Origin: a virus
Length of the DNA stretch: 32,135 nt
IMG/VR virus record: IMGVR_UViG_3300036801_000473
Span: 1 to 32,135 of that record
Direction: 5' to 3' (one strand)
Position numbers and translations under genes: made by a program. This document shows, in pieces, positions 1-32,135 of the stretch. Numbering within the stretch: the stretch's first letter is position 1; every line of letters starts with the position of its first letter. The notes under the pieces were generated by a model. That model was given only the letters and a program-made list of their open reading frames with translations, had not been told where the DNA came from and made no database searches.

Positions 1-258
1 TCAGACACCGCCGCCGAACTCGCTCATGCGCGCCAAATCCACAGCACCCCACTCTACGACCACGGCTGCGCTCGCTTCACTTACCATTCCACACTTCTCC
101 GTCAGCGCGATTTTCGCCCCGAATTCATCCACCGCCCTCAACTTCATCATCGTCCCGCTCCCGCCCGACGGTTCTCATGGACTGTCTTTCTCACCGCGCT
201 CAGGTCATTCCTGATTTTCCCACGGCATGCCGCCGTTTCTTCAGGAGCCTGCGCATGA
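1..258 (+). CDS. 3' end of an upstream small ORF (partial, unknown)
   Basis: Frame 1 is open from the first base to a TGA at 256-258, giving at least 85 residues. The stop overlaps the ATG of the next gene as ATGA (255-258), the same coupling used throughout this phage, which is the main reason to believe it. The visible part is rich in Arg and His, with a hydrophobic stretch near its end (WTVFLTALRSFLIF). I recognise no domain and the start lies outside the window. It could be a spurious open frame in high-GC DNA. Confidence 0.45.
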   Translation, partial: SDTAAELAHARQIHSTPLYDHGCARFTYHSTLLRQRDFRPEFIHRPQLHHRPAPARRFSWTVFLTALRSFLIFPRHAAVSSGACA

Positions 259-479
259 ACAAGCCTGGCAATCCTCATTTGGTTACCACAGTGAAATGCG
301 CCGCTCCCGGATGCACCAATGTCCGTCGTGAAGCCAATCATTGGTTTGTCACCTCCATTGAGCAGCAGCGGTTCATCTGCCGCCCATTTCTTTCCGCAAC
401 CCCCTTGCGCCTCGCGGACGAACCCGCCTGCGGCCAGGCCTGCGCTCAAAAACTTTTTGAAAGATATCTGGCCCGCTAG
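255..479 (+). CDS. small Cys-rich (probable zinc-binding) protein
   Basis: 74 residues starting at ATG 255, chosen because AGGAG (243-247) lies 7 bases upstream and the ATG overlaps the preceding stop as ATGA. A longer reading from 177 has no ribosome site. Cysteines at residues 15, 20, 42, 59 and 63 (CAAPGC near the N-terminus, CGQAC near the C-terminus) suggest one bound metal ion. It is the first of several small Cys-containing ORFs in front of the terminase. I do not recognise a named family; a role in host takeover or DNA binding is only a guess. Confidence 0.6.
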   Translation: MNKPGNPHLVTTVKCAAPGCTNVRREANHWFVTSIEQQRFICRPFLSATPLRLADEPACGQACAQKLFERYLAR

Positions 480-530
480 GCCAAACACCGGCAAGTGTTA
501 CCACGCTCAATCAGAAAGGCAGAAACAAAT

Positions 531-911
531 ATGCCCATCCATCAATCAGTTCTCTCATCCCCCGATCACACGCCCGCTCGCGCACAAAATCAGCTTGTCC
601 CCTGCGTGTACATCGCGCTGCGATGCCAGCATTGCGGAGAGCTTCGGCAGGCGCTCGCCTCGGCTCCTTCGGTCGAAAACGTTGCTTGTCCCGTGTGCAA
701 CACAGCCTGCAACTTCCTGCTCCTCGGCCGTGGACTCACCTCGTCCCAGCTGCCATTTCATGAGCTCCATCCGCGTGAGCAAACCCGCTGGATCACCCAT
801 GATGCAGATGCTGGCGACATAGACACCCACAACCCAACCGCCCGCAACGCAGAAGCCCGCACCCCAGAAGCCCGCGAAGCAGAAGCCCCAGAAACACTCG
901 ATGGCTCCTAA
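531..911 (+). CDS. small zinc-ribbon-like protein with repetitive acidic tail
   Basis: 126 residues from ATG 531, preceded by AAAGG at 515-519; a GTG at 495 in the same frame is the alternative. The N-terminal half has two CxxC knuckles (RCQHCGEL and ACPVCNTAC), typical of a zinc ribbon. The C-terminal 30 residues are low-complexity Ala/Glu/Arg/Pro, encoded by about three near copies of a GCAGAAGCCC unit around 846-895. The stop overlaps a possible 33-residue ORF at 901. The Cys knuckles are visible; the function is unknown. Confidence 0.55.
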   Translation: MPIHQSVLSSPDHTPARAQNQLVPCVYIALRCQHCGELRQALASAPSVENVACPVCNTACNFLLLGRGLTSSQLPFHELHPREQTRWITHDADAGDIDTHNPTARNAEARTPEAREAEAPETLDGS

Positions 912-1002
912 CCCGTTCGCTCTGGCAGTGGCCTCCGCCCATCTTGGCGCAAGCGCACTGCACTTGGAACTTCGTTCCAGCCAGGAGCGGCGCTGGCTTT
1001 AG
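901..1002 (+). CDS. possible 33-residue ORF overlapping the previous stop
   Basis: ATG 901 lies inside the last codons of the preceding gene (ATGGCTCCTAA), so it could be translated by reinitiation. It ends at TAG 1000-1002. The peptide (MAPNPFALAVASAHLGASAL...) is Ala-rich with a hydrophobic N-terminal half. There is no Shine-Dalgarno site. It would fill the gap between two better supported small genes, but length and coupling are the only evidence. Confidence 0.25.
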   Translation: MAPNPFALAVASAHLGASALHLELRSSQERRWL

Positions 1003-1042
1003 CGGCAATCGGCCTGCACCCATTTCATGTGTGAGGATACGT

Positions 1043-1513
1043 GTGTCTCAAGATCTGATCGCCGTTTATCGCATGCACCAGCCCTCGTTCGTCTCGCCCT
1101 GCATTCTGGGTGAGCCATGTCCTGTCTGCGCGCTTCATGCCACCTGTCGGCAAAAGCAATGCAGAAGCTGCCGCGCCGGTCAGCCGTATGAGTGTGAGCG
1201 CGCTCGCATCGCCCGTCCTGCATTTTTTTTAAAGTTCACCGCTGCTTTGCGGTTGGTCAATGATGGGCTTGCCACCTTTGTTCATCGCAACTCTGCCTTG
1301 CGTTTGAATTTTGATGAGATTACGGCACTGCGCGGCCAGAGCTGCCGTATCGATCAACACCTCATCTGGCAATACGCCGTTGGTTCGCGCCGTGCTCAAA
1401 TCGCCGTGGAACTCGGCTGGAGCATACAGTCCGGTCCGTTGCGTCTCCAGGCTTTGCATCCTGAAACCAGGGCCATTCTCCTCGCGGAAGCCGGCAAGCT
1501 TGCGCCGTCTTGA
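1043..1513 (+). CDS. conserved-looking small protein directly upstream of terminase
   Basis: 156 residues if started at GTG 1043, which has GAGGA (1032-1036) six bases upstream; TTG 944 and ATG 1073 are in-frame alternatives. The N-terminal part has a Cys cluster (CPVC, then CRQKQCRSC), so another zinc site is likely. The C-terminal 90 residues are mixed helix/strand and contain a helix-turn-helix-like stretch (RRAQIAVELGW). The stop at 1511-1513 overlaps an in-frame TTG of the terminase frame. Position immediately before the large terminase is where a small terminase normally sits, but the Cys-rich start is not typical of one, so I leave it unnamed. Confidence 0.55.
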   Translation: MSQDLIAVYRMHQPSFVSPCILGEPCPVCALHATCRQKQCRSCRAGQPYECERARIARPAFFLKFTAALRLVNDGLATFVHRNSALRLNFDEITALRGQSCRIDQHLIWQYAVGSRRAQIAVELGWSIQSGPLRLQALHPETRAILLAEAGKLAPS

Positions 1514-1533
1514 ACGCAGTGCGGTCTAACATT

Positions 1534-3498
1534 ATGAAAAAGTCATCGCGCGAAAAAAAAGATCACGCAGCTCTCGCAGGCGTTGCTCCTGCGCCTGCCA
1601 TCATCGTCCCATCGCCACAAGCGCAGTCCGCTACAGATTCACAAACAGCTGCCGCCGCTGAGCCAGGTATAGCAGCTCAACCTGAAGCGGCTAAATCAGA
1701 GCAGAGCATATCTCTGCAGCAATTTGTCCGTGAAGCGTGGAGCTTCCTTGAGCCTGTCAGCACTCTTGTCTGGAACTGGCATCTCGATCTCATCTGTCAC
1801 TATCTCACGCTCATCAAACAGGGGAATTTTAAAGATCCGTCCACGCTTCAGCCTGAAGGCATAATCTTCAACGTCCCGCCGCGGACCATGAAGAGCCTTC
1901 TCATCACGGTTTTTTTTCCCATCTGGGTCTGGACCACTGATCCGGCGCGGCGTTTCATGTTTGTCTCGTATTCAGAGAAACTCAGCACGCAGCATAGCGT
2001 CTATCGCCGCAGCCTCATTGAGTCGGAGTGGTATCAGCGCAACTGGGGCCATGTCTTCTCGCTCTCGCGTGATCAGAATGTCAAAAGCCATTATGAGAAT
2101 TCCAGGCGTGGCACCATGTTCTCAACTGGCATGCAGGCCACGGCCACCGGCATGGGCGGAGACATCCTGATCTTTGACGACCCCCTCAATCCTGAGCAGG
2201 CCATCAGCCAATTGGAAAGGGAAGCCGTCAACGTGCGTTTTGATACCACCTTTCGCAGCCGCATTAATGACCCTGTAACCGGGGTAAAAATCATCATCAT
2301 GCAGCGCCTCCATGAGCTTGATCTCACCGGACACGTTCTCACCCGTGAGAGTAGCCGCTGGGAGCACGTCAGTCTGCCGGCCATTGCCCCGGAAGATAAA
2401 ACGTGGACGTTTCCCCAACCCAATCAAGAATCTAATACGGAATCTGGTCAAACGATTGGCCAAACCACTGTCCGAACGCAAACGCAGAAAGCCGGGGCCC
2501 TGCTCTGGCCAGAGCGTCTGCCGCAATCTTTTTTGGATGGACAGCGCATCGGCATGGGTAGCTGGGCCTTTAACGGACAGTACCAACAAAGCCCTGCCCC
2601 TCTCGATGGCGGCATCATCAAGCGTGCCTGGGTGCGTTTCTATCGTGAGCTGCCCGCGCATTTTGATTTCATGGTGCAATCCTGGGACTGCACTTTTTCC
2701 GGCGGCAGTGACAATGATTTTGTCGCCGGCCAGGTCTGGGGACGCTCCGCCGGAAAGTATTACATGCTCCCGTATCGTACTTATGAACGTCTCGACTTCG
2801 GCCCCACCATGGCCGCCATCAAGTCGTGCCATGCAAAATTTCCTCGCGCACACGCCATCCTGATTGAAGATAAGGCCAACGGCCCCGCCATCATCAGTGA
2901 GTTGCAAAAAGAAATTCCCGGCGTCGTGGCCGTCAATCCTGAAGGAGGCAAAATTGCGCGTGCCCAGGCCACCGCGCCGCTCTGGGAAGCCGGCAGCATC
3001 GAACTGCCTGATCCGCAAATTTTTGGTGCCCACTGGATGGAAGACTATCTCCACAATATCTGCGCATTTCCCAAAGCCGCGCATGACGATGATATGGACG
3101 CAACCTCGCAGGCCCTCATCTATATGCGCAGCCGGCTCGGCGGAGGCATTGTAGATTTCTATCGCCAGCAGGCCGCCGGGGAAGTTCAGCCCTCCGGCGA
3201 AAGCCGCAAAAGAATCGTACGACCATCTGCTGCGGGGATTACTGAAGAAGCATCTCTGTCCCGCGATGCGCTTGCCCGCCTTGTGGTTGAAGCTGTCACT
3301 CAAGGCAGCCAGATCCAATGTAATGCCAAACAATATCCAGAGATCCGTGTATCGCTTCTCAGCGCTGCCGGTCTGTCAAAAGATTCTCGTTCAGCAGAAG
3401 ATTCACAAAAGGAATCTGGGGTGCCACATGAATCGCAATCTCTGCTTATCAACCAGGAAATTAACCGGCTCGATCTTTTATTTGGATATCAGGAATGA
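1534..3498 (+). CDS. terL: phage terminase large subunit
   Basis: DNA-packaging motor: an N-terminal ATPase drives DNA into the prohead and a C-terminal RNase H-like nuclease cuts the concatemer. Numbering from the TTG at 1510, the P-loop variant is NVPPRTMKS (121-129), Walker B is DILIFDDP (218-225), and the nuclease acidic residues are D393 (QSWDCTF), D454 (ILIEDK) and the DDDMD cluster 526-530. About 80 low-complexity Ala/Gln/Ser residues precede the ATPase. ATG 1534 opens a Lys-rich start and is preferred over TTG 1510, though neither has a clear ribosome site. About 90 residues follow the nuclease core, longer than usual. The portal is not next door: 6.7 kb of accessory DNA intervenes. 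Confidence 0.95.
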   Translation: MKKSSREKKDHAALAGVAPAPAIIVPSPQAQSATDSQTAAAAEPGIAAQPEAAKSEQSISLQQFVREAWSFLEPVSTLVWNWHLDLICHYLTLIKQGNFKDPSTLQPEGIIFNVPPRTMKSLLITVFFPIWVWTTDPARRFMFVSYSEKLSTQHSVYRRSLIESEWYQRNWGHVFSLSRDQNVKSHYENSRRGTMFSTGMQATATGMGGDILIFDDPLNPEQAISQLEREAVNVRFDTTFRSRINDPVTGVKIIIMQRLHELDLTGHVLTRESSRWEHVSLPAIAPEDKTWTFPQPNQESNTESGQTIGQTTVRTQTQKAGALLWPERLPQSFLDGQRIGMGSWAFNGQYQQSPAPLDGGIIKRAWVRFYRELPAHFDFMVQSWDCTFSGGSDNDFVAGQVWGRSAGKYYMLPYRTYERLDFGPTMAAIKSCHAKFPRAHAILIEDKANGPAIISELQKEIPGVVAVNPEGGKIARAQATAPLWEAGSIELPDPQIFGAHWMEDYLHNICAFPKAAHDDDMDATSQALIYMRSRLGGGIVDFYRQQAAGEVQPSGESRKRIVRPSAAGITEEASLSRDALARLVVEAVTQGSQIQCNAKQYPEIRVSLLSAAGLSKDSRSAEDSQKESGVPHESQSLLINQEINRLDLLFGYQE

Positions 3499-3631
3499 AA
3501 ATCGTAAAAACGAAATCAGATGCTTAGCTGCAAGACGCGTTGACCCAGCAAATTTCAGTGGAGCGCAGCCGCCTCGGCGGCGTTGCAACTGCCAGAGAAA
3601 TGATCGTTGTACTTACAGACTCTCAACCACC

Positions 3632-3741
3632 TGTCATCCTGAGCGAAGCCACCATAACGTATATTTCTCAAGAACTGAACGGCGCGTAGTCGAAGGATCC
3701 CGAGAATGGCTGAAGCGCTCATGCCGCATCAAGGCATTCTC
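3632..3741 (+). repeat. interspersed repeat, copy 1 (TGTCATCCTGAGCGAAGC ... AGTCGAAGGATCC)
   Basis: TGTCATCCTGAGCGAAGC at 3632-3649 is followed 38 bases later by AGTCGAAGGATCC (3688-3700) and then a GAGAATG...CATTCTC hairpin. A second copy with the same two conserved ends lies in the opposite orientation at 29733-29803, without the hairpin. I recall similar elements as common intergenic repeats in some soil bacteria, but have no database confirmation. Confidence 0.6.
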
Positions 3742-3889
3742 ACGATACAACATTTGTGATTAGAGAAAGGTTCATTTAAATACACACCGGATTGCATGCT
3801 TTTCAAAACTATCGCGATCCCGAAAAAACAAACCAATCTCTAATTTGAACTTGTATGGATACGAAAATACTTCAAGCGTATACGCTCCA

Positions 3890-3981
3890 GCGCCGTTAGG
3901 CGCGACAGCGAGCGCATGCGAGCCTAGCCCAGGCCGTAAGGCCTGGGTAAGCAAGAAGAAACGATTAAGCCCCGTAGGGGC
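3890..3981 (+). repeat. cluster of three REP-like hairpins
   Basis: Three perfect short hairpins follow one another: GCGCC-gtta-GGCGC (3890-3903), CCCAGGCC-gtaa-GGCCTGGG (3928-3947) and GCCCC-gta-GGGGC (3969-3981). All share a loop centred on CCGT(T/A)AGG-like sequence, which suggests one repeat family rather than three independent terminators. No U-tract follows any of them. Confidence 0.6.
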
Positions 3982-4045
3982 GAGACAAACCCAATTCGTC
4001 CATCGCAAAATCACTGGACTCCACTGTCTGAATAGGGAGGACAAC

Positions 4046-4204
4046 ATGCAAACTGACGCGCAATTCATCGCGGCGCTGACTGCCTATTTATTTCAATCGA
4101 ATGAAGCCTCGGCTGTTCCACTGTTTTACCAACCTGATGGCTCCATCAATCGCACTAAAACTCTCACTCTGCCGTGCTATGCCAATTTCACATCAGAACA
4201 ATGA
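4046..4204 (+). CDS. small hypothetical protein
   Basis: 52 residues from ATG 4046, with a strong GGGAGGA site (4034-4040) five bases upstream; this ribosome site excludes the longer upstream reading from 3845, which runs through the hairpin cluster. No signal peptide or membrane segment is visible. The peptide ends with LPCYANFTSEQ. It converges on the outer-membrane barrel gene and the two reading frames overlap by 12 bases tail to tail. No family recognised. Confidence 0.55.
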   Translation: MQTDAQFIAALTAYLFQSNEASAVPLFYQPDGSINRTKTLTLPCYANFTSEQ

Positions 4205-5683
4205 CGGCCGGCTCGATCCACCCAGAAGCGTATTACTCACATTGGCCAGAATATGCGTTCCTTCGTGGCCCCATGCAAATTGCAGTGAGAAAACCGGTAA
4301 ACCTCCGGCGCGAACCGTGAAACCCGCCGCATAAGTATGGATCCACGGATTCGATCCCAGGTCGCTTCGCAGCAATGCCACTTTGCCTTGATCGGCTGAG
4401 AGCAAAAGACCTAGTGGCCATTTCCCCAGCGTGTGCTCAAACGCTTCGCGGATCAGCAGCACATTTGGCGCGCGGAACCGATAATCCGTGTAGGCACCCA
4501 GTGAGGAATTGCCGTTAATGTCGCCTCCACCCAGCGTTGGCTGAAAATAAAACGGCACGCCGCTGCTGCCCTGCATCATGGAAAGTGATGAGAAAGCACG
4601 CAAACTCAATGTGCCTACTTTGTTGCGGCTAAATTGCGTGTCGCATGTCTTTACCCGGCTCGGCACTTCTCCCGTAATCGGGTCTTTTGGCGGTTGGTCT
4701 CCAGAGCAATCGTCGGGGCCGTTTGTTGTGCGGGCCGTTGGAAATCCTTTTCCGTAAAGCTGGAATTCATGCTGTAGATCGGCCGTCAGGCGCGTAAAGG
4801 TAAAGCGTGCATCTGCTGGGGCCAGGTAGGGGCGGAAAGAAAGGTCATAATCCAGATGCAGGCGTTTCCAGTCCGGCGCCATTCTGGCTCCAACGCCAAG
4901 TTGCAGGAAGAATGGCTGCGTCGTCAATCCGGGCGCACTCGCTTCCGTATAAAAAGACTGCGTCGTCGGCAGCAGGGAGCTATCGCTGGGCGTGCGAATA
5001 TCAACCCATCGTCCGTTCAGCTCGGCATAAACGCTGGCATTGACTTTGTGATCGTTCAACGGTTTAATTACGCTCGCGCCCACAATGCTTTCTCGCATGC
5101 CAAAGAATGAGCGGCCTGAGAGTGTGCTGTCCGGTCCCTGGCCAAAGAACATCAGTTTGTTCAGCGTAATGGTCTGCGCATAAACATTGATTACTGGCTG
5201 CTCGTCGATTCCTGTGGGGTTGTCCGTGCTGATCCCCTTCGTGCCTTTTTGGATTCCCACCGGTTTCACCCGTGAATCCACAAACTTCAGGTAGACGCCG
5301 GTGCGCCATGACAAATTGGGTGACACCACGGCATCGGCATTCCATGTGTTCCGCCAGTTGCCGCTCACAGTATTGTGGCCGCCAACAAAGGCCGCTCCTG
5401 CGGCAAAGCCGTTCTGCGGAGCGATGCTCCCCACGGCAATATGCACAGGCTGCCCCGTGAATAAGACTTGGAGACAGCCAATTGGGCTCTTAAAAGGGCT
5501 GCTGAAACTGCAGCTCTTCTTGAACTGGCCCATCTCGGTCGCCGGATCAAAGTCCTTCGCGCTGGGCGGAGTCGGTGAAGGCGATGGAGTGGGGTTTGGC
5601 GTCGGCGTCGGAGTTTGCGCCAAAGCTGTGCTGGCAAAAAACAACAGCAAGATACAGACAATCGTTTTCACATCAGCCCTCAT
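4193..5683 (-). CDS. predicted outer-membrane beta-barrel protein
   Basis: 496 residues. A Sec signal peptide (MRADVKTIVCILLLFFASTALAQ) is followed by a Thr/Pro/Ser linker (TPTPTPNPTPSPSPTPP) and about 450 residues of alternating polar/hydrophobic strands with many aromatic girdle-type residues, ending in Phe (RPSLF), as outer-membrane proteins do. It is the last gene of a minus-strand operon after a phosphoesterase and an 86-residue protein; its ATG overlaps the upstream stop by four bases (ATGA). A prophage-encoded surface barrel would act as a lysogenic-conversion factor, for example a porin or receptor mask, but that is inference. I cannot assign a specific family. Confidence 0.7.
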   Translation of the reverse strand: MRADVKTIVCILLLFFASTALAQTPTPTPNPTPSPSPTPPSAKDFDPATEMGQFKKSCSFSSPFKSPIGCLQVLFTGQPVHIAVGSIAPQNGFAAGAAFVGGHNTVSGNWRNTWNADAVVSPNLSWRTGVYLKFVDSRVKPVGIQKGTKGISTDNPTGIDEQPVINVYAQTITLNKLMFFGQGPDSTLSGRSFFGMRESIVGASVIKPLNDHKVNASVYAELNGRWVDIRTPSDSSLLPTTQSFYTEASAPGLTTQPFFLQLGVGARMAPDWKRLHLDYDLSFRPYLAPADARFTFTRLTADLQHEFQLYGKGFPTARTTNGPDDCSGDQPPKDPITGEVPSRVKTCDTQFSRNKVGTLSLRAFSSLSMMQGSSGVPFYFQPTLGGGDINGNSSLGAYTDYRFRAPNVLLIREAFEHTLGKWPLGLLLSADQGKVALLRSDLGSNPWIHTYAAGFTVRAGGLPVFSLQFAWGHEGTHILANVSNTLLGGSSRPSLF

Positions 5684-5940
5684 TTGCTGTTCGCGCGTTT
5701 TTTCGTTGCCGGTTTTTTAGGCTTGCCCGCCTTTAGCAGCATGGCTGTGACCTTCTGAATGTATTCGGCGGCTTGCCCTTCCGTATGCAGCGTCGCAATA
5801 TTCGTGCCGGTGCGTTGTTTCGCAGGCAGCTTCTGCTCCGCTGTGCTCAGGTGAATCAACTGCATCTGGATCAATCCTGAAATCGTGCGGTCAGGATTGT
5901 AAGCTTCTTTCTCCACTGCGGGAACGTCGATTATTTTCAT
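5680..5940 (-). CDS. small basic protein in phosphoesterase operon
   Basis: 86 residues starting at the ATG complementary to 5938-5940, with AAGGA eight bases upstream; an extension to 5970 would overlap the phosphoesterase. The core (ISGLIQMQLIHLSTAEQKLP) looks helical and the C-terminus is Lys-rich (KPKKPATKKRANSK), like nucleic-acid or phospholipid head-group binding tails. It is sandwiched between the phosphoesterase (10-base gap) and the barrel (ATGA overlap), so the three are probably cotranscribed. No known family recognised. Confidence 0.65.
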   Translation of the reverse strand: MKIIDVPAVEKEAYNPDRTISGLIQMQLIHLSTAEQKLPAKQRTGTNIATLHTEGQAAEYIQKVTAMLLKAGKPKKPATKKRANSK

Positions 5941-5950
5941 AGCTCTGTCC

Positions 5951-7192
5951 TTACAACCTGAAGGCCACACAATCGTCGTCAGGACGCATCGTATCAGTCA
6001 GCAGATCGAGAAATGTTTCTGCTTCTTTCTCTCGCTCAGTGCGGTCGTCGTACTCTCCCAGAAAACGGCTGGTCACCGTCGCGGGAATGGAAGCGTGTTC
6101 AAAGATGCGTTGCTTGCCCGGATCTTCCGTTCCGGGCACAATCGTTCCTCTTGGGATCCAGGGAGAAATCGCAATCGCAGGAACGCGCACACCCAGGCGG
6201 TCAAAATTGAAGGCCTGTCCCGTTCCAGTGGTGACTGGTTTGGCTGAATACGGCGGCTTTCCCGCCAGCCCGTCCACGCCTTTGCAGTTCGGTGGAATTA
6301 CATGGTCGTACATGCCTCCATGTTCGTCGTAGACCACCAGCAGCAGCGTGCTCTTCCACAGATCGGCATTCGTGCGAATCACGTTATAAACCTGCGCAAT
6401 GAAACGTTCTCCGGCTTTCATGTTGTGGTCAGGATGCTGGTCAGTTGCCAGAATCTGTCCTCCTCCCGGCCCCGGATGGTCCGAATAGTTCGGCTCGATA
6501 AAACAATATTCCGGTAGCTTGCCGGCCGCCGCGTCTTTCACAAAATCGCTGTAGACGCCGAACAGCTCCGGCTGATTTTGCAGCAGGTTCGGAACTTCCA
6601 GACTCGAGCTCTGCATATCGTAGTAATAAAGTTTCGAAGAATGGCCGCCTTTGTTCATGCGGTCGTAAATACTGAGAATCGGATCGGTAATGTAGAAAAT
6701 GTTCATGTCCACATTGCCAAACGAAGTCCCGTAATGGGCGAATGCGCGATTGCACAGCGTCGGCCCTGGTATAGAGGCGAACCATCCGTTAAAGAGCGCG
6801 TATTCCGTGGCCAGCGTCGTGAGTATCGGCAGTTGTTGCGGCGTAAAGTAATACATGATCGCATGCGACTCGTCGGTATTCGTGCCTTGGGTCATGTAGC
6901 TCTTGATAAAACCCTGCATGTTGGCTACGCGATCTGGCGTCGTGTTGCCGTTAAAAATTTGCAGGTCCACGCCGGCAAAGTGGTGGTCCGGATCGTGGCC
7001 GAATTGTCCTTGGAACGCCGCTTTCGGCTGCACCAGCACCTTGGCGCCGGTGTCGTCTGGGTTCCACTCATCCCGGTTCAGCCCATTGATGTTGGAATTT
7101 GTTTGTTTCATCGCGCCTAGCATGTGATCGAAGGAGCGGTTCTCCATCATTAACACAACAATATGTTTGAGATTGTCCAGCCCTTGCGCCAT
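5951..7192 (-). CDS. phosphoesterase family protein (phospholipase C / AcpA-like)
   Basis: 413 residues with hallmarks of the PF04185 phosphoesterase family: ENRSFDHMLG (17-26), PGPTLCNR (142-149), the metal-binding VYDEHGGMYDH (288-297), RLGVRVPAIAISPW (332-345) and FEHASIPATV (364-373). Family members cleave phosphodiesters or phosphomonoesters such as phospholipid head groups. The usual N-terminal Tat or Sec signal is absent: the protein starts MAQGLDNLKHIVVLMMENRSFDH, directly at the fold. The start has GGGAG five bases upstream. First gene of a three-gene minus-strand operon with a small basic protein and an outer-membrane barrel. Cytoplasmic location would be unusual, so the product may leave by lysis or act inside the cell. 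Confidence 0.88.
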   Translation of the reverse strand: MAQGLDNLKHIVVLMMENRSFDHMLGAMKQTNSNINGLNRDEWNPDDTGAKVLVQPKAAFQGQFGHDPDHHFAGVDLQIFNGNTTPDRVANMQGFIKSYMTQGTNTDESHAIMYYFTPQQLPILTTLATEYALFNGWFASIPGPTLCNRAFAHYGTSFGNVDMNIFYITDPILSIYDRMNKGGHSSKLYYYDMQSSSLEVPNLLQNQPELFGVYSDFVKDAAAGKLPEYCFIEPNYSDHPGPGGGQILATDQHPDHNMKAGERFIAQVYNVIRTNADLWKSTLLLVVYDEHGGMYDHVIPPNCKGVDGLAGKPPYSAKPVTTGTGQAFNFDRLGVRVPAIAISPWIPRGTIVPGTEDPGKQRIFEHASIPATVTSRFLGEYDDRTEREKEAETFLDLLTDTMRPDDDCVAFRL

Positions 7193-7471
7193 GAGGAACT
7201 CCCTTCGTCCCGCATCCCGGATGCGTACGCAACTATCTCTCTTGCTTTTTCTTGCTCAATACTAAAGTGGGGTGATGGCAGCAGACGTTACATAAAGTTT
7301 GAAGATAGCTTGGAAGTTAATCGGTAGACTAAGGTGAGTCTCTTAACCTGCATTGGCAATTTTTGATTCATGAGAAAGAAGCAGTCCGTATGGTAGCGCC
7401 GCACAGTTCACTCCGCGTCAGCATTGGGTAAGGTCAGGAATAACAATGAGCCCCTTTTTGAGCAATACAAA

Positions 7472-8167
7472 TTATGTCCCTCGGCTGAACATTTTGACCT
7501 GTTTCACCGGATACGCGCACAGCTCCTTCACCGCACACTCATAACATTGCGGGGATTTATCGCGGCAGATTTCTTTGCCATGTTGCCGCAACAACAAATG
7601 CGCCTGGGCAATGGCCTCGGCTTTGCGTGGAAGCTCTGGTTTCAACGCCTCCTGCACGGACCTGTAGGCAGCGCCATAATTTTTCTGCCACCGTCCATAA
7701 CCAACGCGTGTAAGCACTCGTAGTCCGTTCCATTCCAGCGGTAACCCCGGCGATGAGCCACAAAACATCAAAATCTTTTCCGCGCCGGGGTCGCCAACAT
7801 TAGGGAACTGCTTCAACGCTTTCTTGGCCTGCGCATAGGGCAGCTTGAGTATCGGGTCCAGGTCGCCATCAAACTGGCTCAGCGTGATACGTGCAATTTC
7901 CTGCCAGCGAAATACTCGCACCTTGGGACGCATGCCTCCCATCGTAGCTAGCTCCAGCAGGATATCGGGATTGGCTTTCAGGATTGCTTTCGGGGTCAGC
8001 CCGATTTGTTTCCGCAGGCCCTCGAAAACGGTGGCACGCCGCTCATCAGGCAGTAGGTAGCAGGCATTTTCCCACATCACCAGTTCGAACGGCCCTTTGG
8101 CCGGAGGCATTATGGGAGCGCCATAGCGGCTCTTAAGCTTTGCAATTATTTTTTTGAATTCCGGCAT
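7472..8167 (-). CDS. endonuclease III-like HhH-GPD / [4Fe-4S] protein with atypical active site
   Basis: 231 residues. A helix-hairpin-helix (LKQFPNVGDPGAEKIL, about 118-133) and four C-terminal cysteines C201-x6-C208-x2-C211-x5-C217 match EndoIII spacing exactly, so the fold and cluster look intact. EndoIII removes oxidised bases using a Lys in the hairpin and an Asp in a VDTHxxRV motif. Here the Lys position reads Pro in VGDPGAE, and the Asp motif reads LEWNGLRV, with Glu145 and Trp/Asn in place of Asp, Thr and His. It may be a DNA-binding relative, a glycosylase with another specificity, or inactive. No clear ribosome site; GACTAAA at 8177-8183 upstream resembles sites near the next gene. 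Confidence 0.75.
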   Translation of the reverse strand: MPEFKKIIAKLKSRYGAPIMPPAKGPFELVMWENACYLLPDERRATVFEGLRKQIGLTPKAILKANPDILLELATMGGMRPKVRVFRWQEIARITLSQFDGDLDPILKLPYAQAKKALKQFPNVGDPGAEKILMFCGSSPGLPLEWNGLRVLTRVGYGRWQKNYGAAYRSVQEALKPELPRKAEAIAQAHLLLRQHGKEICRDKSPQCYECAVKELCAYPVKQVKMFSRGT

Positions 8168-8221
8168 TTTATTTTGGACTAAAACAAATGCTGATCAGCG
8201 AAGACCCATGTTGAGTTAAAG

Positions 8222-8233
8222 CCCCTGCAGGGG
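8222..8233. repeat. perfect palindrome CCCCTGCAGGGG
   Basis: A 12-base perfect palindrome between the EndoIII-like and winged-helix genes. It resembles the AGCCCC-type hairpin ends elsewhere in the window. A second palindrome, GCTGATCAGC, is at 8190-8199, 23 bases upstream of the EndoIII-like start. Confidence 0.4.
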
Positions 8234-8254
8234 TGGTACGTAATAGACATATTT

Positions 8255-8295
8255 ATGCCTGTTAATTCCAAAATCCATTTTAATAGGCATTTTTT
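8255..8295 (+). terminator. inverted repeat with T-tract between two minus-strand genes
   Basis: ATGCCTGTTAA (8255-8265) pairs with TTAATAGGCAT (8280-8290), 10 of 11 positions, and is followed by TTTTT on the plus strand. No plus-strand gene precedes it, so it may instead be an operator or a structure at the 3' end of the winged-helix transcript. Confidence 0.35.
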
Positions 8296-8319
8296 GGCTG
8301 TTTAATAGCAAGTTCGAAC

Positions 8320-8727
8320 TCAAGATTGCAAGGATTGAAACCTTGCGTCGTCTGTTTTCTCAATCTCACCGCCTTCCACCATGCGCCGTAGCACGGTGTG
8401 AATAGAAGACAATAGATTCACCTGGTCTCTGCCGATACCGATTTTCAGCAGATCGTCGCGAACGTCAACCGGGCTCAGCGCCTTCTTGTGAATGCGGAAC
8501 AGCCGCCGGATAGCATCTGTAAATCCCATGCCTGAGTCAATGGCAAAGCCCTCGGTCAGCAGCAGTTTGTCGATCTCGTCCGGGGACGCGCCGCACAGTT
8601 CGCCCAGTGCTTTGACTGTGTGTTTCAGTTTGCGGATTTGCAGGTCAATTTGGTCCCGTTTCTGCAGCTGTTTAAGCAGATCAAGTTTTGCTGTCTCGTA
8701 AGCCTGGCTGTATGCGGGTCGCGCCAT
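8320..8727 (-). CDS. coiled-coil plus winged-helix DNA-binding protein (probable regulator)
   Basis: 135 residues. Residues 10-45 form a charged coiled coil (KLDLLKQLQKRDQIDLQIRK); residues 68-130 form a winged helix (DAIRRLFRIHKKALSPVDVRDDLLKIG, then VLRRMVEGGEIEKT), resembling HARE-HTH or related folds. Its own upstream region carries two GTCTAAA copies 11 bases apart (8739-8745, 8750-8756) and a TTTAGTCTAAA palindrome (8735-8745), and a strong promoter faces the other way at 8806-8835. That arrangement fits an autoregulated switch. With no CI-type gene in the window, it could be the lysogeny or island regulator; this is inference. Confidence 0.65.
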   Translation of the reverse strand: MARPAYSQAYETAKLDLLKQLQKRDQIDLQIRKLKHTVKALGELCGASPDEIDKLLLTEGFAIDSGMGFTDAIRRLFRIHKKALSPVDVRDDLLKIGIGRDQVNLLSSIHTVLRRMVEGGEIEKTDDARFQSLQS

Positions 8728-8734
8728 AAGTGTC

Positions 8735-8756
8735 TTTAGTCTAAATAATGTCTAAA
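8735..8756. promoter_or_regulatory. candidate operator: TTTAGTCTAAA palindrome and GTCTAAA direct repeat
   Basis: TTTAG-T-CTAAA (8735-8745) overlaps the first of two GTCTAAA copies spaced exactly 11 bases (8739 and 8750), i.e. about one helical turn. A related GACTAAA lies at 8177-8183 upstream of the EndoIII-like gene, and TTTAGAT occurs near 8788. Spacing and recurrence suggest a protein-binding site, most simply for the adjacent winged-helix protein. Confidence 0.45.
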
Positions 8757-8805
8757 CCCATAGTCAATCATTATTGGCATATTTTGTTTAGATTTATTTT
8801 TACTA

Positions 8806-8835
8806 TTGACATTTAAAATTGAAGTGTCGTATAAG
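8806..8835 (+). promoter_or_regulatory. strong sigma70-type promoter TTGACA-N18-TATAAG
   Basis: TTGACA at 8806-8811 and TATAAG at 8830-8835 are separated by 18 bases in an AT-rich patch that stands out from the surrounding DNA. The predicted start of transcription, about 8842, coincides with an ATG, so a leaderless mRNA is possible. It is the best -35/-10 pair I found in the window. Confidence 0.65.
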
Positions 8836-8841
8836 ATGTCT

Positions 8842-9021
8842 ATGCAAGACAGCAGTATGTCTTGCCTGCCGGGAGCGGCGCCGGCACCCAACGGCCTGCA
8901 CCCTTTCTTCACTGAGCATGAAATTCCGCTCCTGAAGAAACCATCCTGGGCGACCTTTGTTTTGGTGCCGTGGACCTGCTTCGGCAGAGCTGCGTCTTCA
9001 AACAATGGTAGCCGGACCTGA
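8842..9021 (+). CDS. possible leaderless 59-residue ORF
   Basis: ATG 8842 sits at the expected transcription start of the promoter at 8806-8835 and has no ribosome site; ATG 8836 is directly after the -10 element. The codons have high GC at the third position like neighbouring genes. The peptide contains hydrophobic and Trp-rich stretches (PSWATFVLVPWTCFG). No family recognised. The promoter might instead serve the zinc-ribbon gene at 9153. Confidence 0.4.
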   Translation: MQDSSMSCLPGAAPAPNGLHPFFTEHEIPLLKKPSWATFVLVPWTCFGRAASSNNGSRT

Positions 9022-9152
9022 GCGGGATTGCTCCGCCCACTCCGCGTGCCCTGGATGATCTGATTCCCAAAAACTGTCTACTCAACAAAATATTGCCATC
9101 TCAGGCCGATCCTCTTGCTTTGCCGGTCTGTGTCCGGCGAAGAGGTGTTTCC

Positions 9153-9353
9153 ATGCATCACCATCCTGATGGCCGTGTTGTTCCGCCACGCTGTGAAGAA
9201 TGTAACGCGCCACTTACTTCAGACGAACATTCGCTCACTTCAACCTCCACGCGGTTTTACTGCCTGGAATGCCAGCTTGCACTAAATCCATTTCCCCGCG
9301 AACGACCACAACAAGTTCGCCGCCACACAACTGGTGAAAGAGCGGCACTTTAG
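9153..9353 (+). CDS. small zinc-ribbon protein
   Basis: 66 residues from ATG 9153, with AAGAGGTG (9140-9147) just upstream. Two CxxC pairs (RCEECNAP and YCLECQLA), separated by about 22 residues, form a likely zinc ribbon; a His-rich N-terminus (MHHHPDGRV) may add ligands. A hairpin TTTGCCGG/CCGGCGAA (9119-9126 with 9134-9141) ends immediately before the ribosome site and could modulate translation. Probably transcribed from the promoter at 8806. Function unknown. Confidence 0.6.
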   Translation: MHHHPDGRVVPPRCEECNAPLTSDEHSLTSTSTRFYCLECQLALNPFPRERPQQVRRHTTGERAAL

Positions 9354-9378
9354 CCTCGCTAAGTGACGCAATAACCCC

Positions 9379-9391
9379 GGGCTTTAGCCCC
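9379..9391. repeat. GGGCTTTAGCCCC motif, inverted copy of 28438-28450
   Basis: The 13 bases are the exact reverse complement of GGGGCTAAAGCCC at 28438-28450. Both copies are in intergenic DNA. It is itself a near-perfect hairpin (GGGCT/AGCCC) and probably belongs to a short host repeat family. Confidence 0.45.
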
Positions 9392-9428
9392 GCTAATAGG
9401 CTGAATGCTCTTAGCTTTGCCTGCTCAT

Positions 9429-9464
9429 TGCATCAGCGATTTGGCGCATATCGACATAAATAAA
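9429..9464 (+). repeat. 36-base leader repeat, copy A
   Basis: First of three imperfect copies (9429-9464, 9533-9568, 10190-10225). It agrees with copy B at 30 of 36 positions, including the whole CGACATAAATAAA end. Unlike the other copies it has TTTGGCG instead of the TTTGGAG ribosome-site core and no ATG follows in place. Confidence 0.6.
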
Positions 9465-9532
9465 GCAGTGAGGCCGCCCCACGCGCCGAGCTGCGTGCAA
9501 CAAGCGCGGAACGCTCTCAGCCCGCTGATCAC

Positions 9533-9568
9533 TGCATAAGCGGTTTGGAGCGCAGCGACATAAATAAA
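9533..9568 (+). repeat. 36-base leader repeat, copy B
   Basis: Copy B carries GCGGTTTGGAGC, then CGACATAAATAAA. Six bases after it begins a 7-codon ORF coupled to the secreted-protein gene. It matches copy C at 29 of 36 positions. Confidence 0.6.
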
Positions 9569-9573
9569 ACCAC

Positions 9574-9597
9574 ATGAATAAAAGGAAAAAATCATGA
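9574..9597 (+). CDS. 7-codon leader ORF (MNKRKKS) coupled to the next gene
   Basis: ATG 9574 is about 26 bases after the start of TTTGGAG in repeat copy B. The ORF ends TCATGA, its TGA overlapping the ATG of the secreted-protein gene at 9594. It could be a translational-coupling device; it could equally be chance, as AAGG within it also serves as ribosome site for ATG 9594. Confidence 0.25.
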   Translation: MNKRKKS

Positions 9598-10133
9598 CCA
9601 GAAAAAGTTTAGTTTTCATCATCGCCGTCCTCTGCGTGACCACCACGCTCGTCATGCTGTCCCAAACCTCCAGCCAGGCCCCGGAAATGGACAAAAACGG
9701 AAAGCCAATCTTGCCGCGACCCCTGCCGCACGTGGTTTACTCGCCGGCTGATCTCTCCCACAGTGGTGTCACACTGCCTGCTTCCATCGGCGGGGCTACC
9801 ACCAGCACCAGTATTATCCGCGTTGGCGACGCCACCAAGATGACCGTCTTCGCCACTTGCTCGCAAAACTTTGATCTGGTCATGAATGTCTATACTGCTG
9901 ACGACCAGAGCCAGTCCAATCCAACATTCACTCTCTATAACAGTTACACCATCGCCACGGCCATGGCCTCTGGAGCGCAGCAGACTTTTCTGGCTGACGA
10001 ACTAGCGCCTACAGTCACCAGCGGCACACTCGCGGCTCCGGTCCGTCTGCCGCAATTGGCTGTCTCTTTCTTTGAGAAGAATGACGTTGCCACTGCAGGC
10101 GTCTGCACTGATCGCGTCATCGTCGGCTATTAA
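9594..10133 (+). CDS. secreted hypothetical protein upstream of portal
   Basis: 179 residues with an N-terminal hydrophobic export signal (RKSLVFIIAVLCVTTTLVML) and likely cleavage near SSQA. The mature part is beta-rich, Thr/Ser/Ala-rich and ends in VIVGY, with two cysteines (ATCSQ and GVCTD) that might pair. AAAAGGA precedes ATG 9594, and a 7-codon leader ORF overlaps the start. It lies between the accessory island and the portal. No family recognised; a periplasmic conversion factor or a virion decoration are both possible. Confidence 0.65.
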   Translation: MTRKSLVFIIAVLCVTTTLVMLSQTSSQAPEMDKNGKPILPRPLPHVVYSPADLSHSGVTLPASIGGATTSTSIIRVGDATKMTVFATCSQNFDLVMNVYTADDQSQSNPTFTLYNSYTIATAMASGAQQTFLADELAPTVTSGTLAAPVRLPQLAVSFFEKNDVATAGVCTDRVIVGY

Positions 10134-10189
10134 CTACTAAGCGCCGCGCTGCTCGCACACGCGCTGAATCCATTTAATTTCTCAAATGC

Positions 10190-10225
10190 TGCGAAAGCGG
10201 TTTGGAGCAAAGCGACAAAATGAAA
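10190..10225 (+). repeat. 36-base leader repeat, copy C, containing the portal start
   Basis: The copy runs TGCGAAAGCGGTTTGGAGC to AAAATGAAA and so contains both the GGAG ribosome site and the portal ATG (10220). The T-to-A and A-to-T changes relative to copy B create the start codon. A shorter TTTGGAGCAAA match precedes the protease gene at 11814. Confidence 0.55.
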
Positions 10226-11701
10226 AGCACTGACATATTCAAGAACGGAAAAATAGCTGCGCTGGATTCCGGACTGCCAGAGCTTGGGCTTGCGGCCCGT
10301 GTCGGTCGCAAGCTCAGGAACACCATCGACGTCTGGTTTGGGCCTGATCTGCCCATGTCACCCAGTGCTCCGGCAGGCACGCCACCGCGCACACTCGATT
10401 ATCCCGTCGGTTACAACATCAACATTCAACCGCGCAACATGGAGCCCATCTCGTTCCACCAGATGCGTTCCCTTGCTGACTCGTTTGATCTTGTACGTCT
10501 CTGCATTGAGACGCGCAAAGACCAGGTCAGCCGGATGCCCTGGGCCTTTCGCAAAAAATCTCAGCCCGGCCACGCGAAAAACATTGACGCTCGCGGCAAC
10601 AAACCTTTCGGCGGTGAAGACAATGAAGAGAGTGATCCCCGTCTCGCGCAGTTGACGGATTTCTTTTCATATCCAGATAAAGAACACACATGGCAGCAAT
10701 GGGTGCGCTTGTTGCTTGAAGACCTCCTCGTCATCGACGCCCCGGTGCTGGTTCCCATCGTCTCTCAGGATGGCGAGCTCTGGTCTCCGGGCAAACAGCT
10801 TTATGCCCTTGAGGTCATTGATGGTTCAACCATCGCGCGCAAGATCGACTCCATGGGGCGCACGCCCGCATCACCTGCCATTGCTTATCAACAGATTCTC
10901 AAAGGCTTGCCCGCCGTCGATTTCACGGCGGACCAGCTCATCTATCGTCCGCGCAACGTGCGTGCGCATAAATTCTTTGGCTTCTCTCCGGTTGAGCAGA
11001 TCATTCTCACCATCAATATCGGTCTGCGTCGGCAGATTCACCTGCTGAATTACTATACTGAGGGCAACGTGCCGGAAGCCGTGGCGCAGGTTCCCAAAGA
11101 GTGGTCCGCCGATCAGATCAGTGAATTTCAGGATTGGTTTGATAGTTCTCTCGCCGGAAACTCCGCGCGCCGCCGTCGCATCACCTTTGTTCCGGAGTGT
11201 GGCACTCTCCAATTCACGCGCGATCCCATGCTCAAGGATGCGCTTGATGAATGGATTACCCGCATCGTCTGTTACGCCTTCGGTCTCTCGCCGCAGCAAT
11301 TTGTTAACGCCATGAACCGTGCCACTGCCGAGACCAGCGTTGAGCAAGCTGCCGCGGAAGGCCTTGTGCCAGTTCTTGGGTACCTGGCAGACACCATTAA
11401 CTTCATCGTGCATCGTCATTTCGGCTTCAATGACATCGAATTTGTCTGGGAACAGGACCGCACCTTGAATGCGCTCGAGCAGGCAAAGATTGATGACATT
11501 TATGTCCGCGCGGGCGTTCTTTCCATTGATGAAATTCGCCAGGAACTTGGCAAACATTCTCTCGGGATTAAGAATGCTGTCATCACCAGTACCGGAATTT
11601 GTTTGCTGCAGGGGCAAGATTCATCGAATGGCTCAGCTTCGTCAGATATTTCCAGCATAAGGCAGGTTGGACCAGAAGCCGACTCTTCTTCAAATAAATA
11701 A
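10220..11701 (+). CDS. phage portal protein (HK97 type)
   Basis: 493 residues from ATG 10220, with GGAG at 10204-10207; TTG 10202 is an upstream alternative. The portal forms the dodecameric ring through which DNA enters and leaves the head. Family features are the N-terminal wing with LVRLCIETRKDQVSRMPWAF, the NYYTEGNVPEAV stem region, and the C-terminal segment CYAFGLSPQQFVNAMNRAT with TSVEQAAAEGLVPVLGYL. The last 40 residues are Ser-rich and probably disordered. It is separated from terL by the accessory island but directly precedes the protease, the usual order. Confidence 0.95.
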   Translation: MKSTDIFKNGKIAALDSGLPELGLAARVGRKLRNTIDVWFGPDLPMSPSAPAGTPPRTLDYPVGYNINIQPRNMEPISFHQMRSLADSFDLVRLCIETRKDQVSRMPWAFRKKSQPGHAKNIDARGNKPFGGEDNEESDPRLAQLTDFFSYPDKEHTWQQWVRLLLEDLLVIDAPVLVPIVSQDGELWSPGKQLYALEVIDGSTIARKIDSMGRTPASPAIAYQQILKGLPAVDFTADQLIYRPRNVRAHKFFGFSPVEQIILTINIGLRRQIHLLNYYTEGNVPEAVAQVPKEWSADQISEFQDWFDSSLAGNSARRRRITFVPECGTLQFTRDPMLKDALDEWITRIVCYAFGLSPQQFVNAMNRATAETSVEQAAAEGLVPVLGYLADTINFIVHRHFGFNDIEFVWEQDRTLNALEQAKIDDIYVRAGVLSIDEIRQELGKHSLGIKNAVITSTGICLLQGQDSSNGSASSDISSIRQVGPEADSSSNK

Positions 11702-11734
11702 ACATCCGTAACAATCTGAATTAAATATCACAGC

Positions 11735-11762
11735 TTGTCGTAGCTGGCTGATTTCATAATGA
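11735..11762 (+). promoter_or_regulatory. weak promoter candidate TTGTCG-N16-TAATGA
   Basis: TTGTCG (11735-11740) and TAATGA (11757-11762) are 16 bases apart in the portal-protease gap. The -35 hexamer is identical to that of the moron promoter at 17856. It could boost head-gene expression. Low support. Confidence 0.25.
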
Positions 11763-11786
11763 GCACGTAAGTATCGCTACCACCTC

Positions 11787-11807
11787 AGGCAGCCCTCTGG
11801 GCTGCCT
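11787..11807 (+). terminator. perfect 9-bp hairpin before the protease gene
   Basis: AGGCAGCCC (11787-11795), loop TCT, GGGCTGCCT (11799-11807), followed by TTCCCTTT and then the GGAG ribosome site. The weak U-tract suggests partial termination or a processing/stability hairpin. The same GGCAGCC core recurs at 18621, and related stems at 14791 and 28202. Confidence 0.5.
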
Positions 11808-11827
11808 TTCCCTTTGGAGCAAAATAC

Positions 11828-12910
11828 ATGAAAAACCGCCTGAACCTTTTCGCCCAGATCGCCAAGATTGACGAGTCGAAACATGAAGTCTGGGGCATCG
11901 CCACCGCTGAAGTCATCGACAAAGAAGGCGAGATCTTCGATTACGACTCCTCTAAACCCTATTTCAAAAAATGGAGTGACGAAATCTCCAAAGCCACAGA
12001 CGGCAAGAGCCTGGGTAATGTGCGTGAAATGCATGCGCCTAGTGCTGTCGGCAAACTTGTCGCCATTGATTTTGACGACGATCTGAAACAAGTCCGCGTC
12101 GGCGCGCGCATCGTCGATAGCGTTGCCTGGCAAAAATGCATGCAAGGCGTCTATACCGGCTTCAGCATCGGCGGCGCTTATGTCAAAGCTTGGAAAGAGG
12201 GCGAGTATGTACGCTTCACCGCCAAGCCAGTGGAAATCAGCGTGGTCGATAACCCTTGCGTCCCCGGTGCCCACTTTACCGCCGTCAAGGCAGACGGTTC
12301 TTTTGAAGTGCGTAAGTTCAACTCAAACACGCGCGCACTCAAGATCGGCGCTCGCCATTCCAAAGAGACACTATCTCATCTCGCCGCCGCTAAAGCGTGT
12401 ATGGACCAGATGGCACAGAACAACCAGGACGCAAGCAGTCATCTTGATGCGCTCTTGGATAACAACAACGCCGGTTCAGCTGCCATGTTGGCCGCCGGAG
12501 AAATCAACAAGTTTCCAGGCGACCCACGCCCCGGAATAAAGACAGGAGAACAAACAATGTTGGATGCAAACGATAAAGCGCAATTGGAAAAGGCGCATGC
12601 TGGCTCCGCTGTGGCGCTCGCCAAACTGGCCGCAATGGAGCATGACGTGGCCGGCTTGCGAAGTGAAATGGAAAGCAATAATCAGGAGATCCAGCGTTCG
12701 CTGAATAATCTCCTCGCGTTGGTGGAAAAGCTTGTGCAGCCGCGTGATGCCGGAGCGCGGGTTGCGCGTACTGGCATGCCCACGCACACCGTAACCAAGG
12801 AAGATGACGCTCACCCATCTCTAGCAAAGTCGGCGGGCGAACCTAGTGTTCATGAAATGCTTAAACGGACGCTGCAAAAGCCTCAGCCCGCCTCTGTCTA
12901 TTTGCGCTAA
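11828..12910 (+). CDS. XkdF-like prohead protease fused to scaffold domain
   Basis: 360 residues. Residues 1-155 match the serine protease type that matures HK97-like proheads: EVWGIATAEVIDKEGEIFD, H69 in REMHAPSAVGK, S113 in VYTGFSIGG, and the VEISVVDNPC strand (135-144). Residues 195-340 are helical and charged, as expected of a scaffold (SEMESNNQEIQRSLNNLLAL). An in-frame ATG at 12557 with its own AGGAG would make the scaffold part alone. The start follows TTTGGAGCAAAATAC. Order portal, protease, capsid is canonical. The protease assignment rests on motifs; the exact family name is from memory. Confidence 0.85.
   Translation: MKNRLNLFAQIAKIDESKHEVWGIATAEVIDKEGEIFDYDSSKPYFKKWSDEISKATDGKSLGNVREMHAPSAVGKLVAIDFDDDLKQVRVGARIVDSVAWQKCMQGVYTGFSIGGAYVKAWKEGEYVRFTAKPVEISVVDNPCVPGAHFTAVKADGSFEVRKFNSNTRALKIGARHSKETLSHLAAAKACMDQMAQNNQDASSHLDALLDNNNAGSAAMLAAGEINKFPGDPRPGIKTGEQTMLDANDKAQLEKAHAGSAVALAKLAAMEHDVAGLRSEMESNNQEIQRSLNNLLALVEKLVQPRDAGARVARTGMPTHTVTKEDDAHPSLAKSAGEPSVHEMLKRTLQKPQPASVYLR
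12557..12910 (+). CDS. nested scaffolding protein (internal start)
   Basis: ATG 12557 is in frame with the protease gene (codon 244) and has AGGAG at 12544-12548, eight bases upstream, in the context GACAGGAGAACAAACA. Translation from here gives a 117-residue, mostly helical protein beginning MLDANDKAQLEKAHAGSA. Lambda does the same with C and Nu3, where a separate scaffold is made from inside the protease gene. The site is seen directly; use of the start is inferred. Confidence 0.6.
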   Translation: MLDANDKAQLEKAHAGSAVALAKLAAMEHDVAGLRSEMESNNQEIQRSLNNLLALVEKLVQPRDAGARVARTGMPTHTVTKEDDAHPSLAKSAGEPSVHEMLKRTLQKPQPASVYLR

Positions 12911-13220
12911 CCCCGCAAGACCTGCTTTCTCCGTCTTTTCCGGTTCGGGATGTATCCAGCCAACAGGATGGAGCAGGTTTGCCTTGAGCGACTGCGCAAA
13001 AACGAAGAGCCCAACGGCTTTTTTATGTCTGCCCTTAAGGCCATCAGATGCCTGTTCTCGAATTGCTTTTTTCTTGACCACTCTGATTCGCGCATCCGCC
13101 ACTGGGTGGAGCAGGCATTTATGCCTGCGGCAACTTGCCAGTAATTGGTCGGCTTTAGCCACTGAGGTAAAAAATTCCACACAACAACCGCTCTTCTAAG
13201 CGGAGAAAAGGAAATTAAAA
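12911..13220 (+). other. 310-base leader of the capsid gene, hairpin-rich
   Basis: I see no convincing gene; a 64-codon frame at 12950-13144 contains the hairpins and has no good ribosome site. Structures: AGCC-caac-GGCT followed by TTTTTT (13009 to 13025), GCAGGCAT-tt-ATGCCTGC (13111-13128), and CCGCT-cttcta-AGCGG (13188-13203) just before the GGAGAAAAGGA ribosome site of the capsid gene. This is the longest leader in the head module and may control capsid expression. Confidence 0.5.
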
Positions 13221-14714
13221 ATGTTTGGCGATCTGAGTCAGCAGACGTTTGATCTGCTCAATAAGTCGGATATGTCCGCCTTGAATAAAACCACTATCGG
13301 CCAGTCACTTATCAGCGGAGTGGCCGGCAACTTGAACGCGTTTGATCTCAGCGGTCCGGCGCTTCAGCTTTATCCAGTGATTACGCCATTGCGTAACCGC
13401 CTGCCTCGCCAGGTGAGTGATCGCGGCGATCTTGCCACGCGCTGGAAAGCCATCACCGGCGTTAACACGTCGAACTTCGAACTCGGCGTGGCGCCAGGCC
13501 GTCGCTCGGCGGAAATGAGCGTTACAGAACAGGATTACGTTGCTTCTTACGCAGGCATCGGCTTGGAAGGCTCTGTGGATTGGGAAGCAGTCTGGGCCGG
13601 TGGCAAAGAGTTTGATAACAAAGCCACTCTCGTACAGTCATTGCTTCGCGCCGTGATGATCGGGGAAGAAAATATTCTTCTCAACGGCAACGCGTCCATG
13701 CCGCTCGGCACAGCTCCTCAACCCACCATTACATTGGCAGCTGGCGGTTCGTTGGGTAATCCTGTCAATCTTGTTGCCCTTGTCACGGCTCTCACGCCGC
13801 GTGCTCTGGCAAATAGCACTGTTTCGCTCACCGGCGTGCCATACGGCCAGGTCACTCGAGTCAATATTGATGGTACCTCCACGCAATATGGTGCCGGAGC
13901 AAGCGCCATCAGCACGGCTTCTGCCACGGTGCCCACTACCTCTGGAAGCCAGACTGCGGTAATTACGGTGCCTGCGGTGAAGGGAGCAGCTGGTTATGCG
14001 TGGTATCTCGGTACCACGGCAGCCAACGCAACTCTATGTGCCATTACCACTGTCAACAAAGTAACGGTTGCAGCATTTGTCCCGAGCACGCAGTTGGCTA
14101 CAGCCACAAACTCAAACGTGGATGGCTCAGCCAACACGCTGGTCTTTGACGGCTTCCTTACTCAAACTCTGAAATCCAGCGCCGGGTACTTCGCCTCGCT
14201 CGATGGCAATACTCTTACCGCGGACCAGGCGAATGGCATTCTGGAGATCGATACAGCCTTGCAGTGGTTTTGGGACAATAAACGCCTTAGTCCCACGGAA
14301 ATCTGGGTGAACTCGCAGGAAGCTCGCAACATTAATAAGAAGATCGTTGCTTCTGGCGGCGTGCCGCTCTTCCGTTTCACTCTGCCCGGCGGCAATGGGC
14401 CGGATGACAATCAGCCTGCTCTGCTCGGTGGCGCAAGCATCGCCAAGTATTGGAACAAGTTCACGCAGCAGTTCCTGGATATCCGCATCCATCCCAACCT
14501 TGCTCCGGGATCAATCTTCTTCAATAGCTCAGAGATTCCGTATCCGCTGTCTGGTGTGGACAACGTTTCTTTCGTCCGCTGCCGCCGCGACTATTACCAG
14601 ATCGAGTGGCCCGTGGTCTCTCGCCAATACGTTTACGGTGTGTACGCCGACGAAGTACTCGTCTGCCGCGCGCCGTTTTCTCTGGGCGTGATTGCCAACG
14701 TAGCCAACGGATAA
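13221..14714 (+). CDS. major capsid protein (HK97 fold) with inserted domain
   Basis: 497 residues, longer than the usual 300-400 for this fold. The N-terminal arm and E-loop region (ALQLYPVITPLRNRLPRQV, 48-66) and the C-terminal P/A-domain part (340-497, with SPTEIWVNSQEARNI and the DYYQIEWPVVSRQYVYGVYAD strand) are typical of capsids whose start is close to the scaffold gene. Residues about 168-300 are a Thr/Ala-rich beta segment that reads like an Ig/FN3-type domain (VPAVKGAAGYAWYLGTT), probably displayed on the capsid surface. It has a strong GGAGAAAAGGA ribosome site. No N-terminal delta domain is visible, which fits a separate scaffold. Confidence 0.9.
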   Translation: MFGDLSQQTFDLLNKSDMSALNKTTIGQSLISGVAGNLNAFDLSGPALQLYPVITPLRNRLPRQVSDRGDLATRWKAITGVNTSNFELGVAPGRRSAEMSVTEQDYVASYAGIGLEGSVDWEAVWAGGKEFDNKATLVQSLLRAVMIGEENILLNGNASMPLGTAPQPTITLAAGGSLGNPVNLVALVTALTPRALANSTVSLTGVPYGQVTRVNIDGTSTQYGAGASAISTASATVPTTSGSQTAVITVPAVKGAAGYAWYLGTTAANATLCAITTVNKVTVAAFVPSTQLATATNSNVDGSANTLVFDGFLTQTLKSSAGYFASLDGNTLTADQANGILEIDTALQWFWDNKRLSPTEIWVNSQEARNINKKIVASGGVPLFRFTLPGGNGPDDNQPALLGGASIAKYWNKFTQQFLDIRIHPNLAPGSIFFNSSEIPYPLSGVDNVSFVRCRRDYYQIEWPVVSRQYVYGVYADEVLVCRAPFSLGVIANVANG

Positions 14715-14756
14715 ACATTTCATCAGCGGCTTGACTGCCGCGGTCGCTGCTGATGA

Positions 14757-14787
14757 CTCCTCACCTTGTCAACCAGCATGTGAGGAG
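14757..14787 (+). other. hairpin after capsid gene (CTCCTCAC/GTGAGGAG)
   Basis: CTCCTCAC (14757-14764) pairs perfectly with GTGAGGAG (14780-14787). A weaker stem CATCAGC/GCTGATG (14721-14727 with 14749-14755) precedes it and a terminator-like hairpin follows at 14791. Three consecutive structures may protect the capsid mRNA 3' end. Confidence 0.45.
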
Positions 14788-14790
14788 ATG

Positions 14791-14835
14791 AAAGGCAGTC
14801 TGAGGTTCTCAACCCAGACTGCCTTTTCCTTTTTC
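14791..14835 (+). terminator. terminator-like hairpin after capsid gene
   Basis: AAAGGCAGTCTG (14791-14802) pairs with CAGACTGCCTTT (14815-14826), and the stem continues inward as GGTT-ctc-AACC with one bulged A. TTCCTTTTTC follows. A stem of this size after the most abundant virion gene would lower expression of downstream connector genes. Confidence 0.65.
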
Positions 14836-14862
14836 AACACTTTTTCATCTTGGAGGTAACCA

Positions 14863-15435
14863 ATGGCCGCCGCACCAGACGATCTTTGCACTCTTGCAGA
14901 CATCAAAGCTTGGCTGCCGAACCAGGGCAACAATGACGATGTAACTCTGCAAAGCCTCATAACCAATGCTAGCTTGCAAGTGCTGCAATACATTGACCGC
15001 CCGCACATCCTGTCCTCAGTGCTGGGCGCTCTCGCTGAAAATTATGACGGCAATGATTCTGACCGGCTTCTGCCGCGCCAGTTTCCCATCATTGCCGTAA
15101 CGGGCCTGAGCATTGATGGCACAACGGTCCAGCAATCCACCAGCCCAACCACACCGGGTTTCTTGTGGGACGCGCGCCGCGTTCTGCTGCGTGGCTTTCG
15201 CTTTTGCCGGGGCGTACAGAATATCCAGCTTTCATACACCGCAGGATATTCAAGTGTTCCGCTGGATTTAAAGCAAGCCGCTATTGAGGCGTTTGCGCTG
15301 GCGTATCGGCAGCGCGTTCGCATCGGTGAAAAATCCAACAGCATGGGCGGACAAGTAACCATCGCCTATGACATGAGCGATGTTCCGCCGCGTTCTATGT
15401 CTATTTTCAATCAATACCGGAGGCTGGCGCTGTGA
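14863..15435 (+). CDS. head-tail connector protein (HK97 gp6-like)
   Basis: 190 residues, with GGAGGT just before ATG 14863. The N-terminal helical part (LCTLADIKAWLPNQGNNDD, VTLQSLITNASLQVLQYIDR) is the signature of gp6-like connectors that form a ring under the portal. The middle is beta-rich (FPIIAVTGLSIDGTTV) and the C-terminus returns to helix (LKQAAIEAFALAYRQRVRIG). The last codon overlaps the next start as GTGA. Family call from motif memory and gene order. Confidence 0.85.
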   Translation: MAAAPDDLCTLADIKAWLPNQGNNDDVTLQSLITNASLQVLQYIDRPHILSSVLGALAENYDGNDSDRLLPRQFPIIAVTGLSIDGTTVQQSTSPTTPGFLWDARRVLLRGFRFCRGVQNIQLSYTAGYSSVPLDLKQAAIEAFALAYRQRVRIGEKSNSMGGQVTIAYDMSDVPPRSMSIFNQYRRLAL

Positions 15436-15890
15436 TCAAAGTAGAAATTGACGATTCGGCCTTGCAGCAGCTTCAACAGCGGCTTACTGAGCTGCCTCCG
15501 CGCATAGTGGCGGATGTGTACAAGGCGCTCACGCCACTGATCTATCAATCGCTGCAAAGCGCAATTCCAAAGTATTTCTCTGGTTCCGGGGGTTCATCGT
15601 CTACAGTCTTAACATCGCGCAGCGGCAACTTGATGAATTCCGTTTTGCAGTCCATACAGGCCAATACAGATGGAGAGACGCTTTCTGTCAGCATTGGCTC
15701 TGATTTGCCTTACGCGAAAATTCATGAGTATGGAGGTTTCGCCGGCCGTCGTGCTCCTTTCAAAAAGAAAAACGGACAGCGGCCGTACCTGCGTCCGCGC
15801 CCTTATCTCCAGCCTGCGATTAACGATCTGCAGCAGGCCTTGCCTGATCTGCTGGAGCAGGCAATTCAACAAGTGCAGGTGGAGCAATGA
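15432..15890 (+). CDS. HK97 gp10-like head-tail joining / tail component protein
   Basis: 152 residues starting at GTG 15432, which overlaps the connector stop (GTGA). Features of the gp10 family are the N-terminal helix with LQQLQQRLTELPPRIV, the central LSVSIGSDLPYAKIHEYGG, and RPYLRPRPYLQPAIND near the C-terminus. A Gly/Ser loop (SGSGGSSS) lies at about 50-58. Next start overlaps as ATGA. Probably a stopper or tail completion protein. Confidence 0.85.
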   Translation: MIKVEIDDSALQQLQQRLTELPPRIVADVYKALTPLIYQSLQSAIPKYFSGSGGSSSTVLTSRSGNLMNSVLQSIQANTDGETLSVSIGSDLPYAKIHEYGGFAGRRAPFKKKNGQRPYLRPRPYLQPAINDLQQALPDLLEQAIQQVQVEQ

Positions 15891-16339
15891 TCTTTCCTCG
15901 CGAACAGATTTACTCTGCGTTATTTACCACGTTGCAGGCCGCACTGCTAACGCCGGCTGGCCCATTCAAAACGGTCAGTCGGCGCTGGCAGGATCCATCG
16001 CAGGTTTCGCCTGCGGACCGTCCATCGCTGTATCAGGTGCAAAAAGATGAACTCACTGGAACCAGCGTCAACGGTCTGCCGATCCACGCAAAGATGACCG
16101 TCGATCTGGTTCTCTACACCTCGGGTGACAGCGAGCCCAGCTCGATTCCATCCACCGAACTCAACTCGCTCTTGGATGCAGTAGAAGCCGCCATTCGCAG
16201 CGCCACGCCAGGAATCGCGCAGTCCCTGGGCGGCAAGGTGTCGCACTGCCGTATTGAAGGAAAGATTGAAATTGTTGAGAACGTCATGGGTTCCATGGCG
16301 CTCGCGGTTATTCCGATAGAAATTCTCACCACCGCATAG
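15887..16339 (+). CDS. tail terminator-like protein
   Basis: 150 residues from ATG 15887, overlapping the preceding stop (ATGA). The helix-strand layout, MIFPREQIYSALFTTLQAAL at the start and VDLVLYTSGD then ELNSLLDAVEAAI in the middle, resembles the small tail terminator proteins (gpU/gp11-like) that cap the tube and contact the connector. Position between the gp10-like protein and the tube protein is the expected one. The specific family was not verified. Confidence 0.7.
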   Translation: MIFPREQIYSALFTTLQAALLTPAGPFKTVSRRWQDPSQVSPADRPSLYQVQKDELTGTSVNGLPIHAKMTVDLVLYTSGDSEPSSIPSTELNSLLDAVEAAIRSATPGIAQSLGGKVSHCRIEGKIEIVENVMGSMALAVIPIEILTTA

Positions 16340-16371
16340 TCAGCGCAGCTTTCGCAGGTAATTCAAATTCG

Positions 16372-16417
16372 CCGGCCTCAGCCGGTTCAATTCATTGGGA
16401 GTGCAGCATACGCTCCC
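16372..16417 (+). other. paired hairpins before tail tube gene
   Basis: CCGGC-ctca-GCCGG (16372-16385) is followed by GGGAGTG/CGCTCCC (16397-16403 with 16411-16417), ending six bases before the AGGAG ribosome site of the tube gene. No U-tract, so a 5' mRNA stabiliser is more likely than a terminator. Confidence 0.45.
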
Positions 16418-16434
16418 CAAAAGGAGAAACAAAA

Positions 16435-17160
16435 ATGTTTGAGTTTGGCTCAGGCACACTGTGGGGATTCCCGGTTGGCGGTAACACCGCCGCCAACCCC
16501 ACTCCCAAAAAATTCGGCACCTTGCAGGATGTCTCTTTGGATATCTCTGGTGACGTGAAACAGCTTTACGGCCAGAAGCAGTTTCCTGAAGCCGTGGCGC
16601 GCGGAAAATGCAAGATCACCGGCAAGGCCAAGTTTGCTTCCATCAACGGCAAGCAACTGAATGATCTTTTCTTTGGCCAGACCATGGGCAGCGGTATGGT
16701 GCAGACCTCGCTCGATGAAGTGCACACCGTCACAGCCGGCGCAGCCACCGCTACAAGCACACCCATTACCGATTTGGGCGTGATCTACCAGGCAACCGGC
16801 TTGCCCCTCACCAAAGTGGCATCCGCACCCACGGTTGGCCAATATTCCCAGTCAGGCTCAACCTATACCTTCAACACCAGTGATAACACGCAGGTTGTGT
16901 TGATCTCCTATACTTTTGCCGCAGCCGGCGTTGGCACACAGGCCAACATCACCAATCAGCTGATGGGCTTCGCCCCAACCATCCAGGTTCTGCTGGAGCA
17001 GGTTTACAACAATCAGCAATTCGGGGTTCTGTTGTATTCAGCCATGGCGTCCAAGCTGAGCTTTGCCACCAAGCAGGAAGACTTCCTGATCCCTGAATTT
17101 GATTTTGAATGCTTTGCCAATGCCGCAGGCAAGGTGATCGATATTTACTCGGCTGAGTAG
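16435..17160 (+). CDS. major tail tube protein
   Basis: 241 residues with AGGAG before ATG 16435. The N-terminal part (TLQDVSLDISGDVKQLYGQKQFPEAVARGKCKITGKAKF, split across residues 27-65) is typical of siphovirus tube subunits. Residues 125-162 form a beta segment (VGQYSQSGSTYTF) that closely matches residues 174-211 of the tail tip protein. The C-terminal part (TKQEDFLIPEFDFECFANAAGKVIDIYSAE) completes the tube fold. It is followed by a good terminator at 17177, as expected for a highly expressed gene. Confidence 0.85.
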   Translation: MFEFGSGTLWGFPVGGNTAANPTPKKFGTLQDVSLDISGDVKQLYGQKQFPEAVARGKCKITGKAKFASINGKQLNDLFFGQTMGSGMVQTSLDEVHTVTAGAATATSTPITDLGVIYQATGLPLTKVASAPTVGQYSQSGSTYTFNTSDNTQVVLISYTFAAAGVGTQANITNQLMGFAPTIQVLLEQVYNNQQFGVLLYSAMASKLSFATKQEDFLIPEFDFECFANAAGKVIDIYSAE

Positions 17161-17176
17161 GTGTCTCCTCCACTCG

Positions 17177-17201
17177 GGGCCTGAGCAATCAGGCCCTTTT
17201 T
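17177..17201 (+). terminator. intrinsic terminator after tail tube gene
   Basis: GGGCCTGA (17177-17184), GCAA tetraloop, TCAGGCCC (17189-17196), then TTTTTATTT. Perfect 8-bp stem with a GNRA-type loop; best-formed terminator in the window. Some readthrough must feed the chaperone and tape-measure genes unless they have their own promoter. Confidence 0.8.
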
Positions 17202-17226
17202 ATTTAAAGGACGAAAGGAATCTTTC

Positions 17227-17538
17227 ATGCTCAAGCAACAAACCGTTGCCACATCGCTGGGACAGTTAACCGTCTCGTCTCTTACTCTCGGCGAACTTCG
17301 CCAACTCGATTCGCTATTTCAGGAGAAACCCTCAACTGAAAATTCCGGACTCAGCTCCGTATTGCGCTATCTGCCGGTAATTCTCAACGCAGTTCGAAAA
17401 GTCCACCAGGACCTGACCGCAGAGCAGCTTGAAAATGGTCTTACCTTTGACGATTTCAATGCGCTTTTCAACGTGGTGCTTGAAGTCTCTGGCCTCAAAA
17501 AGGCCGCAACGGGGGAACCGACTCCGGTACCGGTATAG
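17227..17538 (+). CDS. tail assembly chaperone G
   Basis: 103 residues from ATG 17227, preceded by AAAGGA. It is a small, mainly helical protein (LTLGELRQLDSLFQEK, LPVILNAVRKVHQDL) between tube and tape measure, where siphoviruses encode the chaperone pair that coats the tape measure during assembly. Ribosomes that stay in frame stop at TAG 17536; those that slip -1 in the 17484-17538 overlap continue into the T part to make GT. The frame evidence for the shift is strong. Confidence 0.85.
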   Translation: MLKQQTVATSLGQLTVSSLTLGELRQLDSLFQEKPSTENSGLSSVLRYLPVILNAVRKVHQDLTAEQLENGLTFDDFNALFNVVLEVSGLKKAATGEPTPVPV

Positions 17539-17849
17539 CCGACTGGCCATTTATTTTTGGCCATGTTGCCACCGCTACCGGATGGACCTTGCGAGAAATA
17601 GAAAAAATGACTCTATGGGAGCTGAATGATCTTATGGCTTACTGGAAAGATCATCCGCCCGTGCACGTGCTGGTTGCCGCTTATTTGCTGGGCGGAAAAC
17701 AGGCTGGCTCCAGACGGCGAGGTTCCAGGAGCACTGGAGCCAGCACCTCAACTCATAACGACTTCAACTTTAATGATCTCGCCCGTGAAGTAACGTTTGC
17801 GGGAGGCAGTATAAGTAACAAACTACCGCTGGCTTATCGCCACGCTTGA
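17511..17849 (+). CDS. T domain of chaperone GT, expressed by -1 frameshift
   Basis: This frame (-1 relative to G) is open from 17484, just after a TGA at 17481-17483, to a stop at 17847-17849. It reads DWPFIFGHVATATGWTLREI, then MTLWELNDLMAYWKDHPP, the pattern of a W-rich tail chaperone T domain (GWT, then LT/E-L). It has no start codon with a ribosome site at its beginning, so fusion to G is the natural route. Two candidate slip sites are CAAAAAG (17496-17502) and GGGGGAA (17511-17517). The Thr/Ser-rich end carries TGASTSTHNDFNFNDLA. Confidence 0.75.
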   Translation, partial: GGTDSGTGIADWPFIFGHVATATGWTLREIEKMTLWELNDLMAYWKDHPPVHVLVAAYLLGGKQAGSRRRGSRSTGASTSTHNDFNFNDLAREVTFAGGSISNKLPLAYRHA

Positions 17850-17855
17850 AGTTAC

Positions 17856-17884
17856 TTGTCGAATGAAACTTGTTTTGCTACACT
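17856..17884 (+). promoter_or_regulatory. moron promoter TTGTCG-N17-TACACT
   Basis: TTGTCG (17856-17861), 17-base spacer, TACACT (17879-17884), giving a start near 17891, directly in front of the GGAGGT ribosome site of the secreted moron. It begins 7 bases after the chaperone stop. Confidence 0.55.
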
Positions 17885-17910
17885 TTCGCCCCTGGAGGTA
17901 TTTGCGAAAT

Positions 17911-18597
17911 ATGGGTTCGTTTGAAAGCGGTGCAAAGAAAATTGTATGGGCTGTTCTTCCTGTTGTGTTGTTTCTCTCCGCGGCATCCGCGGTTGATATC
18001 AGCAAGGATGCGATAACGGCGGTCCTTAACAAGGGCCTCCAGAAAGAGTTTGTCTTCTTTAGCCTTGCTATAGGCCGAGTGGGCGACAGTTGCGGTAATG
18101 GCGAAGGTTATGGCCACAAAGTGCAACCGCTCCCCAGCATGACCAGGTTTCATGCGGCGCAAAAAGCCGCGCTCGTAAAAATCACGCCAGATGGTCCCGG
18201 TCTTTGGAAGGTGGAAATGGTCAATCCGGCACCAGGTGTTCTGGAAAATCTGCAAAAAATGAAGCACGAAACAGGCGATGGTTGCGATTCAATTCCATTG
18301 ATTTACAGGGTAGCGACGAAGACTGTTGTAGATATAGGCAAAATTCAGGAAATCACCAGCGAGAAATCTGAAGTCGCATTTACCTGGAAGTGGACACTCA
18401 CCCCTTTTGGGGAAAAGCTGGTCAACAGTCTCACCGAACAAGAGCGCCGCGAACTTAATGCTTATATACATCCTCCACATGATCCCGTGAATCCTGACCC
18501 GACTTTTAACTTTGGTGACCTCACAACAAGCACCGCGACAAAGTCTGGAAAAAAGGCCTTAAAGAAAGCCGGCGACAGTTGGGTTTTAGATGAATAG
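17911..18597 (+). CDS. secreted moron protein inserted in the tail operon
   Basis: 228 residues from ATG 17911, chosen because GGAGGT (17894-17899) lies upstream and the peptide then begins with a clean Sec signal (GAKKIVWAVLPVVLFLSAASA). The longer reading from 17863 would include the promoter. The mature part has two cysteines (DSCGNGEGYG and GDGCDSIP), a mixed alpha/beta body and a Lys/Asp-rich tail. It sits between the tail chaperones and tape measure with its own promoter and a terminator at 18621, the definition of a moron. Family unknown; a periplasmic superinfection-exclusion role is a reasonable but untested guess. Confidence 0.75.
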   Translation: MGSFESGAKKIVWAVLPVVLFLSAASAVDISKDAITAVLNKGLQKEFVFFSLAIGRVGDSCGNGEGYGHKVQPLPSMTRFHAAQKAALVKITPDGPGLWKVEMVNPAPGVLENLQKMKHETGDGCDSIPLIYRVATKTVVDIGKIQEITSEKSEVAFTWKWTLTPFGEKLVNSLTEQERRELNAYIHPPHDPVNPDPTFNFGDLTTSTATKSGKKALKKAGDSWVLDE

Positions 18598-18620
18598 GTA
18601 ATTTTGTTTTCGGTATATCC

Positions 18621-18646
18621 AAGGCAGCCTACGGGTTGCCTTTTTT
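18621..18646 (+). terminator. intrinsic terminator after moron
   Basis: AAGGCAGCC (18621-18629), loop TACG, GGTTGCCTT (18634-18642), then TTTTATTT. Nine pairs including one G-T. The stem shares the GGCAGCC core with the hairpin at 11787. Confidence 0.75.
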
Positions 18647-18688
18647 ATTTGCTACAAGAAATTCTCAATAGGTTTGGAGTTACTTAAA

Positions 18689-20668
18689 ATGGCTGACAAT
18701 GAAATTTCCTTCAGATTTATTGGTAATGCCGATGATGCCAAAGAGGCTGCAAAAGCGGTAAGTGATGGGATTGGTCACGCTTCAGACTCTGTAAAAATAC
18801 TCGAAGACCTGATCGGCGTAAAAATTCCTGAATCGGTCACCAAAATGATTGCCTCCAGCGAACTGATTGGTCCTGCGCTGGATGCGGCTTTTACACCGCT
18901 CGCGATCATCTCTCTTGGCGTCGCAATTGCCGATGTAGCTGATAAGGCCTCAAAGTTTGCTGGCGAACTCATTTATGACACAAAAGCGCTTCAGGGTTTT
19001 GAAAACCAGATTAAGGCCGACAACAAAATCCTGGAGGACTACGCACGCAAGACCAAAGAAGCCACCCGCGCACTTCAACTCATGAACGCGCCGGATGAAA
19101 AGGCCAAAAATGCGCTGAAATTGCAATTCCAGATTGAAGATCAGGGCGGCTCTGCCAAGGAATTTACGGATCAGTTAAAAGCAAAGCAAAAAGAGCTCGC
19201 TGATTACATGAAGTCAACCGTCAAGACAGCTTTTGGTGATGCTGCTACGGGAATGCAGACGGACACAGAAGAACTTGCGAAGTACACGAAAGAGGGCGAA
19301 GAGCATATTGCGCAACTTGAAAGCGCCATAATTCTGCTTGGAGCAAGGCAGAAAGAGGCGGCTGCCTCTGAAGCGCTTACAGCGAAGCAAAATGAAGACG
19401 CGTTGAAGAGGGAGAGTGCGCTTCACGCCGCTGCTGCTGCTCAGAGGCAAGCAATACATAATGCTGTGGTAGCAGCAGAGCAGAACGCTTCCACCGTCCG
19501 TCTTCAGCAGCACAACAAGATTCTCACCGCCAAGCAGCTTGAAAATAACGCGACCAAGGAGCAGATTTCATTCGAGCAGGCCCTGGCCATGAGCAATCTG
19601 GCCAATGTGCAGTCCACGAAGCAACAAGCCGACTTTAATAAGAAAAGCGCGGAAAACGAAGAAAAGATCGTAGAGCTAAACCGCGATATTCAAGACAAAC
19701 AGGCGGAGCATAATGCTGCACTGCAGATTGCGCTTGGTTATACGACGCAGGAAAAAGCCGATCAACAAGCCCTTGCAACTTTAGAAAAAAACAAGACTGC
19801 CGCGCTGACGGAATCCAATAGCCGCATTGCTGCTCAAGATGCCCTGATCAAGCAACTCAATATAGATACCATGAACGGCATGCTTGGTTCGCCTGAGCAA
19901 AAAGCCGCACTTCAACAGGCGCTTCTTGAATACCAAAAACTGAAGATCGCGCAGCTAAACCTTGAAAAGAAGTATGACGATCAAATTGCAGGCTTGCAGC
20001 TAAAGCTGGCCAACACTTTTAGCGCACAATTCCGGAAGCAGCTTCTGAGTTGGCAGGACATCAATAAAGAGCTGGGCCAGACATTCCAGACGACGCTCAA
20101 TGGTTTTAACTCAGCCCTTACCTCGTTCGTCACGACCGGCAAGGCTAACTGGCAGCAGCTTGCCTCCAGCGCAATTTCTGAGATCGTTAAGATTGGTCTT
20201 CAGTATGCCGAGTCTCAATTGATGATGGAGATCATTGGCAAAACTGGAGCTCAAACCGAACTTCAGACCAAAGCCACAGCCGGTCTGGCACAAATCACAA
20301 TTGATAGTCAGGTGGCGATGGCTAACGCCTATGCGCCTTTAGCCGCCACGCCGCCTGCAGCAGCGGCAGCGGCGGCAGCTGCCGGTGCCGTGGTCCATGG
20401 TTTTGCTGCCCCAATTGTCGCGGCCAAATTCGCGCTAGGGGGAATTGTTCCAATGGATGGTCTTGCCTATCTGCACAAAGATGAGAAAGTGATTCCGGCC
20501 AGTATGAGCGGGACCGGTTTTTCCAGTAGTGCAGTGGGAGTTGGAGCTACCGTGATAGTCAACCACACGGTGCAGGCCGTAGACGCGGCTTCTTTTCAGC
20601 AACACATCCGCCGGCACAGCAACATGATCGCCAATGAAGTAACTCGAGCTCTCAAACGGAAGGCATAA
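18689..20668 (+). CDS. tail tape measure protein
   Basis: 659 residues from ATG 18689 (GGAG at 18676-18679 upstream). The protein is dominated by long coiled coils (residues about 110-460, e.g. KQKELADYMKSTVKTAFGD and QQADFNKKSAENEEKIVELN), with an early hydrophobic segment (FTPLAIISLGVAIADVA) and a late Ala-rich one (PPAAAAAAAAAGAVVHG), then the typical end LAYLHKDEKVIPASM. By the family rule of about 0.15 nm per residue this predicts a tail near 100 nm. The next start follows its stop by one base. Confidence 0.92.
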   Translation: MADNEISFRFIGNADDAKEAAKAVSDGIGHASDSVKILEDLIGVKIPESVTKMIASSELIGPALDAAFTPLAIISLGVAIADVADKASKFAGELIYDTKALQGFENQIKADNKILEDYARKTKEATRALQLMNAPDEKAKNALKLQFQIEDQGGSAKEFTDQLKAKQKELADYMKSTVKTAFGDAATGMQTDTEELAKYTKEGEEHIAQLESAIILLGARQKEAAASEALTAKQNEDALKRESALHAAAAAQRQAIHNAVVAAEQNASTVRLQQHNKILTAKQLENNATKEQISFEQALAMSNLANVQSTKQQADFNKKSAENEEKIVELNRDIQDKQAEHNAALQIALGYTTQEKADQQALATLEKNKTAALTESNSRIAAQDALIKQLNIDTMNGMLGSPEQKAALQQALLEYQKLKIAQLNLEKKYDDQIAGLQLKLANTFSAQFRKQLLSWQDINKELGQTFQTTLNGFNSALTSFVTTGKANWQQLASSAISEIVKIGLQYAESQLMMEIIGKTGAQTELQTKATAGLAQITIDSQVAMANAYAPLAATPPAAAAAAAAAGAVVHGFAAPIVAAKFALGGIVPMDGLAYLHKDEKVIPASMSGTGFSSSAVGVGATVIVNHTVQAVDAASFQQHIRRHSNMIANEVTRALKRKA

Positions 20669-20669
20669 G

Positions 20670-21347
20670 ATGAGCAATGTTCTATTCCCCAAAATTCGCG
20701 GGCTTTCCTGGGAAGTAGTAAAGAATCCCACACTCTCAACGGATATCCAGAGTTCGCTGGCAGGCCGGGAAGTGCGAATCCAGAATTTCCAGAATCCAAT
20801 CTGGGAATTCACGCTGGTCTATGAATATCTGCTAAACGATCCCAGATTTCGCGATGACACAGGATCAACTCCGCTGGAGCAGCTTGTTGGCTTCTTTCTG
20901 GCGCGCGGCGGGCAGTTTGATGATTTTCTGTTGAATGAAAGCGATCTGACGCAGCGCCTGGAAGATTCGGTATTTTCAGGCCAGCCGATTGGCACCGGCG
21001 ACGGCGTGAATGTCAATTTTCAACTGGTTCGCAATCTCGGCGGCTTTCTGGAGGCCTGCCAGAATCCTGCTAATCAATCTGCCCGGGTTTATGTAAACGG
21101 AGTGCCCAAAGTGCAGGGCACGGATTACACGATATCCTTGGGCGTGGTTACTTTTACTTTGGCGCCCGCGCTGGGTGCGGCCATCACGGCTGATTTCATT
21201 TTTCTGCATCGCGTCCGTTTTGACTTGGGCACGTCGCGCGGGAATGCAAGTTCCTCCAGCGGTACCAGAGAGGGAATTGAGTTCAGCAATTTTTACTACA
21301 ACCTGTATGAGTGCAAGGAAGTGCAGTTGATTTCGGTGCGCAAATAA
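20670..21347 (+). CDS. DUF2460 distal tail protein (GTA gp12-like)
   Basis: 225 residues. N-terminal FPKIRGLSWEVVKNPTLSTD and WEFTLVYEYL, then GGQFDDFLLNESD, are the recognised DUF2460 pattern of the gene transfer agent baseplate hub/distal tail ring. The C-terminal part carries VYVNGVPKVQGTDYTISLGVVTF, a beta module common in virion proteins, and ends in LYECKEVQLISVRK. First gene of the tip cassette, starting one base after the tape measure stop. Confidence 0.88.
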   Translation: MSNVLFPKIRGLSWEVVKNPTLSTDIQSSLAGREVRIQNFQNPIWEFTLVYEYLLNDPRFRDDTGSTPLEQLVGFFLARGGQFDDFLLNESDLTQRLEDSVFSGQPIGTGDGVNVNFQLVRNLGGFLEACQNPANQSARVYVNGVPKVQGTDYTISLGVVTFTLAPALGAAITADFIFLHRVRFDLGTSRGNASSSSGTREGIEFSNFYYNLYECKEVQLISVRK

Positions 21348-21440
21348 CGCGCATCGGCTCTTGGCCATTAGCCCTTGGCCTTTAGCCAACCCTGCGAACA
21401 TTCGCTTTAGCTAAGGGCTAATTACTAAAGGCTGATTTTC
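21348..21440 (+). repeat. TTAGCC-rich repeat block between tail genes
   Basis: The 93-base gap holds repeated GGCCATTAGCC / TTGGCCTTTAGCC units and the inverted TTAGCTAAGGGCTAATTACTAAAGGC. A similar low-complexity block is at 25700-25745 and another (AAAAGCCAAAAGCC) at 29850-29870. Such blocks look like host-type intergenic filler and break an otherwise tightly coupled operon. Confidence 0.5.
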
Positions 21441-22307
21441 ATGAAAACACCAACAAATATTGGCAGTACCAATCTCGCTCTCTTTCTGCAAAGCGCAACC
21501 GAATTCCGTATGGCTGATCTTTATACCATCACGCTGAAGGCAGGAACGGTGCTTCGCTATACCACATGGGACTCGTCGCTGGCCGTTTTAGGCAACACAT
21601 TTCTGACAGGACCGCCGAATATTGAACGTACGGCGATTGAAGAACAATTGGGAATGGCTGTTTCCACGATTGAAGTCACGATCACAGCCAGCGCCACTGA
21701 TCTGCTAAGTGGCGTCCCTATCTTGCAGGCTATAGGATTGGGGCTTTTTGACGGCGCAGCTTTCAAGATTGAGCGGCTCTTTATGGATCCGACAGGTCAG
21801 CAGATTGGTACCGTCATTCGCTTTGCCGGATTCATTGGTCCGGTGGATGAGCTGACCCGCAGCTACGCAAAAATCACCGTCAACTCTGGTACTGATTTGT
21901 TGGCCATGCAACTGCCGGCAATCATTCTTCAGCCCGGGTGCACGAATACGCTCTTTGATGCCCGCTGCGGCCTGAGCAAAGCCAGCTTTGCGGAATCAAA
22001 TAACGTGCAGTCAGGCTCAACTGTGAACAAACTGATTTCAGCTTCTATAAAAGCGGATGGATATTATGACAATGGGCAAATTGCCTTCACCTCTGGCGCA
22101 AACAGCGGATTAGTAAAGGCAGTGAAGCAATACCTGGGACAGCAATTTACTTTCAACTCTCCACTGCCATTTATGCCGAGCGCAGGCGATGCCTTTACTG
22201 CATATCCCGGATGCGACAAAACACAGCTCACCTGTACGAACAAATTCTCCAACCTTGTGAACTTTGAAGGCTTCCCTTACGTCCCCGTTCCGGAAACCGC
22301 AATCTAG
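21441..22307 (+). CDS. DUF2163 tail hub protein (GTA gp13-like)
   Basis: 288 residues. LADLYTITLKAGTVLRYTTWD-like strands (residues 24-45), the FKIERLFMD core and the Cys-containing QPGCTNTLFDARCGLSKASF near 175-195, with DKTQLTCTNKFSN and FEGFPYVP at the end, match the DUF2163 family that builds the gene transfer agent tail hub. In that family the cysteines bind an iron-sulfur cluster or metal; here C-x8-C, then two more (GCDKTQLTC) are present. Ribosome site AAAGG upstream is weak. Confidence 0.88.
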   Translation: MKTPTNIGSTNLALFLQSATEFRMADLYTITLKAGTVLRYTTWDSSLAVLGNTFLTGPPNIERTAIEEQLGMAVSTIEVTITASATDLLSGVPILQAIGLGLFDGAAFKIERLFMDPTGQQIGTVIRFAGFIGPVDELTRSYAKITVNSGTDLLAMQLPAIILQPGCTNTLFDARCGLSKASFAESNNVQSGSTVNKLISASIKADGYYDNGQIAFTSGANSGLVKAVKQYLGQQFTFNSPLPFMPSAGDAFTAYPGCDKTQLTCTNKFSNLVNFEGFPYVPVPETAI

Positions 22308-22338
22308 CTGTTGAGCGAAGCAAAAAATCTGATCCAAA

Positions 22339-22360
22339 GCGGCTGACGTCTGTCAGCCGC
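22339..22360 (+). other. perfect 9-bp hairpin before NlpC/P60 gene
   Basis: GCGGCTGAC, loop GTCT, GTCAGCCGC, ten bases before ATG 22371, in the place where a ribosome site would be expected; none is visible. It may modulate translation of the peptidase. Confidence 0.5.
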
Positions 22361-22370
22361 AATTCATTTT

Positions 22371-22808
22371 ATGACCATGACACTTGAAAAACGTGCAGAG
22401 ATAATCCGTGCTGCAAAAGAATGGCTGGGCACGCCCTACCACCATTGTGCGCGAATCAAAAAGGCAGGCGCAGACTGCGCCATGTTCCCGTTGGCGGTCT
22501 ATCAGGAATGCGGCGTATTGCCAATGGACTTTCAACCGCCGCAGTACGCCATGCAATGGCACCTTCACCGATCGGAAGAGATGTATCTGAACACCATTGC
22601 ACCGTTTTGCGTGGAGAAACGATCGGACCCGTTACCGGCCGACTTTGTGGTCTTCAAATTCGGGCGCGCATTCTCACACGGGGCGATTGTGGTGGAGTGG
22701 CCGGTGATTATTCATAGTTACATCCCGCACGGAGTTCTGCTGGGCGACGCACTCCGCGACGGCGAATTGATTGGAAGAGAAATGAAAATCTTTGAGGTCA
22801 AAAGCTAA
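22371..22808 (+). CDS. NlpC/P60 tail-tip peptidase (GTA gp14-like)
   Basis: 145 residues. The papain-like NlpC/P60 core is clear: WLGTPYHHCARIKKAGADCA with catalytic Cys36, His103 in FSHGAIVVEWP, and a third polar residue, His115, in IIHSY. These enzymes hydrolyse peptidoglycan peptides so the tail can cross the wall. It lies between DUF2163 and the tip protein, as in gene transfer agents, and its stop overlaps the next start as TAATG. ATG 22371 has no ribosome site; ATG 22377 is an alternative. Confidence 0.92.
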   Translation: MTMTLEKRAEIIRAAKEWLGTPYHHCARIKKAGADCAMFPLAVYQECGVLPMDFQPPQYAMQWHLHRSEEMYLNTIAPFCVEKRSDPLPADFVVFKFGRAFSHGAIVVEWPVIIHSYIPHGVLLGDALRDGELIGREMKIFEVKS

Positions 22809-25699
22809 TGGGACTTTCAGGCGGAAAAGGCGGCGGTAACTCGGCTCTCGCGGCAAAACCAAACATTCTGAACGCGCTCCAGGTCCAGACCAGCTCTTAT
22901 GGCCAGGTGATCCCGATTCTCTATGGGCAGAATCGAATAGCTGGTCGCTTGATCTGGGCCGGCGACTTTACGGCGATCCCACACACGTCAACAACGAAGG
23001 TTGGTGGAAAAGGCCTGGGCTCTGGTGGCGGTAATGCAGTTGCGAACACAACCTACACCTATCAGACAGCCATTGCTATTGCTCTGTGTTCCGGGCCAAT
23101 TCAGAACATTCACAACGTCTGGGACACCAAAGGCAAGCTCACGCTTGTTTCCGCGTCCGTGCCGTTTACTGTCCCCCCCGGCGGTGGATCAACCACCATC
23201 ATTCCGCCAGGGTCAGGAGTTTTTCATTCGCCTATTGGCGTGAGCCGCGCGGACCTATTCAGCGTTTCTAATCACGACTTTGGCTCTGACGGCCTGGCAA
23301 CTCTGAGCGGTACGCAGAAAACACCGCTTGTGAAAGTTGTAAGCTCCCCGGGCGCGGGCCAATATGTGCAGGCGGGCGCGGCTTTTACGTTTTCTGCCGC
23401 CGATGCCGGCGCCGTGGTGACAATCAATTATGTCTATTCGGTCCCAGACTCAAGTTCGAACGGCCAGCCGCAGCAAAAGCTGAACCTGACGTTATTTCTC
23501 GGCTCGCGTCCGCAAACGCCGTGGACCTATCTCACTTCGGCTCATTTCGGCCAGGATTTAGATTACAACGGCATTGCTTACGTCGCTTCTGCAACCATGG
23601 ACCTGGGCGAAAGCGGAACGCTGCCGAACCTAAGCTTTGAAGTGCTGGGAATATTGCCCTTTGGTGGCGCAACTACTGACGCAGAGCCTTCGTCCGTGAT
23701 CAGCGATCTGGTTAACAACCAGTTTTATGGACTAGCCAGCGCGTTGCCGCTGGGTGATCTCACCGCTTATAGAAACTGGTGCGTTGCCAATGGCGTATTT
23801 CTCTCTCCGGTGCTCGATGCACAGAAGACCGCTGCGGAATGGATACAGGACATTCTCGATATCACCAATGCCGCCGCGGTTTGGAGTGAAGGTGTTTTGA
23901 AGATTGTCCCGTACGGAGACACGTTTGCCGTGGGCAATGGCGCTACGTTTATCCCGAATACACAGCCAATTTACGATCTCACAACCAGCGATCTTCTGAC
24001 GCAGGTCGTAATCAAGCGGCCGTCAGTGGCCGAGGTTATGAACGATATCAGCGTGGAATTTCTCAATCGCGCGCTGGATTACAACGCTGACGTGGCAGAA
24101 GACAAAGATGATGCAATGATCGCCGTCTATGGGCTGCGCAAAGCCGACCCCAAACAGGCACATGCCATTACTACGACGACGGTGGCAAAGTTCGTGGCTA
24201 ATCTGCTGCGGAAGCGGTCGGTTGAAATCCGTGCTACATATACTTTCACGCTGGGCTGGCAGTTTAATTTGCTGGAGCCCATGGACCTGGTTACGCTCAC
24301 GATCCCGGAATTGGGATACACCGCTAAACCTGTGCGTATCACGGCCATGCGCGAAGACGATTCCGGGCAGATTGAAATTGACGCAGAAGATTTTCCCTGG
24401 GGAACGGCTGCGCCAACGCTGTATCCGCATCAGGCAGGGGTAGGCGCTGTGGCGCAGGCAAATTCTGATCCTGGCGCTGTCTCAACGCCGATTATCTTTG
24501 AGGCCAATGACAGGTTGTCGCTCACCGGAAGTTATGAAGTGTGGATCGGGGCCTGCGGTCCTACGGTGGCAATCACCGCAGCTTCAAACACCGCGCCTAT
24601 CAAGATCACCGCCAGCGCTCATGGGTTTAAGAATGGACAGAAAGTTGCCATCGCCGGCGTGGGCGGAAATACGGCGGCCAATGGAACGTGGATCGCCACT
24701 TTAGTTGATCCCGATAATTTCACGTTGAATAACTCTGTGGGCAACAGCGCTTATACTTCGGACGGCGTGGCCGTGAATGCAGATTGGGGCGGCTGCTCCG
24801 TTTGGGTCTCGCCGGACAACGCAAACTATATAAAGGTGGGGCGGATGTATGGGGCCTCGCGCATGGGCTCGCTCACTGCTCAGCTCGTGTCTTCCGCTGA
24901 TCCAGATACCACGCATACGCTGGCCGTGGACGTGACGGAATCTCTGGGCACTTTGAGTGGCGGATCATCCGCGGATGCCGATAACTTCCGCACAATTTGC
25001 TATGTTGATGGCGAACTCATTAGCTTCCAGGCGGCCACGCTTACCAGCGCATACCATTACAATCTGGCGACCAAGTTGCACCGTGGAGTTTTTGGCTCGC
25101 CCATAGCCACGCACAATATTGGCGCGGCCTTTCTCCGGCTGGACGATGCTGTTTTTGTATGGGAAGCTGATCCGACGCTGGTGGGCACGACCATCTATTT
25201 CAAATTTACCAGCTTTAATACTTTCGGACTGATGGAGCAATCGCTGGCCAATGCCACGGCGTACAGTTTTGCTTTCAATGGGACGTTTGGCAACATCGGC
25301 GATCCGCCGGCAAACAACGCAACGGTGGATTCGGTCTTTGTCTCGGGCACTACTGACAAAATACAAATCTATGGCGCATCGGTGGGAAGCTCTTACAATG
25401 CATGGAAACGCGACCAGACCATGCGCACGATTCCCGGGCAAACTCTTACAGTGGACAGCAATGGAACGGCCATCCAGGTGAGCACCAATTACTGGGTGAG
25501 CTATGACTTCAACCAGGCGACGCATGTCGCGTGGCTGAATTACAACGACTTTGTCCAGGCGGTTGGACGCGGACAGATGCGCGTCGGCTTTGTCAGCACA
25601 GTCAATAGCTCAGGTGGCGGCGGCACGGTTGGCGGCCTGGGATTCTCAGGTCACGGCGGCGCAGGCCAGCCGGGCCGGAATCTACCTGCAGGGTTGTAG
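22808..25699 (+). CDS. J-like tail tip / host specificity protein
   Basis: 963 residues from ATG 22808 (TAATG overlap). N-terminal SYGQVIPILYGQNRIAGRLI with WAGDFTAI is typical of central tail-tip hub proteins, followed by the long middle region (residues 280-540) found in J and GTA gp15 proteins. Residues 174-211 are a beta module also found in the tail tube protein. Residues about 588-654 (SAHGFKNGQKVAIAGVGG, NGTWIA, DPDNFTLNNS) resemble the small FCCH-like modules of phage adhesins. The end is Gly-rich (SSGGGGTVGGLGFSGHGGAG). It pierces or anchors at the cell surface. Confidence 0.88.
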   Translation: MGLSGGKGGGNSALAAKPNILNALQVQTSSYGQVIPILYGQNRIAGRLIWAGDFTAIPHTSTTKVGGKGLGSGGGNAVANTTYTYQTAIAIALCSGPIQNIHNVWDTKGKLTLVSASVPFTVPPGGGSTTIIPPGSGVFHSPIGVSRADLFSVSNHDFGSDGLATLSGTQKTPLVKVVSSPGAGQYVQAGAAFTFSAADAGAVVTINYVYSVPDSSSNGQPQQKLNLTLFLGSRPQTPWTYLTSAHFGQDLDYNGIAYVASATMDLGESGTLPNLSFEVLGILPFGGATTDAEPSSVISDLVNNQFYGLASALPLGDLTAYRNWCVANGVFLSPVLDAQKTAAEWIQDILDITNAAAVWSEGVLKIVPYGDTFAVGNGATFIPNTQPIYDLTTSDLLTQVVIKRPSVAEVMNDISVEFLNRALDYNADVAEDKDDAMIAVYGLRKADPKQAHAITTTTVAKFVANLLRKRSVEIRATYTFTLGWQFNLLEPMDLVTLTIPELGYTAKPVRITAMREDDSGQIEIDAEDFPWGTAAPTLYPHQAGVGAVAQANSDPGAVSTPIIFEANDRLSLTGSYEVWIGACGPTVAITAASNTAPIKITASAHGFKNGQKVAIAGVGGNTAANGTWIATLVDPDNFTLNNSVGNSAYTSDGVAVNADWGGCSVWVSPDNANYIKVGRMYGASRMGSLTAQLVSSADPDTTHTLAVDVTESLGTLSGGSSADADNFRTICYVDGELISFQAATLTSAYHYNLATKLHRGVFGSPIATHNIGAAFLRLDDAVFVWEADPTLVGTTIYFKFTSFNTFGLMEQSLANATAYSFAFNGTFGNIGDPPANNATVDSVFVSGTTDKIQIYGASVGSSYNAWKRDQTMRTIPGQTLTVDSNGTAIQVSTNYWVSYDFNQATHVAWLNYNDFVQAVGRGQMRVGFVSTVNSSGGGGTVGGLGFSGHGGAGQPGRNLPAGL

Positions 25700-25832
25700 G
25701 AGAAAAGCAGTAGTTAGTACTCAGTACTTAGTTTTTAGCTAAACCTGCAATCACAAATCTGGGCCATTCAACTTTTGCTGGGCCATGGCAAATTGCCTGC
25801 GGCCAACAGCTTTTTCTCGGAGAAAATCAAAA

Positions 25833-27413
25833 ATGAAAAAAATATTGCTGTCATTCGCATTCGTGTGCGCGGCGCTTGTGTTTTCGCTAAGCGCCAACGC
25901 GCAAAACCTGACCACCATCAGCGCATCGAACATACAGGACATCAATGGAACCAAGCTCGCCTCCGGTCAGCTCTGTTTTCTTATTACTGATCAGCAGGAC
26001 AATCCCATTTCTGTCTCCATCGGCGGCGGGGGCCAGGTGTTGAAGCGCGGTTATTGCTCGCCGGTTACGGCGGGCGTGGTAACGACTTTCACCGTGCCGA
26101 ATCCGGCGAACACGCTGCCTTCCGGAATTTATTACCGCGTGACGGTGAAAGATTCCGGCTCCGGCCTGGAGGTACTGCGCTATACGCAGGTGAGTTTCAC
26201 GGGCGCTACGTTTAATTTTGATAATTACGCGCCCCTGAATCTGGGCACGCCAGCGCCGCTCAGCGGAAACTCGGTGACGGGCAATCTAAGCGTCACAGGC
26301 AACGTGGCGGCCACCGGCACCGTGACGGGAACAAATATTCCGTCCAGTATTTTGCAGCAGATTTTCAACGCCGGTACTGGACTCACGCAGCGCACGGCCT
26401 TCAACATGCTGGCCGGCGTTACATGCGCAGACAATCCGGGCACGGCGCGCACGGATTGCCGTGCAGGCGGCCTGACCGCAGTTACATTTTCCGCCACGCC
26501 CACATTTGATGCTTCCACCAACTCCATGTTCAAGCTCACACTCACAGGAAACGTTACGAGCTCTACTCTCAGTAATGCCATTGCGGGCCAGCAGCTGAGT
26601 TTTGAAATCTGCCAGGATGCCACGGGCGGGCGTACGTTTGTCCAGCCCGGTAATGTGCAAGGATGGATCACGCCATCCACTGCTGCCAGCACCTGCACGC
26701 TGCAAGCTTTCTGGTTCGATGGGACGAATGCCCAGCCGGATTTAGAGCCTCCGATCACCGGGGATGTGACTCAATCCGCGGGATCAACCGTGGCAACCGT
26801 GACCAAGGTGAACGGTGTGAGTTACCTGGCAGGCCCTTCCACGCACCAGATTCCGATTGTGACGGCAGCAAATACTGCCACCTACAAGACCCTACCCGAC
26901 TGCCAGGATTCCACCGGCAACCACATCAATTACACGCAGAGTACGGATGCATTCACTTGTGGAACCAGCGTCCCGGCAAACACGGTTACAACAACGGCTA
27001 CGCAGACACTGACGAATAAGACGCTGGGCGGAACGATTCCTGTAAATCGGCTGCGGGCGAATCAGGGTACGCCAGTGGTTGTGGGAGATTGGACACTCAG
27101 CGTAGCTGGCCTTGGAAGCTGGGGAAGCACGGCTAGCATTACTGCTGTGACTGGCAACGACACTGCAGGATCCATAACTATATTGTGTTCGGGAACGGGG
27201 CAAAGCGGTAATCCTGCTTTTAAATTGACGTTTCATGACGGCGCTTTTCCGGCTGTTCCTGTTGGAATGATAGTTAGAGGGGATGGAAACGGCCCAGCAG
27301 CCTTCCCAGCTGTTTTTGGAGAATCTACGACATCGGTAACTTTTGGCTTTGTCGGAGGCGTGCCTACGCCAGGAAACAGTTATCAATTTTTTTACTGGAT
27401 AATTGGTAATTAG
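25833..27413 (+). CDS. tail fibre protein with N-terminal signal peptide
   Basis: 526 residues from ATG 25833 (CGGAG upstream). The first 24 residues are a textbook Sec signal, MKKILLSFAFVCAALVFSLS then ANAQ, which is odd for a virion protein. The body has repeated short beta units (SVTGNLSVTGNVAATGTVTG), the fibre motif TATQTLTNKTLGGTIPV (about 410-426), and a compact beta C-terminal domain. Paired cysteines (LCFL/GYCSP, VTCADN/TDCRAG) would suit periplasmic folding. Position after the tip protein supports a fibre; a host-type secreted adhesin acquired by the phage is the alternative. Confidence 0.7.
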   Translation: MKKILLSFAFVCAALVFSLSANAQNLTTISASNIQDINGTKLASGQLCFLITDQQDNPISVSIGGGGQVLKRGYCSPVTAGVVTTFTVPNPANTLPSGIYYRVTVKDSGSGLEVLRYTQVSFTGATFNFDNYAPLNLGTPAPLSGNSVTGNLSVTGNVAATGTVTGTNIPSSILQQIFNAGTGLTQRTAFNMLAGVTCADNPGTARTDCRAGGLTAVTFSATPTFDASTNSMFKLTLTGNVTSSTLSNAIAGQQLSFEICQDATGGRTFVQPGNVQGWITPSTAASTCTLQAFWFDGTNAQPDLEPPITGDVTQSAGSTVATVTKVNGVSYLAGPSTHQIPIVTAANTATYKTLPDCQDSTGNHINYTQSTDAFTCGTSVPANTVTTTATQTLTNKTLGGTIPVNRLRANQGTPVVVGDWTLSVAGLGSWGSTASITAVTGNDTAGSITILCSGTGQSGNPAFKLTFHDGAFPAVPVGMIVRGDGNGPAAFPAVFGESTTSVTFGFVGGVPTPGNSYQFFYWIIGN

Positions 27414-28136
27414 CTAACCCTGCTTTATCAGAAAAGCACTGCCGCATGAGTTCTGTATGACTTTTTCTGGTTTATCGGCCATGAAATCGTCCACGGCTTT
27501 TTTAGCGCCGGGGCAGGTCATGAATCCGTAGTCATCGCAAACCAGAAGGCCGCCGGGGTTCATGCGCGGATAGAAGAAACTCATGCTATCGGCGGTGGGC
27601 TGGTGCATATCCACGTCAATATGGACGAAGGAGAAGCGCCGGTCAGCAACGTCATTGAATCGTTCCGGTATCCAGCCGGGGTGGATGCTGATTTTGGCGT
27701 CGGGGCGCTTGATCTCGTCCACTCCGCAACTGAGGTCGCCCTTACGCCAGTAGCCGAAGCCGTCAATACTGGTGGGGGCGGAGACGCCCTGAAAAGAATC
27801 AAAGAGAAAGTGCGTGCGCTGCTGCGCGCCGGATTGCGTGGCTTTGCAGATGAGATAAGAGCCCGCACCCTGCCATACGCCGCATTCAGCCGTATCGCCG
27901 GGAACGGGAACGGACATGAGCGCGAGCTGGTAGAGCATCCAGCGGCGGTCCATGTTTTCCTGAATTTCATCATAGCGCTCAAAAAAGGCGTTGAATTCCT
28001 TGTCTCGCCACCAGACCAGGCTGGGCCAGGTAAAGCGATAGCCCGGCATGATGAATTTACCCAGGGTCCGCAGGATGGAAAATCTTACTTCTTCCCGTGA
28101 TTGCGGGTTCTTGAACTCCAATAATCGTCTTAGCAC
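27414..28136 (-). CDS. TylF/MycF-type O-methyltransferase
   Basis: 240 residues; GTG start (complement of 28134-28136) without a visible ribosome site. SAM-dependent methyltransferase of the macrocin O-methyltransferase type: DTAECGVWQGAGSY (81-94, SAM loop), FLFDSFQGVSAP (110-121), HIDVDMHQPTADSM (172-185, acidic metal ligands) and PGGLLVCDDYG (194-204). Relatives methylate sugar hydroxyls. Reverse orientation beside the fibre gene, with stop codons abutting (TAGCTA at 27411-27416), marks it as cargo; methylating surface polysaccharide of the lysogen to block adsorption is a plausible role. Confidence 0.82.
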   Translation of the reverse strand: MLRRLLEFKNPQSREEVRFSILRTLGKFIMPGYRFTWPSLVWWRDKEFNAFFERYDEIQENMDRRWMLYQLALMSVPVPGDTAECGVWQGAGSYLICKATQSGAQQRTHFLFDSFQGVSAPTSIDGFGYWRKGDLSCGVDEIKRPDAKISIHPGWIPERFNDVADRRFSFVHIDVDMHQPTADSMSFFYPRMNPGGLLVCDDYGFMTCPGAKKAVDDFMADKPEKVIQNSCGSAFLIKQG

Positions 28137-28154
28137 GAGAAAATCATATCAAAC

Positions 28155-28194
28155 CGGCATTCGGCGCAACTGAAGAGAAAGCGCCGCAGTGCCG
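28155..28194 (+). other. large hairpin upstream of the methyltransferase
   Basis: CGGCA-tt-CGGCGC (28155-28167) pairs with GCGCCG-cag-TGCCG (28181-28194), with a 13-base loop and a small internal loop. It lies between the diverging methyltransferase and the lysis-side genes. Confidence 0.4.
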
Positions 28195-28201
28195 ACATGG
28201 C

Positions 28202-28226
28202 AAGCAGCCTGCGGGCTGCTTTTTTA
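28202..28226 (+). terminator. hairpin with T-tract before small membrane gene
   Basis: AAGCAGCC (28202-28209), loop TGCG, GGCTGCTT (28214-28221), then TTTTA. No plus-strand gene lies immediately before it, so any transcript it ends would have to read through the reversed methyltransferase gene from the tail operon. Confidence 0.6.
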
Positions 28227-28263
28227 TTTGCACTCACACCAAATCTTTTCCGGAGGGGGTTTC

Positions 28264-28428
28264 ATGCAATTTCATTTTGGCGATTTCATAACCGCAGCAA
28301 ATTTATTTGTGCTGCTGGGGATATACCGCAAGATGTCGATTGTGGTGTACCAGCACAAGCTGATGTGGGCGGATTTTGCCGAGCGCAAAGGCATTAGCCC
28401 CAACGGCAAACATGTGGCGAGTGTTTAG
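28264..28428 (+). CDS. small probable membrane protein
   Basis: 54 residues with a very strong GGAGGGGG ribosome site before ATG 28264. Residues 8-22 (FITAANLFVLLGIYR) form a short hydrophobic segment, followed by a charged end (KLMWADFAERKGI). It opens the block that contains the endolysin, so a holin or spanin-type function is possible, but size and one membrane segment are the only support. Confidence 0.55.
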   Translation: MQFHFGDFITAANLFVLLGIYRKMSIVVYQHKLMWADFAERKGISPNGKHVASV

Positions 28429-28437
28429 TGTTTTACA

Positions 28438-28558
28438 GGGGCTAAAGCCCAGATATTTCAATATTCCTTTACGCGGCCCTAAAGGGCCGCTCTTTCACCG
28501 CAGAGGCTAAAGCTACATTCATTTTCAGAAAGAACTGGCAGGCGACCGCAAGGGTCGC
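28438..28558 (+). repeat. hairpin/repeat block before HNH gene
   Basis: Contains GGGGCTAAAGCCC (28438-28450, inverted copy of 9379-9391), GCGGCCC-taaa-GGGCCGC (28473-28490) and GCGACC-gcaag-GGTCGC (28542-28558). These fill the 148-base gap before the HNH gene. Confidence 0.5.
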
Positions 28559-28576
28559 TGTTATCAGGTGTATCCC

Positions 28577-29053
28577 ATGAAACTTACAGTGCGAGAGAAA
28601 TTTCTGGCGAAAGTGTGCGCGGACGCCGCGAGCGGCTGCTGGATGTGGCGCGGGCTGGTGCGTCCGGATGGCTATGGGGCGACGCGATTTGAAGGCAAAG
28701 AATACGGAGCCCATCGGGTGGCATGGCGGCTGTTTCGCGGCGAGATTGGCGCGGGGATGGTGGTGTGCCATAGATGCGATGTGCGGGCTTGTGTGAATCC
28801 AGAGCATTTGTTCCTGGGGACGGCGGCGGACAACGCGCAAGACATGGCGCAGAAGGGCCGCTGTCCGAGGGGCGAGAGACATGGCTCGGCGAAGCTAACG
28901 GCGGAGCAGGTAAGCAAGATCAAGGCAATGCTGGCAGAAGACAGGCTCTACATGAGCGAGATTGCGCGAGAGTTTGGCGTATCACCGACGACGATTGGAG
29001 CGATTAAGGAAGGGAAGACGTGGAAGACGACGAAGGTGCGAACTAAAGCCTGA
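28577..29053 (+). CDS. HNH endonuclease with C-terminal helix-turn-helix
   Basis: 158 residues from ATG 28577, with AGGTG (28566-28570) upstream. HNH_3-type core: GCWMWRGLVRPDGYGATRF, H46 in AHRVAWRLFRG, C64-H65-x-C67, then C72-x-NPEHL with H77. Residues 104-150 (SAKLTAEQVSKIKAML, EIAREFGVSPTTIGAI) form a NUMOD-like helix-turn-helix, the usual DNA-recognition tail of homing HNH enzymes. It lies between lysis-region genes, typical of free-standing homing endonucleases. A host-packaging HNH partner for terminase is less likely because it is far from terL. Confidence 0.88.
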   Translation: MKLTVREKFLAKVCADAASGCWMWRGLVRPDGYGATRFEGKEYGAHRVAWRLFRGEIGAGMVVCHRCDVRACVNPEHLFLGTAADNAQDMAQKGRCPRGERHGSAKLTAEQVSKIKAMLAEDRLYMSEIAREFGVSPTTIGAIKEGKTWKTTKVRTKA

Positions 29054-29098
29054 AAGCGTGATGAAGTTTAAAACGAGACACCAAGTTAGGGAGGCGAT

Positions 29099-29614
29099 AT
29101 GGCCGATTTCAAGCCGGCTTTTGCATTTGTATTGCAGCATGAAGACGCGGTGCGAGCAGGCAAGGTGACGGTGGATGCCGGTGGGCGAACGCGCTTTGGC
29201 ATTGCGGAGAAGTTTCACCCTGAGCTGCCGGAAGATTTTTTCAGCGGGCCGGCGGAAGACGCGTTGCTGACGGCGGAGAAGATTGAAGAAGATCAATATT
29301 GGAAGCCGATGCGTTTGGACGAGATCGGGAACCAGGCCGTGGCCAACAAACTATTGGATATGGCGGTGAACATGGGCGTCCGGCAGGCCGCGGTTTATGC
29401 GCAGCGTGCAGTAAATATGCTGGCGGGGAGTGCGCGCCTGGCAGAAGACGGCGTGATGGGCGCGCGGACACTGGCGGTGGTGAATGCCGTGAATTCGGAT
29501 GCATATGAGCAGCGGCTATGCGAGTTGAGCGTGGCGCATTACCGGCATGTGGCAGCGGTGAATCCGGCGCAGGCAGTGAATTTGCGGGGATGGTTGAAGC
29601 GGGCTGAGGCGTGA
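29099..29614 (+). CDS. endolysin, GH108-type N-acetylmuramidase
   Basis: 171 residues; GGGAGG upstream of ATG 29099. N-terminal FAFVLQHEDAVRAGKVTVDAG contains the catalytic Glu15 in HEDA (EGG in many relatives), followed by DAGGRTRFGIAEKFHP (26-41), the GH108 signature. The C-terminal part (AVYAQRAVNML, DGVMGARTLAVVNAV) matches the PG_binding_3 domain. No signal peptide, so export would need a holin. It cleaves the peptidoglycan glycan chain at lysis. Confidence 0.88.
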   Translation: MADFKPAFAFVLQHEDAVRAGKVTVDAGGRTRFGIAEKFHPELPEDFFSGPAEDALLTAEKIEEDQYWKPMRLDEIGNQAVANKLLDMAVNMGVRQAAVYAQRAVNMLAGSARLAEDGVMGARTLAVVNAVNSDAYEQRLCELSVAHYRHVAAVNPAQAVNLRGWLKRAEA

Positions 29615-29926
29615 GTGTCGCGCCTTCGGCGCTGGATATGAACAACACGGACATGAATGCTGAGCCGTCAGGATTGCGGTTGAGCGTTTCGTGAGAACTC
29701 CCTGCAACTGCATGGAACAGGAAACAGCACCGGGGTCCTTCGACTCCGCGCCCGCGATTTCACAATAGGAAAAGATCCACACGGCGCTTCGCTCAGGATG
29801 ACAAGAGTTATAGCGGTATCGCTGGCAATCAAAAAGCTGAGAGTAAAAAGCCAAAAGCCAAAAGCTTGACCGGCTCGAAGGTCTGAATTCCAAAAAACAA
29901 AAACAATACAGAGAGAGGAAAAAACT
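29615..29926 (+). other. 312-base gap with inverted host repeat
   Basis: I see no convincing gene; a 27-codon frame overlaps the endolysin stop (GTG 29611 to TGA 29692-29694, ending RLSVS) but has no further support. The gap contains copy 2 of the CATCCTGAGCGAAG repeat in reverse (29733-29803), an AAAAGCCAAAAGCC run (about 29850-29870), and ends at the GAGAGAGG ribosome site of the next gene. Confidence 0.5.
29733..29803 (-). repeat. interspersed repeat, copy 2 (inverted relative to 3632)
   Basis: Read on the minus strand it begins TGTCATCCTGAGCGAAGC (complement of 29786-29803) and ends AGTCGAAGGACCC (complement of 29733-29745), with 40 bases between, against 38 in copy 1. Confidence 0.6.
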
Positions 29927-30667
29927 ATGAACCTGACAACCTGGTTCAAGGGGCTGGGTGTGTTTGTGCTCAGCTCATTTGTTACGGCGCTGGCCACGAT
30001 GACACTGGATCCGGCCAGCTTTAACTTTACCAAGCCCGGGCTGATGAAGGTGGGCGCAGCGGTGCTGGTGTTTGGGGTGAAGTCTGTGCTGCTGTATCTG
30101 AAACAGTCTCCGCTGCCGGGAAACCAGCCGGCGGGAATTACGAACTGGACACGCGTGAGCGGCGTGCTGGCGTTTTGCATGGTGCTGCCGGCCAGCGCCG
30201 TGCTGGCGGGCTGCGTGAGCTCATGGGACCAGACCACATATGAATCACTGGCGGCGAGCAAGGCGCTGATTGATTGCGCCGTGGCGGGTTATAACCATTT
30301 TGATACCGATATTCGGAACAGCTGCGCGGCCGATCCGCAGGATGCGGCGTTTGATCCGCAAGCGTTTTACCTGCCGCAGACCGGCGCCGCGCAACAGGCG
30401 GTGGAAAAAGCCAGACAGATACAGGTGGCAGCCGTGGAGGCATTTGCCGCATACGCCGTTGCCAAAGTGGGGAAGAGTGATGCGGCGACGCTGCAAGAAA
30501 AAGAAGCGGCGGTGATTACCTATCTGAACCAGTTGCCGGCGTTGGTGAACGCAGTCCGCGGGCTAATGGGGAAGAATACGGTGGGCACGGTGAGCAAGCT
30601 ACCTGACACTGGCGATCCGGTGCGTGCGATTGCTGCGCTGAAGCCTGCGTTCCAGATGGCGCATTAA
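29927..30667 (+). CDS. holin-like membrane protein fused to a lipoprotein-like domain
   Basis: 246 residues, GAGAGAGG upstream. Two N-terminal membrane segments (LGVFVLSSFVTALATM, about 10-26, and VGAAVLVFGVKSVLLYL, about 42-58) look holin-like. A third hydrophobic stretch ends in a perfect lipobox, VLPASAVLAGC with Cys96, normally only seen at the start of a lipoprotein. The remaining 150 residues are helical and Ala/Gln-rich, with two further cysteines. It follows the endolysin. It may be a fusion of holin and outer spanin-like lipoprotein, or a three-pass membrane protein whose lipobox is coincidental. Confidence 0.6.
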   Translation: MNLTTWFKGLGVFVLSSFVTALATMTLDPASFNFTKPGLMKVGAAVLVFGVKSVLLYLKQSPLPGNQPAGITNWTRVSGVLAFCMVLPASAVLAGCVSSWDQTTYESLAASKALIDCAVAGYNHFDTDIRNSCAADPQDAAFDPQAFYLPQTGAAQQAVEKARQIQVAAVEAFAAYAVAKVGKSDAATLQEKEAAVITYLNQLPALVNAVRGLMGKNTVGTVSKLPDTGDPVRAIAALKPAFQMAH

Positions 30668-30742
30668 CTACGCAATAAGCGCGTGCGGCCGGAGATCGCG
30701 AAAAATAAAAACCAGAGAAAACAGAATGCAGAGAGGTGCATG

Positions 30743-31024
30743 ATGGCGAGCAATCCTATTACGAGTATTTCAACGGCGGACAAATTGAAGCAGGCGCTAC
30801 AGACGGTGACGGACGCAGCGCTTTTTATTGAGCAGATACTGGCGGCGGTGAGTGGGGATGGGTTTGATGCTGCTGGTGTGGAGCAATTGACGTCGGCATT
30901 TGGCAATCTGGCGGCGGTGGCGATACAGGCGGCGCATGATGCGATGGGCATAACGATTACGCCGGAGAGTGTGCTGGCGCTGATGCCGGTAAGCACTCCG
31001 CTGGCGCAACCGCAAGGGAGCTGA
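30743..31024 (+). CDS. small Ala-rich helical protein in lysis region
   Basis: 93 residues from ATG 30743, four bases after GAGAGGTG (30731-30738); ATG 30740 is too close to the site. The sequence is helical with hydrophobic faces (AALFIEQILAAV, GNLAAVAIQAAHDAM) and no charged tail. It follows the lipobox protein. No family recognised; conceivably a lysis accessory or a phage-particle minor protein. Confidence 0.55.
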   Translation: MASNPITSISTADKLKQALQTVTDAALFIEQILAAVSGDGFDAAGVEQLTSAFGNLAAVAIQAAHDAMGITITPESVLALMPVSTPLAQPQGS

Positions 31025-31084
31025 GAGGCGATGAGCAGGGGATTTGTGAGAACACCATATGTTGTTGTGACAGGTCCCCTGAGA

Positions 31085-31106
31085 TCGCTACATTTTGTTG
31101 TAGCGA
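31085..31106. promoter_or_regulatory. perfect inverted repeat TCGCTACA...TGTAGCGA upstream of integrase
   Basis: TCGCTACA (31085-31092), six-base spacer TTTTGT, TGTAGCGA (31099-31106), about 100 bases before the integrase start in an otherwise gene-poor 178-base gap. It could be an operator, an integrase arm site or a terminator; no U-tract follows. Confidence 0.45.
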
Positions 31107-31202
31107 ATGAAACGCGAATCACATAGGATAGCGGCTGAACCTAAGTAGTAACTCTCTTGCCGCTCCCGTGGCTGGAGCAGGCCCCAGGCAGGTACCAACT
31201 CT

Positions 31203-32135
31203 ATGAAAGTGACTACACCATTACAGTTCAGGACTCTGCCTTTTGCAGAAGCAGCCAGGCAATGGCTGGAGATAAAGAAACTGCACAGCAAGAAGCCGCG
31301 CACGATTGAAATGTATGAATGGTATATACGCAATCTAAAGAAAGGCTTTGATGGCTTGCTGCTGTCACAGATACATATTGGGCATTTTCTGGAATATCAG
31401 CGAGAGAGGCGGCTTGCGGCGGGAGCTTCCTGCGTGAACCATGAATTGAATGCGCTGGCGCAGATTCTGAAGATGGCGGAATTGTGGGACCTGATTGAAA
31501 AACACTACAAGCCGCTGCCGCTGCCAAACTGGACGCCGCCAAAAGTCTTGAGCGCGACGGAGGAAGAGAGATTCTTCCGGGTTGTGGCAGGGAAGCCGGA
31601 TTGGAGCGTGGCTTACTGGGCGGTGTCGCTGACGAATAATACGTCTGCGATGGGAATTGAGTTGAGGTCGCTACAACTGAAAGATGTGTTTCTGGACCAT
31701 GAGCCACCGACGATCCATATCCCTGATGGCAAGGTGAAAAATGAGTTTCGGGCACGCGTGGTGCCGCTGAACGCAGTGGCCGCGAAACAAGCACGCAGGA
31801 TCGTGGAGCGGGCGAAGAAGCTGGGAGCGTGGCGTCCGGAGCACTATATTTTTCCGTTTCGGGTGAAGCGCGGATGCTACGACGTTACGAGGCCAGCGTC
31901 GCCATACTTTATACGGTCGGCATTCCGGAGCATGCGCGAAACAACAGGGTTGGACTGGCTGCAGCCAAGGAACTTTCGCAATCAGATCATCACGAAGCTG
32001 TTTGAGTCGGGCGCGCCGGACGAGACGATTATGTCGATTGCGGGACACCAGTCGATCAAGATGTCGCGATATTACTCACGGATAAGAATTACCGCGAAAG
32101 CAGAGGCGCTGGACGCAATCTGCCCGCGATCTTAA
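31203..32135 (+). CDS. int: tyrosine recombinase / integrase, atypical catalytic residues
   Basis: 310 residues ending exactly at the window end. The N-terminal SAM-like core-binding domain (residues 10-105, FAEAARQWLEIKKLHSKKPR) and the catalytic domain (115-310) are both present. The conserved Lys strand (DGKVKNEFRARVVPL), Arg259, H282 in AGHQS and Tyr291 (SRYYSRI) can be aligned. The first catalytic Arg, usually in T-x-x-R-x-x-E-L, is Met150 in NTSAMGIELRSL, and the HxxR box reads RNFR (256-259), so the His is Arg. AGG to ATG would explain the first change. It could be inactive or use a divergent active site. Confidence 0.85.
   Translation: MKVTTPLQFRTLPFAEAARQWLEIKKLHSKKPRTIEMYEWYIRNLKKGFDGLLLSQIHIGHFLEYQRERRLAAGASCVNHELNALAQILKMAELWDLIEKHYKPLPLPNWTPPKVLSATEEERFFRVVAGKPDWSVAYWAVSLTNNTSAMGIELRSLQLKDVFLDHEPPTIHIPDGKVKNEFRARVVPLNAVAAKQARRIVERAKKLGAWRPEHYIFPFRVKRGCYDVTRPASPYFIRSAFRSMRETTGLDWLQPRNFRNQIITKLFESGAPDETIMSIAGHQSIKMSRYYSRIRITAKAEALDAICPRS

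Follow-up and report, generated by a model that had tools for sequence, protein, structure and literature searches.

A probable cargo slot and a fixed module with a structured RNA between the terL and portal genes of an Acidobacteriota phage

The packaging genes terL and portal are normally adjacent. Among the described systems closest to what separates them in the phage analysed here are the moron or lysogenic-conversion cargo (PMC6469090) and the HK022 putRNA, an RNA of about 70 nt with two stem-loops, which at putL lies directly behind the promoter and serves early genes (PMC9378689). Our locus resembles phage morons in having variable genes within the structural region, on the opposite strand, with their own promoter, of apparent host origin and dispensable among relatives. 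In contrast to morons, it lies between terL and portal, comprises a whole host operon and is tied to a fixed promoter/RNA module.

The window, i.e. the whole stretch of 32,135 nucleotides that was analysed, belongs to a temperate, siphovirus-like phage infecting Acidobacteriota, which are soil bacteria. Between the end of TerL at 3498 and the portal ATG at 10220 lies a gap of ~6.7 kb. The accessory island that the first-pass annotation had placed in this gap was borne out, with both flanks identified by PHROG and Pfam profiles. The minus-strand genes it had named (5951-7192, 7472-8167 and 8320-8727) and its small plus-strand ORFs (9153-9353 and 9594-10133) are present, and its repeat at the portal start (10189-10230) is real and forms a family with two further copies. 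The features are (position, strand, description):

962..1021, plus: further copy of the structured RNA, lying ahead of the gene that precedes terL (model R1, 45.7 bits, E 4.7e-8; this copy is also a row of the alignment used to build R1)
1510..3498, plus: TerL, fixed left flank (PHROG 38, E 3.6e-100; PF17289, E 3.4e-17)
4193..5683, minus: cargo, 496 aa exported, predicted outer-membrane protein (signal peptide by eye; homologues adjoin PLC in host chromosomes)
5680..5940, minus: cargo, 86 aa middle gene of the operon, kept between PLC and the outer-membrane gene in phages and many hosts
5951..7192, minus: cargo, putative phospholipase C (PLC)/phosphoesterase (PF04185, E 4.4e-67; PDB relative non-specific PLC4, E 1.7e-56)
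7472..8167, minus: cargo, EndoIII-like protein, 4Fe-4S motif, canonical catalytic residues replaced (PDB EndoIII, E 1.2e-11)
8320..8727, minus: core, 135 aa gene, "winged-helix" (wHTH-like) as a label only; in nearly all close relatives having this stretch, absent in L009
8738..8767, minus: conserved promoter with two TTTAGAC repeats
8806..8835, plus: conserved promoter TTGACA-18-TATAAG (alignment of 19 phages)
8838..8903, plus: core, structured RNA of ~66 nt, two hairpins and a conserved 3' motif (covariation; matched by model R1)
9153..9353, plus: core, 66 aa Cys-rich, zinc-ribbon-like protein (CxxC pairs conserved in relatives)
9428..9469, plus: host-type repeat, copy 1
9532..9573, plus: host-type repeat, copy 2
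9594..10133, plus: core, 179 aa exported or membrane-anchored protein, predicted beta-rich (all relatives, distant ones included)
10189..10230, plus: host-type repeat, copy 3, at the portal start
10220 (ATG) or 10202 (TTG)..11701, plus: portal, fixed right flank (PHROG 2662, E 1.1e-68; PF04860, E 2.6e-16)

The arrangement is probably best explained as a cargo slot next to a fixed control module, and comparison of the sequences resolves the island into two layers, exchangeable minus-strand cargo and a fixed core. The comparison of relatives at the terL-portal junction that the first-pass annotation had proposed showed differing cargo between constant flanks. In the 12 close-clade phages with a complete gap, the window included, gap size ranges from 2.6 to 6.7 kb; some have the PLC operon as cargo, and others have HipBA with EndoIII, an EndoIII gene by itself, a broken copy of it, or lack all of them. 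A point against the explanation is that several relatives are contig fragments ending inside the slot. The PLC operon is present in seven phages of the clade and missing from nine close relatives whose gap is complete; in one of these nine, HipBA takes its place. The HipBA toxin-antitoxin genes (PF07804 and PF13657, with an adjoining HTH gene) occupy the same site in L002 and are also alternative cargo in L267; the window itself has none. Some relatives have an intact EndoIII-like gene, some a broken one and some none, and in the window its position differs. As for morons, cargo is present or absent at a fixed place between close relatives. The same genes in the same place in all relatives would have spoken against cargo: this does not apply to the cargo genes, but it does apply to the wHTH-like gene, the promoter/RNA, the 66 aa ORF and the 179 aa gene, which recur in essentially all close relatives and are therefore core. 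The 179 aa gene is kept even in distant relatives whose gap has nothing else. The "cargo hotspot" of the first-pass annotation holds, the new lysogen-encoded system that it had proposed is a candidate, and much of the island's right half is fixed core. If this is right, the place of a cargo slot can be predicted in a scarcely studied group of phages of dominant soil bacteria.

What had been called a phosphoesterase operon is one, and 7192-4193 also encodes the 86 aa gene and the 496 aa protein with its signal peptide. The PLC matches PF04185 over nearly the whole domain (227 bits vs a cut-off of 23; profile positions 2-353 of 356), has the motifs ENRSFDH and DEHG and has NPC4 and a bacterial PLC as PDB relatives; family and motifs together suggest phospholipase activity. 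It missed the cut-off of TIGR03396, the phosphocholine-specific PLC family (117.9 vs 580.25 bits). Unlike its PF04185 relatives, the island PLC has no signal peptide and is co-encoded with the 86 aa gene and an outer-membrane protein; that the PLC lacks a signal peptide and its 496 aa partner has one was counted against the best explanation. The 496 aa protein matched no Pfam family, and its AlphaFold model has a pLDDT of 30. Its motif GG..Y.DYRFR looked like Omp85, but a profile search against the Omp85 proteins in Pfam and PDB gave no match and this assignment was rejected.

A counterpart of the operon is found in ~36 of 399 host genomes of the class. In the trees of the PLC and of the outer-membrane protein the phage copies form one clade each (support 98/96 and 99/97), nested beside three hosts under midpoint rooting. 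These trees point to a horizontal, non-phage origin, as in morons, and mark the operon as an apparently captured Terriglobia chromosomal operon. The PLC alleles conflict with the phage backbone in L036 and L009, and alleles have therefore been exchanged between phage backbones. Capture from a Terriglobia chromosome would thus have been followed by trading among phages. In IMG/VR, close PLC copies occur at this slot only; L297, an unrelated integrase-bearing phage, has its own pair of PLC and outer-membrane protein genes. If right, two phage lineages that are unrelated to each other have acquired a host phospholipase-outer-membrane operon that is conserved but unstudied.

On balance we favour the view that the minus-strand genes are transcribed during lysogeny, in opposition to the late operon, and serve lysogenic conversion. 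The PLC, together with its outer-membrane partner, would split phospholipids to scavenge phosphate or to remodel lipids. On own transcription in the lysogen, the observations are the opposite strand and the conserved minus-strand promoter at 8767-8738. The operon could instead be a fixed phage function, e.g. in lysis or in remodelling the membrane in the lytic cycle; its residence in the clade long enough for two alleles under purifying selection (dN/dS 0.03-0.15) would fit, but its absence from the nine relatives with complete gaps, its strand opposite to the late genes and the swapping of its alleles make this improbable. The bacterial origin of the operon could also suggest bacterial DNA joined to a phage contig during assembly; this is refuted by seven contigs, from different samples, that share the arrangement and in which its edges continue into phage genes.

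The EndoIII-like protein shares with Endonuclease III a HhH-GPD-like region and a 4Fe-4S motif (C-x6-C-x2-C-x5-C). It differs in that the catalytic Lys and Asp, located by alignment to PDB EndoIII, are replaced in all eight aligned copies (GVGxKT by NVGDPG or NIGDPG, VDTH by LEWN). It scores far under the NCBIfam cut-offs, NF053634 included (E 1.4e-12). A defence system was considered and rejected, as PADLOC gave only weak fold-level matches to this protein.

In the fixed core, the gene at 8320-8727 described as a winged helix exists, but its product gave nothing significant in Pfam, PHROGs or NCBIfam; it is likely a regulator. The 179 aa protein has an AlphaFold pLDDT of 76 and no confident fold match. 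Promoter, RNA and their position are conserved across the aligned relatives. The module consists of the wHTH-like gene, divergent promoters, the structured RNA with which the rightward transcript would begin and the 66 aa and 179 aa genes, and would restart plus-strand transcription into the portal operon past the minus-strand cargo. If right, it suggests a route by which normally joined genes can be split: the second gene receives its own promoter and leader.

The RNA at 8838-8903 shows strong covariation in its stems and is a previously uncatalogued structured RNA; Rfam 15 covariance models matched neither the window stretch (E up to 5) nor four host loci (E up to 1). The first-pass annotation had overlooked it, along with the conserved promoter before it (8806-8903 together) and the copy at 962-1021, and it is the most novel element of the island. 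In the distant relatives L004, L267, L144 and L283 the RNA lies upstream of the terminase genes, which is its ancestral place; the window's copy at 962-1021, for which no clear promoter was found, has the same relative place as in the first three. An initial GC-rich pattern scan gave chance matches for the most part. Reading the region as a small ORF (MSMQGGSW...) was rejected because of 1-nt indels in L003, L016 and L023, an early stop in L002 and the covarying stems. Pairing of the H2 loop with the 3' motif into a pseudoknot fits nearly all rows but is not claimed because two-sided changes are absent; the 3' motif could also pair differently, in competition with H2.

The RNA also occurs in two bacterial host genomes, where it follows promoters of its own and mostly precedes HNH_repeat genes. 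These loci, found by covariance search and a looser pattern, led us to reject a "phage only" reading. A host repeat was also rejected: among 399 genomes the exact pattern occurs only in the prophage, bar two matches without flanking features. At one host locus (G001 C285) RNA and promoter are retained and the HNH_repeat gene of the syntenic G279 site is gone, a finding at odds with a role purely in cis.

That the RNA acts on its own transcript is a tentative proposal, which we rate slightly short of even. A trans-acting small RNA, made from its own promoters in phage and host and acting on other transcripts, its place ahead of the late genes being incidental, is somewhat more doubtful: the consensus promoters of the host copies and the locus that lost its HNH_repeat gene agree with it, but the phage RNA is always in sense, heading morphogenesis genes at two different places, and no clear terminator lies directly behind 8838-8903. 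Closest in architecture is the HK022 putRNA: ~70 nt, two stem-loops, two copies per genome and one of them directly behind a promoter. A putRNA-like leader would alter RNA polymerase and so let it pass terminators along the long portal-to-tail operon, and the RNA indeed heads the late operon in distant relatives. However, the genes served by put are early ones, no put counterpart is known for the conserved loop GAGCGGC or the 3' motif, and the host copies exist and lack long operons, so that we regard such antitermination as unlikely.

We further suggest, at slightly less than even odds, that 8838-8903 founds a new class of structured regulatory RNA in Acidobacteriota phages and HNH_repeat-linked host loci. 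Phages would have moved or copied it from the terminase head to the terL-portal gap, where the new promoter/RNA start would let a cargo slot open without cutting off late transcription. If right, this is a new structured RNA whose function is directly testable in a phage late operon.

The three host-type repeat copies are 74-81% identical. Their core GCGGTTTGGAGCGMAGCGACA is present 23 times in the genome of a related lysogen, G001, and 40 other genomes of the class lack it; another host-type repeat, TGTCATCCTGAGCGAAGC, is found in 15 of 41 genomes.

Gene calls between TerL and the portal protein bear out the position that the first-pass annotation had given to a cargo island in this phage genome, an IMG/VR record of 32,135 bases. 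On the minus strand the island encodes, from left to right, an outer-membrane protein, an 86 aa protein, a phospholipase C (PLC), an EndoIII-like protein and a protein labelled wHTH-like; the plus-strand genes that come next encode a Cys-rich protein of 66 aa and an exported protein of 179 aa. Small Cys-rich proteins, a protease, a putative capsid protein, an adaptor, a tape measure and tail proteins are encoded elsewhere, together with the features listed here.

Selected features of the window
962-1021 (+): second structured RNA copy, upstream of the gene preceding terL, with its own compensatory stem changes
1510-3498: TerL
10220-11701: portal
29099-29614: GH108-type endolysin
31203-32135: tyrosine integrase

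Between terL and the cargo lies an ORF of 52 aa (4046-4204, +) that has a good ribosome-binding site; no known relatives of it were found. The closest relative within cellular genomes is a prophage (L007) in the Acidobacteriaceae MAG G001 (portal 84%), whose contig runs on into NRPS genes and a tRNA-His. The repeat family of the portal start has 23 copies in this lysogen genome and none in a further 40 genomes of the class; the phages mostly carry the repeat in the stretch that separates the 179 aa gene from the portal.

Relatives were gathered by TerL and portal-profile scans, which gave about 30 close ones (portal 80-87%) and more distant ones. The terL-portal gap is complete in 12 close-clade phages including the window and measures 2.6-6.7 kb. 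The full trio of PLC, 86 aa protein and outer-membrane protein occurs in the window, L009 and L035, and is lacking in the remaining nine; left-cut contigs L008, L023, L024 and L036 also carry it. HipA/HipB lies in the gap of L002 (PF07804, E 1e-47), and HipBA is also found in that of the distant phage L267. EndoIII stands alone in L003, L028 and L256 and is broken in L007, L029 and L035, while L019 and L020 have neither trio nor EndoIII and L034 keeps a short remnant only. Gene order varies as well: relative to the PLC operon, EndoIII sits towards terL in L009, L024 and L035 and towards the wHTH-like gene in the window. In the distant phages L004, L039 and L283 the gap holds little beyond the 179 aa gene. 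The earlier view of the whole island as a cargo hotspot thus stands for the PLC trio, HipBA and EndoIII, which vary between relatives, but not for the wHTH-like gene (absent from L009) or the genes of the 66 aa and 179 aa proteins, which are fixed.

PLC, small protein and outer-membrane protein form a widespread chromosomal operon of Terriglobia genomes (e.g. L122-L141), in which two of the three proteins have no Pfam family match. Among 399 host-class genomes, about 36 have a homologue of the outer-membrane protein (E below 1e-76), and a PLC adjoins it in all 30 host loci fetched, often with the small gene in between; no phage structural genes surround the operon in 20 longer stretches. Because the phage PLCs (98/96) and the phage outer-membrane proteins (99/97) each form one clade, both beside the same three hosts, a single capture by phages is the most economical explanation. 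The phage operon comes in two alleles, about 64-66% identical. In L036 a backbone resembling those of L024 and L035 is combined with the allele of the window, and L009, whose backbone is distinct, carries the other allele at 89-90%; the cargo therefore moves between backbones. In the IMG/VR scan, close PLC copies occurred only at the terL-portal slot. The scan also gave L297, an unrelated integrase-bearing temperate phage with a different TerL, whose own PLC and outer-membrane-protein pair (9989-12966) lies on the opposite strand from its terL and portal. All genes measured are under purifying selection (dN/dS 0.03-0.15).

Family and motifs indicate that the cargo PLC likely has phospholipase C chemistry, and we lean towards a role of the minus-strand cargo in lysogenic conversion. 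All aligned copies of the EndoIII-like protein retain the iron-sulphur motif while lacking the canonical catalytic residues, so the protein is expected to bind DNA without the usual glycosylase/lyase chemistry. In L002 the gene (6550-7338, -) carries a 17-residue repeat (PGLPLPPHQAKPGLAGG) twice as an in-frame insertion.

Two back-to-back promoters, flanked by the wHTH-like gene and the 66 aa gene, are conserved in 19 phages, and beyond the plus-strand promoter lie about 70 highly conserved non-coding bases. An alignment of 25 rows supports two hairpins, with 95.6% of cells paired against 33-47% in slid controls, which preserve relatedness; the pairing figures take in four compatible pseudoknot pairs, themselves without covariation. 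Nine pairs changed on both sides, and none of 500 shuffles scored as high, although related rows can beat shuffles of this kind. Stems of L004, L267 and the second RNA copy of the window differ in a compensatory manner around an unchanged loop. The covariance model recovered a member outside the training set, in a prophage of G353 (E 0.007), at the right place and strand; further members in L283, L289, L290 and L291 are not independent finds, as their loci had been collected with patterns of this motif. These distant phages carry the RNA upstream of their terminase genes, and the window has both this type (962-1021), for which no clear promoter was found, and the island copy. No RNA copy tested matched Rfam.

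Covariance model R2, run across the phylum, and a search with a looser pattern revealed four chromosomal loci, each with a TTGACT promoter immediately 5'.

Host RNA loci, behind strong promoters
G001: contigs C298 and C285
G279: contigs C3 and C5
(L308, L315-L317)

HNH_repeat genes (PF18780) follow a few hundred bases downstream at three of them; the fourth, in G001, is syntenic with one such site but has no HNH_repeat gene. Two loci match the phage RNA outside the hairpin too (CGGCCTGCAACCT ... GGCGTACCGTnTGCGTC). Other weak R2 matches lack the conserved loop and were taken as chance. The RNA is therefore not phage-specific and may represent a mobile regulatory RNA in this host group.

The phage RNA may be either a cis-acting leader or a small RNA: in layout it resembles HK022 putRNA (PMC9378689), while the host copies somewhat favour an independent RNA. 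We infer that the RNA originally headed the terminase-portal genes and later came to the island, by duplication or relocation, along with the wHTH-like gene; there the module would restart late transcription beyond the minus-strand cargo. A TylF/Methyltransf_24-type methyltransferase gene (27414-28136, -) at the right-hand end of the tail genes possibly marks a second cargo site.

Follow-up and report, generated by a model that had tools for sequence, protein, structure and literature searches.

The window analysed here, 32,135 bases long, is the entire IMG/VR virus record IMGVR_UViG_3300036801_000473. Genes for a large terminase subunit (TerL), a portal, a protease and capsid-like proteins, together with an integrase, give the record its phage character, and no tRNA was found within the 32,135-base window. 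The features discussed below are:

1510–3498, plus strand: terminase large subunit (PF17289 and phrog_38), bounding the minus-strand cargo bay on its left
4193–5683, minus strand: barrel, 496 aa
5680–5940, minus strand: 86-mer, with its ATG at 5940 and its stop at 5680–5682
5951–7192, minus strand: phosphoesterase, 413 aa
7267–7292, minus strand: TGTAACG-N16-CAC, a predicted ECF-sigma-type promoter element beginning 100 bases upstream of the phosphoesterase ATG
7472–8167, minus strand: HhH-GPD-like DNA glycosylase/nuclease, a bay gene with weak NCBIfam/Pfam matches
8320–8727, minus strand: conserved 135-aa bay protein, coiled coil and winged-helix-like by eye
10202–11701, plus strand: portal protein (PF04860), the query used for finding the phage family

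The phosphoesterase, 86-mer and barrel genes, hereafter the trio, lie on the strand opposite to the late genes. Ten bases separate the phosphoesterase stop from the 86-mer ATG, and the 86-mer stop overlaps the barrel start in an ATGA, hence the gene order and spacing are as the first-pass annotation had read them from the sequence.

The product of the first gene belongs to PF04185 (Pfam E=4.4e-67; 227 bits against a curated cut-off of 23). This family also includes acid phosphatases and other phosphodiesterases, which counts against a reading as phospholipase C. The nearest solved structure was that of the plant enzyme NPC4 (8hav; E=6.4e-71, or 5.4e-90 with a larger profile), which was also the best fold match for the model of a fused bacterial relative, L004 (E=1.5e-30). 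Catalysis by NPC4 requires E23, N24, D76, H79, T158, H264, D299 and E300 (PMC9837106); these correspond to E17, N18, D67, H70, T145, H253, D289 and E290 of the phage protein, with T145 as the nucleophile, and all eight positions were invariant among 17 aligned enzymes.

Neither the phosphoesterase nor the 86-mer has a hydrophobic, signal-like N-terminus on the Kyte-Doolittle scale. The frame 5′ of the phosphoesterase ATG closes 22 codons upstream, reads ARKSKRDSCVRIRDAGRREFL and contains no hydrophobic stretch, and the ENRSFDH catalytic motif already starts at residue 17 (12–21 residues from the start in the 17 aligned enzymes). A missed upstream signal was therefore ruled out, and the earlier description of a PF04185 phosphoesterase without an export signal holds. 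Bacterial PF04185 enzymes with the same catalytic fold, such as PlcH, PlcN and AcpA, are exported via a signal sequence, unlike the phage enzyme. The best reading of the first gene is the catalytic subunit of a leaderless NPC-type phospholipase C, a class assigned from computed evidence and with a predicted activity.

No Pfam, NCBIfam or PHROG family was matched by the 86-mer. It does match the C-terminus of the fused L004 enzyme, a protein of 478 aa (E about 1e-25), and on this alignment is clearly the same domain. In NPC4, the C-terminal domain consists of 80 residues in three helices and its removal nearly abolishes activity (PMC9837106). The fused C-terminal domain of the type found in L005 aligns into this NPC4 domain; a direct sequence match between the 86-mer and the NPC4 C-terminal domain was below significance. 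A model of the fusion was built from full-length rows only, because whole 86-mers aligned with the fused enzymes misplaced the first helix; its C-terminal domain reached a pLDDT of 50–60. Lysine and arginine make up 30–60% of the last 20 residues in all 11 stand-alone relatives of the 86-mer, so the Lys-tailed character noted earlier recurs. From these comparisons, the 86-mer is the predicted detached C-terminal domain of such phospholipases, carrying a Lys-rich tail. The likeness to plant NPC4 (PDB 8hav/8haw) thus extends from PF04185 and the eight identical catalytic residues to the domain order shared by the fused relatives at their C-terminus, whereas in the phage this predicted C-terminal domain is encoded on its own and ends in a Lys tail, and a gene for an outer-membrane barrel completes the operon.

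The N-terminus of the third protein is hydrophobic (maximum Kyte-Doolittle mean 3.07; 1.92–3.35 in 16 barrels) and its AF2 model (pLDDT 73, pTM 0.71) has 16 strands, counted from the listed elements, in keeping with the signal-bearing barrel of the first-pass annotation. The top Foldseek matches of the model in the PDB, namely TamA, the SAM complex, BamA, Toc, CdiB and FhaC, are all Omp85 proteins, and among viral proteins in BFVD a single one fell below 1e-3. The sequence matched no family in Pfam (PF01103 included), NCBIfam or PHROG; a profile of the barrel found distant homologues, L050 and L032, which match PF01103 (E=1.4e-15). No POTRA domain is present in the model, where about 55 mostly low-confidence residues lie between the signal peptide and strand 1. 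The noNterm subgroup of Omp85 proteins is by definition without an N-terminal extension (PMC4104836, Heinz and Lithgow 2014), and we placed the barrel in this subgroup because it lacks POTRA. It shares with the subgroup the 16 strands, a long loop linking strand 11 to strand 12 and the missing N-terminal extension domain, but differs in being too distant for PF01103, in its conserved operon with a phospholipase-type enzyme and in being carried by a phage. Gene 3 thus models as a POTRA-less 16-stranded barrel of the Omp85 superfamily with a signal peptide and a predicted outer-membrane location.

The trio is a conserved three-gene module. The first-pass annotation had proposed looking for the same gene order elsewhere, and it was found both in other phages and in Acidobacteriota chromosomes, ruling out chance juxtaposition. 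Among chromosomal relatives of the phosphoesterase, the closest are in two Acidobacteriaceae assemblies (L002 and L003), where they are followed by homologues of the 86-mer and barrel; in L003, a single gene holds two copies of the 86-mer domain. A Bryobacterales assembly (L004) encodes enzyme and 86-mer as one protein, followed by the barrel, and a Pyrinomonadaceae assembly (L005) has a 506-aa enzyme whose C-terminal domain carries a Lys tail, again followed by the barrel. The fused C-terminal domain is a weaker match in L005, L121 and L109. Strong matches in 297 Acidobacteriota genomes (E<1e-130 for the barrel, E<1e-150 for the enzyme) were found in seven genomes for the barrel and in the identical seven for the 86-mer, and two such sets would coincide by chance with a probability of 2.7e-14. 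The enzyme was matched in six of the seven; in the seventh it is cut by the contig end, with the C-terminal part present. The barrel of one genome (G021) lies on a separate contig. Some of the chromosomal copies sit in non-phage settings.

A search with the portal protein retrieved 35 related virus contigs, and in this phage family a bay of minus-strand genes occupies the interval from TerL to the portal. Seven contigs of the family hold the trio in constant order (the window, L009, L065, L078, L087 and two that are cut, L010 and L077). Like morons, the trio is accessory, runs on the opposite strand and has its own predicted promoter, and it appears dispensable, being present in three of ten complete TerL-to-P179 intervals of close relatives (window included) and missing from the other seven. 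In one relative, a HipBA-type toxin-antitoxin pair occupies the bay instead. A fused enzyme and a barrel also occur in L109, an unrelated phage in which none of the window's head genes found a match. Phylogenetic trees placed the copies of the phage family in one clade apart from L109 (support 97/99 for the enzyme and 96/95 for the barrel), hence at least two captures took place. Between phage pairs, dN/dS was 0.05–0.06 for the enzyme, 0.06–0.12 for the barrel and 0.09 for the 86-mer, with synonymous sites near saturation. The phage copies are under purifying selection, and values of 0.05–0.12 rule out degenerate or decaying cargo.

In a wider search of 50,697 phage records, no similar barrel was detected and the enzyme gave two weak matches only, at 30%. 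Within the literature on acidobacterial viruses, phospholipase, phosphoesterase and outer-membrane genes all go unmentioned in the paper on Tunturi viruses (PMC11924767). The portal of this phage family found a best match of 43% in 396 Acidobacteriota genomes, which speaks against assigning a host.

Alignment of the upstream regions revealed a shared element, TG(A/T)AACG-N16-CAC, whose first base lies 85–101 bases before the enzyme start. It is exact in six phages, has one mismatch in L010, and is also found in G255, L003 and L004. Exact matches in 431 kb of strand sequence numbered six, all in this position, and the window contains one match against 0.11 expected. Run on whole genomes, an extended form of the pattern hit 14 sites spread over four genomes, against none for the reversed control. 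In G001, such sites lie in front of the genes for an ECF sigma factor and its zf-HC2 anti-sigma factor, at a locus that also encodes a CHAT-TPR protein and a papain-like protease accompanied by a chagasin inhibitor gene; the element precedes a sigma gene of the G001 type in G101 and an anti-sigma gene in G021. An AAC in the −35 element, a fixed spacing of 16 bases and a position before an ECF sigma gene are all found, and the element looks like an autoregulated ECF promoter. Its place before ECF sigma and anti-sigma genes of host genomes makes a host ECF sigma factor the probable driver of the trio at this predicted promoter; such apparent control by a host sigma factor sets the trio apart from other morons. 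Scanned for sigma-70 promoters, the region had no more sites than shuffled sequences. The element was not found at the trios of G001, G101, G216, G056, L005 and G128, and in phage L109.

We tentatively favour, at slightly below an even chance, a lysogenic-conversion (moron) operon in which a putative cytosolic two-subunit phospholipase C and a putative outer-membrane barrel may cooperate in envelope remodelling. In a lysogen, an envelope or stress signal would release the host ECF sigma factor, which would then transcribe the operon. The phosphoesterase and 86-mer would form one cytosolic NPC-type phospholipase C, its catalytic pocket completed by the 86-mer as it is by the C-terminal domain in plant NPC4, and the Lys tail may anchor the complex to acidic phospholipids of the inner membrane. 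Removal of head groups by this enzyme would yield diacylglycerol, while the Omp85-type barrel may act on lipid or protein traffic at the outer membrane; cleavage and traffic together would remodel the envelope of the lysogen. The trio is cargo of a soil-bacterium phage and a host stress-type sigma factor apparently turns it on, so the envelope of the cell in which the phage resides is probably remodelled by that phage. Two known systems offer precedents: PlpD, a phospholipase-Omp85 fusion, is thought to serve outer-membrane lipid homeostasis (PMC11116518), and PlcP is a phospholipase C for bacterial lipid remodelling (PMC4796936).

The first-pass annotation had pictured an intracellular phospholipid-type hydrolase joined with a surface barrel in an unfamiliar combination, which might modify the envelope, exclude other phages or assist release. 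The moron-like pairing of hydrolase and barrel stands, given that the trio recurs and no signal was missed, and can be refined to an NPC-type enzyme, its detached C-terminal domain and an Omp85 barrel. Putative envelope modification is the best of the three ideas; phage exclusion and release fared poorly, for the reasons set out below.

A broader interpretation, of which we are doubtful, is that the trio represents a new two-membrane envelope system: a cytosolic two-subunit phospholipase C with a separate basic activator and a POTRA-less Omp85 barrel, induced by an ECF factor and taken up on two occasions by phages unrelated to each other, of which one family would thereby have joined the host's envelope-stress regulon. 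If true, phage cargo would here bring its own expression under the control of a host ECF sigma factor, and a bacterial NPC-type phospholipase C would be divided into catalyst and activator. POTRA-less Omp85 barrels would also gain a natural partner, with the trio providing a concrete test of the barrel's role.

The main rival to envelope remodelling is that the enzyme is a leaderless effector or exoenzyme, leaving the cell by contractile injection or another non-Sec export while the barrel aids its exit or protects the producer, since the products of other genes bearing the element include leaderless hydrolases and one protein of eCIS type. The element is found before the papain-like protease adjoining the chagasin inhibitor gene, a class 3 lipase, a glutamine deamidase and an eCIS_core protein, the enzymes being leaderless-looking, and a copy lies near an eCIS-type locus in G255. 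However, of 11 genomes bearing the trio, two had a contractile sheath, these two also had eCIS_core, and the T6SS sheath VipB was detected in one; many of the 11 are draft assemblies. Contractile-injection cargo was ruled out as a general rule, sheath genes being absent from most trio-bearing genomes. The nearest structural relative, NPC4, is moreover an intracellular plant enzyme, and we consider an exported effector unlikely.

Phosphate-saving lipid remodelling under phosphate limitation, as by PlcP and the plant NPC enzymes, would suit the enzyme class, and PlcP is induced by phosphate deficiency and required for lipid replacement (PMC4796936). This explanation leaves the role of the Omp85 barrel unaccounted for, the promoter is of ECF type, and pho/pst genes were not noticed by eye in the chromosomal neighbourhoods; we regard it as quite unlikely. 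An anti-phage function, whether superinfection exclusion or abortive infection by membrane damage, we hold to be improbable. The carriers are integrase-bearing phages, and the HipBA-type pair in the bay of another phage would fit such a role, but PADLOC returned no match, which rules out a known defence system, no sensor or nucleotide-signal domain was seen and chromosomal copies lie outside prophages. The earlier suggestion of phage exclusion is thus unsupported.

The trio could also be imagined as a split type V-like secretion system, in which the Omp85-type barrel would take the adjoining lipolytic-type enzyme across the outer membrane, as was once proposed for PlpD. We consider this very unlikely: neither the enzyme nor the 86-mer has a signal peptide for reaching the periplasm, the barrel has no POTRA domain, and the PlpD enzyme domain itself remains periplasmic (PMC11116518). 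PlpD likewise combines a lipolytic enzyme with an Omp85 barrel, but the trio differs in its enzyme fold, its separate chains, the absence of POTRA and its signal-less enzyme. PL-Omp85 proteins have a patatin domain and POTRA on the same chain as the barrel, and two-partner secretion has a Sec-signal partner and a POTRA transporter; the trio shows neither arrangement. Release from the host, which a membrane-directed type of enzyme alongside an outer-membrane protein in a phage might suggest, is scarcely credible for a trio that lies opposite the late genes with its own host-type promoter, is missing from seven of ten complete intervals of close relatives and is present in chromosomes.

The HhH-GPD-like gene of the bay varies among phages in its placement relative to the trio, and the 135-aa protein occurs in related phages both with and without it.

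Among the minus-strand genes between TerL and the portal, which form the cargo bay of this phage family, two further features were recognised.

Window 8320-8727, minus strand: 135-aa coiled-coil and winged-helix-like protein
L099 4734-6334: toxin-antitoxin pair of HipBA type, occupying this bay in a related phage without the trio

The 135-aa protein was retained in most family phages with the bay covered, and its gene lay on the minus strand of the TerL-portal interval in every phage of the family possessing it. In the window the HhH-GPD-like gene (7472-8167) preceded the trio, but in three relatives (L065, L078 and L087) it followed the trio, hence the bay genes have been shuffled. The trio also has a chromosomal copy in the Acidobacteriota genome G255 (stretch L114), 2 kb from an integrase gene.

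L114 11302-12411: integrase, 49% identical to that of the window

This nearby, related integrase suggests that the trio is mobile in the chromosome too.

Other leaderless PF04185 enzymes were detected.

L006 6001-8154: leaderless, fused to a putative metalloprotease domain (HEFGHALGCIHEHNHP)
L110 2706-4163: leaderless-looking, on a virus contig where a similarity search for the barrel found none

Distant POTRA-less Omp85 barrels occurred immediately 3' of other phosphatase-type genes in L050 and L032 (Exo_endo_phos; DSP-type phosphatase), a gene order hinting that barrel-plus-phosphoesterase pairing is a wider theme.

The ECF-sigma-type promoter element found upstream of the trio (TGWAACG-N16-CAC) was present in four copies at one locus of a second Acidobacteriota genome, G001.

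G001:C1:266000-284000 (L136): ECF sigma gene, zf-HC2 anti-sigma, CHAT-TPR protein, sortilin-like BNR protein, leaderless papain-like protease, chagasin inhibitor

The locus resembles a regulon for leaderless hydrolases that includes at least one cognate inhibitor. The element also preceded an eCIS_core protein gene, and in G255 was close to a contractile-sheath/eCIS_core locus (L154; G255:C1:78793 and C1:81107-105144).
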